A stretch of 64,000 nucleotides of DNA from Nitrospira sp. (GTDB lineage Bacteria; Nitrospirota; Thermodesulfovibrionia; Thermodesulfovibrionales; Dissulfurispiraceae), in NCBI GenBank assembly GCA_002634385.1, contig NSJL01000005.1, positions 62,001 to 126,000 of the forward strand. The letters run 5' to 3'. Numbering within the stretch: the first letter of the stretch is position 1; each line of letters starts with the position of its first letter. Shown here piece after piece: positions 1-64,000 of this stretch. Below the pieces are notes generated by a model, which did no database searches, was not told where the DNA came from, and saw nothing but the letters and a program-made list of their open reading frames with translations. Position numbers and translations under genes: made by a program.

Positions 1-203
1 GCGGAGAGCTGGACATCCAGCCTGATGTAGCCCGCCCCGAGGCGGGAAGTGTACGAGAAGAGCGACTCCTGCGCGCTGGTAGGCATATCGGGGAAGATCA
101 TGGAATGGGCACCGTACGAGTCGTCGCTGCCTGCATAGCAGTTTCCCCAGGGGAGGAGTGCCATCATGATCGTAAGAAAGAGAAACAAACCCCTTGGTTT
201 CAT
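1..203 (-). CDS. Secreted protein, N-terminal part only (possible glycoside-hydrolase-like)
   Basis: Only the first 67 codons are inside the window; the gene runs off the left edge. The start chosen is the ATG at 203. It gives a short basic N-terminus, a hydrophobic stretch and an Ala-x-Ala-like end (NCYAG), so a Sec signal peptide of about 24 residues is seen. The mature part contains FSYTSRLGAGYIRLDVQ. A phrase of this kind, with a small-residue turn followed by an Arg-Leu-Asp strand, occurs at the first strand of TIM-barrel glycoside hydrolases. That family link is a guess from one short stretch. No strong Shine-Dalgarno sequence is visible. Confidence 0.55.
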   Translation of the reverse strand, partial: MKPRGLFLFLTIMMALLPWGNCYAGSDDSYGAHSMIFPDMPTSAQESLFSYTSRLGAGYIRLDVQLS

Positions 204-355
204 TGCGCAGTACCCCACTCGGTCCTCCCTCGTTTTCTGAATTTTTTGCTCTCCTACTTTACGGCTGATCCCCTCCGTTGTCAAGGGCGCCTGCCCATTC
301 CGGGAAGATGTTATAATGAGCGGATGCGGAAATATGCGAGGAGGCACCGGAATAT

Positions 356-838
356 ATGATCGTCGGCATTATCGCGGATTCCCACGACCATCTCGACAAC
401 CTCAGGAAGGTGTTGAGTATCTTTCACGAGCGAAAGGTGGAACATATCATTCATGCGGGGGACTTTACGTCCGCTTTCACCTGGAGGGCGCTGAAACATT
501 TCCCGGGAGGGTTTACCGGCATCTTCGGCAATAATGATGGAGAGAGGGTTCTCCTGAAGAAGCTGTACCAGGGAAGGGTATTCGCACAGCCGTACCGGTT
601 TTCCCTTCACCACCGGCGCATTGTGGTGATGCATGAGCCGGATGTGGTGGATGCCCTGGCGGACAGCGGGCATTTCGATCTCGTCGTATACGGCCACACC
701 CATGAACCGGTGGTCAGGAAAGTGGCAAATACGCTGGTAGTGAATCCCGGAGAGGCGTGCGGCTGGCTTTACGAAAACCCCACGGCGGCAGTGGTGGATC
801 TGGAAAGGATGGAGGCGGAGATCCTGCCGATCAGGTGA
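356..838 (+). CDS. YfcE/MJ0936-type metallophosphoesterase
   Basis: 160-residue protein with all the metal-binding blocks of the small calcineurin-like phosphoesterase family: D-S-H near residue 8 (IIADSHDH), HAGDF, FGNNDGE and YGHTHEP near the C-terminus. Family members are cytosolic, use two divalent metals and hydrolyse phosphodiesters such as cyclic nucleotides or bis-pNPP; the natural substrate is usually unknown. The length is normal for a single-domain enzyme. An AGGAGG-like ribosome site lies about 10 bases before the ATG. It is divergent from the secreted protein at the left edge and convergent with the radical SAM gene downstream, so it is probably transcribed alone. Confidence 0.9.
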   Translation: MIVGIIADSHDHLDNLRKVLSIFHERKVEHIIHAGDFTSAFTWRALKHFPGGFTGIFGNNDGERVLLKKLYQGRVFAQPYRFSLHHRRIVVMHEPDVVDALADSGHFDLVVYGHTHEPVVRKVANTLVVNPGEACGWLYENPTAAVVDLERMEAEILPIR

Positions 839-866
839 CGCACGGGAGGCGTTGCCTTCCCCTTCC

Positions 867-1781
867 TTATGCGCTGATTCCGTCGATCCTCTTCAGTCCG
901 GCGGAAAGGGCCATATGTATGGCTTCGTCGTATTCCTTGCGGGTGAGCCGCCGGTCCAGGGGCGGGTATTCATCCGCATGATAACAGGGATAATATTGGT
1001 CCATAATGTTGATGTACGTATCCCTCGAAATCTCCTCCGCGATGAAGCGTACCACCTCCGCTGTCCCGGCCCTCCCTTCGGGGAGTACGAGGTGACGGAC
1101 GAGCAGCCCCCGAAGGGCGATCCCCCTCTCATCGAGGAGGAGATCTCCTACCTGCCGGTGCATTTCGCGCAGGGCCGCCTTGACGGTCGCGGGGTAATCT
1201 TCCACCTTCGAGAGCATCCGTGCGGTTTCAGGATCCGCGTATTTGAAGTCGGGCATGTAGATGTCGATGATCCCGTCGAGCATTCTCAGGGCCTCCAGGG
1301 ATTCATATCCCCCGCAATTGTAGACAACGGGCACATTCAGCCCCCTCTCCGCCGCCAGTGCCAGGGAGCGGAGGATCATGGGCACCTGGTGCGTGGGAGA
1401 TACGAGGTCGATATTGTGGCATCCCCGCTCCTGCAGTTCCAGAAACACCTCCGCAAGCTGTCCGCAGGACATCTCCCGGCCCTCCCCCGTATGGCTGATG
1501 GACCAGTTCTGGCAGAACACGCACCCCAGGTTGCACCGGGTGAAAAAAACAGTGCCGGAACCGTGCCTCCCCACCAGGGGGGCCTCCTCCCCGAAATGGG
1601 GACCCCAGCTCGCCACAAGGGGCCTGTCACCGGTTTTGCAGAAGCCGATCTCCCCTCTGCTGCGGTCCACCCTGCACCTGCGCGGGCAGAGAGAGCACTC
1701 CTTCAGCATCCCCTCGGCAGTCCGTACCCGGTTCCACAGGTCAGCGGGCGAAAGAAGGCGATATGCTGGAACAAAAGCCAT
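867..1781 (-). CDS. Radical SAM protein, PflA-like (COG1313)
   Basis: 304 residues. An N-terminal cysteine cluster (CSLCPRRC then FCKTG) precedes the radical SAM motif C-N-L-G-C-V-F-C (CxxxCxxC) near residue 83. This arrangement is that of uncharacterised PflA-like radical SAM proteins, which bind one SAM-cleaving 4Fe-4S cluster. A glycyl-radical enzyme partner would be expected for a true activase, and none is in the window, so the substrate is unknown. The start ATG at 1781 sits just after an AT-rich TATACTATA box on the minus strand, which may be its promoter. It is divergent from the small-protein/HDOD operon. Confidence 0.85.
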   Translation of the reverse strand: MAFVPAYRLLSPADLWNRVRTAEGMLKECSLCPRRCRVDRSRGEIGFCKTGDRPLVASWGPHFGEEAPLVGRHGSGTVFFTRCNLGCVFCQNWSISHTGEGREMSCGQLAEVFLELQERGCHNIDLVSPTHQVPMILRSLALAAERGLNVPVVYNCGGYESLEALRMLDGIIDIYMPDFKYADPETARMLSKVEDYPATVKAALREMHRQVGDLLLDERGIALRGLLVRHLVLPEGRAGTAEVVRFIAEEISRDTYINIMDQYYPCYHADEYPPLDRRLTRKEYDEAIHMALSAGLKRIDGISA

Positions 1782-1895
1782 TGCTTATAGTATAGAACAA
1801 TTGACACCCCTCTCCAACCGGCACCGGCGGCCAGGGACAAAAGCAGGTGAATGCCGTCGCTTTCTTTCCAAACTTTATTTTTTTGATTTTTCCTG

Positions 1896-1904
1896 TGATA
1901 TAAT
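1896..1904 (+). promoter_or_regulatory. Extended -10 promoter for the HDOD/GGDEF operon
   Basis: TG-A-TATAAT at 1896-1904 is a perfect extended -10 element. It lies about 34 bases before the ATG of the first gene of the operon. No good -35 is seen, which is compatible with an extended -10. Functional use is inferred. Confidence 0.55.
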
Positions 1905-1937
1905 GTCTGGGCATTGTCATTACGATGCGGGAGGTTT

Positions 1938-2237
1938 ATGGTGCCGAAGGTTTCTGTGAACAGCCTCAAACCGGGAATGAAGCTGGCAAAACCGGTGATG
2001 AACGAGAGCGGCATGATACTGCTCGGCGAGGGTACGGAACTTACGGAGACACATATCGAGCGGCTGCAGAATATGACCATCGGCAGCGTTGCGGTGGTCG
2101 GAAACGCGCAACCGCGGAAATCGAAGACGGAGATGCTGTCCGAGCTGGACGCCCGTTTCAGGAAGACGGAGGCCGAGCCGTACATGCCGATCATCAAACG
2201 GGTGTTTAAGGAACATATCGAGGAGCTGTGCCGGTAA
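1938..2237 (+). CDS. Small DUF3391-like protein linked to HDOD protein
   Basis: 99 residues from the ATG at 1938, which has GGGAGG four bases upstream; an upstream in-frame ATG at 1914 lacks a ribosome site. The N-terminal half (VNSLKPGMKLAKPV, then GTELTETHIERL) resembles the short beta-rich module found before HD-GYP domains. Here it stands as a separate protein ending with a helical tail. Its stop codon overlaps the next start (TAATG), so it is translationally coupled to the HDOD gene. A scaffold or sensor role for that protein is inferred; no catalytic residues are visible. Confidence 0.75.
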   Translation: MVPKVSVNSLKPGMKLAKPVMNESGMILLGEGTELTETHIERLQNMTIGSVAVVGNAQPRKSKTEMLSELDARFRKTEAEPYMPIIKRVFKEHIEELCR

Positions 2238-3073
2238 TGGATATACAGGTGCTGCGCGCCCAGATCGAGAAGATAGACACCCTTCCGACTATCCCTACTG
2301 TACTGAAAAAGCTTCTGGCGGTCATCGAGAACCCCAAAGTCTCGATGAATGACATCAGCGGCTTCATCTCCAATGATCCTGTCCTCACGTCCCGGGTACT
2401 CAAAGTGGTCAATTCGCCGATATACGGTTTCCCCGGAAGGATCTCTTCGGTGAGCCAGGCCCTGATTCTCCTTGGTCTGAATGTGGTCAGGGGGATGCTT
2501 CTCGGCGTCTCCGTTTTCGAGGCCATGCAAAAGACCATGCAGGGCCTGTGGGAGCACTCCCTGGGATGTGCTGTAACCGCCCGGATCATTGCCATTAAGA
2601 AGGGGGTGAGCGAGCCCGAAGAGGTCTCCATCGCCGCTCTGCTCCACGACATAGGGAAAGTGGTCCTCGGATTGAAGTTTCCCGGAGAATACAAAGAGAT
2701 CATGACCGATGCAGAGAGGAGGGATCTCCTCATTTTCGAGGGTGAAAAGGATCGTTTCGGCATCACTCATGCGGATGCCGGGGCCTGGGTTGCCCAGAAA
2801 TGGAATTTCCCCAGGGGTCTCATCGAGGTCATCGAGTACCACCATAAGCCGCATCTCTCGAGGGGAGTCCCTCTGCAAACCGCCATAGTGCACTTGTCTG
2901 ATATCCTTGTCCGTGCCCGGGGGTTCGGCTTTGCCGGGGACAACTTCGTTCCCCCTCTCCATCCGTCCGTCTGGCAGACCCTCCGTCTTTCGGAAGGGGA
3001 TATCAAAGAGATTCTTATGGAAGCCGAGGAGTCCTTAGAGCAGGCGGAGGATTTCATCCTCTCCGAGGAATAG
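2237..3073 (+). CDS. HDOD domain signalling protein
   Basis: 278 residues. The sequence follows the HDOD pattern: TLPTIPTVLKKLLAVIENPK at the N-terminus, a helix with SNDPVLTSRVLKVVNSP, then ALLHDIGKVVLG and later EYHHKPH. An intact HD pair (LLHDIGK) is present, whereas many HDOD proteins lack it, so residual metal binding is possible. The start is set at the ATG overlapping the previous stop; a GTG nine bases earlier is the alternative. It is followed without a gap by the GGDEF protein. HDOD proteins usually act as non-enzymatic hubs in motility, quorum or c-di-GMP signalling. Confidence 0.88.
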   Translation: MDIQVLRAQIEKIDTLPTIPTVLKKLLAVIENPKVSMNDISGFISNDPVLTSRVLKVVNSPIYGFPGRISSVSQALILLGLNVVRGMLLGVSVFEAMQKTMQGLWEHSLGCAVTARIIAIKKGVSEPEEVSIAALLHDIGKVVLGLKFPGEYKEIMTDAERRDLLIFEGEKDRFGITHADAGAWVAQKWNFPRGLIEVIEYHHKPHLSRGVPLQTAIVHLSDILVRARGFGFAGDNFVPPLHPSVWQTLRLSEGDIKEILMEAEESLEQAEDFILSEE

Positions 3074-4015
3074 ATGAAGACGGTCGTCACCATTACCAGG
3101 GATCTTGTGCTTACCAGTGTTGTCGAAAGACTCCTCTCGGACTCTTACCGGATACTCCTTTTCTCTTCCCTCCAGGCATCTCTGGACTATATCTACAACT
3201 CCCTTCCGGATGTGCTGGTGGTCGAGATCGGTGCGGAGGACACGCAGACCGTATCGCTGCTGAACGGGCTGAAGGCGGACCCCAGTTTCGGCCATCTGCC
3301 GGTTCTGGCGGTGATTTCCGACTGTTGTACCCTTCCCGGCGGTGATTTCCTCATCGTTGATGATTTTGTGCGGCATACCTGTCTCGAAACGGACCTCCGT
3401 ACGCGGATCGAGCTCTGTATCAGCCGGGCGGAAAGGGTGGTGGAAGTGAATCCCCTTACGCGGCTTCCGGGTAATATCACTATTTCCAAACAGTTGCAGA
3501 AGAGGCTGGATGCGGGTGAGATATTCGGGCTCGCCTATGCCGATCTTGACCACTTCAAGCCCTATAACGACAGGTATGGTTTCAGCCGGGGCGACGAGGT
3601 CCTCAAGATGCTCGGAAGGCTTATTCTCAATTCGGTAAAAGAGAAGCAGCCCTTGGGCAGTTTTGTCGGTCATATCGGCGGGGATGATTTTATCTATATA
3701 ATGGATTATTCCGATATCGAGGCAGTATCGCATATCATAGGCAGCAATTTCGACAGGATCATCCCTACCTTTTACGATGCAGAGGACAGGGCACGGGGTT
3801 ATATTGAATCCGTCGACAGGGAGGGAGAGGCGAGAACCTTCCCGCTCATCTCCCTCTCCATCGGTATTACTCACAACAAATTCCGGAAATTCACCCATTA
3901 CGGTGAAATGGCGGAGGTCGCCTCCGAGATGAAAAAATATGCAAAATCCATTAAGGGCAGTTGCTGCAAGATGGACAGAAGGAGGTATGACCGGACCGGC
4001 GAGGTCTGCCCGTAA
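3074..4015 (+). CDS. Receiver-like/GGDEF protein (variant GGDDF)
   Basis: 313 residues whose ATG directly abuts the previous stop. Residues 1 to about 115 look like a receiver fold, but the acceptor aspartate position reads VLVVEIG, with Glu instead of Asp, so phosphorylation is doubtful. Residues about 130-300 form a GGDEF-like domain with LPGNITISKQL, AYADLDHFKPYND and the active-site loop GGDDF. The RxxD product-inhibition site is not seen before the loop. GGDDF loops can be catalytic, so this may be a diguanylate cyclase not subject to I-site control, or a c-di-GMP or GTP sensor. Third gene of the HDOD operon. Confidence 0.82.
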   Translation: MKTVVTITRDLVLTSVVERLLSDSYRILLFSSLQASLDYIYNSLPDVLVVEIGAEDTQTVSLLNGLKADPSFGHLPVLAVISDCCTLPGGDFLIVDDFVRHTCLETDLRTRIELCISRAERVVEVNPLTRLPGNITISKQLQKRLDAGEIFGLAYADLDHFKPYNDRYGFSRGDEVLKMLGRLILNSVKEKQPLGSFVGHIGGDDFIYIMDYSDIEAVSHIIGSNFDRIIPTFYDAEDRARGYIESVDREGEARTFPLISLSIGITHNKFRKFTHYGEMAEVASEMKKYAKSIKGSCCKMDRRRYDRTGEVCP

Positions 4016-4093
4016 TCTCCTCTGCCCCTTCGGGAGGTTCCGCTCCGGCTGCTGCCCCGCCCGGTCTCCTGCGGACTTTTGAAAAGGACTATT

Positions 4094-4369
4094 TCATTCG
4101 AAGAGCTTGATGATGCTGTCCGCCTTGTCTTCGATGTTCTTCAGGTTATGGGCAATGGCGTTGTACTCGCTTTTCAGCCGGTACAGTTCGTCTGCGATAT
4201 TCAGGGAGGCGAGAATAGAGGCCTTCAGGGGCGTGATGTGCGCAGAGGTCTGGTAGACCTCCCTGAGCTTCGCATCCACATACTCTGCAAGCTGTTGAAT
4301 GTGCTCCGGAGGCGCATCTCCTTTGATGAGATACTTCTGCCCGAGGATATGTACCTCAACCGTACCCAT
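4094..4369 (-). CDS. zapA: Cell division protein ZapA
   Basis: 91 residues, the usual ZapA length. The N-terminal beta-hairpin (VEVHILGQKYLIKGD) and the helix AEYVDAKLREV are typical, followed by a long C-terminal coiled-coil helix. ZapA bundles FtsZ protofilaments at the division ring. The coding sequence starts eight bases after the preceding coiled-coil gene, so the two are co-transcribed. The pairing of zapA with a short coiled-coil gene is common and suggests they act together at the Z ring. Confidence 0.9.
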   Translation of the reverse strand: MGTVEVHILGQKYLIKGDAPPEHIQQLAEYVDAKLREVYQTSAHITPLKASILASLNIADELYRLKSEYNAIAHNLKNIEDKADSIIKLFE

Positions 4370-4376
4370 GGAAGGC

Positions 4377-4592
4377 TTATTTTACTTCAATGGATTCGAG
4401 CTCGGTGAACAGGTTTTCGATCTGCTGCTTGATGGCCGATTTTTCCGCGGTCAGCCGCTCTATTTCCTGATCCTTTGAGGTGACGATCTCCTCAAGCTCC
4501 TGGATTCTCCTTTCAAGAGCGCTTTTTTCCTCTTTGAGGGTCTTTACCTTTTCTACTGCATAGGTTATCTTTTCCTCGAAATTCTTCAACAT
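4377..4592 (-). CDS. ZapB-like short coiled-coil protein
   Basis: 71 residues that are almost all heptad repeat (EEKSALERRIQELEEI, then SKDQEIERLTAEKSA), so one long coiled coil is predicted. AAGGAGGA lies about 11 bases before the ATG. It is immediately upstream of zapA in the same operon. The size, charge and position fit a ZapB-type cell-division coiled coil, but such proteins are too low in complexity to assign by sequence alone. Confidence 0.7.
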   Translation of the reverse strand: MLKNFEEKITYAVEKVKTLKEEKSALERRIQELEEIVTSKDQEIERLTAEKSAIKQQIENLFTELESIEVK

Positions 4593-4722
4593 ATGAGTAA
4601 TGTCCTCCTTGATAGAAATAAATGGCGCGTTATACGAAGGCCCCTCTTCTGCCGCATCCGAACGCGGGGCCGGCTAAAAATAATACACAATTCATCCCCC
4701 AAAAATAAAGGCGCCGAACTGT

Positions 4723-6708
4723 CTACAGCTCTCCGAGATGGGAGCTGATAAAGGAGATATCCGTATCGGGCCGTGATCTCATGTATTCAAAATAGGAGGT
4801 CATGACCTTCTTCACATAGGTGCGCGTCTCATCGAAGGGAATGTCTTCGATAAATTCATCGACGGTCCGGTACGCTCCCTTGCTCAGCCATTCCCTGACC
4901 GCCTCCTCTCCCCCGTTGTATGCGGCAATGGCAAGGGGGAGGGAGCCGAACCTGTTCAGCAGTTGTTTCAGGTAGGCCGAGCCGATGAGAATGTTGGTCC
5001 TCGGGTTATAGAGCTCTCCGGAGTTCTTCACATCGATTCTTTTGTCGAACCGGTGCGCTGTCCGGGGCATCAGCTGCATGAGCCCCATAGCCCCGGCAAT
5101 GGACCGTGCATCGGGGGCAAAGCGGGATTCCTCACGCATGACCGAAAGGACCAGGAGGGGATCGAGCTCCCTTTCCCGCGCAATCTCCTCCACCTCCTGC
5201 CAGTACCCGAGGGGGTAAAAGAGATCATGGAGCTCTTCGGAATAGGGAACCCTGGCGATGGTATTCAGGGAGAGGCGGTAATTGCCGAGCTTTTTGAGAT
5301 ATGTGCTGACGGATACAAGGTCCTGGAGGCCAGGGTTTTTCCGCACCGCGTGCAGCAGCTCCGCCGCGGCCTCATTCGTTAAACCGAGTTTCTCCAGGAT
5401 CTCGACCCTCTCGGCGGCAGGGGAAGGCAGAACCCCCGTCCTGAGAGGGGAGGGCGCTACCGCGGAAGGCTTCCGGCTGTCCCGCACCAGGGAGAGGAAA
5501 GCATAAAAACCCTGGCCGTTCTTCCCGGACATCGTTATTTTGACCGGTTCCGCCTCTCCCATGGCCCTTTTGCATTTGTTGTTCCAGTAAGCGTATTTTG
5601 AATCTCCGGAGAGGGAAGAGAGTTGCATGAATATTCCCGACGCGTTCTGGTAGTCCCTCAGCAGGTAGTAGGTCCATCCCATGGACCAGAGGGCCTCCTC
5701 TTTTGCAGAGGGATAACGGGCAAGGACAAAGGCGAAAACCTGCAGGGCCTCATCGCTCCTGCCCTCGCGTCTCTTTTTCATGCCGTAGGCGAGGAGCACC
5801 GGCGCGACCCGCTTATCGTCCGTCTGCTTCAGCTCGGGCAATTCGGATTGGAAGGTGTCCATATCTCCGGCCCTGAAGAGGGCGCGCGCCCTCCAGTAGC
5901 TGTTCTTCACCCGGCCGTATAATTCCGCCGATTCTTTATACCGTTTCTGCCGGAAAAGGGAGAGGGCAAGCCCTTCCACGATGTCGTTCTGCAGAGCGCC
6001 CATGTCCTTCTTCAAGGCCGCCCTGAAAGCCTTTTCTGCCTCTTCGAAGTGCCAGGCGGCGTTCAGGTTTTTTCCCCTCTTCCAGAGGTCCTCTGCGGTG
6101 ATGTCGGAGGGAGAGAGCTCTTTGAGCGCGCTCAACGACAGGGGAGTGGCGGAAAGATATACCTCCCTGAAGAGCTCCAGCGCTCTCTGTGTCTCCTTGT
6201 TCCCCTTCAGGTATTGGGCATAGGAGTACTTCATCTCCATGCTCGAGGGATAGTCCCGGATAAAGCCTTCAAACAGTTCGGCCACCGAGGGGCTCTCCTT
6301 CTTCCGGAGCAGCTCGATCTCCTTCGTCCGGGCATTTTTCAGCAGGCAGGATTCTTTGTAGTGCTCCCTGATGGCTTTCAGATCGGAAAGGGCACTGTCC
6401 GTGTCTCCCGTCTTTTCATAGGCCTGCGCTCTCCACAGGAGTGCGTAATCCCCGAGTACCGGTATGCCCTCATAGGAGGCGGTGAGGAGCGGAATGGCTT
6501 TGGAGAACTCGCCCCTGTCAAGACAGAGCTTTCCCTGGAGAAGGGCGGATGCAGTACCCGTCTCCGCACCGAGCGGGGAGGATATCGCCTGCTCCCCCCC
6601 CGGCGGCTCAGAGGCAAGGGAAGAAAAGGCCAGGGGACCGGAAAGGAAAAAGAGGGAAAGGACGATACAGCTCCGCCTTGCACTGTTCTTTATGGATTGC
6701 TCAAGCAA
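4723..6708 (-). CDS. slt: Soluble lytic murein transglycosylase (Slt70-like)
   Basis: 661 residues. A Sec signal is visible at the N-terminus. Residues from about 60 to 480 are TPR-like helical repeats (the superhelical ring of Slt70). The C-terminal SLT domain carries the catalytic-glutamate motif MREESRFAP, followed by GAMGLMQLMP and AYNGGEEAVREW. It cleaves the MurNAc-GlcNAc bond in the periplasm with 1,6-anhydro product. The start is a TTG with AGGAG six bases upstream; no ATG lies nearby in frame. It begins 18 bases after aroC ends and is probably co-transcribed with it. Confidence 0.9.
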   Translation of the reverse strand: MLEQSIKNSARRSCIVLSLFFLSGPLAFSSLASEPPGGEQAISSPLGAETGTASALLQGKLCLDRGEFSKAIPLLTASYEGIPVLGDYALLWRAQAYEKTGDTDSALSDLKAIREHYKESCLLKNARTKEIELLRKKESPSVAELFEGFIRDYPSSMEMKYSYAQYLKGNKETQRALELFREVYLSATPLSLSALKELSPSDITAEDLWKRGKNLNAAWHFEEAEKAFRAALKKDMGALQNDIVEGLALSLFRQKRYKESAELYGRVKNSYWRARALFRAGDMDTFQSELPELKQTDDKRVAPVLLAYGMKKRREGRSDEALQVFAFVLARYPSAKEEALWSMGWTYYLLRDYQNASGIFMQLSSLSGDSKYAYWNNKCKRAMGEAEPVKITMSGKNGQGFYAFLSLVRDSRKPSAVAPSPLRTGVLPSPAAERVEILEKLGLTNEAAAELLHAVRKNPGLQDLVSVSTYLKKLGNYRLSLNTIARVPYSEELHDLFYPLGYWQEVEEIARERELDPLLVLSVMREESRFAPDARSIAGAMGLMQLMPRTAHRFDKRIDVKNSGELYNPRTNILIGSAYLKQLLNRFGSLPLAIAAYNGGEEAVREWLSKGAYRTVDEFIEDIPFDETRTYVKKVMTSYFEYMRSRPDTDISFISSHLGEL

Positions 6709-6726
6709 ATTAGACTCCTGTACACC

Positions 6727-7950
6727 CTAAAAACCGCGCAGGTATTCCCTGTACGCGTCGTAATTTCTTCTGGTCTCGTCAACAGTATTGCCCCCGAACT
6801 TCTCGAGGAAAGCGTCGGAGAGGACCACGGCCATCATCGCCTCTCCGATCACCGCCGCAGCGGGCACGGCGCAGGTGTCGGAGCGCTCGTAGGCGGCTTC
6901 GAGGGGCTCGCGCGATACAATGTCCACGGAGCGAAGGGGCCTCCTCAGAGTAGGAATGGGTTTCATGGCGGCCCTGACCACAACGGGCATACCGTTCGTC
7001 ATCCCTCCTTCGATGCCTCCGGCATGGTTCGTCTTCCGGTAAAAGCTGCAGCAAGAGCCGTCGGCGGACGCCTTGCCTTCCGAATCCGTCTCTTTGTGAT
7101 AATAAATCTCGTCCATTACTTCAGAACCGGGCTTCTCCGCCATGGCGAAACCGGTCCCGATCTCGACTCCTTTCATCGCCTGGGTTCCCATCAATGCCTG
7201 CGCCAGTCGCCCGTCGAGTCTCTTGTCCCACTGGATATGACTCCCCAGGCCCGCCGGAACGCCTGTAGCGATCACCTCGAACGTGCCGCCGAGGGTATCC
7301 CCGTTCTTCGCGGCAGCATCGATCGCCTCCGTCATCTGTTTCGAGGCCTCCTCTTCAGGGCATCGTACCGGGGAGGCCTCCGTTTTGCGGAGGAGTTCGT
7401 TCCAGTCGAGCGTCTCCTGCATCCCGTAGTCAGGCCTCTGCATCACAGCATTTCCGATCCGGATCACATAGCTGCCGATAGTGATGCCGAATTCCGCCAG
7501 GAACCGCTTCGCCACCGCGCCCACGGCAACCCGCATGGCGGTTTCCCGCGCGCTGGAGCGCTCGAGGATGTTCCTGACATCCTTCTGCCCGTATTTGACG
7601 GCGCCGGCGAGGTCCGCATGTCCGGGTCTCGGCCTCGTGACCGGGGGAATAGAGCCTTCGTGGACGACATCGGGGGACATTCCCTCCTGCCAGTTCTTCC
7701 AGTCCCTGTTTTCTATGAGAAGGGAGAGGGGGGATCCCATGGTCTTCCCCCATCTGACTCCCGAAAGGATCTCGGCGTGGTCCTGTTCGATCTTCATCCG
7801 GCCCCCGCGGCCGTAGCCGCCCTGTCTTCTCTTCAGTTCCCTGTCGATGTCGTCCGGGGAGAGGGCGAGCCCTGCGGGGATGCCTTCGACGATGCCTACC
7901 AGCCCTTTGCCGTGTGATTCGCCTGCCGTAAGGAATCGGAGTATATTCAT
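6727..7950 (-). CDS. aroC: Chorismate synthase
   Basis: 407 residues. All signatures of the FMN-dependent enzyme are present: FLTAGESHGKG at the N-terminus, RPRPGHADLAGAVKYG in the first third, the block GGIEGGMTNGMPVVVRAAMKP, and AYERSDTCAVPAAAVIGEAM near the end. It converts EPSP to chorismate, the last step of the shared aromatic pathway. The length is slightly above the usual 350-390 because of a C-terminal tail. The ATG at 7950 follows a GTG; the ATG is chosen. It is the first gene of a two-gene unit with slt. Confidence 0.95.
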   Translation of the reverse strand: MNILRFLTAGESHGKGLVGIVEGIPAGLALSPDDIDRELKRRQGGYGRGGRMKIEQDHAEILSGVRWGKTMGSPLSLLIENRDWKNWQEGMSPDVVHEGSIPPVTRPRPGHADLAGAVKYGQKDVRNILERSSARETAMRVAVGAVAKRFLAEFGITIGSYVIRIGNAVMQRPDYGMQETLDWNELLRKTEASPVRCPEEEASKQMTEAIDAAAKNGDTLGGTFEVIATGVPAGLGSHIQWDKRLDGRLAQALMGTQAMKGVEIGTGFAMAEKPGSEVMDEIYYHKETDSEGKASADGSCCSFYRKTNHAGGIEGGMTNGMPVVVRAAMKPIPTLRRPLRSVDIVSREPLEAAYERSDTCAVPAAAVIGEAMMAVVLSDAFLEKFGGNTVDETRRNYDAYREYLRGF

Positions 7951-8114
7951 CACTACTAAAATACCCTGAATTATCCGGCAGCGTCAATCATTTCAGGCCG
8001 CACCGCTCCGGGCACTCCTCATCTTGCTGAAATGCAGGAGGATTTTTTCGGCGTGTCCGGTGCCGTGATTTTTTTCTTTCAGAGGGTGTGCAAAAGTATG
8101 ATAGAATACCTTTA

Positions 8115-10316
8115 ATGAATAGCAACGGCCTTATAAAGGGCTTTCTCAATGGCGCAGAAGTAAATCCCTTCGATATTTTCGGATTGCATGTCCTCGACAA
8201 GGGGGTCTGCGTCCGCGCGTTCCTTCCCGAGGCGAAAGAGGCGAAGGTCATCCGAAACCCCGGAACGGCGGAAGAGAGCGTGCTCCCCCTGCGCAAGAAG
8301 CATAAAGAGGGGATATTCGAGCTGCTGTGGGAGGGCGAGACAAAACCCTTCAAATATAAGTTCAGAATCGTGACCCACTGGGGTGAGAGCAGGGAGTTCC
8401 ACGACCCGTATTCTTTCCCGCCCCTTCTTACCAGCTACGATCTGCATCTCATCGGGGAAGGGACCCACTATAAGAATTATGAAAAGCTCGGCGCCCATCT
8501 GAAAGAGATCGAGGGGATACAGGGCGTCCGCTTTGCGGTGTGGGCGCCCAATGCGAAGAGAGTGAGCGTCGTGGGAGATTTCAACGGCTGGGACGTACGG
8601 CGGCATCTCATGCGTATGCTGGAGTCCTCGGGTGTCTGGGAAATCTTCATTCCCGGTCTCGCGGAAGGAGAGGTCTACAAGTTTCACATCGAGTCGAAAC
8701 ACCATAACCACCGGGAAATGAAAGCGGATCCCTTCGGCTTTTTCTTCGAGATGAGGCCGAAGACCGCCGCCGTGGTGTACGATATCGAGGACAAGCATAC
8801 CTGGCAGGATACGGAGTGGATGAGCGGGCGGCGGCAGCGGAACTGGCTCGATTCCCCCCTCAGCATCTATGAGGTCCACCTCGGCTCGTGGATGCGGGTT
8901 CCCGAGGAGGACGGCAGGTTCCTGACCTACCGTGAGCTCGCGGACAAGCTGATTCCCTATGTGAAGGAGCTTGGCTTTACGCATATAGAGCTCCTTCCCA
9001 TTGCGGAACATCCCCTCGATGCCTCCTGGGGATATCAGACCATCGGCTACTACGCTCCCACCAGCAGGTTCGGCAAGCCGGACGATTTCATGTTTTTTAT
9101 TGACCAATGCCATCAGAACGGCATCGGGGTCTTCGTCGATTGGGTGCCCGCCCATTTCCCGAAGGATGCGCACGGCCTGGCATTCTTCGACGGCACGTTC
9201 CTCTACGAGCATGCGGACCCCCGCAGGGGAGAGCACCGCGATTGGGGGACGCTGATCTTCAATTACGGCCGGAACGAGGTGAAGAATTACCTCATCTCCA
9301 ACGCCCTTTTCTGGCTGGACAAATACCATATCGACGGTCTCCGCGTGGATGCGGTTGCCTCCATGCTCTACCTCGATTATTCCCGGGAGCCGGGGGAATG
9401 GGTGTCCAACAGGTACGGAGGCAATGAGAATCTCGAAGCCATCGATTTTCTGAAGACGTTCAATGAGGTGGTGCACCATTACCATCCCGGCGTCCTCACC
9501 ATCGCCGAGGAGTCCACGGCATGGCCCGGCGTGTCCCGTCCCACCTATCTCGGCGGGCTGGGTTTCAGCTTGAAATGGAATATGGGCTGGATGCATGATA
9601 CTCTCGGCTATTTCTCCAAGGACCCGGTACACCGGAAATACCACATCAATAACCTTACCTTCAGTATGATCTATGCCTTTACCGAGAACTTTATCCTGCC
9701 CTTCTCCCATGACGAGGTGGTCTACGGAAAAAGGTCCATGTTGAGTAAAATGCCGGGGGATAGGTGGCAGCAATTCGCGAACCTGCGGGCACTGTACGGG
9801 TATATGTTCGGCCATCCGGGCAAGAAGCTCATTTTCATGGGATCCGAGTTCGGGCAGTGGAACGAATGGGATTTCGATACGAGTCTCGACTGGCACCTCC
9901 TCCAGTACGAGCCCCATCAGAAGCTGCTGCGGTACGTGTCCGATCTCAACCACCTCTACCGGACGGAACCGGCGATGTACGAGGTGTGCCACGAATGGCA
10001 CGGCTTCGAATGGATCGACTTCCACGACCACGACAACTGCATCCTTTCCTTTATCAGGAAGGCGAAGCACCAGGAGGATTTCCTCGTGTTCGTCTTCAAT
10101 CTTACCCCCGTGCCCCGGACCGGGTACCGTATCGGAGTGCCCCGGGGAGGATATTACCGGGAGCTCTTCAACAGCGATTCCACCTACTATGGGGGATCGG
10201 ACATGGGAAACGGCGGAGGAGTGACCGCCGACGAAATCTCCTCCCACGAGCGTTTCCCCTATTCCCTGAGCCTTACGCTGCCCCCCCTTTCCGCCCTGAT
10301 CCTCAAGCCGGAATAG
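8115..10316 (+). CDS. glgB: 1,4-alpha-glucan branching enzyme
   Basis: 733 residues, normal for GlgB. There is an N-terminal CBM48-like part ([21 protein letters not shown]), then the GH13 barrel with [17 protein letters not shown], the nucleophile region [13 protein letters not shown], the acid region TIAEEST and the FSHDEV block. It transfers alpha-1,4 chains to 6-OH to branch glycogen. The start is put at the ATG 8115 because the sequence in front reads TATGAT/TAGAAT and looks like a -10 box, which makes the upstream GTG at 8088 unlikely. No other glycogen genes are in the window. Confidence 0.93.
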
Positions 10317-10552
10317 GCTTTTCTCCGGCAGGCTGTCTGGGGTATGATGGACGGAGGACCCGTTTCCGAGTCGCTTAAGAATATTGATTTTTCAAACAGG
10401 CTTTGATAACCAGCGGGGCTATTGCTTGGCCTAACGGGCGGATATTGTTATAGAGGCTCGAGAACTCCGGTGAATACGGTGTGCGATCTTGCCGCCAGTT
10501 TTGGGCGCAGGATGAGGTAACATGCTAAAATAGAAAGTAAAAGGAGAGGGAT

Positions 10553-10765
10553 ATGAAAATGTACACTGCTGTAATAGAGAAATGTCCGGATACAGGCCTT
10601 TACGTCGGGTTTGTTCCCGGATTCCCCGGGGCGCACTCACAAGCTGGATCTCTGGACGAGCTAAATAAAAATTTGAAAGAAGTCATAGAGATGCTGCTGG
10701 AAGATGGAGAACCTGAGCTGGAAGGTGAGTTCATAGGAACACAGAATGTGGTTGTGGCTTCGTAA
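10553..10765 (+). CDS. hicB: HicB-family antitoxin
   Basis: 70 residues with the HicB partial RNase-H-like fold: YTAVIEKCPDTGLYVGFVPGFPGAHSQ followed by LDELNKNLKEVIEMLLED. It has no added DNA-binding domain. GGAGAGGG lies a few bases before the ATG, and a TAAAAT -10-like box is about 20 bases further up. Its stop overlaps the start of the toxin gene (TAATG). HicB neutralises HicA; here the toxin appears damaged (see next entry), so the antitoxin may be a relic or may still repress the operon. Confidence 0.88.
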   Translation: MKMYTAVIEKCPDTGLYVGFVPGFPGAHSQAGSLDELNKNLKEVIEMLLEDGEPELEGEFIGTQNVVVAS

Positions 10766-10989
10766 TGGGTAAAATCCTGATCCTCAAGCCACAAGAGGTC
10801 ATTAACATTCTTGAGGGTCTTGGATTCAAAGAGGTTCGCCAGAGGGGCTCTCACAAGCAATTTCGTCACCCGGACGGTCGCTGTACGACGGTACCTTTTC
10901 ATCCGGGGAGAGATATTTCCCCTATCCTGCTCCGATAAATTGCAAAAGATATCGGTCTCACCGCTGAGGAGTTCCTTCAGTGCCGATAG
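10765..10989 (+). pseudogene. hicA: HicA-family toxin with in-frame stop
   Basis: Translation from the ATG overlapping the hicB stop gives 57 residues with a clear HicA signature: EVRQRGSHKQFRHPDGRC, containing the catalytic His of the GSH motif, then GRDISPILLR. A TAA at 10936-10938 follows. The same frame continues as IAKDIGLTAEEFLQCR to a TAG at 10987. HicA proteins normally read LLRQIAKDIGL at this point, so the TAA most simply comes from CAA (Gln) by one C-to-T change. The product would lack the last helix. It may be inactive, partly active, or a sequencing error. Confidence 0.85.
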
Positions 10990-11071
10990 TCTGTACCTAT
11001 TAAGCGCTCTGGCAGGCGCAATAAGAATCCCTACTATCTTCAGCGATGGAAGTGCGACAAAAGCACAAAAT

Positions 11072-11110
11072 CAAAAAAACGGCCGTTGCTCTTGCTTTTG
11101 CAGCGGCCGT
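11072..11110 (-). terminator. Intrinsic terminator of the pilT-type operon
   Basis: ACGGCCGTTGC at 11079-11089 pairs with GCAGCGGCCGT at 11100-11110 (one G-T wobble). On the minus strand the hairpin is followed by a T run. It lies 26 bases beyond the last gene of the minus-strand operon. Confidence 0.7.
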
Positions 11111-11135
11111 CCGGCAGGCGTTATGAAAGGGGATC

Positions 11136-11609
11136 CTACATCTTCCCCATCTTGATGAGGCTCTCCTTGTATACCTTGTAGAACTGCTCGTAATCGTGGA
11201 GGGACCTCTTGAGGATACCCTTGATATTCGGAAGGTCCTTCCTGTTGATCACCACGTTGACGCTTTTGTCAAAGGCGGCCATGGTATCCATGGTGGCGAG
11301 GGCCTCTCCCAGGAGGGCGACGAAGATGTGGCGCCGCGTGGACATGGGCATGAACTGAAGGTGTTTCAGAAATGCGTTGCCGTCCGGCGTGCTCCCGGAG
11401 AATTTTTCGCTGATAACAACCGCATCGTAGCGGTTGAACTTCAGCTTCTCGAAGGCCTCTTCCGCGTTGGCCGCCGCCTCAGCCGAGTACCTGAGCTCCG
11501 CCAGGGCGGCCTTGATATTCTTCAACGCCTCCGGGTCATCCTCACAAACGAGGGCCATCTTTGCGTTTTCGTCGTATTCTTTCAGTATGTCGTCTATCTT
11601 ATCTGTCAT
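11136..11609 (-). CDS. Degenerate response-regulator receiver protein
   Basis: 157 residues. The receiver start is recognisable (MALVCEDDPEALKNIKAAL, with the acidic pair), but the position of the phospho-acceptor Asp at the end of strand 3 reads YDAVVISEKF, with Ser near residue 67, and the later Thr/Ser site is also lost. No output domain is seen; the C-terminus is a helical tail. It follows the PilT-like gene by 15 bases, with GGGGGAAAC before the ATG. It probably binds a partner without phosphorylation, perhaps one of the two adjacent retraction ATPases; that partner is inferred from position only. Confidence 0.78.
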   Translation of the reverse strand: MTDKIDDILKEYDENAKMALVCEDDPEALKNIKAALAELRYSAEAAANAEEAFEKLKFNRYDAVVISEKFSGSTPDGNAFLKHLQFMPMSTRRHIFVALLGEALATMDTMAAFDKSVNVVINRKDLPNIKGILKRSLHDYEQFYKVYKESLIKMGKM

Positions 11610-11624
11610 GTTTCCCCCGGGACT

Positions 11625-12806
11625 TCAGCGCTGCATTTTCAGTTTCTTATTATAGTCGGCATCCAGGGACAGGCCCTCGATATCCGTCGTCTTTTCACCT
11701 TTGGAGCTCTTGATCATGTCGATGCCCCTGCCCACAACGGGCTTCTTGGAGGCATAGGCCATGGCGGTCTCCTCGGTGATCATTCCCTCTTCGAACAGCT
11801 TGAGGATCGCCTTGTCGAAGGTCTGCATGCCGTAGGCATCGCCCTGGTCGATGATCTCGTAAAAAGTCTTCCCTTCCGATTCTCCGTTCAGGATCGAGTC
11901 CTTCACCCTGAGATTGGTCTTCATGATTTCGATGACCGCCACCCTGCCGCCGCCGACTTTTGGCAGCAGTCTCTGGCTGACGATCCAGCGGATGGTATCG
12001 GCAAGGCGTATCCGGATCTGCTTCTCCTCCTCCTGCTCGAACATGCCGACGATCCTGTTGATGGTCTGCCCCGCGTCGATGGTATGCAGGGTGGACAGCA
12101 CAAGATGGCCGGTTTCGGCGGCGGAGAGGCCGATTTCGACGGTCTCACGGTCCCGCATTTCACCAACGAGGATGACCTTGGGCGCCTGGCGCAGGGCGGC
12201 CCGCAGGCCGTTGGCGAAGGTGTCAAAATCGATCCCCATCTCCCTCTGATTGAAAGTCGCCTTGATGTGGGGGTGCGCGAACTCCACCGGATCCTCCAGG
12301 GTCAGGACATGCACGGACTTGTTTTCGTTGATGAGCCGCAGAACGGCCGCCAGGGTGGAGGATTTACCGCTTCCGGTGGCACCGGTGACGAGGACCATCC
12401 CGTTCTTCTCTTCGGCGATTCCCGACAGGACTGCCGGAACCTTCAGCTCCTCGAGGGTGGGAATCTTTGTGGACAGCTTTCTCAGAACGATGGAGTAAGA
12501 GCCCCTCTGGGAGAAGATATTCACCCTGAACCGGGCCTTCTCGGGCAGGAAGTAGGAGCAGTCGCAGGAGCCTTCCTTGATCAGTGTCTCGGTGAGGCGG
12601 CGGTCCGCATTGATGAGATTCATGGCAAAGATCTCGGTCTGGAAGGGGGTCAACTCGTGCAACGATACCTTATCGAAGGTGACGGGCGTAAGCTGCCCCG
12701 AGGCCTCCACCTGGGGCGATTTCCCCACCGTGAGGTTGAGGTCCGATACATTGTTGTGGCTGTCCAGCATGGCGGCCAGCACGTAATCTATTTCCGTTTT
12801 CTTCAT
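11625..12806 (-). CDS. PilT/PilU-like twitching motility ATPase
   Basis: 393 residues. Walker A is TGATGSGKSS near residue 141, followed by TLEDPVEF, the Walker B region VILVGEMRDRETVEIGL and HLVLSTLHTIDA, the PilT/VirB11 hexameric ATPase blocks. The N-terminal domain is more divergent than in the adjacent PilT, and the GEMRD Walker B is retained. It lies 40 bases downstream of the other PilT gene. In such pairs the first is usually PilT and the second PilU, which assists pilus retraction under load. GGAGGAG precedes the ATG. Confidence 0.86.
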   Translation of the reverse strand: MKKTEIDYVLAAMLDSHNNVSDLNLTVGKSPQVEASGQLTPVTFDKVSLHELTPFQTEIFAMNLINADRRLTETLIKEGSCDCSYFLPEKARFRVNIFSQRGSYSIVLRKLSTKIPTLEELKVPAVLSGIAEEKNGMVLVTGATGSGKSSTLAAVLRLINENKSVHVLTLEDPVEFAHPHIKATFNQREMGIDFDTFANGLRAALRQAPKVILVGEMRDRETVEIGLSAAETGHLVLSTLHTIDAGQTINRIVGMFEQEEEKQIRIRLADTIRWIVSQRLLPKVGGGRVAVIEIMKTNLRVKDSILNGESEGKTFYEIIDQGDAYGMQTFDKAILKLFEEGMITEETAMAYASKKPVVGRGIDMIKSSKGEKTTDIEGLSLDADYNKKLKMQR

Positions 12807-12845
12807 GGCTCTCCTCCTCGGGAATGAACAAAAAGGAACAGGAAA

Positions 12846-13919
12846 TTAGAATTCGGGGGGCGGCTCCTTGAGGAAGGGTACGAATTTCTGTTTGTCGATA
12901 GATTTGTCGTACGCGTCTTCCGGGCCTATCCAGCCCTTCTTCAGAAGCTCCATAATGGCGTCGTCGAGGGTCTGCATCCCGAATTTTTTCCCCGTCTGCA
13001 TCGCGGAGGGCAGTTGGTGTGTTTTCGCCTCCCTGATGAGAGCGGATACCGCATAGGTGCAGACAAGGATTTCCAGGGCCGCGCACCTGCCCTTCTTATC
13101 GATTCTCTTGAACAGATTCTGGGCGACGACCCCCTTCAGACTTTCGGAAAGAGTGGTTCTGATCTGAGCCTGCTGGTTTGCGGGGAAGACGTCCACCACC
13201 CTGTCTACGGTCTTGGCGGCGCTGGTGGTGTGCAGGGTGCCGAAGACCAGATGACCGGTGGATGCGGCCTCAAGGGCCAGCTGGATGGTTTCCAGGTCTC
13301 TCATTTCACCCACGAGGATGATGTCGGGGTCCTCGCGGAGGGCGCCCCTCAGGGCGGCGGAAAAGGATTTGGTGTGAGCGCCGATTTCACGGTGGTTGAC
13401 GATGCACCCCTGGCTCTGGTGCACGAATTCGATGGGGTCCTCCACTGTGATGATGTGATCCTTGCGGCTCTTATTGGCGTAATCGATAATGGCTGCCAGG
13501 GTAGTGGATTTACCGCTGCCGGTGGGACCGGTCACCAGGACGAGGCCCTTCTGCAGCATGGCGAACTTCTTGCAAACGGGGGGCAGTCCCAGTTGCTCGA
13601 TGGTCATGATTTCGCTGGGGATCTCTCTGAAGACGGCAGCCACCCCGTTCTTCTGGCGGAAAAAGTTGGCGCGATAGCGGGCCATGCCCGGGATCTCATA
13701 GCCGAAATCCACGTCCCCCGTCTCTTCGAAGACCTTCACTTTCTCTTCGGGTGCGATTTCGTAGAGCATTCCCTTCAGTTCGTCATTTTCCAGGACCTTG
13801 AACTGGACCCTTTCCATCTCTCCCCGGATGCGGAGAATGGGTTGTGAGCCTGACACCATATGCAGGTCGGATGCCCCCTGTTCGTGCATCAGTTTGAAAA
13901 AGGCGTCAATCTTTGCCAT
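12846..13919 (-). CDS. pilT: Type IV pilus retraction ATPase PilT
   Basis: 357 residues, normal for PilT. The N-terminal PAS-like part contains GASDLHMVSGSQPILRIRGE. Walker A is GPTGSGKSTT at residues 131-140. HIITVEDPIEFVH, the Walker B region ILVGEMRDLETIQLAL and GHLVFGTLHTTSA follow. It drives disassembly of the pilus at the inner membrane. AGGAG lies 8 bases before the ATG. It is the first gene of a three-gene operon (pilT, pilT/U-like, receiver) ending at the hairpin near 11.1 kb. No pilus assembly genes are in the window. Confidence 0.92.
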   Translation of the reverse strand: MAKIDAFFKLMHEQGASDLHMVSGSQPILRIRGEMERVQFKVLENDELKGMLYEIAPEEKVKVFEETGDVDFGYEIPGMARYRANFFRQKNGVAAVFREIPSEIMTIEQLGLPPVCKKFAMLQKGLVLVTGPTGSGKSTTLAAIIDYANKSRKDHIITVEDPIEFVHQSQGCIVNHREIGAHTKSFSAALRGALREDPDIILVGEMRDLETIQLALEAASTGHLVFGTLHTTSAAKTVDRVVDVFPANQQAQIRTTLSESLKGVVAQNLFKRIDKKGRCAALEILVCTYAVSALIREAKTHQLPSAMQTGKKFGMQTLDDAIMELLKKGWIGPEDAYDKSIDKQKFVPFLKEPPPEF

Positions 13920-14012
13920 TGTGCACTCCTGCGATGAAGTTTTCTGAAAAAAGTATGGACACTTATATCAAAACAGGATCCTCTTTGTCAAGGAAATCAG
14001 ACCTTCCTGCCC

Positions 14013-14082
14013 AGAGCAAACGCATCTGAAGGTCCAGTCAGCGGGTATCCCCTTGCGATTGCTTCGCTGCGCTCCTGATGAC
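14013..14082. repeat. Dispersed intergenic repeat, copy A
   Basis: About 70 bases beginning near AGAGCAAACGCAT and ending with GATTGCTTCGCTGCG...TGATGAC. It matches a second copy at 20836-20906 at most positions. It lies in the 275-base gap between divergent pilT and secA; the rest of the gap holds a pyrimidine-rich stretch. Confidence 0.65.
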
Positions 14083-14194
14083 AGAGAAACGATCTCTTTA
14101 TTCTGCCTCTCTCTGCTTCACTCTGTCTTACTCTGCCTCTCTTTGTCTCTTCGATGTACTTGCAGAAAACGCCTGCAGTTGTTACTATAAAGGA

Positions 14195-16864
14195 ATGGTT
14201 GGATTTCTTAAGAAATTATTCGGAACGAAGAATGACAGAGAGCTGAAGAGGCTCTTCAATAAGATAGACGAGATTAATGCACTGGAGCCTTCTCTCGCCT
14301 CCTTGTCCGACGAACAGCTCAGGACGAAGACCGGGGAGTTCAGGGGGAGGCTGCAGGAGGGAAAGAGTCTTGATGATATTCTGAAGGAGGCCTTTGCCAC
14401 GGTCAGGGAGGCGTCGAAGCGTATCCTTGCCATGAGGCACTTCGACGTCCAGCTCATCGGCGGTATGGTGCTCCACGAGGGCAAGATCGCCGAGATGAAA
14501 ACCGGAGAGGGAAAGACCCTTGTTGCGACCCTCCCCGTGTATCTGAACGCTCTCAGCGGCAGGGGCGTCCATGTGGTGACCGTCAACGACTACCTTGCGA
14601 AGAGGGACGCACAGTGGATGGGGCCCGTCTACCACTTCCTGGGACTGAGCGCGGGGGTCATACAGCACGACAGTTCCTTCCTTTTCGATCCGTCCTATAG
14701 CACTCCCGACAAACGGTACAATTACCTGAGGCCGTGTTCGCGGAAAGAGGCGTATCTGGCCGATATTACCTACGGTACCAATAACGAGTTCGGCTTCGAT
14801 TACCTCAGGGATAATATGAAGTATGATCATTCCGACTACAGCCAGAGAGAACTGAACTATGCCATCGTGGACGAGGTGGACAGCATCCTCATCGATGAGG
14901 CGCGGACCCCTCTCATCATATCGGGTCCTTCGGAGGAGTCCACCGATAAGTACTATAAAGTGAACCGGATCATCCCCAGCCTGAAGAAGGAAGAGGACTT
15001 CAAGATCGACGAGAAGCTCAAGACCGTGGTGATGACCGAACCGGGAAGCATAAAGGCGGAAAGGCTCCTCGGGGTCAGCAATCTCTACGACCCTGCGAAT
15101 ATCGAGCTGGTCCACCATGTTCTGCAGGGTCTCCGGGCCCACCACCTCTTCAAGAGGGACGTGGAGTATGTGGTGAAGGACGGCGAGGTGATCATTGTCG
15201 ATGAATTCACCGGAAGAATCATGCCCGGCAGAAGGTGGAGCGACGGCCTGCACCAGGCCATCGAGGCGAAAGAGGGAGTAAAGATCGCCAGCGAGAACCA
15301 GACCCTTGCCACCATCACCTTCCAGAACTATTTCAGGATGTACAACAAACTGGCGGGGATGACCGGTACCGCGGATACCGAGGCGACCGAGTTCGCACAG
15401 ATCTACAACCTCGAAGTGGTGGTGATCCCGACGAACAGGCCCCTGATCCGTCCGGACTATCCCGACATGGTATATAAGAGCCAGCAGGCCAAGTTCAGGG
15501 CTGTCATCAATGAGATCGAGGAGTGCAACAAAAAGGGGCAGCCGGTGCTGGTGGGTACCACTTCCATCGAGAAATCGGAGCTGCTGGACCAGATGCTGAA
15601 GAAAAAGGGCATCAGGCATTCGGTGCTGAACGCCAAGTACCATGAGAAGGAGGCCGAAATCGTGGCCCAGGCCGGAAGGCTGGAGGCTGTCACCATCGCC
15701 ACCAACATGGCGGGCAGGGGGACGGACATCGTCCTCGGTGGCAACCCCGACGGCCTTGCCCGGGAATTACTGAAGAATAAGGAGACGTATACCGAAGAGG
15801 AGTTTGCCGCTGCTCTCCGGAAGGCGAAGGAGACTTGCGCACAGGAGAGGGAGCAGGTCATCGCCGCAGGGGGCCTCCATATCATCGGCACAGAACGCCA
15901 CGAGGCGAGGAGAATCGACAACCAGCTCAGGGGGCGCTCCGGACGGCAGGGCGACCCCGGATCGTCGCGGTTCTATCTCTCCCTCGAGGACGACCTGATG
16001 CGGATATTCGGTTCCGACAAGATCAACAGCCTGATGAACCTGCTCAAGATGGACGAGGACATCCCCATCGAGAACAAGATGGTCTCCAAGGCCATAGAGA
16101 ATTCGCAGAAGAGGGTCGAGGCCCACAATTTCGATATCAGGAAGCACCTTCTCGAGTACGATGACGTCATGAACAAGCAGAGGAAGGAGATCTACTCCTT
16201 CAGGCTGGAGGTCTTGCAGAAAGACTCACTGAAGGACAAGATTCTCGAGATGATCGAGGATGAGGTGGATGCCCTCTTGTCCGTATACTGTCCTGAGAAC
16301 GGGAACCCCGAAGAGTGGGATATGGGCGGCCTGGCGGATACCCTGTACGGCACTTTCTCTCTCAGGGTCGACCTGGGCGATCACCGGGGGATCGACGATC
16401 TCGAGGAGAGGATTACCGCGCAGGTCAAGGAGCAGTACGAGCGCAAGGAGCAGGAGACCGGTCCCGAGATCATGCGCTATATGGAGAAGGTTATTCTTCT
16501 CCAGATTATCGACAGTCAATGGAAAGACCACCTCCTGGGGATTGACCACATCAAGGAGGGAATAGGGCTGCGGGGCTATGCGCAGAAAGACCCCCTTGTG
16601 GAGTACAAAAAGGAGGCCTTCGAGCTCTTCGCCGATATGTCTCAAAGGATTAACACCGAAGTCCTGATGCGGCTCTTCAGGATCCAGGTGCGGCACGAGA
16701 GCGAAGCAGAGGTGCAGGCAAGGAATCAGCAGCCGCTGGTATACAACCGGGGCGACGGAGACGGGGCACGGCAGCCGGTGCACAAGGAGAAGAAGGTCGG
16801 GCGGAATGATCCCTGCACCTGCGGAAGCGGTAAGAAATACAAGAAGTGCTGCGGCGCTGCGTAA
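14195..16864 (+). CDS. secA: Preprotein translocase ATPase SecA
   Basis: 889 residues. The helicase-type motor is clear: Walker A in [13 protein letters not shown] near residue 100, the [19 protein letters not shown] block near 224, the [13 protein letters not shown] segment, [13 protein letters not shown] and [22 protein letters not shown]. The C-terminus ends in a SEC-C zinc motif ([16 protein letters not shown]). SecA pushes unfolded precursors through SecYEG. The start is the ATG at 14195 with AAAGGA; the longer frame upstream reads through a pyrimidine-rich non-coding stretch. A TTGCAG-17-TACTAT pair sits directly in front but would start transcription at the ATG itself. Confidence 0.96.
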
Positions 16865-16909
16865 CTCCGCAGCGGGACCTGCGCTGACTGAAGGGCACAT
16901 GGGGGGCCG

Positions 16910-18076
16910 ATGTTGAACATTTCCGTTCCCTACCAGAAGCTGCTCCATCTCCTGGAGAAGCTTGAGATCAAGGATGAGGAACTGGGGGGGCTGGAGCCTT
17001 ACCATCGCCTTTTTACCTCCCGGAAGGACGAGTACGCCGCCTATCTGCGCCATTATTTCCTCGCTATCCCCGAAACACGGGCGCTCCTGGAGCACCTGGA
17101 GCACCCCGAGCACCTGATGAGGGCGTGGGCGCACTGGTTCGAGACCCTCTTCACCGAGAGGCCCGGAAGGGAATTCGCGGCCCGTCTCTGGAGGGTCGGT
17201 CTGCGGCATGTCGAGGTGAACCTCGATCAGCGGTATACAAACCTCGGCTTCTCCATCACCCGCCATTTCTGCAACCAGATCGTGCGCTCCTCGGTGCCCG
17301 CCGAAGAGGCGGTGGCTGTTTCCCACACCATCGGCAAGCTTTTGGATTTCTGCCTGCTTGTGGAAACGAGCGCCTATATCGAGGCCACGACCCGCTGTGA
17401 TCTTGAAGTCATCAAGGGGATTGCCGATAAGGTCAGGAACCCGGTGACGGTGATCGGGGGGAACATCAAGCGTCTCCAGAGGAAAGTGGATACGGGGGAC
17501 CCCCTGTACGACATCTACGGGTCGCTGTTCTCCGAGAACATGCGGCTCGAGCGGATGGTGCTGGATATCAAGAATTACATCGATATGTTCAACGGAGATC
17601 CGGATACCCGCGCCCTTTCCCTCGATGAGATCGTCACGCATACCATCGGGAGACTGGAAGCAGAGGGACGGTACGGAACCATGCGCATCGAAAAGGCCCT
17701 CGACCCCTCCTGTCTCCATGTGGAAGGGGACAGGAGGGATATGGAGTTCCTGTTTTACTATCTGCTCCAAAACAGCTTCGAGGCGGCTGACCCCGGAGAT
17801 CCCCTCATAAGGATCTCTTCCTGCAGAGAGGAGTTTCCCTACCGCTGTGTCGTGGTGGAGATTTTCAATACCGGGATTCCCCCGAAGGAGGAGGATATCG
17901 AAAAGCTTTTCTCTCCCTTCTATTCGACGAAATCAACCGGTACGGGCTTCGGACTTCCCATCGCACGGCTTGCCGTCAGAAAGAACTACGGCCGGCTGGA
18001 ACTTGTTCCCGTTCCCGGAGAGGGGACAAAGGTCAGGATCACCCTCTCCCTGGCACACCCTGAATCGTCTGCCTGA
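16910..18076 (+). CDS. Globin-coupled sensor with histidine-kinase-like ATPase domain
   Basis: 388 residues. Residues about 25-150 resemble the protoglobin/globin-coupled sensor fold, with a likely proximal haem ligand His100 in RVGLRHVEVNLDQRY. Residues 160-250 form a dimerisation region in which the expected H-box reads IADKVRNPVTVI: the SHE/SHD of kinases is A-D-K, so the phospho-acceptor His is replaced by Asp173. The ATPase domain has an N box (LLQNSFEAA), a G1-like NTGIPP and a G2-like TGTGFGLPIARL. A haem or oxygen sensor that binds ATP but cannot autophosphorylate on the usual His is inferred. It begins 45 bases after secA. Confidence 0.8.
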   Translation: MLNISVPYQKLLHLLEKLEIKDEELGGLEPYHRLFTSRKDEYAAYLRHYFLAIPETRALLEHLEHPEHLMRAWAHWFETLFTERPGREFAARLWRVGLRHVEVNLDQRYTNLGFSITRHFCNQIVRSSVPAEEAVAVSHTIGKLLDFCLLVETSAYIEATTRCDLEVIKGIADKVRNPVTVIGGNIKRLQRKVDTGDPLYDIYGSLFSENMRLERMVLDIKNYIDMFNGDPDTRALSLDEIVTHTIGRLEAEGRYGTMRIEKALDPSCLHVEGDRRDMEFLFYYLLQNSFEAADPGDPLIRISSCREEFPYRCVVVEIFNTGIPPKEEDIEKLFSPFYSTKSTGTGFGLPIARLAVRKNYGRLELVPVPGEGTKVRITLSLAHPESSA

Positions 18077-18566
18077 TCAACTTCGGCTTGTCCCTCCTGG
18101 CGTTGACCACACAGAAAAAACCGAAGGGTTCGTGAAAGGGGTTGGAGAGCTGGTGGATGGTATCCGGGGCGATGTAGACGGTATCAAGGTAACCGAGGGT
18201 ATACCGTTTCCTGCCCATCCTGACTTTGCCTTTGCCGCGAATGCATACCACGACATGCTCATGCCGGTGTTGCTCGAGGCTGCTGAATCCTCCCGGAGCG
18301 ATCTCGAAATACCTGAAATGGAAGCGCGCCGTTTCCCCCTGGTTCCCGATGAGGACATTGCGCGCGATATCAAGCCAGCTGCCCCCCTTGGGCTTGTATG
18401 ACTCCGTCTGTATCCCGCTCCAGGTATAATTCCCCTTATGACGGTTGATCCTGCTCCCGTTCTCCTCCCTGCCGGGCGATTTCCGGGAGATGCGGGACGA
18501 CCTGCCGTTTTTCCCGGAGGGGAGAGAGGAAGGCGTATTCCCTGTTCCTGCCGCTTTCTTTCCCAT
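18039..18566 (-). CDS. Cupin domain protein
   Basis: 175 residues. The first 45 are basic and of low complexity. The rest is one cupin barrel with motif 1 EQHRHEHVVVCIRGKGKV and motif 2 PDTIHQLSNP, so a metal-binding two-His pocket is likely. Single-domain cupins of this kind are sensors, isomerases or dioxygenase relatives; the substrate is unknown. The 3' end overlaps the convergent kinase-like gene by 38 bases. A TATAAT box lies only about 5 bases before the ATG, so the message may be leaderless or the true start may be an internal codon. Confidence 0.8.
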   Translation of the reverse strand: MGKKAAGTGNTPSSLPSGKNGRSSRISRKSPGREENGSRINRHKGNYTWSGIQTESYKPKGGSWLDIARNVLIGNQGETARFHFRYFEIAPGGFSSLEQHRHEHVVVCIRGKGKVRMGRKRYTLGYLDTVYIAPDTIHQLSNPFHEPFGFFCVVNARRDKPKLIRQTIQGVPGRG

Positions 18567-18736
18567 TCTTCATTATAAAAGAAAACCGCCGGGGGAAAGC
18601 AATGGCGCGCAGGGAGAGAGCCACAGGAAAGGCAAGACATTCTGTGCCGGGAATGATCACAAATTGCTTGCAAAAGGGTACCCATATCGCTTAATCTATG
18701 CGAATTCAGAGACTACTCAGAGCCGGGGGAGGGGAT

Positions 18737-19699
18737 ATGACGCAGCACGCAGCAGGCGCTTTACCGGAAGTTCTGAAAGTAGGGACGAACGAGATGGAGC
18801 TGGTGGTCTTCCGCATGTTCAGTACGGAGGGGGCGGCGGCGGAAGCCATGGAGTATGGCGTCAATGTGGCGAAAGTGCGGGAGATCATTCCGATGCCGAC
18901 GCTTACGAAGGTACCCGACATGCCCCCCTATGCAGAGGCCCTCACCGAGGTGAGGGGAGAGGTGATCCCCATCGTCGATCTGGGAAAGTGGATGAAGCTG
19001 GCCCCTCCCGATACCCTCTCCATACGTCCGAAGGTCATCGTTCTTGAGATGCTCGGCACCACGGTGGGGATGATCGTCCACGAGGTGGAACGTATCCGGA
19101 GAATCAAATGGGACCAGATAAAACCCCCGCCGGCCCTCCTCCAGGCGAAGCACGGCGGAAGGGTGACGGGAGTCACAAAGATAGACGAGGGGGACTCCCT
19201 GTTGCTCATTCTTGACCTCGAAAGCGTTATTTCCGATATCGGGGCCCTTATGCCCAAACACCAGATCGCCGTGGAGGAGATCGAAAGGGTGGGGCAGAGA
19301 AAGCTGAAGGGGACGGTGCTCATCGCTGACGACTCCTCCGTCGCGCGGAAGATCCTGAAGGATACCCTCGAAAACGTGGGACTCCATATCATCGAAGCGG
19401 TGGACGGGAAACAGGCGTTGGAAGTATTGAACGAGTTTCTCCAGAAGATAGGGGACACCCCCATTACCGACTTTGTGCACCTGGTGATTACCGATGTGGA
19501 GATGCCCGAGATGGACGGACTCACCTTCACCAAGAGAGTCAAAGGCAATCCGCGCCTGCAGTCCCTGCCCATTGTGGTGAATACCTCCCTCAGCGGGGAG
19601 GAGAACAGGGAAAAGGCCACGCTTGTGGGGGCCGACGGGTACCTGGTGAAATTCGATGTCACCAAGCTCATCCAGGAGATATCGCGCTTTCTAAGATAG
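18737..19699 (+). CDS. cheV: Chemotaxis coupling protein CheV
   Basis: 320 residues. A CheW-like domain (residues about 1-165; ELVVFRMF, PMPTLTKVPDMPPYAEALTEVRGEVIPIVDL) is followed by a complete receiver domain: GTVLIADDSSVARKILKDTL, the acceptor in VITDVEMPEMDG near residue 254, and the Lys near the end (GYLVKFDV). CheV couples chemoreceptors to CheA and is tuned by phosphorylation. The start is the ATG at 18737 behind GGGGAGG; the longer frame has no ribosome site. No other che genes are in the window, so it acts with a system encoded elsewhere. Confidence 0.93.
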   Translation: MTQHAAGALPEVLKVGTNEMELVVFRMFSTEGAAAEAMEYGVNVAKVREIIPMPTLTKVPDMPPYAEALTEVRGEVIPIVDLGKWMKLAPPDTLSIRPKVIVLEMLGTTVGMIVHEVERIRRIKWDQIKPPPALLQAKHGGRVTGVTKIDEGDSLLLILDLESVISDIGALMPKHQIAVEEIERVGQRKLKGTVLIADDSSVARKILKDTLENVGLHIIEAVDGKQALEVLNEFLQKIGDTPITDFVHLVITDVEMPEMDGLTFTKRVKGNPRLQSLPIVVNTSLSGEENREKATLVGADGYLVKFDVTKLIQEISRFLR

Positions 19700-19710
19700 C
19701 CTCCGCCGGC

Positions 19711-20745
19711 TTATACGCCATCGAAGATGATCAGGCACTTGAGCGAGTCTTTTGCCTCAGCCGTCAGCCGGTACGCCTCCCCGGCCCCCGTGAGGGGGAA
19801 GCGGTGGGTGACGATCTTTTCCGCGGAGATGATTCCCCTTCCGATATACTCCAGCGCTTTCCTGGTATCATCCGGGCCGCAGGAGTAGCTGGTGACCAGG
19901 TTGATGTCGCGGAAATAGAGGTAATTCGGATCTGCGGACAGTATTTCTCCCGGTTTTGCCGGGGTGAAGAAGACCACCGTTCCCCCCGGTGCCACCGTCC
20001 GTATCCCCTGTTCCATTGCTTCGACACTGTTCGGGCCGACAATGACGATGTCTGCCATGGCCCCCCCCGTCATTTCCCGAACCCGTCCGTTCAGGTCCTC
20101 TGCGGAAACATCGATGACGTGGTCCGCTCCGAGCTCCAGCGCCTTGTTCAGCCTGAAGGGGACCCTGTCGGCACCGATTACGGTACGGGCACCGAATTCC
20201 CTTGCGAGGAGGACATGCATCTGTCCCATGACGCCGAGGCCGATGATGAGCAGGGTATCTCCCTCTCTCATGGAAGACCGCCTGAGCGATTTCACAACGC
20301 ATGCGGCGGGTTCCACCAGGGTGCCCTCCTCATAGCCCAGCGTATCGGGAAGCCGCAGGGTATCATTAAGCAGGTTGATCCCGGGAACGAGGATATACTC
20401 TGAGAGCCCTCCCGGCTCGATCTTTGTTTTCCTCCACGTCACGCATTGGACATGGTCGCCGCGGGCGCAGGACCTGCAGTGCAGGCAGGGGGCGTGATGG
20501 TGTACGAAAACCCTGTCCCCCGGACGGAGGGGGGTATCGGCCTCCCTGCCCAGTGCCACTATCTCTCCCACCGGCTCATGCCCGATAACGAGGGGCGCCT
20601 TCTTTTCGATATACCAGGGCATCACATCCCCCGAGCAGATGCCGCAGGCCCTCGTCCTGACCAGCGCATCGCGGGGCCCGACGGACGGAACAGGCACGTT
20701 TTCGATACGTATATCGTTGAAACGGTACAGCTTTGCAACTTTCAT
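19711..20745 (-). CDS. Zinc-dependent alcohol/polyol dehydrogenase (COG1063)
   Basis: 344 residues, MDR family. The catalytic zinc region is ACGICSGDVMPW and GHEPVGEIVALG. All four structural-zinc cysteines are present in CLHCRSCARGDHVQC. The Rossmann motif is LIIGLGVMGQMHVLLAREFG. This matches sorbitol/threonine dehydrogenase-type enzymes with NAD(P); the substrate is unknown. The start is the ATG at 20745 with GGAGAGAGG just upstream; the longer frame reads back through an intergenic repeat. It is convergent with cheV, 11 bases apart. Confidence 0.88.
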   Translation of the reverse strand: MKVAKLYRFNDIRIENVPVPSVGPRDALVRTRACGICSGDVMPWYIEKKAPLVIGHEPVGEIVALGREADTPLRPGDRVFVHHHAPCLHCRSCARGDHVQCVTWRKTKIEPGGLSEYILVPGINLLNDTLRLPDTLGYEEGTLVEPAACVVKSLRRSSMREGDTLLIIGLGVMGQMHVLLAREFGARTVIGADRVPFRLNKALELGADHVIDVSAEDLNGRVREMTGGAMADIVIVGPNSVEAMEQGIRTVAPGGTVVFFTPAKPGEILSADPNYLYFRDINLVTSYSCGPDDTRKALEYIGRGIISAEKIVTHRFPLTGAGEAYRLTAEAKDSLKCLIIFDGV

Positions 20746-21170
20746 CCTCTCTCCTGCAGCAGGCGGGTACTCCGCAGTGCCGTGCTTTATACTACTATAG
20801 CGTTCCCAGTGTGCTTTCAACAAGAGCCCTTTCTCAGGGCAAACGCATGAGAATGCCTGGTGAGTTGGTGTCTCCTTTGAGATTGCTTCGCTCCGCTCGC
20901 AATGACCGTCATTGCGAAGAGTCGTATCCTGAAGCAATCCCTTTGTTCTCCCTTGCATCGCTCCCTTGATGCGTTGGTCCTGCTCCAGTACCCCTGCCGT
21001 CTTTGCCTCTCCTCCAGCCTGGCCTGAGCCGGGTAGACACTACAAATCCGTGAGGTCATCCGAAGCAAACCCGAAATACGCTTCCGTGTAAAAAAATAAA
21101 ATAGAATTATATTTCAATTGATTGCACGCCAAAACGCCAATTGTTCAGCAATCAGTTGATAAAAAAACTC
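20746..21170. other. Intergenic region with repeat, no gene seen
   Basis: The 595 bases between the dehydrogenase (minus) and the RHS gene (plus) contain the repeat at 20836-20940, a short AT-rich stretch around 21090-21120 and the RHS promoter. Frames here carry the translated form of the repeat only, so no coding is supported. Confidence 0.6.
20836..20940. repeat. Dispersed intergenic repeat, copy B, with palindromic extension
   Basis: 20836-20906 matches copy A at 14013-14082. It continues into an inverted partner: GATTGCTTC...GCAATGAC (20881-20906) is mirrored by GTCATTGCGAAG...GAAGCAATC (20908-20939). The whole is an imperfect palindrome, as in REP- or MITE-type elements. No coding role. 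Confidence 0.7.
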
Positions 21171-21199
21171 TTGACAGCCAAAGTAGCGCGTGCTATTTT
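21171..21199 (+). promoter_or_regulatory. Sigma-70-type promoter of the papain/RHS gene
   Basis: TTGACA (21171-21176), 17 bases, TATTTT (21194-21199). The message would have a leader of about 135 bases, with a GCAAAC...GTTTGC hairpin near 21225-21245. The ATG is 142 bases downstream of the -10. Confidence 0.6.
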
Positions 21200-21340
21200 C
21201 AATTCATTACACACTTCTACAAAGAAGCAAACCGCCTCCTGTTTGCTATTTTGGGTAGGACTGCTCTCCTGGGGAGATTCGCTCCGTTTCGGCCTTTAAC
21301 GGCCGTTGCGGCTGATACCATATAGACGAGAGGGGGTACT

Positions 21341-24300
21341 ATGCTTCCACGGGGGTCCTTCAGAAGTTCTTTTCTTCTTGCTTGCCTCTTCTGTTGCTTC
21401 ATTATTCTGCCGCTTCCCTCCTATGCCGAAAAAGACAAAGAGCAGAACAAAGAGCTGGAGGACATCACCACCTCCATAAAGGACAAGAACGCGAAATGGG
21501 AGGCGAAGGAGACGTCCGTTTCGAAGCTCTCCTCACAGGAAAAGAAGGACAAGCTCGAAAAGAGCATTGCGGTTATTACCGGACAGGAAAAGACCCTCAA
21601 TGCGGCTGCCGCCAACCTGCCCCTCGCCGTGGACTGGCGGGACTATGCGGCAGGCAACTACGTCACCCCGGTCAAAGACCAGGGCGCCTGCGGAAGCTGC
21701 TGGGCCTTTGCAACAGCCGCGGCCCTTGAGTCTGCCACCCTCATTTCGGGCAACACTCCCGGAGCGACTCTTGACCTCTCCCCGCAGACAGCCCTGTCCT
21801 GCAGCGGGGCGGGCACCTGCTCCGGAGGTCTCATCGACAGCGCGTCGGACTTCATACGGGACATCGGCCTTCCCCTTGAAAGCTGCTTTCCCTACACCTT
21901 CACCGAAGGGGTCTGTACGGACGCCTGCACCGATTGGCAGTCCACGGCATATAAGGTAACCGACTGGTATCGGGTGAGCGCCTCGGTGGATGCCATGAAG
22001 TATGCCCTGTACAACTACGGCCCTCTTGTGGCCACCCTTGCCGTGCATACGGACTTCTACTACTACGGTGGGGGAGTCTATTCCTATGCCTGGGGCAGCT
22101 TCGAGGGGTACCATACAGCCCTGATCGTGGGGTATAACGATGCGGAGCAGTACTTTATCGCAAAAAGCAGTTGGGGTGCGGAGTGGGGAGAAGGGGGCTA
22201 TTTCAGGATCTCCTACAGCGAGCTTGCGAGCGAGACGGCCCTTGGCTACTGGACCATCGCCTATGAGTATCCCATTCCCGAGGAGTTCCCCCTCATCGAC
22301 GACATACCGCGTGTCCCGCCCACGAATCAAAATGGAGAGAATGGGACCGGGGAGACAGGATTGGGTACCGTGCGGGGCGTGGTGACCAACTCCTCCGGCA
22401 ACCCGGTGGAGGGAGCAGACATAAAGATTGGGAAGTATTCGGCAACCACCGATGCGATGGGTACGTATAGTATTATAGGTATTACGTCGGACAGCTATGT
22501 GGTCACGGTGAAGAGTAAGGATTATGCTACCGTGAGCGAGAACATAACGGTCACGGCCGACACGACCCTGACCAAGGACTTTGTGCTCACCGAATCCTCT
22601 ACGGGAGGGGAGAACGGTGGGGGTAATGACGACTCCGATAATCCATCCGATGATTCGGGGTCAAACACAGACAAGAAGCGTCAAAGGAGCGGACCGGGAT
22701 GGCTAACAGTAGTAGGTACCCCTGTTACTCCGGAAGAGGCTGAGGCATACTTTGCCTCAGTACGGGCGAGCAATCCCCCTGCTGATCCGAATAGTCCCCC
22801 GCTCGCCTCAGCCGCCTATGATAGCTATCCTGAGCTGGAGGAACTGGCGCGCGCACTTGAGTACAACCCTTTGCTGATTTACGATTATGTGCACAACAAC
22901 ATTGATTACATCCCCTACTACGGCTCTCATAAAGGGGCGATGCTCACCTATCTGGACGGCACCGGGAATGATGCGGATCAAGCATCCCTGATGATAGCCT
23001 TGCTGAAAATAAGCGGGTATAATGCCTGGTATTATAGCGGGGAGATGACCATTCCGGGAGCCGTATTGACCAACTGGCTCGGGGTAATACCGGCAGGAGT
23101 TAGTGGCGTTTTCGAGATGGGAGGCATTCCCTATGATGCGAATATCCTGCCCGATGGGACGGCTACCGTATCCCGCTACTGGGTCGGAGCGACGATTAAT
23201 GGACAGAACTATGCCTTTGATCCGGCTCTCAAGAGCTATACCTATCATACTCGCATCAATATGGAGCGGACGATGGCGTCTGCGGGATACAGCCGGAGCG
23301 ACTTCATCACGGCTGCAATAACGGGCGCCACAGTAGATCCGGCAGGCGAATATGTACAGCATATCAACGAGAGCAACATCAGCGCCAAGCTGGCAGACTA
23401 TGCGCTCAATCTTGCAAATACCCTCAAGGGCAGTCAGTATTTCAACAAGGACATCAAGGAAATTACCGGTGACCGTTCGATAGTGCAGTCGAAACAGGAA
23501 ACCTATTCGAGCACTGTTCCCTACCAGCCGAGCTCTCCCACGCAGATGAATGACATAACCGATGCCGTCGCAACGATCACGATAACCCACTATTATAAAG
23601 ACCCGAATACCGGCGCCGTTACCCAGCATCTCACTCTTCAAAAGAAGACCCATGAGCTCGGGGGGAAGCGTCTCACTCTTATATACAGTAACAATAAACC
23701 GCAATTGCTCCTGGAAGGCAGTTCGCTGATAACGAGCACGCTCGAGACCACGCCCGGCACTGCATACACACTCAAGATCGATATCGACCATCCCTTTGTC
23801 AATAATGACAAGTTCAGCCAGGAGGCGGAATACCCGATAACGGGCGGGAGCAGTTACTCAGTCGTCTATGATTTTGCGTACATGTCGGTTTCCCGCCTCC
23901 AAAGACACCAAAGGCAGCTTGAAAGTTACAGAGCGCAGGGGTTGGGAGATGCAGACGAGGCGGTGCGCGGAGAGACGCTGACCATTATGGGGCTGACCTG
24001 GATTCATGAGGTACAGCTTGCAGACCGGCTATTATCCCTCTTTTCAGGAACTATCTCTATACTTCACCATCAGGTAGGGCTTATGGCGCAGGAGAATAAT
24101 GGGAAAGGCTACTATATCGATGTGCGAAACAATGTCAAAGGAACTGTGTCTCTAACCTCAAGTATATTCCATGGAAATACGAAAGCCTCCGCGCTGATTG
24201 GAAGTGCCTTTGAGCACGGCATCCTGGAGCAGCTTATGGGTATGACCGGCGCCTCTACCGCAAAGCTGTTTCAGATCGCCAATTCCGCAGGCAACAATAT

Positions 24301-27300
24301 TTACCGGATCACCAGTACGAACAGAAGCCTTATTACGGACGTTCTTAGCGTTAATAATGGCTACAAACAAGAAACCATAAGCGCTTTGAATACAGAAATC
24401 GATCAGGGATATACTGTTTTTGCCCCGCAAAGAGGAGATCTGAAGGAGAGCTCATGGACATGGAGGGGGGCAGGGTATATTTCTGAGTTAAATACTGATA
24501 CAAAGAGTAGGATAAAGATGATCATCAGCGGTGAGTATGGAAGTCAGTATGGCGGTTATAGCGGAGTAGAGGGCACAATTGATGTCGGACAAATCAGTTA
24601 TGGCAACGAAACGAACCTTGACACGACTCCCTTTGTTGATACAATCGCCAGCCAATATACCACCTTTCTGCAGTACACTGCAGCGGACCCTGTGGACATG
24701 GCAGGCGGGGCCTATCTGTACAATCGCACGGATCTTGCTTTGGGCGGTGCCGCACCTCTGGGGCTGGCATTCGCCCGGTCGTATAACAGCAATGAGAATT
24801 ATACAAAGAGAACCCTCGGATACGGCTGGACGCACAACTACGATATCTCCCTGACTCCTGTCAGCCATGGCGAGACGGGACTCGGGATGCGCCAAGCCAC
24901 CGACGCGGCCCCATTCCTTGCGGGGATGTATGTAATCTTTGATATTCTCATAAACGAAACCGATACAACCGCTGTGCGAGACCGCGTCATCGCTGCCCTG
25001 GCGAGCAAATGGGCCATCGATCAGCTCATCGATAATGTCGTTGTTGTTCAGATGGGGAATAAAACAATGGAGTACATCAAACTCACCGACGGAAGCTACT
25101 CTGGGCCTCCCGGTATTACCACAAAGCTGGTCAAGAATGCTGATAACACCTACAGCCTACAGGAACGCTTCGGCACGAAATGGGACTTTGATCCCTACAC
25201 TGCTAACGGAAAGACAATCTACCGGATCAAAAAGCTGACCGACGTAGACGGAAACTCCATGGACTTTACCTATACAGGGGACACCCTCTCCCAGGTAAAA
25301 GATGCATTCAACCGGATCCTGACCTTCGGCTATACCGGGGACAAGCTCACCAGCGTCACCGACTCCGAAGGACGGTCTGTTTCTTACGCGTACGATCCGA
25401 CGACCGGGGACCTTACCACCTATACTGATCCGGATAATAAGGACTGGAGTTACACCTACCATTCCGCTCACCGGCTGATGAGCCTGATCAACCCCCTGAA
25501 TGAGACCACGGTAACCAACTACTATGACAGCCTCGGAAGGGTGAATTCCCAGGTCGTGCCGCGGCAGGACGGCTCGCAGCAGACGTACACTTTCTACTTC
25601 TCGGGGTACCGGAACATGGAGAAGGACCCGGCGGGAAGAAAGGTTGTCTACTCCTATGACGAAAAGGGGAGGAGTATAGAGATCGAGGACCAACTGGGGT
25701 ACAAGACCACAAAGACCTATGACGGCCAGGACCACGTCACCAGCATCACGGACGCCAGGGGATATACGACGTACTACTCCTACGATGGAAACCACAATCT
25801 GAAACAGGTAGAAAACGCCAAGCAGAAAATCACTACCTATACCTATGATCCGCAGACGTTAACACTAACCGATATCACCGACCCCCTCTCCCACAGCATC
25901 CATTTTGGTTATGATGCCGAGCATCATCTGACCCTGACCCGAAACGGAGTGGGGGATGAGATAGAGCGCACCTACCACCCGAACGGGCTTCTGCATACCC
26001 TGACCGACGGAAAAGAAACCGTCACCACCTTCACCTATGACGCATATGGAAGCCTGGAGACGGCTAAAACGGGCAGTCGTCCCACGGTACTCTACGACTT
26101 TGACACCATAGGACGGCTGTCCACCCTGACCAACCAGGCAAGCGCCACCTCGTTTTTCTCCTACGATAAGAGGAATCTGCCTACCCTCCAGAGAGATCCT
26201 CTCCTCAAAGAGACCGTTTTCACCTACGATGCTGCCGGAAGAGTTTCCACCAAAAAGGACCGGAACAACACCACCATCACCTACTTCTACACCCCTACCG
26301 GGAAAATTGATTCAAAGCTCTATCCCGACAACAGCGAAGTAACCTACGGGTATAGCGGCTTTGACGAGTTGACTTCGGTGCAGAATACCGCAGGAACCGT
26401 GAGCTATACCTACCATGACAACGGCCGTATCGCCTCCATGACCAACGCCAACGGGATCGCCTTCTCCTTTCAGTACGATGAAAACGGAAACCTCACCGAA
26501 ATCACCTATCCAGGAGATAAGAAGGTGACGTACCGGTACGACGAACTGAACCGTCTCCATGAAATCTATAACAACTGGTTGAACCAGACTGCCACCTATA
26601 AATATGACGATGCGAATCGCCTGCAGGAGTTCAAGAACTTCAATGGTATCATTACCTATTACACCTATGACGATGCCAACCGGCTTTACAGTCAGAGCAG
26701 CACGGTGGCAAGCTACCAGATTACGGACCGGGACGGAAACGGCAACATCACCGAGATGGCGAAATCGGAGCCTCTGGCTACGGTCATGACCACCACCAAC
26801 ACCACCTATACCTATAATACGGCAACGAACCGGATCCAGACAGCAGGAACCACCACCTTCACCTTTGATGATGAAGGGCAACTCAATACAGCGGGTACTG
26901 TCCAGGCCACGTTCGACTATGAGCACCGGCTGACAGGGCTGGGGACCTCCCAGTACGTGTATGACGGACTGGGCAACAGGGTCCAGGTCACCCGGAACGG
27001 GACGGTCACGAAGTATGCCTATGACCCTGGGGGGAATATGCTGGTGATAGCCGACGGGTCCAACAATATCTCCAATTACTTCATCTACGGACCGAACGGC
27101 CTGATAGCGATGGTGACGAACACGGATCAGACATACTGCTACCACTTCGACCCGAGCGGAAACACGGTGGCGATGACGGACCAGAGCCAGACGGTGCAGA
27201 ACAAGTACACCTATGCACAGTTCGGAATGGTGGCAAACCAGGTGGAGGCGGTCCTCCATCCTTTCAAGTTTGCAGGACAGTATGGGGTAATGGCGGAACC

Positions 27301-27850
27301 GGATAACTACTATTACATGAAGGCACGGTACTATGATGCCAAGATCGGCAGGTTCGTATCAGAAGACCCTATTGGGTTTGCGGGAGGGGATCTGAATCTG
27401 TATGCCTATGTGGGGAATAACCCAATTAATTTTGTCGATCCGAGCGGGTTGTGCGCGGAAGCTGCGGAAGCTAATATTATAACTAATATTTTCAAGCCAG
27501 ACGGCACATGGCAGTTTGCGCTCAGCGTGGCTGGCACCGCACTGGGTAGTAAATTGGGAAGTGATGTTGGTTTTCTCACGGGAGCTATTATTGGTGACTT
27601 AGTGACTGGTGGAAATCCGCTGGGTGCCTTATCTGGAGCACAAATGGGTAGCATAGCAGGCTCTATTGCTGGCGGATACGTAGGGAATAAAATAGGCGGA
27701 ACAATAGGCAGTCTAATTGATGGTCCCGGAGCGAATCAACCGAACTATAATGAACCAACAGTTTCTAATTCTTTGCCTTATGATTCTTTCAAAAATATAA
27801 TGCTTTCAACGACTCGATTAAAAACAGGAGGCTACTATACATTTCCGTAG
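21341..27850 (+). CDS. Secreted papain-like / transglutaminase-like / RHS polymorphic protein
   Basis: 2169 residues. Signal peptide 1-29. A C1A peptidase domain at about 70-310 has Cys120 in GACGSCWAF and His258 in YHTALIVGYN; the usual catalytic Asn of KNSWG is Ser276 (KSSWG). A carboxypeptidase-regulatory-like beta domain spans 342-415, then an acidic linker. Residues 500-600 resemble the transglutaminase-like module of RHS proteins (GNDADQASLMIALL, no Cys). From about 1115 an RHS N-terminal segment is followed by many YD repeats (about 1290-1930) and the core end RYYDAKIGRFVSEDPIGF...NFVDPSGL near 1990-2037. The last 130 residues are a different, AT-richer, Gly-rich hydrophobic tip. Such proteins act as contact toxins; the tip activity is unknown. 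Confidence 0.88.
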   Translation: MLPRGSFRSSFLLACLFCCFIILPLPSYAEKDKEQNKELEDITTSIKDKNAKWEAKETSVSKLSSQEKKDKLEKSIAVITGQEKTLNAAAANLPLAVDWRDYAAGNYVTPVKDQGACGSCWAFATAAALESATLISGNTPGATLDLSPQTALSCSGAGTCSGGLIDSASDFIRDIGLPLESCFPYTFTEGVCTDACTDWQSTAYKVTDWYRVSASVDAMKYALYNYGPLVATLAVHTDFYYYGGGVYSYAWGSFEGYHTALIVGYNDAEQYFIAKSSWGAEWGEGGYFRISYSELASETALGYWTIAYEYPIPEEFPLIDDIPRVPPTNQNGENGTGETGLGTVRGVVTNSSGNPVEGADIKIGKYSATTDAMGTYSIIGITSDSYVVTVKSKDYATVSENITVTADTTLTKDFVLTESSTGGENGGGNDDSDNPSDDSGSNTDKKRQRSGPGWLTVVGTPVTPEEAEAYFASVRASNPPADPNSPPLASAAYDSYPELEELARALEYNPLLIYDYVHNNIDYIPYYGSHKGAMLTYLDGTGNDADQASLMIALLKISGYNAWYYSGEMTIPGAVLTNWLGVIPAGVSGVFEMGGIPYDANILPDGTATVSRYWVGATINGQNYAFDPALKSYTYHTRINMERTMASAGYSRSDFITAAITGATVDPAGEYVQHINESNISAKLADYALNLANTLKGSQYFNKDIKEITGDRSIVQSKQETYSSTVPYQPSSPTQMNDITDAVATITITHYYKDPNTGAVTQHLTLQKKTHELGGKRLTLIYSNNKPQLLLEGSSLITSTLETTPGTAYTLKIDIDHPFVNNDKFSQEAEYPITGGSSYSVVYDFAYMSVSRLQRHQRQLESYRAQGLGDADEAVRGETLTIMGLTWIHEVQLADRLLSLFSGTISILHHQVGLMAQENNGKGYYIDVRNNVKGTVSLTSSIFHGNTKASALIGSAFEHGILEQLMGMTGASTAKLFQIANSAGNNIYRITSTNRSLITDVLSVNNGYKQETISALNTEIDQGYTVFAPQRGDLKESSWTWRGAGYISELNTDTKSRIKMIISGEYGSQYGGYSGVEGTIDVGQISYGNETNLDTTPFVDTIASQYTTFLQYTAADPVDMAGGAYLYNRTDLALGGAAPLGLAFARSYNSNENYTKRTLGYGWTHNYDISLTPVSHGETGLGMRQATDAAPFLAGMYVIFDILINETDTTAVRDRVIAALASKWAIDQLIDNVVVVQMGNKTMEYIKLTDGSYSGPPGITTKLVKNADNTYSLQERFGTKWDFDPYTANGKTIYRIKKLTDVDGNSMDFTYTGDTLSQVKDAFNRILTFGYTGDKLTSVTDSEGRSVSYAYDPTTGDLTTYTDPDNKDWSYTYHSAHRLMSLINPLNETTVTNYYDSLGRVNSQVVPRQDGSQQTYTFYFSGYRNMEKDPAGRKVVYSYDEKGRSIEIEDQLGYKTTKTYDGQDHVTSITDARGYTTYYSYDGNHNLKQVENAKQKITTYTYDPQTLTLTDITDPLSHSIHFGYDAEHHLTLTRNGVGDEIERTYHPNGLLHTLTDGKETVTTFTYDAYGSLETAKTGSRPTVLYDFDTIGRLSTLTNQASATSFFSYDKRNLPTLQRDPLLKETVFTYDAAGRVSTKKDRNNTTITYFYTPTGKIDSKLYPDNSEVTYGYSGFDELTSVQNTAGTVSYTYHDNGRIASMTNANGIAFSFQYDENGNLTEITYPGDKKVTYRYDELNRLHEIYNNWLNQTATYKYDDANRLQEFKNFNGIITYYTYDDANRLYSQSSTVASYQITDRDGNGNITEMAKSEPLATVMTTTNTTYTYNTATNRIQTAGTTTFTFDDEGQLNTAGTVQATFDYEHRLTGLGTSQYVYDGLGNRVQVTRNGTVTKYAYDPGGNMLVIADGSNNISNYFIYGPNGLIAMVTNTDQTYCYHFDPSGNTVAMTDQSQTVQNKYTYAQFGMVANQVEAVLHPFKFAGQYGVMAEPDNYYYMKARYYDAKIGRFVSEDPIGFAGGDLNLYAYVGNNPINFVDPSGLCAEAAEANIITNIFKPDGTWQFALSVAGTALGSKLGSDVGFLTGAIIGDLVTGGNPLGALSGAQMGSIAGSIAGGYVGNKIGGTIGSLIDGPGANQPNYNEPTVSNSLPYDSFKNIMLSTTRLKTGGYYTFP

Positions 27851-27891
27851 AAGCTGTAGGATGCTATGCAATAGAGGAGATTATAGATATT

Positions 27892-28299
27892 ATGAATGAT
27901 CATAAGAAAAGTTTGCCGGCAACGCTCAAAAAATATAGAGCTTTTGGTGGTCTTGGAGCTGCTATAGGCGGAATGATAGGGGGATATATCTCCGTGTTGA
28001 AGGGTAATGCTATCTATGCAGGCATTGGGGGAGGCTTGGGATCTATTGTCGGCATTATGATTAGTGTGATCCTAGGACGCAATATTAATAATACAAAGAT
28101 GCTTAAAACTAATGGAAACGTTATGTATATCGTTTGGGGATTGGCGAGCTTTCTTCTTGCTTTTGGAGGTGTTGTAGGTTTTATATTGACCAAGGAATGG
28201 GTGTTGCTTATAGGCGCTATCTTCTTTGGAGTTTGCGGTATCATCTACTTCCTAACGAAGGGTAGGATCAAAAGGATAAAACGGGACGGTTCTATTTGA
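27892..28299 (+). CDS. Four-helix membrane protein, putative immunity protein
   Basis: 135 residues with four hydrophobic segments rich in Gly and Ile (AAIGGMIGGYISV, AGIGGGLGSIVGIMISVIL, IVWGLASFLLAFGGVVGFIL, LIGAIFFGVCGIIYFL) and a basic tail. It resembles no family I recognise. It follows the RHS gene by 42 bases and is, like the RHS tip, clearly AT-richer than the neighbours. In polymorphic toxin loci the gene directly after the toxin tip usually encodes the cognate immunity protein. A membrane location would fit a tip acting on or from the inner membrane. Function is inferred from position. Confidence 0.65.
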   Translation: MNDHKKSLPATLKKYRAFGGLGAAIGGMIGGYISVLKGNAIYAGIGGGLGSIVGIMISVILGRNINNTKMLKTNGNVMYIVWGLASFLLAFGGVVGFILTKEWVLLIGAIFFGVCGIIYFLTKGRIKRIKRDGSI

Positions 28300-28334
28300 T
28301 AAAACGGGATTGAGGAGGGCAAGAGGCTGCAAAT

Positions 28335-28454
28335 ATGCCGAGGGGAGCTCGAGTAGCACCGAATGAATATGTCTATCATGTTTTGACGAGAGGGAATAAT
28401 CGGCAGAATGTATTCAAGAGCCGGAGCGGTAAAGGTACGGCTCTCTTCAATTGA
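28335..28454 (+). pseudogene. RAYT (REP-associated tyrosine transposase) N-terminal remnant
   Basis: A 39-codon frame starts with MPRGARVAPNEYVYHVLTRG and continues NNRQNVF. This is the conserved N-terminus of Y1/TnpA-REP transposases, which begin MPRxxR...YHVxxRGNNRQ.VF. After VFK the similarity ends and a stop follows, so the HUH and catalytic Tyr parts are gone. A GAGGAGGGC ribosome site survives. It is a relic between the immunity-like gene and the adhesin. Confidence 0.75.
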
Positions 28455-28546
28455 CTCCGTATACGAAGTACCCGATCCGTCTGCACCGACTCTTCGCATA
28501 CAGTATGAGCTGTAAGGGAAGCAAAGACAACCGGAAGGAGATACTG

Positions 28547-31500
28547 ATGACAAGTCGACACCTGCTGAAAAGTTTAGTGCTCTTTATCATTTTCGGATGT
28601 GCTCTCATTCCCTTCCCTGCTTATGCTGATGAAGTGACCCAGACATATACGGCAGGGCAAAGCGGGACATTTGTGGTGCCTGACGGAGTTACGCAGCTTC
28701 GGGTGACAATGTGGGGGGGCGGGGCAGGCGGCTATGCCGGACGCTCAGGTTCTTTGAATGGTACCGCCGGAGGCGGAGCCGGTGTCATCGTCGGGTACAA
28801 CCTGACGGTGACACCCGGACAGAGCATCAGCTACTCGGTGGGTACGGGCGGACTGGGAGGGCAGAGCCAGGATACCTTGGGAAGCCCGGGAGGCAATACA
28901 ACATTCGGCAATCTCATTGCATACGGCGGCAAGATCGGCACGAGGGCTGGCGCCAGCGGTGGGGCGGGCGGTAACGCCACAGACGGCACGTACACGGCCA
29001 TTGGGGGCGCCGGAGGAACGACATCGACGAACGGAGGCAATGGGCAAGCAGTCAGTGCCGGCGGCGGTACCCTCTATGGAGGGGGAGGGGGCGGTGCTCC
29101 TTTCTCCTATAGCGACTGTTCTACCGGACTTGGAGGGACAAGTTACAGCAATACCACCGCTTGCGGAGGATATGGCGGAGGCGGTGGGGCAAGCTATGGA
29201 CCGGGAGGGAATGGATACAGGAACTCTACGCAGGCCGATTCGGGTGTCAACGGAGGCGGAGGCGCCGGCCTGTGGGCCGGGGCAGGGTATCCTGCGGGCA
29301 ATGGAGGCAATGGGTCTCTGCAGATAGCCTACTCGACTTCTCCCACGACCTACACGGTGACACCGACGGCGGGAACAGGGGGGAGCATCAGTCCGTCCAC
29401 ACCGCAGACGGTAAGCAGCGGTGCAACGGTCTCCTTCACGGTTACCGCAAATACCGGATACAGCATCGCATCGGTGACGGGCTGCAGCGGGACATTGTCG
29501 GATAGTACGTATACAACAGGGGCAATCACGGGGAATTGTACAGTCACGGCTTCCTTTACCGCCGTGGGCTCTGAAGTGACCCAGACATATACGGCAGGGC
29601 AAAGCGGGACATTTGTGGTGCCTGACGGAGTTACGCAGCTTCGGGTGACAATGTGGGGGGGCGGCGGAAGCGGCGCTCACAGCAACACCAATGGTGGCGG
29701 TGGCGGAGGGGCAGGAGTAATATCGAACTACACCTTAACCGGGCTGACCCAAGGTAACACTATCGCATATTCGGTGGGTGTCGGTGGGGCCTCGCCTTCG
29801 AGCGGCAGTAATGGCAATGCTGGCGGAAATACAACCTTCGGCTCTCTGGTTTGTTATGGTGGCGGCGGTGGGATTGCTGCTGCTGGTTCGGGAGCTACCG
29901 GGGGAGTTGGTGGAAATGCAACCGATGGCGTGGTAACGGCTCCTGGCGGTGCCGGGAATCATCCGGGTGCGGATGGCGGCACACAATCAGCAGGTGGCGG
30001 GACGCTGTATGGTGGTGGTGGCGGCGGTAAGGGCGGGTATACCGATAGCACCGGGGGGGCGTCCTACAGCAACACCCATGCCGCGAATGGTTACTACTCC
30101 GGAGGGGGTGGGGCCAGCTATGGTGCAGGGACAAACGGTGCGCCTCAGAGTGGTAGTTCGAGCGCTGCGTCAAATGGGGGGGGGACGGGAGGAATAGCTG
30201 GCGGTAGCGCTGGCTCAGTTGGCAAGGGCGGCGATGGGTTTCTGCAGATATCCTACACGACTTCTTCCTCTTCTCCCACGACCTATACAGTGACGCCCTC
30301 GGCAGGAGCCGGGGGAAGCATCAGTCCGTCCACACCGCAGACGGTGAGTAGTGGCTCAACCATATCTTTCACCATAACTCCTACTACCGGATACAGCATC
30401 GCATCGGTGACGGGCTGCAGCGGGACACTATCGGGCAATACGTATACGACAGGAGCGATCACGGGAAACTGTGCGGTCACGGCTTCCTTCGCCGCTTCTA
30501 CTTCTACTTATACTGTGACGCCCTCGGCTGAAGCAGGGGGGAGTATCAGTCCTTCGACACCGCAGACGGTAAGCAGCGGTGCAACCGTCTCCTTCACGGT
30601 AACCGCAAATACCGGGTACAGCATCTCGTCGGTAACAGGGTGCAGCGGGACACTATCGGGCAATACGTACACAACAGGAGCGATTACAGGGAATTGTACT
30701 GTTACGGCCTCATTTGCCGCTTCGATTCTCTCCTCGGTGATACTTACCCCGACCACGGTAGGAGGCGGTACTACCGCCCAGGGAACGGTACAGTTAAGCG
30801 GTCCGGCGCCGGAGGGAGGAGCCCCTGTCAGTCTCCTCAGCAGTGATCCGTCCACGGCAAGCGTGACGGATACAGTGATGGTGGCGGCAGGGGCAAGCAG
30901 TGCGACTTTCTCGGTGAGCGCGCAGAAGATAAGCAGTACGGCATCGGTAACCATTACGGCAAGCGACAGCAGCAGCACAAAAACCGCTTCGCTGACGGTA
31001 AGCCCGTCGAGTCTCAGCGAGACGATGAAGTATCGGTATGACGACCTGAACCGCCTTGACAGAATGGAGCGTATAAGCAGCAGCGGCACCACCGAAGGGA
31101 TCGAGCTCGTCTATGACGAATTGGGAAACCGCCAGCAGAGGAATATGATTTCTTCGGGATCTCAGGTGGGGGTCTCCTCGGTGACGCTCAATCCGACCAC
31201 CGTAGCGGGTGGCGCCACTTCGCAGGGAACAGTGACGCTGAGCGGAGCGGCACCGAGCGGCGGAGCGGTAGTGAGCCTCAGCAGCGGCAATACTTCGGCG
31301 GCGAGCGTGCCGGCAACGGTGACAGTAGCGGCAGGGGCGAGCAGCGCGACCTTTACGGTAAGCACCACAGCCGTGGCGAGCACAACAGCAGTATCCATTA
31401 CTGCAAGCTATAGCGGAACCTCACAGAGCGGATCACTGACGGTTACCACGAATCCTGTCTTTTCCGACGTTGCCTCCACCTACTGGGCGTATACCTATAT

Positions 31501-31990
31501 TCTCTCTGTCTACAACGCCAGGATTATGGGCGGCTGCTCACAGAATCCCCTCGCGTTCTGTCCCTCCTCTCAAGTGACACGGGGGGATACGGCAGCCTTT
31601 CTCATCAGGGCCAAATTCGGGGAGAGCTTCACGTACACCCAGACCCCCTACTACACCGACGTACCGGCCAGTCATCCGTACTTCAAATACGTACAGAAGA
31701 TGAAAGATACAGGCATTACTACAACAACCGGTATCTATGACGTGAATCGGGCGGTCACACGGGGGGAGACAGCGGTGTTCATCATCAGGGCCAAATACGG
31801 GGAGAGCTTCACGTATACGCAGACCCCGTACTACACCGATGTGCCGGCCACCCATGCGTACTTCAAATACGTGCAGAAGATGAAGGATGCAGGCATCACG
31901 ACAACAACGGGTACCTATGATGTGGAGGGGACGGTTGCACGGGAGCAGATGGCTGCATTCCTCGCCCGGGCCTTCTTAGGCATGCAGTAA
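28547..31990 (+). CDS. Glycine-rich surface adhesin with SLH domains
   Basis: 1147 residues from the ATG at 28547 (GGAAGGAG upstream). Signal peptide about 1-27 (ends AYADE). Two glycine-rich domains each start with the same segment (EVTQTYTAGQSGTFVVPDG). Three copies of a beta repeat with SISPSTPQTVSSG and TGCSGTLS come next, then two Ig-like modules (LTPTTVGGGTT and LNPTTVAGGAT). Between the Ig modules lies a single RHS-like YD segment (KYRYDDLNRLDRMERI). The C-terminus carries three SLH repeats (FSDVASTYWAYTYI, YYTDVPASHPYFKYVQKMKD and a similar third). SLH domains anchor proteins to the cell envelope. Adhesion is inferred from architecture. Confidence 0.85.
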   Translation: MTSRHLLKSLVLFIIFGCALIPFPAYADEVTQTYTAGQSGTFVVPDGVTQLRVTMWGGGAGGYAGRSGSLNGTAGGGAGVIVGYNLTVTPGQSISYSVGTGGLGGQSQDTLGSPGGNTTFGNLIAYGGKIGTRAGASGGAGGNATDGTYTAIGGAGGTTSTNGGNGQAVSAGGGTLYGGGGGGAPFSYSDCSTGLGGTSYSNTTACGGYGGGGGASYGPGGNGYRNSTQADSGVNGGGGAGLWAGAGYPAGNGGNGSLQIAYSTSPTTYTVTPTAGTGGSISPSTPQTVSSGATVSFTVTANTGYSIASVTGCSGTLSDSTYTTGAITGNCTVTASFTAVGSEVTQTYTAGQSGTFVVPDGVTQLRVTMWGGGGSGAHSNTNGGGGGGAGVISNYTLTGLTQGNTIAYSVGVGGASPSSGSNGNAGGNTTFGSLVCYGGGGGIAAAGSGATGGVGGNATDGVVTAPGGAGNHPGADGGTQSAGGGTLYGGGGGGKGGYTDSTGGASYSNTHAANGYYSGGGGASYGAGTNGAPQSGSSSAASNGGGTGGIAGGSAGSVGKGGDGFLQISYTTSSSSPTTYTVTPSAGAGGSISPSTPQTVSSGSTISFTITPTTGYSIASVTGCSGTLSGNTYTTGAITGNCAVTASFAASTSTYTVTPSAEAGGSISPSTPQTVSSGATVSFTVTANTGYSISSVTGCSGTLSGNTYTTGAITGNCTVTASFAASILSSVILTPTTVGGGTTAQGTVQLSGPAPEGGAPVSLLSSDPSTASVTDTVMVAAGASSATFSVSAQKISSTASVTITASDSSSTKTASLTVSPSSLSETMKYRYDDLNRLDRMERISSSGTTEGIELVYDELGNRQQRNMISSGSQVGVSSVTLNPTTVAGGATSQGTVTLSGAAPSGGAVVSLSSGNTSAASVPATVTVAAGASSATFTVSTTAVASTTAVSITASYSGTSQSGSLTVTTNPVFSDVASTYWAYTYILSVYNARIMGGCSQNPLAFCPSSQVTRGDTAAFLIRAKFGESFTYTQTPYYTDVPASHPYFKYVQKMKDTGITTTTGIYDVNRAVTRGETAVFIIRAKYGESFTYTQTPYYTDVPATHAYFKYVQKMKDAGITTTTGTYDVEGTVAREQMAAFLARAFLGMQ
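28630..28722 (+). repeat. Exact 93-bp direct repeat, copy 1
   Basis: Identical to 29572-29664 (offset 942). It encodes the start of each glycine-rich domain of the SLH adhesin. Its exactness at the nucleotide level points to recent duplication or gene conversion. Confidence 0.85.
29572..29664 (+). repeat. Exact 93-bp direct repeat, copy 2
   Basis: Second copy of the 28630-28722 repeat. The glycine-rich stretches that follow the two copies are related but have diverged. Confidence 0.85.
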
Positions 31991-32011
31991 GGACAATTTG
32001 GAGATCGGCAC

Positions 32012-33052
32012 ATGGGGACCTTCTGGGCAATAGACAACCCGACTCCTTTGGGAAAGCCGGTTTACCTCAGATGGCTTATGACAGAGTACTGCAACTACCG
32101 GTGCACGTACTGTTTCTTTGAAAACCACTCCAGGGACCATCGGTATCCTGTACCTGTCACACGGAGGGATATACTACGTAACCCGCTGAAGCTATTGAAG
32201 TTAATAAAGGATAAGAGAAGAAACAGCTGTCATGCGTTCACCAATTTCTCGCCAAGCCGCTGGGCCGATGCCTTCGAAAGGTTTTTTCCACAGCAGGTCG
32301 TGCTCTCCATTACCGACGGAGAGCCTTTTCTTGACAGGACGAATTTCCGGGCTCTCCTTCTCCGGCTAACCGCGATGAAGCATGTCGTCCATATCCGGAC
32401 CGACACGAATGGGACATGGAATCCCCTCTTTTTTGAGGGGGTTGACTGGAGGAAGATATCCCTGAATCTCTCCTACCATCCCTCGATGATTCCCCTGGAG
32501 ATGTTCACCAAAGCGGTGAAGGAAAAACTGGACCGGGGCGTACAAATCGGCATGGTGAATTACGTTCTGGCTCCTCTGCAGCTTTCATTCTTCGAGAAAA
32601 TTAAGGATGCTATGGTCCCCCTGGGAGTTTTCGTCAATGCAAATGTCTACGTGGGGCCCATGACGCAGACAGAGAAAGGATATGCGCTTTACAAGAAATA
32701 CACCCCTTTGATCGACGTTACGTTAAGGACAAATGAGATCCATTCGACCGGGGAACTATGCATGTATCCTGCGCTTGCCTATGACTTGAACCCCATGGGC
32801 TATGCCAACGTGGGATGTTTCCCCCGCATCAACGGAGACTTTATCGCCTCGCGTCTTCCCGAACGGTTCTCTGACAGGGTGCCCTGTCCCGCTACCGCCT
32901 GTAATTGTGGATGCCTTGATAAGTATGCCTTCTTAAAGCAGGTGGGCAGGGGAGTGAAAATGGATTTGCTGGAAGAATATGTGGAAGCCTGCCGCTTGCA
33001 CCGGGGTGAGTATGTTGTGTCCCGGACGGGAGAGGGCTCTCATGCCGCATAA
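32012..33052 (+). CDS. Radical SAM protein with C-terminal cysteine cluster
   Basis: 346 residues. The radical SAM cysteines are in TEYCNYRCTYCFFE near residue 27-34. TDGEPFLDR matches the glycine-rich SAM-binding GGEP strand, with Thr-Asp replacing Gly-Gly. The C-terminal third contains LCMYP, GCFPRING and CPATACNCGCLDKY, reminiscent of the extra Fe-S (SPASM/twitch-like) region of peptide- or carbohydrate-modifying enzymes. GGAG lies 8 bases before the ATG. The next gene, a lipoprotein deacetylase-like protein, overlaps it by 11 bases. The substrate is unknown. Confidence 0.82.
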   Translation: MGTFWAIDNPTPLGKPVYLRWLMTEYCNYRCTYCFFENHSRDHRYPVPVTRRDILRNPLKLLKLIKDKRRNSCHAFTNFSPSRWADAFERFFPQQVVLSITDGEPFLDRTNFRALLLRLTAMKHVVHIRTDTNGTWNPLFFEGVDWRKISLNLSYHPSMIPLEMFTKAVKEKLDRGVQIGMVNYVLAPLQLSFFEKIKDAMVPLGVFVNANVYVGPMTQTEKGYALYKKYTPLIDVTLRTNEIHSTGELCMYPALAYDLNPMGYANVGCFPRINGDFIASRLPERFSDRVPCPATACNCGCLDKYAFLKQVGRGVKMDLLEEYVEACRLHRGEYVVSRTGEGSHAA

Positions 33053-34019
33053 GGCAAAGGGGAGCATCGCTCTCCTTTTTGCCCTTTTCCTTTTCTCCTG
33101 CGCCGGGGGGAGCTCCGGAAACGGAGCACAAGAGGAATCGGGTCTCTCTGCGGCCTATCCCTCGGCGAGCCCCTATTACTTCATTGCCGTGCACATGGAG
33201 CCGTACCATTCGCAGCCGCTCCAGAAGGAGAGAATCGCGGACGAGTACTGCTTACTGGAAACAATGGTGGAGAAGGCAAATGGATACACTATGAAGCTTA
33301 CCCTCATGTTCTCCGTCCCCTGGGTCGAGTATATTATGGAGAGCCCTGAGAGGATTGCAGAGGTGCAGCAGTGGCAGGAGCAGGGCCATGAGATAGCTGT
33401 CCACCATCACGATATCTACGGGGGTACCTGGGACGGGTTTACGGAATACTCCTCGGAGGAGGCGGTACGGCTGAGAACGGAGAGGGCAGGGAGCGCGGAG
33501 GAGTACCGGGGTACCCTTGCGGATCTCATGGCAGTTCTGGGGAAAACACCTTTTTCTTTCCGCTCCGGCTGCACCAACGAGGAGTATGATAAAAACAGCA
33601 TGCCCGATGAGATCATCTGCAGTACCTGTTCGGGGTATGCAGGCTTCGGGGAGCCCGGCACGACTCTCGCGGACAAGGAGAATCCGGACCGGGGGAGAAA
33701 CGCCTTCATCACCACCGGCATGTGGAAGGGGATACGGAGGAAGTGGTTGTCGCACTTCCTGATTGACTCCGACTTAAACCGCAAGGACGCACAGGATACT
33801 TTCTCTTCGATGGAAGGGGGCGAGGTCTTCGGCGGATTGATGCACTCCCAGAAGGACGAGCTCTCCCCTTTTATCTCCTTCCTGGAGTTTCTGCATGAGA
33901 AAGACCCGTCAGGCGGAAAGAGCCGGACGGTTTCTGAGATCATCAACGGCGGGATCCTCCCGGAGAGGGAGATCGCGGTGCCCCGCTATCTTGAGGAGTA
34001 CAAGGATTTCTTTCTTTGA
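33042..34019 (+). CDS. Lipoprotein, polysaccharide-deacetylase-like
   Basis: 325 residues. The lipobox LFSC-AGG near residue 18 indicates a lipoprotein. The core has features of the NodB-like fold: FIAVHMEPYHS, MLVEKANGY-like helix, EQGHEIAVHHHDIYGG (histidine-rich metal motif) and FSFRSGCTNEEYDKN. The classical first DD motif is not obvious, so it may be a divergent deacetylase or a related TIM-barrel protein. The ATG at 33042 with GGGAGAGG is chosen; it lies inside the end of the radical SAM gene, so the two are translationally coupled. Confidence 0.7.
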   Translation: MPHKAKGSIALLFALFLFSCAGGSSGNGAQEESGLSAAYPSASPYYFIAVHMEPYHSQPLQKERIADEYCLLETMVEKANGYTMKLTLMFSVPWVEYIMESPERIAEVQQWQEQGHEIAVHHHDIYGGTWDGFTEYSSEEAVRLRTERAGSAEEYRGTLADLMAVLGKTPFSFRSGCTNEEYDKNSMPDEIICSTCSGYAGFGEPGTTLADKENPDRGRNAFITTGMWKGIRRKWLSHFLIDSDLNRKDAQDTFSSMEGGEVFGGLMHSQKDELSPFISFLEFLHEKDPSGGKSRTVSEIINGGILPEREIAVPRYLEEYKDFFL

Positions 34020-34155
34020 AGTGAGGAAGTAGTTAACATTATAAAAAAAGCGGCTTGTTATTTCGGGAGAACAGTAACCGGTTTCAGATAATACCCCCCT
34101 CTTGCGGACTACAGGTGGATTTTTGGAGGATACTTCTGGTAGGATTTCCTTTCAA

Positions 34156-35697
34156 ATGCTCCTGCACCACCGTTTTATAAAGATTGCGAAAAGAGAGGGG
34201 AGCAAACCCGCCTTTATCGACCTTACCACGAACAGGCGGATCTCCTATTCCAAGGCACTTATCGGCTCCCTCATCCTTGCGGAGAAGATCCGGAAATGCG
34301 GAGAGGGCTTTATCGGTATTATGCTTCCCACCACTGCGGGATGCGCCCTCTCCCTGATCGGCTCCCTTCTGGCCGGGAGGACCCCGGTGATGATCAACTA
34401 TTCCACCGGGGCGGAGGCAAACGCCCGCTATGCGCAGAAAAAATGCGGCTTCACCACCATAATTACTTCCCGCGCCCTGCTCGAGAAGATTGCCTGTCCG
34501 GAAGTGGAGGGGATGGTCTTTATCGAGGATATCATGGAGGGTATTTCCGTTACGGATAAAGTAAAGGCCGCCTTGAGAGCGAAGCTGCCCCTCCCGTTGC
34601 TCCTCCGGAGCGTTCACCGGGGGCATCCCGACGACGATCTCGTCATCCTTTTCACCAGTGGCAGCGAGAGGGACCCCAAGGCGGTGCAGTTGAGCCACCG
34701 CAACATCTCATCGAATATCGAGAGCTTCAGCGAAATGGCGGGAATATCAGGGGAGGACAGGATGCTTGCGAATCTCCCTTTTTTCCATATCTTCGGCCTC
34801 ACGGTCAACCTCTGGACTCCCCTGTATCATGGAATGACCGCCGTCTGTTACTCCAATCCCCTTGACTACCGGATGGTATGTACCATTGTCCGGGAGCACG
34901 AGCCCACCCTGATGGTGGGCACCCCCAGCTTCTTGTGGGGATACCTCCGCAAATCGGAGCCGGGGGACTTCGGCAGCGTACGTCTTGCCGTGTGCGGTGC
35001 CGACAAATGCCCCGATGCGCTGCGGCAGGAATTCATGGAAAAGCACGGAGTAACCCTTTACGAAGGATACGGCACCACGGAGACCTCCCCGGTTATCTCG
35101 GCGAATGTTCCCGGGCATAACAGGCCCGGGAGCATCGGAAGGGTTATCCCCGGGGTGCAGGTGCGTATCGAAAATTATGAGACCGGCGAAGATTGCCTTC
35201 CCGGGCAGGTGGGGAGGATCCTGGTGAAGGGAGACCTCGTCATGAAGGGATACTTCGACGACTTCGAGGAAACCTCCATGCGCATCCGCCACGGCTGGTA
35301 CGATACCGGGGATATGGGATATCTGGACAAGGACGGGTTCCTGTGGCATGCGGGACGGCTGAAGAGATTCGTGAAGATCGGCGGAGAGATGGTCTCCCTG
35401 GTGTGGGTGGAGAGTATCCTGGAGAGATTCCTTCCCGAGGGGGCTTCCTGCTGCGTGGTGGAGGTCCCTGATCCCGTGAAAGGTGCGAAGATCGTCGCCG
35501 CGGTGACGCACGGGATGGAGGAGAGGAAGGTACTGCGGCAGATGGCGGAGCACCTTCCCAACATTGCCTTGCCGCGTCAGTTCGTGGTAATTGAGGAGCT
35601 CCCGAAGATGGGCAGCGGGAAGATCGATTTCCGCCGGGTCACCGAGATGGTGTCGGATATACTGCAGGGGAGTGCGAAAGGCCGTTGCAACGGATGA
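34156..35697 (+). CDS. AMP-forming acyl-CoA/acyl-ACP synthetase
   Basis: 513 residues. ANL superfamily motifs are present: the P-loop-like ILFTSGSERDPKAVQLSH, the YEGYGTTETSP motif, GWYDTGDMGYLDKDGF, the hinge GRLKRFVKIGGEMVSL and the C-terminal catalytic Lys region PKMGSGKIDFRR. It resembles the synthetase half of Aas and other fatty-acid:ACP ligases, activating a carboxylate as acyl-AMP. The start is uncertain: a TTG at 34102 would add 18 residues; ATG 34156 begins with the family-like MLLHHRFIKIAKREG. It is 136 bases after the deacetylase-like gene. Confidence 0.82.
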   Translation: MLLHHRFIKIAKREGSKPAFIDLTTNRRISYSKALIGSLILAEKIRKCGEGFIGIMLPTTAGCALSLIGSLLAGRTPVMINYSTGAEANARYAQKKCGFTTIITSRALLEKIACPEVEGMVFIEDIMEGISVTDKVKAALRAKLPLPLLLRSVHRGHPDDDLVILFTSGSERDPKAVQLSHRNISSNIESFSEMAGISGEDRMLANLPFFHIFGLTVNLWTPLYHGMTAVCYSNPLDYRMVCTIVREHEPTLMVGTPSFLWGYLRKSEPGDFGSVRLAVCGADKCPDALRQEFMEKHGVTLYEGYGTTETSPVISANVPGHNRPGSIGRVIPGVQVRIENYETGEDCLPGQVGRILVKGDLVMKGYFDDFEETSMRIRHGWYDTGDMGYLDKDGFLWHAGRLKRFVKIGGEMVSLVWVESILERFLPEGASCCVVEVPDPVKGAKIVAAVTHGMEERKVLRQMAEHLPNIALPRQFVVIEELPKMGSGKIDFRRVTEMVSDILQGSAKGRCNG

Positions 35698-35724
35698 CGT
35701 GTCTCCCGATCCGGGAGGCGCGTT

Positions 35725-36738
35725 TCAGGGGATAATCGCGTATTTTATCCCCTCTCCCTTTGCCAGTCTCTCGAACGCCACCGGCAGATCGGAAAGCGGA
35801 TACGTGCTGCTGATCAGCGGAGAAACATCGATGGACCCTTTCAGGAGTGCATAGGCCTCCCTGACATCCTGCGGGGTGAAATGAAAAGCCCCCTTCAGGG
35901 TTATTTCATCGTAATGGAGCCTGCAGGTGTCGTAGGTCGCTTTTGTGCCTCCCTTGCAGCCGCCGAACAGGACCACCGTCCCGCCCCTTCGGGCATAGTC
36001 CACCGCGTGCTCCCATACTTCCACCTGTCCCGTGCATTCGAAGACATAGTCGAACCCCATGCCGCCGGTGAAGGAACGGACCTCTTCCGCCAGTTCGCCG
36101 GGGGAGGCGGTTCTGTCCGCACCGAACTGCTGTGAAAAATGCAGTTTCTCCGGGTTCCTTCCGTTCATCAGGACCTTCATCCCCTTTGCCCTGGCCAGAG
36201 CACAGTGCAGGAGTCCGATGGGACCGGTACCGATGATAAGGGTCCGGTCTCCTTTTTTCAGGGGAAGGCCCCGCATCCCGTGGACCACACACGAGAGGGG
36301 CTCAAGGAAGGCCGCCTCCTCGAAGCGCAGGGTGCGGGGTTTGCGATAGAGATTCTGTCTTACTATCTCCGCAGGGAGCAACAGATATTCGGCATAGGCC
36401 CCCAGTACCTTTGTGCTCATGATCCTCTCGCAGAGATGGAACAGTTTTTTCCTGCAGTATCCGCAGGTACGGCATGGGGCGCTGTGGACCGCCATGATCT
36501 CGTCCCCCGCTTTGAAGCCCCTTACCCCCCTGCCCGTCGCCGCTATGATCCCCGAGAATTCATGACCGAATACGCCGGGCATGGGGATAAGGGAATGACC
36601 CCGTAGGAAAGCCTTCAGATCGGTGCCGCAGGTGAGGGCCGCCTTTACTTTGACCAGCACTTCTCCGCGGGAAGGCTCGGGACAGGGGACCTCCCGCATC
36701 TCTATCACACCAGGCTGTATAAGGAAGCTGGCGATCAT
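35725..36738 (-). CDS. Zinc-dependent medium-chain dehydrogenase
   Basis: 337 residues. The catalytic zinc block is LTCGTDLKAFLRGH with GVFGHEFSG. The structural zinc lobe is CRTCGYCRKKLFHLC. The Rossmann motif is IIGTGPIGLLHCALARAKG. It is a paralogue in family, but not a close copy, of the dehydrogenase at 19.7 kb. The start ATG overlaps the stop of the small membrane gene (ATGA at 36735-36738). The substrate is unknown; COG1063 enzymes oxidise sugars, polyols and other secondary alcohols. Confidence 0.87.
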   Translation of the reverse strand: MIASFLIQPGVIEMREVPCPEPSRGEVLVKVKAALTCGTDLKAFLRGHSLIPMPGVFGHEFSGIIAATGRGVRGFKAGDEIMAVHSAPCRTCGYCRKKLFHLCERIMSTKVLGAYAEYLLLPAEIVRQNLYRKPRTLRFEEAAFLEPLSCVVHGMRGLPLKKGDRTLIIGTGPIGLLHCALARAKGMKVLMNGRNPEKLHFSQQFGADRTASPGELAEEVRSFTGGMGFDYVFECTGQVEVWEHAVDYARRGGTVVLFGGCKGGTKATYDTCRLHYDEITLKGAFHFTPQDVREAYALLKGSIDVSPLISSTYPLSDLPVAFERLAKGEGIKYAIIP

Positions 36739-36971
36739 CCGTTGAGCGTAATCCTTCCGCCGTACCACTGCCCGGCAAGGGCGGCAAGAAAAAAGAGAGG
36801 TACATACCGGTAATCGGTATGCGCGAGAAGCCTTGCAGCGATCACAAGAGGAACGGGCACGTGCACGCAGAGAAACCACTTCAGGGAGAACCTTCTGGAG
36901 TGCTTTCTTATATAGCCGAAGGGGAGGTTGAGAAGAAAGGTAAAGAACGTAATGAGCAGAACAATGGACAT
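36735..36971 (-). CDS. Small membrane protein coupled to dehydrogenase
   Basis: 78 residues with hydrophobic stretches at about 1-17 and 30-47, plus a third weaker one at about 55-68. No known family recognised. The four-base ATGA overlap with the dehydrogenase argues that it is a real gene and translated with it. It could anchor or regulate that enzyme, or belong to a small-molecule permease-like family; this is inference only. Confidence 0.55.
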   Translation of the reverse strand: MSIVLLITFFTFLLNLPFGYIRKHSRRFSLKWFLCVHVPVPLVIAARLLAHTDYRYVPLFFLAALAGQWYGGRITLNG

Positions 36972-37094
36972 GATACATAAAATTATAGTTGATGGCGGCT
37001 GATTAGTTCAACAAGAGTGTATTCAAACGTGGTGTTGCAAGGAGGGTCTCTTCCGGCCCGTTTCTCGCTGTGCAGCCGTAATAAGAAAAAAGCC

Positions 37095-37124
37095 TTGACA
37101 AAGGTAAGTTGATGTGACTATACT
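37095..37124 (+). promoter_or_regulatory. Promoter of cytochrome c gene (iron-island type)
   Basis: TTGACA (37095-37100), 18 bases, TATACT (37119-37124). The same unit with the same spacing recurs at 55910-55939 before the second P-type ATPase cluster. The palindrome at 37124-37138 overlaps the last -10 base. Confidence 0.75.
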
Positions 37125-37138
37125 GAGACACAATCTCA
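37124..37138. promoter_or_regulatory. TGAGA-N5-TCTCA operator candidate
   Basis: A perfect 5-bp inverted repeat immediately downstream of and overlapping the -10, where a repressor would block transcription. Its 15-base 7-1-7 layout resembles Fur-family boxes, but only 9 of 14 informative positions match the classical Fur core. Identical at 55939-55953. Confidence 0.6.
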
Positions 37139-37158
37139 AAAAAAGGGGAGGTGAGAGG

Positions 37159-37617
37159 ATGAAAAGAATGCATTGGCTATTCAGCACGGCGTTGGCAATC
37201 GGGTTGTGTGCTTCGGGTGTATGGGCGGAAGAGGTGACCTACAGGACTCATATCAAACCGGTTTTCGATGCGAAATGTGCCGGATGCCATGGAAAGGACG
37301 CCGCTCCCGAGTATTATGCCTTTAAAGAGGAGAAGGAGAAGTGGCTTTCCAAAGGGCAGGGCATGCGGATGGACACCTACAGCCATCTGGTCTATTACAC
37401 GGCCTGGCCGGATACGGGAGCCCTCATGAGGAGGCTGAACGACGGGAAGGGTACAAAGGACGGCAAACCGGGGAATATGTACCAGCATCTGGGAGCGACG
37501 GAAGAGGAGCGCCAGAAGAACCTCGCCCTTTTCAAGGCATGGGTCGGCAACTGGACACTGGTAAAGTGGCCTGAGATCACCAAAGAGGACATGAACGGCA
37601 TAAAAGTGAAATATTAA
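37159..37617 (+). CDS. Periplasmic c-type cytochrome, monohaem
   Basis: 152 residues. Sec signal 1-23 (ends VWAEE). A single haem-binding CAGCH follows in VFDAKCAGCHGKDA, with candidate axial Met residues in GMRMDTY. It ends in a charged tail. The arrangement resembles small cytochrome c proteins of Nitrospirota/Desulfobacterota electron chains. GAGGTGAGAGG precedes the ATG. It has its own promoter with an operator-like palindrome and a strong terminator, so it is transcribed mainly alone. Its place at the head of the iron island suggests a redox role in iron handling; that is inference. Confidence 0.85.
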   Translation: MKRMHWLFSTALAIGLCASGVWAEEVTYRTHIKPVFDAKCAGCHGKDAAPEYYAFKEEKEKWLSKGQGMRMDTYSHLVYYTAWPDTGALMRRLNDGKGTKDGKPGNMYQHLGATEEERQKNLALFKAWVGNWTLVKWPEITKEDMNGIKVKY

Positions 37618-37626
37618 TTCGGCAAG

Positions 37627-37657
37627 GGATGGAAACAGCTGCTTCCATCCTTTTTTT
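37627..37657 (+). terminator. Intrinsic terminator after cytochrome c
   Basis: GGATGGAA (37627-37634) pairs perfectly with TTCCATCC (37643-37650) and is followed by seven T. It lies 10 bases after the stop. Confidence 0.9.
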
Positions 37658-37707
37658 GTCTCTGATGAAATTAGGTCTCATTATCTATAAAAAACAGGAG
37701 ATACCCT

Positions 37708-38016
37708 ATGTGTGTTGCGTTGATCGGCGGAATGGACAGGCTGGAGAAGCACTACCGGAGTGAGGCGGAGAAGTTCGGGATAGAGCTGAAGGTGTTCAGC
37801 GGAGCCCATACGAACATGGCGGCAGGGATCAAAAACGTGGATGCCATGGTCATCTTCACAAATAAAATCTCCCACCGGGTGAAGAGGGAGGTGATGAACA
37901 TAGCGAAAGCGAAGGGGATCCCGGTGAAGATGTACCACTCCTGCGGCGTCTGCACACTGAGGGATTGTTTCCATTGTCTGAAGAATGACCGGCAGAAAAA
38001 CGGCGGGGAGGTATAG
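37708..38016 (+). CDS. DUF2325 family protein
   Basis: 102 residues. The N-terminus CVALIGGMDRLEKHYRSEAEKFGIEL and the central VDAMVIFTNKISH are typical of DUF2325, a Rossmann-like small domain. The C-terminus carries four cysteines in SCGVCTLRDCFHC, suggesting a metal or redox site. An AGGAGATACCCT ribosome region lies before the ATG. It sits between the cytochrome and porin genes of the iron island. No biochemical role is established for the family that I know of. Confidence 0.8.
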   Translation: MCVALIGGMDRLEKHYRSEAEKFGIELKVFSGAHTNMAAGIKNVDAMVIFTNKISHRVKREVMNIAKAKGIPVKMYHSCGVCTLRDCFHCLKNDRQKNGGEV

Positions 38017-38144
38017 GTGTCACTCGTTTCCGGGGTTACCTCCCCGTATTCGTTGTGAGCGCTTCTCGTGCACTTTTGTGAAAAAGCCGGATACCGAGAG
38101 CAGTTTTACTGCAGCCTTTATAAAATGGAAAGGGGAGGAGTACA

Positions 38145-39470
38145 GTGAAAAAGCTTCTTGCATCAGTGTTGTTGTTGTTCCTGGTCAGCAGTGCAGCTTC
38201 CGCGCAGACTTCCGATGAAAGGATCAAGCAATTGGAGAGTCTGCTCCAGAATGTTCAGGAGGAGCTGAGAAGTTTGAAGGACGAGCAGAAGAAACAGGGA
38301 GCAAAAATCGAGGAGGCCGGTGTCCTGAAGGAGGAGATGCGGAAGCTCAGGCTGGACGTTGCGATGCCGGAAATAGAGTACAAGTCGTATGCGGGTCTTG
38401 GTCCTGCAGCGTCCAAAATCTATTACACCCCCCGCGGTCTGTCCATAGGCGGATACGGGGAAATAGTATATTCGAACTACTTTCACAGCTCGAAAACGGA
38501 TAAGGGCGACGTTTACCGTTTTATTCCGTATTTCGGGTATAAATTTTCCGACAAGATCCTGATGAATGCCGAAGTGGAGTTCGAGCACGGAGGCAATGAT
38601 ATCTCGGTAGAGTTCGTTTACCTCGATTTCATGCTCGATCCAAGATTCAATATAAGACCAGGCCTGATCCTGGTACCGATAAGCAGGACCAACGAATACC
38701 ACGAACCGACAGTATTTTATGGTACATTTCGTCCCGATGTGGAAAGTCAGGTAATACCGACTACCTGGAGGGAGCTTGGCGTGATGGCGTACGGAGACCT
38801 CGGCAAGGGCTTTTCATACAAGGCAGCCCTTATAAATGGTCTAAAGACCGACAACATCAGCGATTGGATCAGGAGTGGAAGGCAGAATGGCAAGGAGTCG
38901 AACTACAACAAGTTTGCCGGCGTAGTACGGCTCGACTACTCCGGTGTCCCCGGCCTTGTCGTTGGAGGTTCCGCCTATTACGGAGGCGCCGAGAACAAGG
39001 GGGGCGGATCGGAAAGGGGTACCGAGAAAGCGAACATCGGTCTCTATGTCCTTGAAGCCCAGTACCAGACTGGAAATGCCTTTGTCAAGGGCCTCTATGC
39101 TTTCGGGGACGCATCGGGGAATGAGGCGTATGAAAAAGCCGGAAGGGCAAAACAGGTGTATGGCTGGTATGCGGAGACGGGATATAATATTTTCCCGCAT
39201 ATCAGACCGGAAAGCGTAATGTCTCTGACTCCCTTTGCCCGCTACGAACGGTACAACCTGAACGACGAGGTCTTCACCGGAAGCCCCAATGAGTCGAAGG
39301 ACAGGGAAGTGTTCACCGTAGGCCTCGATTTCAAGCCGCATCCCCAGATCGTGATCAAGGCGGACTACCAGATGAGGGACACTGAGTCCAGCCTGCCCGA
39401 AGGCAAGGGGACAGGGTTTGACGAGAACAAGATAAACCAGTTCAATGTAGGACTCGGGTTCATATTCTAG
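38145..39470 (+). CDS. Outer-membrane porin with N-terminal coiled coil
   Basis: 441 residues. Signal peptide 1-20 (SSAASAQ), then a short coiled coil (DERIKQLESLLQNVQEELRSL) as in trimeric porins with a periplasmic stalk, then alternating aromatic beta strands and a C-terminal Phe (NVGLGFIF), the signal recognised by BamA. GTG start with GGGGAGGAG upstream. It belongs to the general class of coiled-coil-bearing porins. The transported substrate is unknown; the context suggests iron or its chelates. Confidence 0.83.
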   Translation: MKKLLASVLLLFLVSSAASAQTSDERIKQLESLLQNVQEELRSLKDEQKKQGAKIEEAGVLKEEMRKLRLDVAMPEIEYKSYAGLGPAASKIYYTPRGLSIGGYGEIVYSNYFHSSKTDKGDVYRFIPYFGYKFSDKILMNAEVEFEHGGNDISVEFVYLDFMLDPRFNIRPGLILVPISRTNEYHEPTVFYGTFRPDVESQVIPTTWRELGVMAYGDLGKGFSYKAALINGLKTDNISDWIRSGRQNGKESNYNKFAGVVRLDYSGVPGLVVGGSAYYGGAENKGGGSERGTEKANIGLYVLEAQYQTGNAFVKGLYAFGDASGNEAYEKAGRAKQVYGWYAETGYNIFPHIRPESVMSLTPFARYERYNLNDEVFTGSPNESKDREVFTVGLDFKPHPQIVIKADYQMRDTESSLPEGKGTGFDENKINQFNVGLGFIF

Positions 39471-39489
39471 TTCGAGCGGTACTGTGCGG

Positions 39490-39532
39490 CTGTTCCCGGT
39501 GTGCATACCGTCTTTGAGCGCGCCGGGAACAG
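39490..39532. repeat. 10-bp perfect inverted repeat between porin and FMN-binding genes
   Basis: CTGTTCCCGG (39490-39499) and CCGGGAACAG (39523-39532), loop of 23 bases. No T run follows, so it more likely stabilises the porin message or attenuates read-through than terminates fully. Confidence 0.5.
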
Positions 39533-39573
39533 TCCCGACGGAAAAAGAAAAGGATTGATGAAGAGGCGTGGAC

Positions 39574-40143
39574 ATGAGACTGAAAATATCTTTGCTGGTA
39601 GTGTTCTGCTCTCTCTTGCTTTTGCAGGGTACAAAGGCTCACGCAGTGATCCTGAAGAAGCCTGAAGATGCCCTCAAGGGAGTATTCAGGAATGCGGCGA
39701 TAGAGGTGAAGAATATCATCCTGCGTCCCGAACAGGTCGCGGAGATCGAGAAGATTTCGGGAATGCGGCAAAACGAGAGACTGGTGTCTTTTTATGAAGC
39801 AAAGCGGGACAATAAGATTGTAGGATATGCTTTTATTGAAAGCCACATCGTAAGGACAAAGCCCGAGACGCTGCTCTATTCCCTGCACCCTGACGGCAGC
39901 ATCGACAGAATTGAAGTGCTCTCCTTTAATGAGCCTATGGAATATTTGCCCCAGGACCGGTGGCTGGGGCTCTTCAAGGATAAATCCATCGACAGAGACC
40001 CTATACGGCTCAGGCGTGATATTTCCGGCATAACAGGGGCTACTCTTACTGCAAAAGCCATAACGGATGGCTCCAGAAGGGTGCTTGCCATCTGGAAGGT
40101 GCTTTTCGGAGGCCAGGATGAAATTCTTCGTAAAGGGAAATAA
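39574..40143 (+). CDS. FMN-binding domain protein, exported
   Basis: 189 residues. Signal peptide about 1-24 (ends KAHAV). The C-terminal part is an FMN_bind domain: GYAFIESHIVRTK, then SGITGATLTAKAITDGSRRVL. The TGAT motif matches the site where ApbE-type transferases attach FMN covalently to Thr in RnfG/NqrC-like proteins. The ATG at 39574 has GAGG seven bases upstream; the GTG six bases earlier does not. The next gene, an integral membrane protein, overlaps by 26 bases. A periplasmic flavoprotein passing electrons is inferred, possibly for ferric reduction. Confidence 0.85.
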   Translation: MRLKISLLVVFCSLLLLQGTKAHAVILKKPEDALKGVFRNAAIEVKNIILRPEQVAEIEKISGMRQNERLVSFYEAKRDNKIVGYAFIESHIVRTKPETLLYSLHPDGSIDRIEVLSFNEPMEYLPQDRWLGLFKDKSIDRDPIRLRRDISGITGATLTAKAITDGSRRVLAIWKVLFGGQDEILRKGK

Positions 40144-41053
40144 CGGCAGGGACCGGGTCCTTTCACGGGTACTCTGGTGCTATCTTCTCTTTATCTTTTT
40201 CTATTGGGCAGGCGGATTCGTTTCCTTCTATGATAGATTTTCTTTCTCTCCGGAGGGGGTGGCAAGATATTTCTTCGGAGCTCCCGAATTCCCCGAGATC
40301 ATATCCCTGGCGCAACTGACGCAGGACAGTCACATACAGATCGTTACTATCGGCATTCTGCTGCTCACCCTTTCCGCCCTTATCCTCGATAATGGCTCCC
40401 CGGCAGCTTTGAAATCTTTCCTGGCGGTGTTTTCCTTCATCTCGGCTGTCCTTGAGATTGCGTCAGGATACTTGGTGTATTATTTAGGGCGCGATTACGC
40501 CTTTATCAGGCTTGTATCCTTTTTTCTCTTTCAAACGGTACTGCTCTGCATGCTTGCACTAGCCGCAGTGAATCTGCTGAAAAAAGAGCGCGGGGCGGAT
40601 AAGGGGGATGCCCCGCGCCCCAACTGGTGGAGCTCCATTGTGGTGCCTTTTGCTTTTTTCAATGTGCTTTTCGTACTTGTCACCTCGTTTTTCTTCATCG
40701 AAAAGATCGGCAAGACCCCCACGGATGTCTTCCTCTATTACCATGGAGATGTATCGAAGTTTACCCGTCCGAAAACTTTTTCAGGCCTGTTCGAGATCTC
40801 CTATGCACACTTTCTTTCGGTTCCCCTCTATCTGGCTGCGCTCCTTCACTTTCTCTCTTTCACCCGTTTCAGGGGAAAGGCCGTGCTTGCCTTTTTTGTT
40901 ATGTTTTCAGCGGTGGCCGATATTATGGCGGGCTACTTTGTTCGTTTCCTCTCCGCAGACGTGTCCTCTATGAAGTTTTTGACGTTCTGGGTCCTGGAAA
41001 TCTCACTGATTGTAACATCACTTGTACTTTTGCGTCATCCGGTTGATGCCTGA
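40118..41053 (+). CDS. Polytopic membrane protein (about eight helices)
   Basis: 311 residues with about eight hydrophobic segments, in two related halves: residues about 10-160 and 185-310 each contain a long periplasmic-type loop (YDRFSFSPEGVARYFFG; YYHGDVSKFTRPKTFSG) followed by three helices starting at IISLAQLTQDSHIQIVTIG and LFEISYAHFLSVPLYLAALLH. Each half has conserved His residues inside helices, possible haem or metal ligands. It overlaps the FMN-binding gene and probably forms a complex with it. I do not recognise the family; a membrane electron-transfer module is the best guess. Confidence 0.75.
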   Translation: MKFFVKGNNGRDRVLSRVLWCYLLFIFFYWAGGFVSFYDRFSFSPEGVARYFFGAPEFPEIISLAQLTQDSHIQIVTIGILLLTLSALILDNGSPAALKSFLAVFSFISAVLEIASGYLVYYLGRDYAFIRLVSFFLFQTVLLCMLALAAVNLLKKERGADKGDAPRPNWWSSIVVPFAFFNVLFVLVTSFFFIEKIGKTPTDVFLYYHGDVSKFTRPKTFSGLFEISYAHFLSVPLYLAALLHFLSFTRFRGKAVLAFFVMFSAVADIMAGYFVRFLSADVSSMKFLTFWVLEISLIVTSLVLLRHPVDA

Positions 41054-41058
41054 CAGGT

Positions 41059-41193
41059 ATGGACGTTGTAATCGTTTCTTCCATTCTTCTGGTATGGCTC
41101 ATCGAAAAGTACGTAAAAGTAGTTTTTTTCGAGGAGAAAGTGCCGGAGTTCCAAAGATTCAGAAGATGGGGGCTTCTTGACAAGGGTAAGTAG
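41059..41193 (+). CDS. 44-residue single-pass membrane protein
   Basis: A short frame starting six bases after the polytopic membrane gene. It begins MDVVIVSSILLVWLIEKYVK, so one transmembrane helix is followed by a charged cytosolic tail (EEKVPEFQRFRRWGLLDKGK). GACAGGT precedes the ATG. The tight spacing within an apparent operon supports coding. It may be an assembly subunit of the FMN-binding/membrane complex. No family recognised. Confidence 0.5.
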   Translation: MDVVIVSSILLVWLIEKYVKVVFFEEKVPEFQRFRRWGLLDKGK

Positions 41194-41252
41194 ATCGTTT
41201 GCAGGGAGGTCTCTTTGAGACCAAAATTTGTTGCTTAAGGAGATATGATGTT

Positions 41253-42569
41253 ATGAGAAAAGTATTCATCGTTTTTGTTTTTGCCCTCATGCTGCCTGTT
41301 TCTGCCGCGCACGCAGGAGAGGGCGATGCCATCCTGACAATCCTGCTGAAGAAGGGAATTATTAACGAGCAAGAGTACAGGGCCATAAAAGAAGAGCTGA
41401 AAGCTGGTGAAGAGGAGAAGAAGGTACAGCTGAATACAGAAATAGCTGAAGCGATCGAGTATAACAAGCCGGAGGAGAAAGAGGAAGGGTGGACGGACAG
41501 GATCAATCTTTCCGGTCTCCTGGAGGGGGAATACCGCTGGAGAAAACGCAGCGATATTTCGAACCGGAATTCCGGTTCCGCATCGGACCTCTACCTGAGG
41601 AGATTTGAACTGGGTCTTGAGGCGCAACTGACGGACTGGATGAAGGCGGGTGCGGTTCTGAATTCCGAATGGATCGGTGACGAGGTGAATAGCGGTGATG
41701 AAAAGATCACCGTAGATGAAGCGACAATCACTTTGCAGAAGGAGGACTTTCCTCTTTATCTTGTCCTGGGAAAGAGGACGCAGCCTTTCGGTGTCTTCGA
41801 GAATCACCTCGTGACCGACCCGATGACGCAGGATGCCTACGAGACGAAAAGGGTAGGTGTCTCTCTTGGAGTGACCGGGCCGTTGGGACTTGATGTGTCG
41901 GCAACCCTTTATAAAGGCGAAGAGCAGATGGACCACCTTGTCGATTCCGGGCTGCTTGAGGTCGCCAGAACAGGCGCACCTATGGACGATGTGACCTCGT
42001 ATATTCTCTCCGCCTCTGTTTCTCCGCTGGAAGACCATTTGATGTTCTTTCTCAGCTATCTGTCCGAGCCCGGACGGGGGAAGAGAAACAGCACGGTAAA
42101 TGTAGGTTTAAGTGCTGCAGTGCCCGGTCTTGAGGGACTCAGGCTCGAAGGTGAGTATATGAAGGCACTCGAGAGAGAGACATTCGAGGGGCTCGGTGAG
42201 ACATTCAAGGAAGGGGTCTTCTCTGTAACAGCGGCATACTTATTCAATCATAGTGAGGGACATGAAGATATCGGAGGAGCGACACTGTTTGAGAGGGTGA
42301 CCCATCTGTTCGAGGAGCCCATGGAGCTTGCTTTCAGGTATGAGCGTTTCGACGATGACGATCTGGCGGAGAAGACAGCTTCCTGGTCGGCGAGAAACAG
42401 GTACAGCCTGGGCGTGAGATACCCGATCTACAAGGATGAAGAGAGGGGGTTGACGGCATTTATCGCCACTGAGTACAGATATACGGACTACCGGCTCCAC
42501 AGCAGTCTGACGGATATGAGGGCCGACGACAATAAAGAGCTGTATCTGAAGCTCGGAGTGGGGTTCTAA
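41253..42569 (+). CDS. LbtU-like siderophore porin family protein
   Basis: 438 residues. Signal peptide about 1-22 (SAAHAGE). A coiled-coil region with KKGIINEQEYRAIKEEL follows, and then a beta-barrel with INLSGLLEGEYRW, LEAQLTDWMKAGAVLNSEW, VDEATITL and LVLGKRTQPFGVFENHLVTDP. The last series (acidic VDEATI strand, then a G-x-PFG-x-F-E-x-N loop) is the hallmark of LbtU family outer-membrane porins, reported in Legionella for legiobactin uptake. The C-terminus is GVGF. The ATG at 41253 has AAGGAG ten bases upstream. Siderophore or iron uptake without a TonB-dependent plug domain is inferred. Confidence 0.78.
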   Translation: MRKVFIVFVFALMLPVSAAHAGEGDAILTILLKKGIINEQEYRAIKEELKAGEEEKKVQLNTEIAEAIEYNKPEEKEEGWTDRINLSGLLEGEYRWRKRSDISNRNSGSASDLYLRRFELGLEAQLTDWMKAGAVLNSEWIGDEVNSGDEKITVDEATITLQKEDFPLYLVLGKRTQPFGVFENHLVTDPMTQDAYETKRVGVSLGVTGPLGLDVSATLYKGEEQMDHLVDSGLLEVARTGAPMDDVTSYILSASVSPLEDHLMFFLSYLSEPGRGKRNSTVNVGLSAAVPGLEGLRLEGEYMKALERETFEGLGETFKEGVFSVTAAYLFNHSEGHEDIGGATLFERVTHLFEEPMELAFRYERFDDDDLAEKTASWSARNRYSLGVRYPIYKDEERGLTAFIATEYRYTDYRLHSSLTDMRADDNKELYLKLGVGF

Positions 42570-42615
42570 GCGAGTTGCGAAGCGGAAGGACTACGACCGG
42601 CCCTGATTCCGTGCG

Positions 42616-42675
42616 GGGACCGGTCACCGGTCCCGGGAGGGAACGGTATCTCTTCTGGTTTTTGCCGGAGATACC
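42616..42675 (+). promoter_or_regulatory. Two hairpins in the FTR1 leader
   Basis: GGGACCGGT-C-ACCGGTCCC (42616-42634) is a perfect palindrome, and GGTATCTC (42645-42652) pairs with GAGATACC (42668-42675). Both lie in the 164-base gap before the FTR1 gene. They may end the upstream message, form an attenuator, or protect the mRNA; no known riboswitch consensus is recognised. Confidence 0.45.
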
Positions 42676-42733
42676 TACGCGCTGGAGAGGGTAGAGACAT
42701 TGCGTGTGAAAAAAGAAGGTTTTGGGGGAAGAT

Positions 42734-44704
42734 ATGGGAAGAGCTGCGTCACTGATTAGAATCCTGAGTGTTATCCTGGCGTTGGCGCTGGCGGGTGCGA
42801 TCAACACGGCACAGGGCGAAGAGAAGCTCAATTACCGGAGCATGATCGATGAGGTGGGGAGCCTTTTGAATGAGGCGCTGAGCCTGTATAAAAAGGGGAA
42901 TAGCGGGGAGGCGAAACAAAAGGCCCAGGCAGCGTATTTCGAAGTGTATGAAAATCTCGAAGGCCCCATCCGCATAAATATTTCCGCGAAGAAGAATGTC
43001 GAACTCGAGGAAGAGTTTATCGCTATCCGCACGATGATTGTGGCAGGAGAGCCGGCTGCGGCTGTCGAAAAGAGGATAAACGGGTTCATGTCCGAGCTCA
43101 GGTCTTTGATTCCTGAGCTGGAGGGCGGGGTCGAACTGGTTGCTGAAGCCTCGAACGATACGAAACAGCAGGGGAAGGATACGGGGAGCGGTGCGGGCGC
43201 GGAACCCATCGAGCCTGTCTGGCTCCAGGCCTTTGAGAACATCCGGTCCGGGCTCGGGAAAGCCCTCGACGCATACAGGAGGGGTGACCCGAAGAGGGCT
43301 GCGGAGCTTGTCATTCAGACCCAGTTTGACGAGTACAAGAACAGTCTTCTTGAGACGGCGGTCAGGCGTCATATCTCCCAAAAGAAGGATTTTGAGAACA
43401 ATGCCGGCTTTTCCGAGATAGCGGGCCTGATCCAGCGCGGGGACGCGCCGAACCAGGTCGAGACGCGGATATCCGGCCTTATAAAGGAGTTGAGAGCCGA
43501 CCTGCCGGGGCTCCCCGTTGTTGACCGGGCGGTTTCAAAGAAGCTGGCGGAAAGGTCCGCAGCAAAAGAAGAGCCCGAAAAGGATTGGTCAAGGGTAACG
43601 GCCGACCTTTTCAGGGAGATCGACAAGGCGATAGCCCTTTATGAGAAAGGCGAGACGAAGAATGCCGTGAGCCTCATGCAGGACACCTATTTCGATGTCT
43701 TCGAGGCGAGCGGCATGGAAGCGAAGATCGGCGCGAGGGACCCGGATTTCAAGGCAGCGCTTGAGGGGCATTTCAGCATGATCATAGGCCGGATGAAAAA
43801 AGGCGTGCCCGCCGGTGAGATGGAGGGCTCCCTCGCCGCTATGAGGACAGATTTCGAAAGGGCGGTTGCCCTGCTGGGAAAGGGCAAGGACTCGCCGGTG
43901 GCACTGTTCTTCTACTCACTCATGATCATCCTGCGTGAGGGGATCGAGGCAATACTCATTATAACTGCCATTATCGCCTATCTCGTGAAGACCGGCAACA
44001 ACGACAAGCTTCGGGCCATCTACAACGGCTGCATTTCCGCCCTTGTGTTGAGCGTCATCACGGCGGTCCTCGTGAAATGGGTCTTCAAGACATCTGCCGC
44101 GAGCCAGGAGGTGCTGGAAGGGGCGGCCATGCTCCTCGCCTCGGTGGTGCTTTTCAGCGTCAGTTACTGGCTGGTCGCGAAGGCTGAAGCGCAGAAATGG
44201 ATGGCGTATATAAAAGGGAAAGTGAGCGATTCCCTCAGCTCCGGCTCTCTCAAGGCGCTCTGGTTTGCAGCTTTCCTGGCAGTGTACCGGGAAGGGGCCG
44301 AAACAGTGCTCTTTTATCAGGCTCTCGCTTCCGGTTCGGCCGGCTCGGGGGTAACGGCAATAGCCGCGGGGTTTGTGCTCGGGTGCGTGTTGCTCGGCGT
44401 TCTGTATCTGGGGATGCGCTATGGAGCGGTGAAGCTTCCGATACGTCCGTTTTTCCTCTGCACCGGCGCGTTGCTCTACTACATGGCCTTTGTATTTGCC
44501 GGTAAGGGAATGATGGAGCTGATCGAAGGAAAGCTTTTTGAACCCTCGCTGATTTCATGGATACCTGTTGTTCCGTTTCTCGGGGTGTATCCCTATGTGC
44601 AAACGCTGATTCCGCAGCTCGTGATCATACTTGCTGCCGTAGCGGGGCTTGCAGTACTGGTAAAACGGAAAGGCGTTCCCGTAAAGGAGGCGCCGAACGG
44701 ATAA
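42734..44704 (+). CDS. FTR1-family iron permease with triple periplasmic repeat
   Basis: 656 residues. Signal peptide about 1-28. Residues about 35-390 hold three tandem copies of a 95-110-residue helical domain, each with a YKKG/YRRG/YEKG turn, a following YF/FDVYE-like helix, and a G-x-P-x-x-x-E-x-R/S stretch. Residues about 395-650 are the seven-helix FTR1 permease with the two REXXE iron motifs: REGIE near 400 and REGAE near 519. FTR1 proteins move Fe across the inner membrane, often with Fe(II) oxidation. Most bacterial fusions have one such domain. The start is ATG 42734 with GGGGGAA. It leads the P19-type uptake operon. Confidence 0.9.
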   Translation: MGRAASLIRILSVILALALAGAINTAQGEEKLNYRSMIDEVGSLLNEALSLYKKGNSGEAKQKAQAAYFEVYENLEGPIRINISAKKNVELEEEFIAIRTMIVAGEPAAAVEKRINGFMSELRSLIPELEGGVELVAEASNDTKQQGKDTGSGAGAEPIEPVWLQAFENIRSGLGKALDAYRRGDPKRAAELVIQTQFDEYKNSLLETAVRRHISQKKDFENNAGFSEIAGLIQRGDAPNQVETRISGLIKELRADLPGLPVVDRAVSKKLAERSAAKEEPEKDWSRVTADLFREIDKAIALYEKGETKNAVSLMQDTYFDVFEASGMEAKIGARDPDFKAALEGHFSMIIGRMKKGVPAGEMEGSLAAMRTDFERAVALLGKGKDSPVALFFYSLMIILREGIEAILIITAIIAYLVKTGNNDKLRAIYNGCISALVLSVITAVLVKWVFKTSAASQEVLEGAAMLLASVVLFSVSYWLVAKAEAQKWMAYIKGKVSDSLSSGSLKALWFAAFLAVYREGAETVLFYQALASGSAGSGVTAIAAGFVLGCVLLGVLYLGMRYGAVKLPIRPFFLCTGALLYYMAFVFAGKGMMELIEGKLFEPSLISWIPVVPFLGVYPYVQTLIPQLVIILAAVAGLAVLVKRKGVPVKEAPNG

Positions 44705-44783
44705 TCATCATACAAAGTGTTTAAGGGATGGCGTTGCAACCCGGGCATTGTCCCGGAGAACCAATCAGGAGGAGGTAGTTTAC

Positions 44784-45317
44784 GTGAAGAGAATGCTTGC
44801 AGGTTGTATGTTATTGGTTTTTTTGTCGGGGTTTTCGCTGGTTGCTTACGGAGCCGAGAAGATGAAGGAGTATCCGGCGGGTGAGGAGAAGGTGCTCAAT
44901 AAGATGAAAATCGCGGCGGTTTACCTGAAGCCCATCGATATGGAGCCCCGGGGCACGGACCTCCCTGCGTCACAGGCCGATATTCACCTTGAGGCGGACA
45001 TTCATGCCACGAAAGGGAACCCGAACGGTTTCGGTGCGGGAGAGTGGATACCGTACCTCACCGTTACCTACAAGCTGGAGAATCTCGATAATGGCCAGTC
45101 GAAGACAGGCAAGTTCATGCCGATGGTTGCAAAGGACGGACCCCACTATGGAGCCAACATCAAAATGATGGGCGCAGGCAATTATAAGGTTACCTACACC
45201 ATTGAGTCCCCGGAGAAGCAGGGCTTCGGCCGCCATACCGATGAGGCTTCCGGCGTCGGCAAATGGTTCCAGCCGTTTACGGTCGACTATACCTTCAAGT
45301 ATGTACCTCTTAAGTAA
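44784..45317 (+). CDS. P19/Tp34-family periplasmic iron-transport protein
   Basis: 177 residues. Signal peptide about 1-26. The mature sequence carries the family features: YLKPIDMEPRGTDLP near residue 50, ADIHLEADIHATKGNPNGFGAGEWIPYLTV-type strands, and MVAKDGPHYGANI with a conserved His. Family proteins (Campylobacter P19, Treponema Tp34, FetP) are dimers that bind Cu and Fe via His, Met and Glu and pass iron to an FTR1-type permease. GTG start with AGGAGGAGG eight bases upstream. The gene directly follows the FTR1 permease, matching the known pairing. Confidence 0.9.
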   Translation: MKRMLAGCMLLVFLSGFSLVAYGAEKMKEYPAGEEKVLNKMKIAAVYLKPIDMEPRGTDLPASQADIHLEADIHATKGNPNGFGAGEWIPYLTVTYKLENLDNGQSKTGKFMPMVAKDGPHYGANIKMMGAGNYKVTYTIESPEKQGFGRHTDEASGVGKWFQPFTVDYTFKYVPLK

Positions 45318-45340
45318 GGCTGTGTTTGAATTTTAAAATT

Positions 45341-45493
45341 ACCCTCTCCCCCGCCTTCCCCCAGGGGGGAGGGTAATTATGTAGGGGCGACCCTGTGTGG
45401 TCGCCCTGTATCATCCGGGCAGCCACACAGGGCTGCCCCTACCAAAAACATATTTCTCCCCCCTTGAGGGGCGGGGGAATATCGGGGGAGGGT
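45341..45493. repeat. Nested palindromic MITE-like element
   Basis: Two 26-base arms, 45381-45406 and 45417-45442, are reverse complements at 22 of 26 positions. Each arm is itself a hairpin (GGGCGACC-ctgtgt-GGTCGCCC and GGGCAGCC-acacag-GGCTGCCC). Outer C/G-rich tracts (45341-45370 and about 45456-45493) also pair. No coding. It is inserted between the P19 and DUF2318 genes. Confidence 0.75.
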
Positions 45494-45510
45494 GAAAGGC
45501 GGAGAAGAAA

Positions 45511-46980
45511 ATGTTGTCCTATCTGGTGAGTTTCCTTCATGCGTTTCTGCCTGTATCCTTGATGACAGGCATGCTTGTCGCCCTGTGGAAACGCAATAAT
45601 GAGAGGAGGAGAACCCGCTCTCTTGCCATCAGCCTTGCTGTCGGATTGCTGAGCGGCATCCTCGTTTATTGGATCTCTTTCCGTCAGGAAGCCGTTACTT
45701 CGGCGAGGACCTCCCTCTATGCGGCTGGTATTCTTGCGGTTGTATTCGGTGCAGGAGTCCTTATTCTGCCCGGAAGCCGCTACCGGGCGGTTCCCGTCAT
45801 CGGATGGGGGACGGCCCGGTCCCTCATCGCAGTGATTTCTGCCGTCGCGGCTTTTTCCTTTCTTGCCCGTCTTGCCGAACAGGCTCTTTCGTCCCTCTCC
45901 ATTTTAAATACGGAGCTTCTGATGAATACCGGCGGAATCCTGGCAGGTGCCTTCCTTATCGCGTTTCTTATTCCCTTGATGGCCCGCGTGAGCACAAAGA
46001 GCGGCAGGGGTGTTGTTTCGGGTGTCTTCTTATTTGCTTCCATTTTACTTCTTCTCCAATGGTGCGCCGAGGTCCTGCTCGGGCTGATGCGCCTGGAAAT
46101 GGTTGAAGTCACGAGCGGGCGACTCTCTTTTGTGGCAAAAGTCGCTCAATACGCCACCCTGCTTCCCTATATTCAGGTCGGTATCATAACAGCCCTCTCC
46201 CTTCTCTTTTTTTCCGGGAGAACGGTTTTCACGCCGCACGACCTGCAGGGCATGCAAAAAGCAGAACGCAGAAAAGCGCGCAGCAGGGTCCTGTTCGAGA
46301 GGCGGTGGTTTCAGTCCGCCCTGGTATCCGCAGGCGTCATCCTGGCCGTTCTGCTTTCCTTCGACCTCTATGCGTCGCGACCCCCGAAGATATCTCCGCC
46401 GGTCAATCTCAAGCCGGATTCCGGTGGTTTGATCAAGGTGAGAATCGATGACGTAAAGGATGGCAACCTCCACCGCTATTCCTATATTACGGATGACGGA
46501 CACGTCATCCGGTTCTTCATGATCAATCGCAGTACGAAAAGCTCCGGGGGACGGAACAGGATAAGCGTTGTGTATGACGCATGCATGTTATGCGGTGACA
46601 TGGGCTATATCAAGGAGAAAAACGAAGTGATCTGCATCGCCTGTAACGTACGGATATTCACACCGTCCATAGGAAAGGCGGGGGGATGCAATCCCATACC
46701 TCTCAACTATACTATTGAAGGGGAGTACGTGGTCGTCAGCGCGGAAGAGTTGGACAAGGGGGCGCGCTATTTCTCCGAGGTGATTTCGATACAGGTGAGA
46801 GACCCGGTTACCGGAAAGGAGCTGAACAATCTCACGGCGCCGAACCGGTATGAATACAAAGGAAGGACCTATTTCTTCGAATCCGGAGAGTCGGAGGAGA
46901 AATTCAGGACGTCGCCCGAGACATACGCAGGGGACCGGCAGTCGCGCTATTTCCGTGTGCAGGGATTCAGGGAGTCTTAG
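45511..46980 (+). CDS. DUF2318 membrane Fe-S protein with YHS-like tail
   Basis: 489 residues. Residues 1 to about 240 contain seven or so membrane helices. A soluble domain (about 300-420) has YDACMLCGDMGYIKEKNEVICIACN-type cysteines, two CxxC pairs, plus GGCNPIPL: the DUF2318 signature thought to hold a metal or Fe-S site. The last 50 residues (VRDPVTGKELNNL, YEYKGRTYFFESGESEEKF) look like a YHS metal-binding domain, but its cysteines are replaced. DUF2318 proteins occur in FTR1-P19 operons and are proposed to pass electrons for iron reduction. It is separated from P19 by the palindromic element. Confidence 0.85.
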   Translation: MLSYLVSFLHAFLPVSLMTGMLVALWKRNNERRRTRSLAISLAVGLLSGILVYWISFRQEAVTSARTSLYAAGILAVVFGAGVLILPGSRYRAVPVIGWGTARSLIAVISAVAAFSFLARLAEQALSSLSILNTELLMNTGGILAGAFLIAFLIPLMARVSTKSGRGVVSGVFLFASILLLLQWCAEVLLGLMRLEMVEVTSGRLSFVAKVAQYATLLPYIQVGIITALSLLFFSGRTVFTPHDLQGMQKAERRKARSRVLFERRWFQSALVSAGVILAVLLSFDLYASRPPKISPPVNLKPDSGGLIKVRIDDVKDGNLHRYSYITDDGHVIRFFMINRSTKSSGGRNRISVVYDACMLCGDMGYIKEKNEVICIACNVRIFTPSIGKAGGCNPIPLNYTIEGEYVVVSAEELDKGARYFSEVISIQVRDPVTGKELNNLTAPNRYEYKGRTYFFESGESEEKFRTSPETYAGDRQSRYFRVQGFRES

Positions 46981-47004
46981 GGTGAAAAGGAGGGGGTAAC
47001 CGTC

Positions 47005-48303
47005 ATGTTTTTTCTCATGCTCAGACAGTCTTTCCTCAGGGGCCGCAGGAGAAAGGCCCTCGCCATGCTCACCATTGTTCTGGCGACGAGCCTTATTACC
47101 GCGTTGATGAACGTATCCATCGATGTAGGCGACAAAATGGCGAAGGAGATGAAATCGTACGGTGCGAACATAAATATCGTTCCGAAAAGCGAGAATATCT
47201 CCCTTGAGATCGGGGGCGTCGATTATAACCCGCTTGCGGGGCAGGTCTTCATCGAGGAAAAGGACCTGCCGCGGATCAAGGAGATATTCTGGCATAACAA
47301 TATCATCGGGATTGCTCCCTTTTTGAAGATAACGGCTGAAACAGGGGGAAGGGAAAAGAAACGTATTGCTTTGCTGGGGACGAGCTTCGATACGCTGATG
47401 CCGGTATCAGGAGATGAGGAATTTCGTACCGGGGTACGGGTGATCAATCCCTACTGGCAGGTAAAGGGGGAGTGGCCCGACGATAACGACCGGGAGGGAG
47501 TTCTTGCGGGCGCTCTCCTTGCCCGTGAGATGCACCTGAAAAACGGAGATCGCCTCGCGGTGGGAATACCGGGAGACCCTCGCAGGGAGACGGTCTTCGT
47601 GATCAAGGGCATCCTCAGCACCGGCGGGCCCGAGGAGTCCGCTCTTGTCGCACCGTTGCCGGCAGTGCAGAAGCTGAGCGGGCTCGAGGGAAAAGTGCAG
47701 TCGGTCAGCGTGAGCGCCCTTACTGTGCCCGAGGATACCCTTTCGAGAAAGGCACGGCACAGCTCCGAATCCCTGACCTCATTGGAATATGACCGTTGGT
47801 ATTGCACGGCCTACGTAAGTTCCATAACGCACCAGATAGAGGAGGCGATCCCGAATGTCACGGCCCGTCCCATATGGCAGGTGGCGGCAAGCGAGGGAAC
47901 AGTTATCAACAAGATCCAGCTCCTGATGATCGTAGTGACGGCTGCGGCCTTTATTGCATCCGGGCTGGGCATTTCGTCCCTGATGGTCACTACCATCATG
48001 GAGCGCTCCCGGGAGATCGGCTTGATGAAGGCGCTCGGCGCAGCAGACCGGGAGGTCTATCTCCTGTTTCTGAGCGAGGCGGCGGTGGTGGGCCTGCTAG
48101 GCGGACTGTTGGGGTGTGCCGCGGGGGCGGGGCTTTCACAGATTATCGGTCTGAGCGTATTCGGCTCGACCATTTCATTCAACCCGATCGTCGTCCCGGT
48201 GAATAGTATCATTTCGGTCATGATAGCCCTTGCCGGATCCCTCATGCCGTCGCGGCTTATTACGAAACTGTACCCTGCGGAGGTGCTCCATGGCAGGAGA
48301 TAA
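47005..48303 (+). CDS. FtsX/MacB-type ABC permease, first of a pair
   Basis: 432 residues. An N-terminal helix (LAMLTIVLATSLITALMNV) is followed by a periplasmic MacB-like domain (about 60-285) and the FtsX domain with three helices (about 305-425; SREIGLMKALGAADREVYLLFLSEA is the coupling helix). It ends with LYPAEVLHGRR. GGAGGGGG lies before the ATG. It is 24 bases after the DUF2318 gene and overlaps the second permease gene by 14 bases. Together with the ATPase it forms the MacAB-like transporter of P19-type iron operons. Confidence 0.88.
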   Translation: MFFLMLRQSFLRGRRRKALAMLTIVLATSLITALMNVSIDVGDKMAKEMKSYGANINIVPKSENISLEIGGVDYNPLAGQVFIEEKDLPRIKEIFWHNNIIGIAPFLKITAETGGREKKRIALLGTSFDTLMPVSGDEEFRTGVRVINPYWQVKGEWPDDNDREGVLAGALLAREMHLKNGDRLAVGIPGDPRRETVFVIKGILSTGGPEESALVAPLPAVQKLSGLEGKVQSVSVSALTVPEDTLSRKARHSSESLTSLEYDRWYCTAYVSSITHQIEEAIPNVTARPIWQVAASEGTVINKIQLLMIVVTAAAFIASGLGISSLMVTTIMERSREIGLMKALGAADREVYLLFLSEAAVVGLLGGLLGCAAGAGLSQIIGLSVFGSTISFNPIVVPVNSIISVMIALAGSLMPSRLITKLYPAEVLHGRR

Positions 48304-49453
48304 GGGATCGAAAATGCCGGGGGCAGGGATGTTTCTGCTGATACTTTTCAAGTCCCTGAAGGTCCGCAGGAACCGCGTCGCCATCACCTTCTTCTCGATC
48401 ACGATCGGCGCTGCGATTATTACCGCGCTTTCGAGTGTCTACTTCGATATCTCCACAAAAATGAGCCGCGAGCTGAGGACGTACGGGGCGAATTTCTTTA
48501 TCGGGCCGGCAGCCTCTTCCGGCAGCAGGACCGTTGATGCTCACGTGATCGAGGAAGCGGTCGGAATGGTGTCCCCCGGCCGGTTGATAGGCGCGTCCCC
48601 CTACCTGTACGGCGTAGTGAGACTCGATCTTGGGAATGCCGTAATGGCGGGTGTGGACTTTTCCGGGCTGAGAAGACTCTCACCCTATTGGCAGATCGAG
48701 GGAAAATGGATCGTCGATTTTGACGAGGATTCCTGTATGGTCGGAAAGACTCTTGCGAAGAACATGGAACTGAAGGTAGGGGATTCGGTCACTGTAATCA
48801 GGAATGAAACAGGCTTTCAAAAGACTCTTACGGTGAAAGGCATAGCGGAGACAGGTCAGGCCGAGGACGACCGGATATTTGTCACCCTCTCCCTCGCCGG
48901 GAGAATAACGGGGCTTGAGGGGAAAGTCAACCACGCACTGCTGAGCATCGTCACGGAAGACATGGACGTTGACGGGCTTGCAGCACGGATGGAAAGCCGT
49001 TTCCCCGGAATCGACGCCAAACCCATACGCAAGGTCTCCTATTCGGACGGCAGGATCCTCGAAAAAATCAAGGGGCTCATGGCACTGGTTGCTTTCATGA
49101 TTCTGACCGTTACCACTCTCTGCGTCATGACGACCCTTATTGCGGTAGTTTCGGAGCGAACCCGTGAAATCGGACTGATGAAGGCCATAGGCGCCGACGA
49201 CAGGGACATTGTGCTTCAGTTTCTTTCCGAAACCCTGATTGTCGGAATGGCGGGTGTTGCCGCGGGTCTGGTTGCGGGATTTATTCTCGCACAGCTGCTC
49301 GGACAGGCTGTCTTCGGCTCTTCCATCTCCTTCCGCCTGGCAGTACTGCCCGTGACGGTGCTGCCGTCTGTGTTTGCAGCGCTCCTGGCCGCTGCTATCC
49401 CGGTGAGGATGGCGGTACGGGTTGTTCCCGCCCAGGTGCTGAAAGAGGAATGA
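48290..49453 (+). CDS. FtsX/MacB-type ABC permease, second of a pair
   Basis: 387 residues. Same plan as the preceding permease: first helix RNRVAITFFSITIGAAIIT, MacB-like periplasmic part (about 45-260), then three helices with TREIGLMKAIGADDRDIVLQFLSE and end PAQVLKEE. The start is the ATG at 48290 behind GGAGG, within the end of the first permease gene. Two unlike permease subunits suggest a heterodimeric transporter. Substrate unknown; the operon suggests a role in iron acquisition rather than antibiotic export. Confidence 0.88.
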   Translation: MAGDKGSKMPGAGMFLLILFKSLKVRRNRVAITFFSITIGAAIITALSSVYFDISTKMSRELRTYGANFFIGPAASSGSRTVDAHVIEEAVGMVSPGRLIGASPYLYGVVRLDLGNAVMAGVDFSGLRRLSPYWQIEGKWIVDFDEDSCMVGKTLAKNMELKVGDSVTVIRNETGFQKTLTVKGIAETGQAEDDRIFVTLSLAGRITGLEGKVNHALLSIVTEDMDVDGLAARMESRFPGIDAKPIRKVSYSDGRILEKIKGLMALVAFMILTVTTLCVMTTLIAVVSERTREIGLMKAIGADDRDIVLQFLSETLIVGMAGVAAGLVAGFILAQLLGQAVFGSSISFRLAVLPVTVLPSVFAALLAAAIPVRMAVRVVPAQVLKEE

Positions 49454-49474
49454 ATATTTTCAAGGAGAGACTAC

Positions 49475-50158
49475 GTGAAAAAAACAGTGCTTGAGACAAT
49501 AGGCCTGACAAAAAGATTCGGAAACGTAACGTCGCTGAACAGTATCGACATGCAGGTCGACAGAGGGGAATGGGTTTCGATAATGGGGCCGTCGGGCTCC
49601 GGCAAGACCACGCTGCTGAATATCCTTTCGTGCCTCGACACCCCGACCGAGGGGCGTTATATACTGGACGGCGTCGATACCTCCACGCTGACCGAAAGGC
49701 AGCGCGTAGTCGTGCGGCGTGAAAAGATCGGCCTGATCTTCCAGCAGTTCCACCTTGTTCCGTACCTTACGGCGCTTGAGAACGTGATGCTTGCCCAGTA
49801 CTACCATAGCATGATCGACAAAAGCGATGCCGTGGAGGTGCTGGAGAGGGTGCAGTTGGGGCACCGGATCGATCATCTTCCCTCCCAGCTTTCGGGAGGT
49901 GAGCAGCAGCGGGTCTGTATCGCGAGGGCGCTCATCAACCAGCCTGCCATTATCCTGGCGGATGAGCCGACGGGGAACCTCGACGAAGCGAATGAAGAAA
50001 TTATTCTCAATATTTTCAAGGAGCTCCATAACGAGGGGAGGTCGATAATATTGGTAACCCATAATCCTGAACTGGCGGATTTCTCGGACAGAGTTATCAG
50101 ATTGCACCACGGGAGGATTGAGAGGGAGATGCATGTCCGTGAAACGAGTTGCACGTAA
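49475..50158 (+). CDS. ABC transporter ATPase, LolD/MacB type
   Basis: 227 residues. Walker A MGPSGSGKTTLLN near residue 37, Q-loop IFQQFHLVPYLTALENV, signature LSGGEQQRV, Walker B IILADEPTGNLD and switch VTHNPEL are all intact. This is the MacB/LolD (o228) subfamily that drives FtsX-type permeases by mechanotransmission. GTG start with AAGGAGAG upstream. It is 21 bases after the second permease gene and overlaps the TlpA gene by 26 bases. Confidence 0.93.
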   Translation: MKKTVLETIGLTKRFGNVTSLNSIDMQVDRGEWVSIMGPSGSGKTTLLNILSCLDTPTEGRYILDGVDTSTLTERQRVVVRREKIGLIFQQFHLVPYLTALENVMLAQYYHSMIDKSDAVEVLERVQLGHRIDHLPSQLSGGEQQRVCIARALINQPAIILADEPTGNLDEANEEIILNIFKELHNEGRSIILVTHNPELADFSDRVIRLHHGRIEREMHVRETSCT

Positions 50159-50642
50159 TCTCGTAGCAGGTATCGTTGCTTTCAGCTGCGTGGTGCTCCT
50201 GTGCGGCTGCAAAAGAGAAAAACCATTGAAGATAGGTTTGCCTGCTCCTGAAATCAGTGCTCTTGATCTTCAGGATAAGAGGGTGAGACTGGCTGATTAC
50301 CGGGGGAAGAGTATTGTCATACGGTTTTGGTCCAGTACCTGCAAGGCATGTGTCGACGAGCTGCCCGCAATGGATACCCTGTACAAGAGGTATAAAGCGG
50401 AAGGGCTTGTGGTGCTTGCCGTCAATATCGGGGATTCGAAGGAAACCGTTGAGACCTTCATCAGGGAACGGAATCTTACCTTTCCTGTCCTTCTCGATTC
50501 TGTTGCGATAACTGCAGGAAAATATGGTGTTCATGCGGTGCCGACCACTTTCCTTATTGACAGGGAGGGGGTTGTGAGAAAGGCTTTTCTCGGCGAGACC
50601 CCGAAAGATATCTTCGAAATAGCGGTACGCGACCTGTTGTGA
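50133..50642 (+). CDS. TlpA-like thioredoxin lipoprotein
   Basis: 169 residues. An N-terminal hydrophobic helix ends in the lipobox LLCGC, so a membrane lipoprotein is likely. The thioredoxin fold follows: APEISALDLQDKRVRLADYRGK, the active site WSSTCKACVDELP (CKAC) and the cis-Pro region HAVPTTFLID. It would reduce disulfides outside the cytoplasm, perhaps the cysteines of DUF2318. The ATG at 50133 lies inside the end of the ABC gene. A 41-base piece of this gene (50482-50522) reappears at 55600-55640. Confidence 0.9.
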   Translation: MSVKRVARNLVAGIVAFSCVVLLCGCKREKPLKIGLPAPEISALDLQDKRVRLADYRGKSIVIRFWSSTCKACVDELPAMDTLYKRYKAEGLVVLAVNIGDSKETVETFIRERNLTFPVLLDSVAITAGKYGVHAVPTTFLIDREGVVRKAFLGETPKDIFEIAVRDLL

Positions 50643-50787
50643 ACCAGGGGGTGCAGGCAGACTGTTTTCTGCTGCGGCCGGCTGCACCGTATACAGTTTG
50701 CCAGCACCCCCTACGGCATCCCGAAAAGCTCAACCGGGACGCACTATCCGAAATGTCATGCCTGTACGGTCCCCCTGCAGCGGTTGC

Positions 50788-51210
50788 TCAGAGGATTCCC
50801 AGGAGGGTAGTGAAGGTGGAATGGTGTTCCTCTTCGTCCCTCAGGATCTCCTCGAAGAGCTTTCGTGTCGCGGGATCGTTTTCCTTCTCCGCCCGGGCTA
50901 TGATCTCGCTGTATAGCTTCAGGGCGTTCTGCTCCTGGCCGAGGTTAATCATGAGCATTTCTTTCGCGTCGGGAGGCCCTACCTGCACTTCCGACGGCTG
51001 TGTCGTGGGCATTCCGCCGAGGCTGACGAGTCTTTCAGCGATCTCCTCGGCATGGGTCATCTCGATGATTGCGATCTTCTTCATGATCGTGCCGACGGAA
51101 CCGGCATCGATGCTCTCCATGATGACGTGCTGCCACATATAGGAGATGCTGACCGACAACTCCCGCGCGATCGCGGAATTGAGCAGGTCTTTCATCGTGT
51201 CGCTCGCCAT
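50788..51210 (-). CDS. Ferritin-like diiron protein (bacterioferritin type)
   Basis: 140 residues from the ATG at 51210. The four-helix ferritin-like pattern is clear: an early Glu in AIARELSVSISYMWQ, the E-x-x-H pair in IEMTHAEEIAERL, a third-helix Glu in LGQEQNALKLY, and the last E-x-x-H in LRDEEEHHSTF. These provide a diiron centre. Proteins of this length are bacterioferritin or Dps-like relatives that oxidise or store iron. It is the last gene of the first P-type ATPase operon, 13 bases after the small membrane gene, tying it to iron storage. Confidence 0.85.
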   Translation of the reverse strand: MASDTMKDLLNSAIARELSVSISYMWQHVIMESIDAGSVGTIMKKIAIIEMTHAEEIAERLVSLGGMPTTQPSEVQVGPPDAKEMLMINLGQEQNALKLYSEIIARAEKENDPATRKLFEEILRDEEEHHSTFTTLLGIL

Positions 51211-51223
51211 GATCGATTCCCCC

Positions 51224-51409
51224 TTATTCTTTTTTCTCTGTCTCTCTCGCTGCTTCTTCGACCATCTGTTCCAGCCTGTCGAGGCGTGTCTCGGTATCCT
51301 GCTTCTCCCGGATCCTCGAAACGACATAGGCGCCGCCCACCACCGCCCCCGCACCCAGGGCGATGTTCAAGACCGGTCTCAGATACTTCCTCGTCCACCG
51401 CATCGTCAT
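51224..51409 (-). CDS. Short membrane protein, family B copy 1
   Basis: 61 residues. The N-terminus is basic, followed by a glycine-rich helix (LNIALGAGAVVGGAYVVS) and a coiled-coil tail (EKQDTETRLDRLEQMVEEAA). Its ATG overlaps the stop of the family A gene (ATGA). Two close relatives are at 54106 and 59815, always directly after a family A gene. No family name recognised. Its first 50 codons lie in the 451-bp near-identical repeat shared with 54154-54604. Confidence 0.75.
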   Translation of the reverse strand: MTMRWTRKYLRPVLNIALGAGAVVGGAYVVSRIREKQDTETRLDRLEQMVEEAARETEKKE

Positions 51410-51707
51410 TTCGCCTCCTTCTTTCTTGCCCTCTTTTTCTCGACCGCCTTTTCCGTCTTCTCCAGGATCTCTTTTTCCCTCCGTACCGCCTCGGCCGTCG
51501 TCTCGATATCTTTGTGGTACGCATGCTTCGCCTCGGCAACGATATCCTCGGCGTCTTCCCTGACTCTCTCGATTTTCGAAGCCGCCCATTCCTTAAAGGC
51601 GTATCCCTCTTTCACGGCCCCCACGACCGCGGGCCTTACCTTTTGGGATACTTTGCCGATGCCGATCGCCGCAAGGGCGCCGAGCGCTCCCCCCGCCGCA
51701 AGCCAGA
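51257..51707. repeat. 451-bp near-identical direct repeat, copy 1
   Basis: Matches 54154-54604 at an offset of 2897; the only mismatch I found is at 51310 (G) versus 54207 (T). It covers most of the family A and family B genes. The two copies flank the first ATPase gene in the same orientation. Confidence 0.9.
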
Positions 51708-51900
51708 TAGACCGTTTCGCTATAAAGAAAAAACCACCCATGTGCCTGCCTCCTTCCGCGTATTTTCCCTTTCCTTCATGGTCGTGCTCAAGCCTCTTGC
51801 TTCTACGGCTGTGGCCCTCACCATGGTCCTCTTTCCCGTGCTTTCTTTTGATCTCTTCAAGCTCTTTTCTGATCGCATCCTTCATCTCTTCCTTTCCCAC
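51406..51900 (-). CDS. Membrane/coiled-coil protein, family A copy 1
   Basis: 164 residues. A charged His-rich N-terminus (EDHGEGHSRRSKRLEHDHEG) is followed by a helix AAGGALGALAAIGIG, the conserved segment VRPAVVGAVKEGYAFKEW, and a long charged coiled coil ending in KKRARKKEAK. Two paralogues are at 54303 and 59367; from about residue 60 onward copy 1 and the 54303 copy are identical. The start overlaps the end of the ATPase gene by 19 bases. No known family is recognised. The amphipathic tail suggests membrane-associated assembly. Confidence 0.78.
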   Translation of the reverse strand: MGKEEMKDAIRKELEEIKRKHGKEDHGEGHSRRSKRLEHDHEGKGKYAEGGRHMGGFFFIAKRSIWLAAGGALGALAAIGIGKVSQKVRPAVVGAVKEGYAFKEWAASKIERVREDAEDIVAEAKHAYHKDIETTAEAVRREKEILEKTEKAVEKKRARKKEAK

Positions 51901-54101
51901 AGAGACACCTCCTTCCGGGAGTGAAACAACAGTTTTCTTACGTTAGGTTTCTGAATAGCAACAGAAATTCCCCTCCTGTCAAGCGTGACGGCAGGAAGCC
52001 GGCTCTGCGCGCACATCCCATGTACGGTTGCGCCGCTCTCGTCGACCATAAAGGGCCTCAACGACCTGACCGCCACGATGATCGTAGCGGCGTTATGCAC
52101 GAAGGCGGAAAAAACAGGGGGAATTGTGCCCAAAAGACCGAGCCCCAGCAGCACAGAATTCGTACCGATGATACGCTGGAAATTCTTTTTGATGCGGAAC
52201 ATGGCGCCCTGTGCTATTGTAATCGCATCGAACACCGCCTCGAGCCTTCCGTCAAGCAGAAGGACATCGCATGCCTCCCTCGCGATATCGGCCCCGTGCT
52301 TCATCGATATGCCCACATCCGCATGGGACAGGGCCGGGGAATCGTTGATGCCGTCCCCCACCATTGCCACAACATGTCCCCTGTTTTTAAGACCTTTGAT
52401 TATGTCGGTTTTCGTATCGGGGAACACCTCCCACTGGTAGTCTTGTATCCCGAGGCGTTCCGCCACGCTCCTGGCGGCGGTTTCATTGTCCCCCGTAAGC
52501 ATGACTACTCTCTCGACCCCCGCTCCTTTCAGCAGGTGCAGGAATCTCCGTGAATCGTCCCTGAGAGGGTCATCGATCGTGATGATGCCGGCAAGCTCAT
52601 CGCCGATGGCTACATACAGAATGGAGCTTCCGCGGTCCGATAATTTCCTGACGGCAGGCTCCGCGGACGCAACGCTGATCCCGTTGTCTTCATGGATGAA
52701 ATGCCTGCTGCCGACGAGAATCCTTCGGCCTCCTATCCGTGATGCGATGCCGTGGGCGACGATATACTCCACCTCCGCATGCTCCTCCTCGTGGACAAGG
52801 CTTTCGTCTTCAGCCTTCCGGGTGATGGCCGTGGCTACGGGATGGGGAAAGTGCTCTTCAACACACGCCGTATGTTTCAGTATGTATTCCCTGCTGTAGC
52901 CGTTCAGGGACAGCACGTCCACCACGCGCGGCCTCGCTTCGGTGAGCGTCCCCGTCTTGTCGAGGACAAAGGTATCGGCTGCCGCCAGCTTCTCGATGAA
53001 CTTCCCTCCCTTGATCAGCACGCCCCGCCGGGAGGCGTTCATCATGGCGGACATAATGGTCAGCGGGGTAGACAATTTGATGGCGCACGAGTAATCGACC
53101 AGCAGCACCGATGCCGCCTTGGCGGGATTCCCGGTCAGGGCATAGGTCAATCCGCTCAACAGGAAGGAGTAGGGGACGATCCTGTCGGAGAGCCTTTCCG
53201 CATGGCTCTGGACTTCGGCCTTTAGCCCTTCCGACTCCTCGATGACCGTGACGATTCTGGAGACCCTTGTTTCATCGCCGGTCTTTTGGGCCTCCACTAC
53301 GAGTTTCCCTTCCCCTACCGCAGTCCCTGCATAGACCATGACGCCCTCTCTCTTCATGACCGGCAGGGACTCTCCCGTCAGGGACGACTGATTGACCATC
53401 GCCTCGCCTTCCACAACGATTCCATCAACGGGGATCGTACTGCCGGACCTTACCACAACATGATCTCCCGGCACCAGATGCTTTGCGCTGAGCCGCTGCT
53501 CAGTGCCGTTTCTCCTCACCCAGACCGTTTGCTCTGAATAGTAGAACATCTTCGAGAGGCTCTCTCTGGACCGGTGGCGCGTCCATTCCTCCAGATAATC
53601 GCTGATTTTCAAAAGGAACGAGATCACTCCGGCAGTGAAGAGCTCCCCTGTTCCCATCGCTACGGCTATTGCGCTCGCGTCGAGGACATCGACATTCAAA
53701 CGTCTGCTGAACAGGGAGTTGAGTCCTTTCCTGAAAACAGGCAGAGCTCCCGAAAAAGTAATCAGGGGCCTGAGGGGAAGAGGAATGAACGGTCTTGCCA
53801 GAAGAAGACTGCCGGAAAGCATAGCGGCCTTTTTTTTCTTTTCGAGAGCGCTCCTTTCTCGTTTTCGTCTCGAAAACGGCACTTCCGCTCCGCCTGCTGC
53901 CGACAGCAGGGCGGCTTTTGTCCCTTCACCGCTATACTCGATGAACAGGTTACCGGTGCGGTAATTATAGGAGACCGCTTTTACCCCGGCAATAGAGGAA
54001 AACAGGTTCTCGATTCGCGCGCTGTCGGGTATGGGTCTCCTGGGAACAGAAAGCTGTATTCTCAGCCTGCCCGGTACATTATGAATGATGCGATACCTCA
54101 T
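51882..54101 (-). CDS. P1B-type ATPase, SCA-motif (P1B-6/FezB-like), copy 1
   Basis: 739 residues. N-terminal HMA-like domain without CxxC (VPGRLRIQLSVPRRPI), then the P-type ATPase core: LTGES, the membrane motif VDYSCAIKLSTPL where CPC/SPC stands in most P1B pumps, DKTGTLT with acceptor Asp381, HFPHPVATAI of the nucleotide domain, MLTGDNETAA and VGDGINDSPAL. An SCA motif marks the P1B-6 class, which includes the FezB ATPases needed for ferrosome formation. It probably moves iron into a vesicle or across the inner membrane. An unusual 45-residue tail follows the last helix. The start ATG 54101 aligns with the second ATPase. Confidence 0.88.
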   Translation of the reverse strand: MRYRIIHNVPGRLRIQLSVPRRPIPDSARIENLFSSIAGVKAVSYNYRTGNLFIEYSGEGTKAALLSAAGGAEVPFSRRKRERSALEKKKKAAMLSGSLLLARPFIPLPLRPLITFSGALPVFRKGLNSLFSRRLNVDVLDASAIAVAMGTGELFTAGVISFLLKISDYLEEWTRHRSRESLSKMFYYSEQTVWVRRNGTEQRLSAKHLVPGDHVVVRSGSTIPVDGIVVEGEAMVNQSSLTGESLPVMKREGVMVYAGTAVGEGKLVVEAQKTGDETRVSRIVTVIEESEGLKAEVQSHAERLSDRIVPYSFLLSGLTYALTGNPAKAASVLLVDYSCAIKLSTPLTIMSAMMNASRRGVLIKGGKFIEKLAAADTFVLDKTGTLTEARPRVVDVLSLNGYSREYILKHTACVEEHFPHPVATAITRKAEDESLVHEEEHAEVEYIVAHGIASRIGGRRILVGSRHFIHEDNGISVASAEPAVRKLSDRGSSILYVAIGDELAGIITIDDPLRDDSRRFLHLLKGAGVERVVMLTGDNETAARSVAERLGIQDYQWEVFPDTKTDIIKGLKNRGHVVAMVGDGINDSPALSHADVGISMKHGADIAREACDVLLLDGRLEAVFDAITIAQGAMFRIKKNFQRIIGTNSVLLGLGLLGTIPPVFSAFVHNAATIIVAVRSLRPFMVDESGATVHGMCAQSRLPAVTLDRRGISVAIQKPNVRKLLFHSRKEVSLWERKR

Positions 54102-54105
54102 GTCC

Positions 54106-54306
54106 TTATTTGCCTTGTGTCCTCTTGCTCCCTGCATTCTCCCCGGAAAGACTTTCGACCATCTGTTCCAGCCTGTCGAGGCGTGTCTCGGTATCCTGCT
54201 TCTCCCTGATCCTCGAAACGACATAGGCGCCGCCCACCACCGCCCCCGCACCCAGGGCGATGTTCAAGACCGGTCTCAGATACTTCCTCGTCCACCGCAT
54301 CGTCAT
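54106..54306 (-). CDS. Short membrane protein, family B copy 2
   Basis: 66 residues, identical to copy 1 over the first 50 or so residues (LNIALGAGAVVGGAYVVS and the following coiled coil) and divergent at the C-terminus (SLSGENAGSKRTQGK). It overlaps the family A copy 2 stop by four bases and lies four bases before the ATPase start, so it is the second gene of the operon. Confidence 0.75.
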   Translation of the reverse strand: MTMRWTRKYLRPVLNIALGAGAVVGGAYVVSRIREKQDTETRLDRLEQMVESLSGENAGSKRTQGK

Positions 54307-54604
54307 TTCGCCTCCTTCTTTCTTGCCCTCTTTTTCTCGACCGCCTTTTCCGTCTTCTCCAGGATCTCTTTTTCCCTCCGTACCGCCTCGGCCGTCGTCT
54401 CGATATCTTTGTGGTACGCATGCTTCGCCTCGGCAACGATATCCTCGGCGTCTTCCCTGACTCTCTCGATTTTCGAAGCCGCCCATTCCTTAAAGGCGTA
54501 TCCCTCTTTCACGGCCCCCACGACCGCGGGCCTTACCTTTTGGGATACTTTGCCGATGCCGATCGCCGCAAGGGCGCCGAGCGCTCCCCCCGCCGCAAGC
54601 CAGA
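54154..54604. repeat. 451-bp near-identical direct repeat, copy 2
   Basis: Partner of 51257-51707. Recombination between the copies would remove 2897 bp including the whole first ATPase gene and leave one hybrid A-B gene pair. Confidence 0.9.
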
Positions 54605-54740
54605 CACTGCGTTTGCTTATGAAGTATCCGGACATATGCTCGTTTCCTTTTTCATCTTGTGCGATGGTATCACCTGATCCCTTTTCCGGTTTTCCTGTCC
54701 CTTTTACGGCGGCCTCTTCCTCTTTCTTCCTCTCTCCCAC
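54303..54740 (-). CDS. Membrane/coiled-coil protein, family A copy 2
   Basis: 145 residues, GTG start with GGGAGG upstream. It has a charged, disordered N-terminus different from copy 1, then YFISKRSVWLAAGGALGALA, VRPAVVGAVKEGYAFKEW and a coiled-coil tail identical to copy 1 from the repeat onward. First gene of the minus-strand operon (A, B, ATPase, A, B, ferritin-like). The segment YFISKRS is shared with copy 3 at 59367, which suggests copies 2 and 3 keep the original N-terminus and copy 1 was altered. Confidence 0.78.
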   Translation of the reverse strand: MGERKKEEEAAVKGTGKPEKGSGDTIAQDEKGNEHMSGYFISKRSVWLAAGGALGALAAIGIGKVSQKVRPAVVGAVKEGYAFKEWAASKIERVREDAEDIVAEAKHAYHKDIETTAEAVRREKEILEKTEKAVEKKRARKKEAK

Positions 54741-55044
54741 GCAAAACCTCCCTCTATTTTGGACTTGCTGCTACCCGAAGTGTATCGTAGCTTGCTACCT
54801 GCTGATTCCGGTCAATTCCGTCCTCCCCATCGGGCTCCTGATCGCGAGGGAGCCTCCGGCACGAAAAAGTGAAATCTTGTTTTGTTAAGAAAATATTACC
54901 TCAAATTTGGAAATGATGCAACAAAAAATAAATAAAAACAACGGGATTAGTGCTTTTAAGACGCATTTGCATTTAATGTCCCGATCAGACCCGGTGGCCG
55001 GGGTACCGGTACTGACAGAGCGGGGCATCCGCCAGAAATAGCAA
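54741..55044. other. Divergent intergenic region, no gene seen
   Basis: The 372 bases between the two clusters contain the start signals of the minus-strand operon and, at the right end, the promoter of the plus-strand HMA-like gene. The middle (about 54870-54960) is AT-rich. I see no coding and no TGAGA-N5-TCTCA palindrome here. Confidence 0.5.
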
Positions 55045-55073
55045 TTGACAAAGCCATGCGAGGTACCTACAAT
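55045..55073 (+). promoter_or_regulatory. Sigma-70-type promoter of HMA-like gene
   Basis: TTGACA (55045-55050), 17 bases, TACAAT (55068-55073), 40 bases before the ATG at 55113. Close to consensus. Confidence 0.7.
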
Positions 55074-55112
55074 AAATTGAAATTGAGTATCACTTCCATA
55101 AAGGAGAGTGTC

Positions 55113-55538
55113 ATGGTTACCAGTTACGTAGAAGGGAGAGTGAGAGTAAGGGACAAAGCGCTGAACAGATCCTCCACGATTACAGCACTCAAAGAAAGTC
55201 TTCTGAAGTACAAGGGAATTATCAAGGTGACGGAGAACCGGAGGGTCGGAAGTCTCCTTGTTATTTATGACAGAGCAGTAACCGGTATCAGGAAAATCAT
55301 GGCGATTATTGCCGGCTATCTGAACACAAGCGGTACCCTCAACAAAGTGACGGCTTCCATAAAAAGATCGGGAAAGGCATTCAGGCGGGCTATCAATATC
55401 GGGATGCTCTCTGCATTGCTCGCAAGTATCGTCGCCGCAATAGTGGGCAGCAAGGGGATGCATGTAATTGCCGGGACAGGTTTTCTGGCTCTCTTTGCAA
55501 TGCATTTTTACCGGCATAAAGAAATGGTTTTTGCATAA
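55113..55538 (+). CDS. HMA-like membrane protein with GRVRVR motif, copy 1
   Basis: 141 residues, ATG with AAAGGAG upstream. Residues about 1-75 look like an HMA (ferredoxin-like) fold without the CxxC: VEGRVRVRDKALN at the position of the metal loop and a second half IKVTENRRVGSLLVIYD. A transmembrane pair (SALLASIVAAIVG, IAGTGFLALFAMHFY) follows with basic end YRHKEMVFA. A close paralogue is at 58908. Ferrosome operons include small membrane partners of the ATPase; assignment to that role is inferred from architecture and location. Confidence 0.75.
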   Translation: MVTSYVEGRVRVRDKALNRSSTITALKESLLKYKGIIKVTENRRVGSLLVIYDRAVTGIRKIMAIIAGYLNTSGTLNKVTASIKRSGKAFRRAINIGMLSALLASIVAAIVGSKGMHVIAGTGFLALFAMHFYRHKEMVFA

Positions 55539-55599
55539 AAAGGAACAGTGTCGCCGGCGGGCGCTCTGCCGTAAAGGGTACGGACCGGAGTTTTCCCCC

Positions 55600-55640
55600 T
55601 TCCTGTCCTTCTCGATCCTGTTGCGATAACTGCAGGAAAA
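55600..55640 (+). repeat. Fragment of the TlpA-like gene
   Basis: Matches 50482-50522 with one mismatch (T to C) over 41 bases, same strand. It is out of any gene here and has no start, so it is debris of a duplication or rearrangement. Confidence 0.8.
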
Positions 55641-55709
55641 TAGGGCGGCCCTCTTGTCGTTTGTGCTGCTTGATTCCATTCGTGCATCGAAACCCCCTAT
55701 AAAATCAGC

Positions 55710-55745
55710 GAAAAAAGCTGCTTGCTTGTCGCTGGAGCTTTTTTC
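55710..55745. terminator. Bidirectional terminator-like inverted repeat
   Basis: GAAAAAAGCT (55710-55719) and AGCTTTTTTC (55736-55745) are perfect reverse complements. The stem is weak and A/T-rich, but the arms give T runs on both strands. It lies 172 bases past the HMA-like gene, before the next promoter. Confidence 0.4.
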
Positions 55746-55909
55746 AACGAGTAGTCTGCCGCCTTGCCCTCTGCATTCTTTCCATCAGGAATTTCCCGCA
55801 GTAAGCACCGATCGAATCAAATAGGGTGAGCGGGAGCCAGCACGGCAGTTCAATGAAACTACTGCGCGTGCCTGCGGGATTTCCATAGGGCCGGCTCTGC
55901 AAAAAATGC

Positions 55910-55939
55910 TTGACAAAGGTACATTGATATGCCTATACT
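55910..55939 (+). promoter_or_regulatory. Promoter of the second ATPase cluster (iron-island type)
   Basis: TTGACA (55910-55915), 18 bases, TATACT (55934-55939). It is nearly identical over more than 40 bases to the unit at 37095-37138, including most of the spacer. Confidence 0.78.
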
Positions 55940-55953
55940 GAGACACAATCTCA
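55939..55953. promoter_or_regulatory. TGAGA-N5-TCTCA operator candidate, second copy
   Basis: Same 15 bases as at 37124-37138, again overlapping the last -10 base. The shared unit implies a common regulator, plausibly Fur-family, acting on the cytochrome c gene and on the ATPase/Feo genes. Confidence 0.62.
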
Positions 55954-56085
55954 GATAAATGAGAGGGAATGAGGGTGTGCGGAGGGGATGCCGGCTGCTG
56001 ACGGCGACAGGCTCTCCCGGACTTTGTAAAGTACTTTTCTTGAAATACCTTTGCAGGGTTCACCCTGAAATAAGGAGGAAGTAAA

Positions 56086-56472
56086 ATGTCTCCACTGAGC
56101 GTACTGCCGGGCAGAATTCGCCTTGAGGACCGGTCGCTGATCGGAAAGGAGTATGGTTGCGCTCTTCTTCAGAGATCAGTAAGCGAGATCGACGGGGTGC
56201 TGGATGTGTCGGTCAATTACAGGACAGGAAGAATCCTGATCAGATTTGACGAAAACCGTATAGATAAACGCTCACTGCCGCACCATATCGGAGTCCTGAA
56301 GGAATCCCTGTCCGGGGAACTGGACAAGGCCGGCCCGCTTTCCGAAGGAACCAAGAGCGCTCCGGTACCTGGCGGTGTAGCTCACGTCGTCATTGACATG
56401 GTGGCCCATGCGCTTCTGCCGAAGCCGCTGAATTTTCTGCTGCCGGCTGCCATAAGCACCCTCATGAAATAA
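56086..56472 (+). CDS. HMA-like small protein with PGRIRL motif
   Basis: 128 residues, ATG with AAGGAGGAAG upstream. The N-terminal 70 residues resemble an HMA fold without cysteines: VLPGRIRLEDRSLIG, then LDVSVNYRTGRILIRFDENR. The C-terminal part (AHVVIDMVAHALLPKPLNFLLPAAI) is hydrophobic and may dip into the membrane. First gene after the operator-bearing promoter and followed by the second ATPase after 212 bases. Small HMA-like partners of P1B-6 ATPases are known from ferrosome operons. Confidence 0.76.
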   Translation: MSPLSVLPGRIRLEDRSLIGKEYGCALLQRSVSEIDGVLDVSVNYRTGRILIRFDENRIDKRSLPHHIGVLKESLSGELDKAGPLSEGTKSAPVPGGVAHVVIDMVAHALLPKPLNFLLPAAISTLMK

Positions 56473-56684
56473 AGCTGACCGCAACAGGGTCCGGTTTTCC
56501 GTAGCGCACGCTGCATCGGGAAGGGCGCTTGCGGGAGGGCGGGCCGTACTACGGTAAAGAATACGCCCGGACCGGTACGTGCAAGGACGGAGGGTATCTC
56601 TGACCCTTGAATTTCGTAGCGGGCAAGGAATCGCGCAGCTGGATCGCACGCCGTCTTGCTGCTGAAGGAGAGAAGAGGAGTAGA

Positions 56685-58889
56685 GTGAGATACAAGATAA
56701 TCCATGAGCTCCCGGGGAGAATAAGGCTTCTTTTAAGGGTCCCCAGGAGGCCCGTGATCGAGCGCTCCCGGATCGAGGCGCTCTTTGCGGACAGAGAGGG
56801 GGTTGAAAGGGTCGAGTTTCAGCACCGGACGGGGAGCCTGCTCGTACACTATAACGGCGGCAGCAGGGTCAGGGAGATGATACTCGATACCGTACAGGAG
56901 GCCCCGCTCTCCTTCGCTTCAGCACCCCGCTTGCGGGGAGGACGGCGGGAGGACCGTCTCGATGGCAAGAAAAGGGCGGTCATTGCCTCGGGAAGCCTGC
57001 TGCTCGCTTCCCCCTTTATCCCGGCCCCGGTTCGGCCCTTCCTGGCACTGTACGGGGCTATGCCCATTCTGAAGAAGGGCATCCTTTCCCTTGTGGGAAA
57101 AGGGCGTCTGAACATCGATGTCCTTGACGCATCGGCCATTGGAGTGGCGGCGGGCATGCGGGACTACCGCACGGTAGGAGTGATATCGTTTCTCCTGAAG
57201 CTGGGTGATTACCTGGAAGAATGGACCCGGCAGAGGTCGCGGCGGATGCTTTCCAGCATGGTGCAGGTCGTCGACGAGTACGCATGGGTCAGAAGAGAGG
57301 GCAGAGAGGAGAGGGTGCGGACAGAGGAAATCGCCGGGGGAGAGATCGTTGTGGTGAGGACCGGCAGCCGCATCCCCGTCGATGGTGTTGTTGCCGGGGG
57401 CGAGGCGATGGTGAACCAGTCATCCATGACGGGGGAATCTCTGCCCGTTATGAAGAGAAAGGGTGTTACCGTCCATGCCGGCACAGTGGTGGAAGAGGGA
57501 ACCCTTGCCGTAAGGACGACGGCTGCCGGAAGCAGGACGAGGATCGCCCGCATTGTCAAAGTGATCGAAGAGTCCGAGGAACGCAAGGCGGAGGTTCAGA
57601 ATTATGCGGAGAGGCTGGCGGACCGGATCGTTCCCTACACCTTTCTGCTGAGCGGATTGACCTATGCATTCACCGGTAACCCCGTCAGGTCCGCCTCCGT
57701 TCTTCTCGTGGATTATTCCTGCGCCATACGGCTCTCCACCCCCCTGGCCATCATGGCGGGGATGGTGAAGGCGGCACGGAGAGGGGTGCTGATAAAAGGG
57801 GGCAAATTCGTGGAGGCCCTGGCACAGGCGGATGTCTTTGTCCTCGACAAGACGGGGACCCTTACCGGGGCCGCCCCGGCAGTAGCGGAGGTGGTGCCGT
57901 TCGACGGATATAGCAGGGAGTACATCCTGCGGCATGCCGCCTGTGTTGAGGAGCATTTCCCCCATCCGGTTGCCACCGCGGTGGTACAGAAGGCCCGGGA
58001 GGAAGGGGTGATCCACGAGGAAGAGCATGGAGAGGTGGAATATATCGTCGCTCACGGTATCGCTTCGGCCCTGAACGGAAGGAGGATCCTCATCGGGAGC
58101 AGGCATTTCATCTCCGAGGACGAGGGGATTGATACCAGCAGGGCGGAAGAGGTCATCCGGTCGTTAGCGGAGCGGGGTCTTTCGATCCTGTACATGGCAA
58201 TCGACCGCGAGCTTGCGGGCATCATTGCCATCGATGACCCGCTGCGGGACGATACGGGAGTCTTCCTGCGGAAGCTGGACGAAGCCGGGATTAAAAGGGT
58301 CATCATGCTCACCGGGGATAACGAGGCCACGGCAAGAAGTGTGGCGGAGCGGCTGGGGATCAGGGAGTACCATGCCCAGGCGCTGCCCGACACGAAAGCG
58401 GAGATTATCCGGAAGCTGAAAGAAAGCGGGCATCGGGTCGCCGTAGTGGGGGACGGAATCAACGATTCTCCCGCTCTCGCCCTTGCCGATGTCGGAATCG
58501 CCATGAAGCATGGTGCGGATATCGCGAAAGAGGCGAGCGATGTACTGCTAATGGACGGAGACCTCACCGCCATCATCGACGCCAAGAGGGTGAGCCGTAC
58601 GGTAATGTCCCTGGTAGGGCGGAATTTCAGATATATCGCCGGGATCAACTCCGTCCTGATAGGTCTCGGCCTCTCAGGGGCTATCTCTCCCGCCCTCTCC
58701 GCCCTGCTGCACAATGCGACCACCGTTCTGGTGACGCTGAACAGCTTAAGCCCCCTTGCAGGGAAAGACGGCGGAGCTGATAACAGAACGTCTCCGGCAG
58801 GCGGTAGAGGAGATTGGGAAGCACGTGGGCACACAGTTCGACCCTATAGTGGTACAGGCGCTATTGAATATTCAGGTGAAAATCGATGA
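56685..58889 (+). CDS. P1B-type ATPase, SCA-motif (P1B-6/FezB-like), copy 2
   Basis: 734 residues, GTG start with GAGGAG upstream chosen by alignment with copy 1. It has a CxxC-less HMA-like N-terminus (ELPGRIRLLLRVPRRPV), then MTGES near 249, membrane motif VDYSCAIRLSTPLA with Ser345-Cys346-Ala347, phosphorylation site DKTGTLTG at Asp388, HFPHPVATAV, MLTGDNEATA and VGDGINDSPALALADVG. About 740-residue relatives with SCA motifs are P1B-6 ATPases. Highly similar to copy 1 by eye over the core, but with another C-terminus. It lies behind the shared promoter-operator and ahead of Feo genes. Confidence 0.88.
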   Translation: MRYKIIHELPGRIRLLLRVPRRPVIERSRIEALFADREGVERVEFQHRTGSLLVHYNGGSRVREMILDTVQEAPLSFASAPRLRGGRREDRLDGKKRAVIASGSLLLASPFIPAPVRPFLALYGAMPILKKGILSLVGKGRLNIDVLDASAIGVAAGMRDYRTVGVISFLLKLGDYLEEWTRQRSRRMLSSMVQVVDEYAWVRREGREERVRTEEIAGGEIVVVRTGSRIPVDGVVAGGEAMVNQSSMTGESLPVMKRKGVTVHAGTVVEEGTLAVRTTAAGSRTRIARIVKVIEESEERKAEVQNYAERLADRIVPYTFLLSGLTYAFTGNPVRSASVLLVDYSCAIRLSTPLAIMAGMVKAARRGVLIKGGKFVEALAQADVFVLDKTGTLTGAAPAVAEVVPFDGYSREYILRHAACVEEHFPHPVATAVVQKAREEGVIHEEEHGEVEYIVAHGIASALNGRRILIGSRHFISEDEGIDTSRAEEVIRSLAERGLSILYMAIDRELAGIIAIDDPLRDDTGVFLRKLDEAGIKRVIMLTGDNEATARSVAERLGIREYHAQALPDTKAEIIRKLKESGHRVAVVGDGINDSPALALADVGIAMKHGADIAKEASDVLLMDGDLTAIIDAKRVSRTVMSLVGRNFRYIAGINSVLIGLGLSGAISPALSALLHNATTVLVTLNSLSPLAGKDGGADNRTSPAGGRGDWEARGHTVRPYSGTGAIEYSGENR

Positions 58890-58907
58890 TTGGCTGGGGG
58901 GAATAGA

Positions 58908-59354
58908 ATGATACGTTTGATGGAGGGGCGGATCCGGGTCCGCGACGGAAAGCTGAAGGACCGCAGGATCGCCGGGGAGTTGGAAAAAGAACTGCATGCG
59001 GTCGGGGGGATTGGGGAGATCCGGTATAACCGGCGCACCGGAAGTCTCCTGATTTTCTTTGATACTGCCGTCGCGGACAGGAAGAGCATTTTGCGTCATA
59101 TCGAAGAGACAGTGGGGGGCTCCCTCCCTGCAGGAGGACTCCCGAACCGGAAGAGAGCGGACGGGGGGACGTTGCTCCCGCATTTTTCCGTAATCTCACG
59201 GAGAGCCTGCAACGGGGGCATGGCCGCTTCCCTTGCCGTAAGCCTGCTGGGGGTGGCGGCGGGAGGGGCAAAGCTGCACGCGGCCGCGGGAATAGTATTC
59301 ATCGCATTACTGGGTGCGCATATGTACCGGCATAACAAGACACTTTTCGCGTAA
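58908..59354 (+). CDS. HMA-like membrane protein with GRIRVR motif, copy 2
   Basis: 148 residues, paralogue of the protein at 55113: MEGRIRVRDGKLKDRRI, then IGEIRYNRRTGSLLIFFD for the HMA-like half, a linker, a transmembrane pair (MAASLAVSLLGVAAGGA, AAGIVFIALLGAHMY) and the same end motif YRHNKTLFA. The start could be the ATG at 58908 or 58920. It follows the ATPase by 18 bases and precedes family A copy 3 by 12 bases, so it is part of the same operon. Confidence 0.76.
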   Translation: MIRLMEGRIRVRDGKLKDRRIAGELEKELHAVGGIGEIRYNRRTGSLLIFFDTAVADRKSILRHIEETVGGSLPAGGLPNRKRADGGTLLPHFSVISRRACNGGMAASLAVSLLGVAAGGAKLHAAAGIVFIALLGAHMYRHNKTLFA

Positions 59355-59366
59355 GGAGGACCGGCC

Positions 59367-59831
59367 ATGTCGGAGGAAAGCAAGGGAAAGAAAAGGGAAG
59401 ACAGGGAGAAAGGAAAGGAAGGGGGAGAGGAGCGAGAAGGGGAGGGGTATAGCGTCGGCAAAGAAGGATACTTTATCAGCAAGCGCAGTATATGGCTTTT
59501 AGCGGGAGGCGCGCTGGGGGCTCTTGCAGCCCTCACACTCGGGAAAGCGGTGAGGAAAGCGAGGCCGGCTGTTGTCGGCGCCGTCAAAGAGGGATATGCC
59601 TTTAAAGAATGGGTTGCGGGGAAAACGGAAGGGATCAAGGAGGATATGGAGGACATTGTGGCTGAGGCGAAGCATTCCTACCATAAGGATCTCGATGTCT
59701 CCTCCGGGGCGGTGAAAAGGGAAAAGGAAGTTCTGCAAAAGATCGAGAAGGAAGTGGAGAAAAGGAAAACGAAGAGAGCGTCCGGGAGCAGGGAGGGCCA
59801 GCAGGAGGGGAAAGATGAAACAGACGAATAG
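59367..59831 (+). CDS. Membrane/coiled-coil protein, family A copy 3
   Basis: 154 residues, ATG with AAGGAGGA upstream. Highly charged N-terminus (EREGEGYSVGKEG), YFISKRSIWLLAGGALGALAA, then the family signature ARPAVVGAVKEGYAFKEW and a long coiled coil (AVKREKEVLQKIEKEVEKRK). It is clearly related to but more diverged than copies 1 and 2. It overlaps the next gene by 17 bases. Confidence 0.78.
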   Translation: MSEESKGKKREDREKGKEGGEEREGEGYSVGKEGYFISKRSIWLLAGGALGALAALTLGKAVRKARPAVVGAVKEGYAFKEWVAGKTEGIKEDMEDIVAEAKHSYHKDLDVSSGAVKREKEVLQKIEKEVEKRKTKRASGSREGQQEGKDETDE

Positions 59832-60021
59832 AGCGCGAAGATATGCTGGAACTTTTCTGACCCTTGTTGCAGGGGCAGGTGCGGTGGTGGGAGGAGCATA
59901 TCTTGTGTCGAGAATAAAAGAAAAACAGGACACCGAGACCCGTCTTGAGAGGATGGAGCAGATGGTGGAAGGGCTGGCGGGCGCCGGGAAGGGCGGCGCG
60001 GAAGCAAAGGGGCAAGGGTGA
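59815..60021 (+). CDS. Short membrane protein, family B copy 3
   Basis: 68 residues. VAGAGAVVGGAYLVSRIKEK, then QDTETRLERMEQMVEGL. Same plan as copies 1 and 2: basic start, glycine-rich helix, short coiled coil. Begins inside the end of family A copy 3 and overlaps the next FeoA-like gene by four bases (GTGA), so the A-B pair is translated together with Feo components. Confidence 0.76.
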   Translation: MKQTNRARRYAGTFLTLVAGAGAVVGGAYLVSRIKEKQDTETRLERMEQMVEGLAGAGKGGAEAKGQG

Positions 60022-60317
60022 AAAAGGAGAAGGCGAACAAGAGAGGGAAGGAAGCTCCTGTGATTCCTCTCGGGCTCCTCGCTGCCGGAGAAAAGGGAGA
60101 GGTAATGGGAATCCGGGGTGGAGGAAACAGCGCGTACGGGGGCCTTCCGGACTGTAGTGAAGGGCTCTGCAGAATCGAGGATATGGGTCTGCGTGCCGGC
60201 AAAGTGGTGGAGATGCTCAACAACGAGGGACGGGGGGCGCTCCTTTTGAAGATTGATGAGTCGAGAATCGCGATCGGCCGTACCATGGCGATGAAGATAC
60301 TGGTGCGGAAGCAGTAA
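60018..60317 (+). CDS. FeoA-domain protein, extended
   Basis: 99 residues, GTG start overlapping the previous stop. An SH3-like FeoA domain is seen: IPLGLLAAGEKGEVMGIRGG, then CRIEDMGLRAGKVVEMLNN and KIDESRIAIGRTMAMKILV. The first 14 residues are a basic extension. FeoA binds FeoB or its regulators at the cytosolic face of the Fe(II) transporter. Two FeoA genes in a row are common in anaerobes. Confidence 0.88.
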   Translation: MKKEKANKRGKEAPVIPLGLLAAGEKGEVMGIRGGGNSAYGGLPDCSEGLCRIEDMGLRAGKVVEMLNNEGRGALLLKIDESRIAIGRTMAMKILVRKQ

Positions 60318-60396
60318 GCGGTGCCCGTCAAGGGTGCCATACCCCTGAGAGGCATGCCCTCTCAAAAAACGAATAGGTCACGAATGAGGAGTGCAT

Positions 60397-60624
60397 ATGA
60401 ATCTGGCGGGTCTGAAACCCGGCGAACGGGGGAGAATCACGAAGATAGAGGTGTCCGGTCCGTTGAAGAGGCGGTTGATGGACATGGGGGTGCTTGTGGG
60501 GGAAGAGGTGAAGGTGGAAAAGGTGGCTCCCCTCGGCGATCCCATAGAAGTCACGATAAAGAGCTACAAGCTTTCCCTCAGGAAGAAGGAGGCGGAAAGG
60601 ATTGCCATGGAGGTGGAGAGATGA
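60397..60624 (+). CDS. feoA: FeoA
   Basis: 75 residues. MNLAGLKPGERGRITKIEV, LKRRLMDMGVLVGEEVKVEKVAPLG and SYKLSLRKKEAERIAMEVER match the FeoA pattern. The ATG at 60397 has GAGGAG seven bases upstream; a GTG two codons earlier is the alternative. Its stop overlaps the FeoB start (ATGA). Confidence 0.92.
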   Translation: MNLAGLKPGERGRITKIEVSGPLKRRLMDMGVLVGEEVKVEKVAPLGDPIEVTIKSYKLSLRKKEAERIAMEVER

Positions 60625-62882
60625 GGGCTGCGGGAGCCGATACCGGGGTGCGGAAGAACGGAGAGGGAAAAGACACGGTTGCCCCGACCCGGCCTGCTGC
60701 CGCGGGTCTCAGGACCATCACCATCGCCGTTGCGGGAAACCCGAATTCGGGGAAGTCCACCCTCATCAACGCCCTTGCCGGGACGCGGCTTCATGTGGGG
60801 AACTGGCCGGGGGTTACCGTCGAGAAGAAAGAGGCGTTCTTTGAGTTCGAGGGGAAGAGGATCAAGATCGTCGACCTGCCCGGCACCTACAGCCTGAGCC
60901 CTTACACCCAGGAAGAGGTGATCGCGCGCGATTATCTCGTGCAGGAGGCCCCCGATGTGGTGGTGAATGTGGTGGATGCCACCAACCTCGAGAGGAACCT
61001 CTACCTGACCGTGCAATTGATGGAGCTCGGGATCCCTGTTCTCATGGCGCTGAATATCTATGACGAGGCGGAGCAGAAGGGATACCGGATCAACATCAGG
61101 GCGATGGAGGAGATGCTCGGGGTGACTGTTGTCCCCACCGTCGCCACAAAGAAGACAGGTCTTCACGAGCTGATGCGGGCCGCCGTCGCCGTGGCAGAGG
61201 ACCCGCTGCACCATAAGCCCAAGCACCTCCATTACGGAGACGATATCGAGTCCGCCGCCCGGGGAATCGAAGAGAGGCTCGTGCGCGAGTATCCGGATCT
61301 TGTGCAGAAATACCCTGTACGGTGGCTGGCCCTCAAGCTCATGGAGGGAGACGGACACGTGCAGGAGAAGGTCAGGATCGATAGCGCCTCCCTGAACGGG
61401 TCGGTCCGGCATCTGCAGGAGGCGCATGGAGAGGATATCGAATCCCTCATGGCGGACGCACGGTATGCCCAAGCCTCGGGATTGACGAGGGAGGTGCTGA
61501 CGAAGCCCGATATCCGGAAGATGGAGATGACCGAGAAGATCGACAGGATCGTGCTCAACCGGTTCCTGGGTATTCCCATCTTCCTCGCCGCCATGTGGCT
61601 GGTCTTCAAGCTTACCTTCGATGTCTCGCAGCCTTTCGCTGACTGGCTGGATGCGATGATAACGGGTCCGTTCACAAGGTGGGCGGAAGCGGTGGTCGGC
61701 TTTATCGGGGCCCCTGATTGGACCGCTTCCCTCGTCACCGAGGGGGTCATTGCCGGTGTCGGCTCGGTGCTGGTCTTTGTGCCGGTCATCTTCGCCATGA
61801 TGTTCTTCATCACCTTCCTGGAGGGCAGCGGGTATATGGCCCGGGCGGCTTTCGTCATGGACAGGGCAATGCATGCCATCGGGCTGCACGGCAAGTCTTT
61901 CATACCCATGCTGCTGGGCTTCGGCTGCAATGTCCCTGCCATCTATGCTACGAGGACCCTGGAGAACCCGAAGGACAAGGCCCTTACCGCCCTGCTTATC
62001 CCCCTGATGTCCTGCGGCGCCCGGCTCCCGGTCTACGTGGTCTTTATCGGCGCTTTCTTCGCGTCCAGCGCGGGGACCGTCCTCTGGTCGCTGTATGTGA
62101 TGGGAATCGCGCTTGCCGTGCTGATGGGGGTCATCTTCAAAAGGACTCTCTTCAAAGGGGAGGCGCCCATGTTCATCATGGAACTCCCCCCGTACCGGAT
62201 GCCCTCTTTCAGGAGCCTCATGATCCATACCTGGGAGAAGGGCAAGCACTTCCTGATCAAAGCGGGGACATATATCCTCGCGGTCTCGGTGCTGGTCTGG
62301 TTTCTCCTGAACCTGCCCTGGGGAGTGGAGAGCAAGAAGGACTCCTATCTCGGAAAGGTGGGACAGGTGATTTCCCCTGTCTTCGCACCCCTCGGGTTCG
62401 GCAACTGGGAGGCGTCGTCCTCATTGATATCGGGCCTTATCGCAAAGGAGATCGTCGTGGGGACGATGGGCGAGATCTATGTGCAGAAGACGGAAACGGA
62501 AGAGGAAAAGAAAGAGACCCCGTCGTTCACGGAGGATCTGAAAGAGCTGGGCACGTCCTTCGCCGGGGCGCTGCGGGATGCCGCCACCAATGTCGTCTCG
62601 ACCTTCGGCATCGCCACCATGTCCGCGGAGGAGTCGTCGGAGGAGGTCGAGGAGCGGACGCCCCTGCGGGAGACGCTGAAACAGCAGTTCGGCCCTCTTT
62701 CCGCCTATGCGTTCATCACTTTTGTCCTCCTCTACATGCCCTGCGTCGTGGCCGCCATCGCCATGAAGCATGAGTTCGGCAACTGGAACCTGTTCGGCAT
62801 CGCCTTTGTCTACCAGATGGTCCTTGCCTGGGGGGTTGCCTTCATCATTTACCAGGGTGGGAAACTGCTGGGACTCGGGTAA
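60621..62882 (+). CDS. feoB: Ferrous iron transporter FeoB
   Basis: 753 residues. The N-terminal G domain has AVAGNPNSGKSTLINAL, VDLPGTYSLSPYTQEE and VVNVVDATNLERNL with GTPase motifs G1, G3 and the segment between. A helical regulatory domain follows, then two Gate halves with Cys-containing helices (LGFGCNVPAIYATR, LMSCGARLPVYV). An acidic insertion (KTETEEEKKETPSF) precedes the last helices. Fe(II) uptake across the inner membrane. The start is the ATG overlapping feoA; a 5'-longer frame would only re-read feoA in another frame. Confidence 0.95.
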   Translation: MRAAGADTGVRKNGEGKDTVAPTRPAAAGLRTITIAVAGNPNSGKSTLINALAGTRLHVGNWPGVTVEKKEAFFEFEGKRIKIVDLPGTYSLSPYTQEEVIARDYLVQEAPDVVVNVVDATNLERNLYLTVQLMELGIPVLMALNIYDEAEQKGYRINIRAMEEMLGVTVVPTVATKKTGLHELMRAAVAVAEDPLHHKPKHLHYGDDIESAARGIEERLVREYPDLVQKYPVRWLALKLMEGDGHVQEKVRIDSASLNGSVRHLQEAHGEDIESLMADARYAQASGLTREVLTKPDIRKMEMTEKIDRIVLNRFLGIPIFLAAMWLVFKLTFDVSQPFADWLDAMITGPFTRWAEAVVGFIGAPDWTASLVTEGVIAGVGSVLVFVPVIFAMMFFITFLEGSGYMARAAFVMDRAMHAIGLHGKSFIPMLLGFGCNVPAIYATRTLENPKDKALTALLIPLMSCGARLPVYVVFIGAFFASSAGTVLWSLYVMGIALAVLMGVIFKRTLFKGEAPMFIMELPPYRMPSFRSLMIHTWEKGKHFLIKAGTYILAVSVLVWFLLNLPWGVESKKDSYLGKVGQVISPVFAPLGFGNWEASSSLISGLIAKEIVVGTMGEIYVQKTETEEEKKETPSFTEDLKELGTSFAGALRDAATNVVSTFGIATMSAEESSEEVEERTPLRETLKQQFGPLSAYAFITFVLLYMPCVVAAIAMKHEFGNWNLFGIAFVYQMVLAWGVAFIIYQGGKLLGLG

Positions 62883-62954
62883 GGGAACGGGGGGCTGGCA
62901 GGGAGCGCCGGGTCCCCTCTCTAAAGGAGTTCCGAGAAAACAAGGAGGTTTGCG

Positions 62955-63104
62955 ATGAGTTACACCGATGCCATATGGATGGTTGTTATTATCGCCGGGG
63001 CGCTCTACCTTTTATACCGTTCCCTGTGGAAAAAGAAAGGGCACTGCCAGGGATGCGATTCAGGTGTGTGCGATAAAACGGAAAAGAGAGAAAAAGAACA
63101 GTGA
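62955..63104 (+). CDS. FeoB-associated Cys-rich membrane protein
   Basis: 49 residues, AAGGAGG seven bases before the ATG. One transmembrane helix (AIWMVVIIAGALYLLYRSL) is followed by a basic CxxC-bearing tail (KKKGHCQGCDSGVCDK). This is the pattern of the FeoB-associated Cys-rich family, thought to bind Fe or Fe-S at the transporter. It is 72 bases after feoB. Confidence 0.85.
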   Translation: MSYTDAIWMVVIIAGALYLLYRSLWKKKGHCQGCDSGVCDKTEKREKEQ

Positions 63105-63121
63105 AAGGAGCGGAGTAAGAT

Positions 63122-63547
63122 ATGGAGGGAATAAAACTTCTTGTGGACTATGGCATCATCGGTGTTCTCGTACTGATGAGCACCGCCGCCGTCGCCATCG
63201 CCATCGAAAGGTTTTCCTTTATAAAGCGCACCCGGCCCGAGGAGTATAACACTGCAAAAGAGCTTGAGATCAGCCTGACAAGGAGGTTTTACATCATCGC
63301 CTCCATCGGGAGCAATGCTCCCTATATAGGGCTGCTGGGGACGGTCCTCGGCATTATCTTTACGTTTTACCAGATGGGTGAGGTCGGGAACATCGATACC
63401 AGGTCCATCATGGTGGGGCTGAGCCTCGCCCTGAAGGCTACTGCCGCCGGGCTCCTGGTGGCGATCCCCTGCGTGAGCCTGTATAACGCGCTGTTGAGGA
63501 GGGTGAAAGAGAAGCTGGCGGCATACGAGTCCGTGAAATGCAGGTAG
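63122..63547 (+). CDS. exbB: ExbB/TolQ-type proton channel protein
   Basis: 141 residues. First helix GIIGVLVLMSTAAVAIAIERF, then IASIGSNAPYIGLLGTVLGIIFTFYQMG and ALKATAAGLLVAIPCVSLYN, the MotA/TolQ/ExbB signature. It is shorter than typical ExbB (about 220-240) but has all three helices. It uses the proton gradient to energise TonB. GGAG precedes the ATG. First of exbB-exbD-tonB. Confidence 0.88.
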   Translation: MEGIKLLVDYGIIGVLVLMSTAAVAIAIERFSFIKRTRPEEYNTAKELEISLTRRFYIIASIGSNAPYIGLLGTVLGIIFTFYQMGEVGNIDTRSIMVGLSLALKATAAGLLVAIPCVSLYNALLRRVKEKLAAYESVKCR

Positions 63548-63550
63548 ACG

Positions 63551-63925
63551 ATGGAAGAGAAGGAATTCGACTATATCAATATCATCCCCTTCGTGGATAT
63601 TATGCTCGTCCTCCTGGCGATCATCCTGGCGACAGCCTCTTTTATCGCCACGGGAGAGATACCGGTCAACCTTCCGGCGGCAAAGAACAAAGAGGCAAAG
63701 TCTCACCCCGCCGTGGTGATCACCCTGACTGCGGACAACCGGCTCTTCCTCAACGAGGACGAGGTGAACGGGAGAATCGAGGACTCGCTGCACCGTTTTC
63801 ACCGGGACAACCCTGTGATTATCCGGGCTGACAAGGGGGTATACGTGGAACGGCTGATACACGTTATCGACGCGATCAAAGGGAGCCGTTTCGGACGAGT
63901 CTCCATGGAAGTGACAGGGAGGTGA
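63551..63925 (+). CDS. exbD: ExbD/TolR-type protein
   Basis: 124 residues. One N-terminal helix with the essential Asp (IPFVDIMLVLLAIILATASFI) and a periplasmic ExbD domain (ITLTADNRLFLNEDEVN, then IRADKGVYVERLIHVIDAIK). Works with ExbB. It follows exbB after three bases. Confidence 0.9.
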   Translation: MEEKEFDYINIIPFVDIMLVLLAIILATASFIATGEIPVNLPAAKNKEAKSHPAVVITLTADNRLFLNEDEVNGRIEDSLHRFHRDNPVIIRADKGVYVERLIHVIDAIKGSRFGRVSMEVTGR

Positions 63926-63932
63926 ACGCACG

Positions 63933-64000
63933 ATGCGGATTACTACATACAACAGTGTCGTAATATCCGGGATGCTGCATTTTACCATGGTATCCCTGTT
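63933..64000 (+). CDS. tonB: Probable TonB, N-terminal fragment
   Basis: Only 22 codons are in the window: MRITTYNSVVISGMLHFTMV, leading into a hydrophobic segment with a His (MLHF) as in TonB signal anchors (S-x-x-x-H). It runs off the right edge. GGGAGGTG precedes the ATG. Its position after exbBD supports TonB. Confidence 0.6.
   Translation, partial: MRITTYNSVVISGMLHFTMVSL

Follow-up and report, generated by a model that had tools for sequence, protein, structure and literature searches.

The locus described here probably comprises two ferrosome-type (fez) gene clusters coupled to the iron uptake systems FeoAB and FTR1-P19, and its gene content predicts an intracellular compartment. Ferrosomes, bacterial organelles that store iron, were described only recently, and the parts from which they are assembled are poorly known. 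This interpretation is carried by the P1B-6 motifs and phylogeny of two P-type ATPases, the fez-like composition and order of the genes, an overlap between a cluster gene and feoA, the matching distribution of a small protein family (B) and the ATPase across Nitrospirota, and a palindrome shared with a related locus. Features are listed below by position in the window, which is the entire 64-kb stretch of DNA analyzed; gene starts were assigned from the sequence with relatives as a guide.

42722..44704, plus strand: FTR1-type iron permease with a long N-terminal region, named from its ORF translation; iron uptake, neighboring system
44748..45317, plus strand: P19-like periplasmic protein, named from its translation
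45511-46980, downstream of the P19-like gene: FtrD-like protein (Pfam FtrD-like, 3e-28)
After the FtrD-like gene: two FtsX/MacB permeases and an ABC ATPase (Pfam FtsX, ABC_tran)
50788..51210, minus strand: mini-bacterioferritin (ferritin-like), last gene of the minus-strand cluster (Pfam Ferritin, 8.9e-30)
51224..51409, minus strand: family B copy 1, B1 (profile match, 1.9e-29)
51406..51900, minus strand: family A copy 1, A1, FezA-position/DUF6110 lineage (profile match, 1.2e-28; hhalign 98.3% to the Desulfovibrio A family)
51882..54101, minus strand: P1B-6-type ATPase 1, FezB-like (DYSCA, HNAAT; phylogeny)
54106..54306, minus strand: family B copy 2, B2 (profile match)
54303..54740, minus strand: family A copy 2, A2 (profile match)
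55045..55073, plus strand: sigma-70-like promoter (11/12) of FezC-like 1
55079..55097, strandless: Fur-box-like palindrome GAAATTGA-N3-TCAATTTC, 2 mismatches, the best match in the 64-kb window
55113..55538, plus strand: FezC-like protein 1 (Pfam HMA_2, 1.1e-10; two helices with a His pair)
55910..55939, plus strand: sigma-70-like promoter (11/12) upstream of the small HMA_2 gene, followed by the inverted repeat CTGAGA-CACAA-TCTCAG
56086..56472, plus strand: small HMA_2 protein with a C-terminal hydrophobic tail, LLPKPL (Pfam HMA_2, 2.2e-10)
56685..58889, plus strand: P1B-6-type ATPase 2, FezB-like (DYSCA, HNATT; phylogeny)
58786..58911, plus strand: remnant of an HD-GYP-type gene, last 40 residues and stop (tblastn, 50% identity, 7.9e-8)
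58908..59354, plus strand: FezC-like protein 2 (profile match, HMA_2; model pLDDT 85.6, HMA fold)
59367..59831, plus strand: family A copy 3, A3, FezA-position/DUF6110 lineage (profile match and profile comparison)
59815..60021, plus strand: family B copy 3, B3 (profile match)
60018..60317, plus strand: FeoA-domain protein 1 (Pfam FeoA, 4.8e-13)
60391..60624, plus strand: FeoA-domain protein 2 (Pfam FeoA, 5.6e-23)
60621..62882, plus strand: FeoB (Pfam FeoB_N, 1.3e-68; start placed from sequence)

Two divergent gene sets lie between the FTR1/P19-like/FtrD-like system (42722-46980) and FeoA-FeoA-FeoB (60018-62882). The minus-strand set is arranged, in transcription order, as A2, B2, ATPase 1, A1, B1 and the ferritin-like gene, and the plus-strand set as FezC-like 1, small HMA_2, ATPase 2, FezC-like 2, A3, B3, feoA, feoA and feoB. 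Four-bp overlaps occur at A2/B2 (ATGA), A1/B1, B3/feoA and feoA/feoB, and 17 bp are shared at A3/B3. The 4-bp overlaps probably reflect coupled translation, and the plus-strand fez genes and feo together resemble one operon. The original prediction placed the ATPases, with small HMA-like, ferritin-like and further membrane proteins, in a ferrosome-like neighborhood between FeoAB and FTR1-P19. The flanks are as described, the accompanying genes are accounted for (three A, three B, three small HMA_2 proteins and a Bfr-type ferritin-like protein), and the neighborhood is supported as fez-like and joined to Feo genes. Relatives match with E-values of 1e-27 to 1e-270 and conserved gene order, far beyond chance; same-family relatives include L025 (Thermodesulfovibrionales) and L020 (Nitrospiraceae UBA665), both placed in Nitrospirota. 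The contigs of the window genome (4.3 Mb, 77 contigs) contain no further SCA-type ATPase, A or B copy, or full-length FezC.

SCA is the TM4 motif of P1B-6 in the P1B classification. Both window ATPases, which are 59-61% identical, carry it as DYSCA, and the CPC motif of P1B-1/P1B-2 Cu or Zn pumps is absent from TM4 of both. In TM6 they have HNAAT (ATPase 1) and HNATT (ATPase 2), and an HN motif in this helix is a feature of P1B6 (PMC9374683). Across 24 full-length ATPase relatives, no variation occurs at the D, S or C of TM4 or at the H, N or T of TM6. The N-terminal HMA_2-like stretches of the window ATPases contain no Cys, so the earlier description of two SCA pumps with cysteine-free, HMA-like N-termini holds. 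Over their full length, the two are 39-61% identical to SCA ATPases of other fez-like loci. In a 63-row tree, all SCA ATPases form one clade (SH-aLRT 98) apart from the CPC pumps of the same genome and of plasmids. Also within this clade of 50 rows are two Deinococcus ATPases that have SCV and one from Cereibacter that has ACP; the clade spans Desulfovibrionaceae, Sutterellaceae, Lachnospiraceae, Brocadiaceae and plasmid clusters of Azospirillum, Arcobacter, Vibrio and Cereibacter. The Azospirillum plasmid cluster has six genes, and six-gene operons of alphaproteobacterial type fall inside the clade. Other ATPases of the relatives G005 and G055 were rejected as P1B-6, having FGTG in TM4 and no HN. 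The TM4 and TM6 motifs and the SCA clade thus support assignment of both window ATPases to the P1B-6/FezB type, as first proposed, and the link to FezB of Desulfovibrio magneticus, Rhodopseudomonas palustris, Shewanella putrefaciens and Clostridioides difficile is drawn through motifs, gene content and published descriptions.

A scan of the sequence collection recovered 366 relatives of the TM4 segment, of which the best 80 were examined. Family A, which an iterated profile finds in 88 loci, is encoded directly upstream of the ATPase in 70 of these 80 named relatives, and Feo genes were detected in 28 of the 80 loci. Beside the Lachnoanaerobaculum and Deinococcus ATPases, the A relatives belong to Pfam DUF6110 (1.8e-37 and 3.5e-15). 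The window A proteins have no DUF6110 match in Pfam; profile comparison (hhalign) joins them to Desulfovibrio A proteins (98.3%, 1.1e-14), and these in turn to DUF6110 (97.9%). DUF6110 genes have been reported alongside P1B-6 ATPases (PMC9374683). From position and family membership, via the DUF6110 profiles, we infer that A is a FezA-type ATPase partner. Family A was therefore rejected as a new family, contrary to what had been suggested.

Family B has a stronger claim to novelty, as the original prediction had raised. Its members (58-72 residues) read as a single hydrophobic helix rich in glycine with a charged helix (SRIKEKQxTETRLERxEQ) after it, and have no family-level match in Pfam. A profile comparison rejected B as a paralogue of A (hhalign probability 1.4%). 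B profile matches occur in 5 of 396 Nitrospirota genomes, exactly those with a close ATPase (the window genome included), and in none of the 391 others; the chance of two identical sets of five is ~1e-11 if genomes are independent, which related genomes are not. Twelve of the 80 named loci encode B, always beside A, and clusters with B occur in Brocadia, Geobacteraceae, Acidobacteria and Myxococcota. ATPases whose clusters include B form an 18-row clade (support 98/96), every member of which has B where there is enough flanking sequence, and this suggests a single gain. Family B is probably a new, previously undescribed part of ferrosome clusters, in a multi-phylum sub-lineage shared with anammox and other bacteria.

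Two of the small HMA proteins, previously put forward as unspecified membrane parts, prove to be FezC-like. In both, an HMA_2 domain is combined with two helices at the C-terminus and a pair of invariant His residues. The HMA part of the FezC model matches solved HMA domains, and in a fold search of the PDB the sensible top matches are all HMA domains (best E 1.8e-3). FezC has been reported from ferrosomes as a heme b cytochrome with kinship to DUF4405 (PMC10979944), and the His pair of the window proteins is predicted to ligate heme. The third, the small HMA_2 protein with the LLPKPL tail, recurs in L113, L114 and L115.

The ferritin-like gene is of the bacterioferritin-type mini-ferritin kind, based on its match to the four-helix family; the best solved match is a 139-residue bacterioferritin (9qq4, 1.4e-25). 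Its link to fez is local. In G198 and G253, the homologues are on contigs other than those with fez, and no homologue occurs near fez in the first 95 loci, so a conserved role in the system is not supported in the relatives checked. Whether it is a bystander, moved beside the cluster by rearrangement, is an even call. In favor, a 46-bp repeat, itself a piece of the neighboring tlpA-like gene, flanks the module. However, the gene starts only 13 bp after B1, which implies co-transcription, and a fez-like cluster of Arcobacter likewise includes a DUF2202 protein that weakly resembles ferritin-like proteins and has a tail rich in glycine. Recruitment of ferritin-like proteins to fez clusters may therefore be recurring.

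The palindrome at 55079 has the 19-bp layout of a Fur box and begins six bases past the -10 element of the best promoter, upstream of FezC-like 1. No canonical Fur box was found in the window at ≤3 mismatches. The window genome has five palindrome sites at 2 mismatches, compared with one for the reversed control; one of the five is in the fezC-1 promoter, and the other four are inside long open frames with no evident iron genes. In G198 (3.6 Mb), where the gene row is fur-feoAB-fezC-HMA-A-B-fezB (fur and feoAB named from translations), sites with ≤1 mismatch number only two, before feoAB and before fezC, and a site with three mismatches precedes fur; because the palindrome was noticed in G198 and in the window together, the comparison is not a fully independent test. 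The sites were rejected as a demonstrated regulon because the remaining ones in both genomes are intragenic or without evident iron genes. We consider the palindrome a candidate operator, and fez expression may be under the control of a Fur-type repressor. The window genome encodes Fur homologues, the nearest being C31:136296. In C. difficile, fez is reported to be Fur-repressed (PMC12574912).

The two window ATPases are separate lineages, not recent duplicates. Their monophyly is rejected by 49.8 log-likelihood units (AU test, p-AU 0.0011): ATPase 1 pairs with that of G198 (96/94), adjoining Brocadiaceae, and ATPase 2 is nearer to other Nitrospirota and Syntrophaceae. A recent duplication of the whole cluster was rejected for the ATPases on the same test, and the sequence in common is limited to a 451-bp A-B core. 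This tract (51257..51707 versus 54154-54604) is common to the A1-B1 and A2-B2 cores with a single mismatch, and both of its flanks are unrelated, which points to recent gene conversion. Misassembly at the repeat was rejected by reasoning: swapping the exits would put ATPase 1 on a separate circle, making the printed order the sole linear path. Two A-B pairs also occur in Brocadia pituitae. The C-terminus of ATPase 2 continues out of frame into the HD-GYP remnant. L115/L020 have the corresponding gene intact at the same place, between ATPase and fezC (HD_5, 6.9e-39), and in the Brocadiaceae contig L017 it is found next to the ATPase. The presence of the ATPase system in only 5 of 396 Nitrospirota genomes suggests horizontal spread.

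It is conceivable, although we lean against it, that each cluster with its own ATPase makes a compartment of its own, or serves one compartment under different conditions, rather than the two forming one redundant system. The separate ancestry and differing nearest relatives of the ATPases fit this, as do two promoters with different palindromes nearby. However, the minus-strand A-B cores have been homogenized among themselves, and the complementary gaps in gene content (the ferritin-like gene in one set, the small HMA gene in the other) fit a single shared system too. A broader proposal is also less likely than not: that B belongs, as an undescribed and near-obligate part, to a separate ferrosome lineage spanning Nitrospirota, anammox Brocadiaceae, Geobacteraceae, Acidobacteriota and Myxococcota and, in addition, that the two non-sister FezB pumps serve to build two iron compartments that differ in function and receive their iron directly from the co-transcribed Feo importer.

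Under the favored ferrosome interpretation, iron would enter through FeoAB (as ferrous iron) and FTR1-P19, and the P1B-6 ATPases would pump Fe(II) out of the cytosol across the membrane of an intracellular vesicle. The FezA-type A proteins and the B proteins, each predicted to combine a glycine-rich membrane helix with a charged cytosolic helix, may act as scaffolds, clustering the ATPase and shaping or marking the membrane of the vesicle. FezC-like proteins, with their HMA domain and two His residues, could transfer electrons or hand over iron at this membrane, beside which the mini-bacterioferritin may buffer or oxidize cytosolic iron.

Alternatively, the same proteins could form an iron exporter in the cell membrane, a detoxification platform like mycobacterial PacL-CtpC in which A and B would be scaffolds of the PacL kind and no storage organelle would form. 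DUF6110 has been described as kin of the DUF1490/PacL proteins, which gather a P-type ATPase into membrane foci for efflux (PMC9374683). Yet the family search gave no DUF1490 match, TM4 has SCA and not CPC, FezC-like and small HMA_2 proteins are present, and fusion of the cluster to feoAB uptake is easier to reconcile with storing freshly imported iron than with exporting it; we regard an exporter as improbable. Transport of another metal (Zn, Cu, Co or Mn) by CtpC-like or Cu/Zn P1B pumps is very improbable: general P1B models (ATPase-IB_hvy, Cd and Cu subfamilies) do score, and NCBIfam names are generic P1B only, but the subclass check proposed at the outset leaves the ATPases far below the cut-offs of the Cu and Zn equivalog models, TM4 has neither CPC nor SPC, the clade is separate from the CPC pumps of the genome, and iron genes flank the locus on both sides.

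The kind of system, a ferrosome, is already known. New elements are the probable new family B, the non-sister pair of FezB genes, the apparent operon with feoAB and the candidate operator. Family B, given its sharp co-occurrence pattern, is a candidate ferrosome part; a putative storage pump is genetically coupled straight to an iron importer; and fez-like clusters of the same lineage occur in the anammox genus Brocadia.

Ferrosome (fez) clusters with a FezB P1B-6 ATPase were reportedly described in D. magneticus, R. palustris and S. putrefaciens by Grant et al. 2022 (see also PMC10979944, PMC12016538). The window locus resembles them in its P1B-6 ATPases, the small membrane protein (A) encoded upstream in most relatives, FezC-like proteins with an HMA domain and two His, a small HMA protein and iron-gene surroundings. 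Like PacL1/DUF1490-CtpC, it places a small partner with a single transmembrane helix and a charged helix, here of DUF6110 kinship, next to a P1B ATPase whose TM6 contains HN (PMC9374683), whereas CtpC has CPC and exports Zn and the window locus has SCA and iron genes. With the FezA-FezB system of C. difficile it shares a membrane protein next to a P1B-6 ATPase, and the iron control of that system has a possible counterpart in the Fur-like palindrome (PMC12574912), whereas the Lachnospiraceae relatives examined show no FezC and no B. Unlike the clusters of D. magneticus, R. palustris and S. putrefaciens, the window locus combines two non-sister FezB genes with the additional family B, an apparent one-operon fusion to feoAB, a Bfr-type ferritin in the operon and an HD-GYP remnant.

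The minus-strand module of the window, the cluster holding A2, B2, ATPase1, A1, B1 and the ferritin-like gene, is flanked by a repeat, and two further elements lie at higher coordinates.

50479-50527 and 55597-55645: direct repeat of 46-49 bp, either side of the module
55938-55954: inverted repeat, CTGAGA-CACAA-TCTCAG
58786-58911: remnant of an HD-GYP-type gene

The second copy of the direct repeat is a piece of the tlpA-like gene (50118-50642), and the repeat is a rearrangement scar. The inverted repeat lies at the end of the -10 element of the promoter that precedes the small HMA_2 gene, and is a possible second operator.

An HD-GYP-type phosphodiesterase gene adjoins the FezB-type ATPase in a Nitrospirota cluster (L003/L020/L115) and a Brocadiaceae cluster (L017), and in the window is left as the remnant listed above, hinting at second-messenger control. 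Two other proteins occur in or near fez-type (ferrosome-type) clusters.

L020 6230-6508: conserved 92-residue protein, with homologues in L003, L016, L019, L021, L026 and L060
L010 3964-4647: DUF2202 ferritin-like protein, within a fez-like cluster on an Arcobacter plasmid

The former, which in both Nitrospirota UBA665 and Brocadia is encoded close to fez clusters, had no match above the cut-off in a Pfam search. The latter carries a glycine-zipper-like membrane segment at its C-terminal end.

At two loci (L004 and L005, in genomes G005 and G055), TM4 of the P-type ATPases carries FGTG. Next to them are small proteins of the A-like and HMA_2 types, as well as a putative Ca2+/cation antiporter gene; these loci are a sister system.

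Anammox bacteria (Candidatus Brocadia/Brocadiaceae; L016, L017, L019, L021, L026 and L060) have fez-like clusters that share the lineage of those in the window. Both small membrane proteins, A and B, are found at these loci wherever the contig reaches far enough, that of L017 ending at the ATPase. These clusters may be a genetic basis for iron-rich particles in anammox cells.
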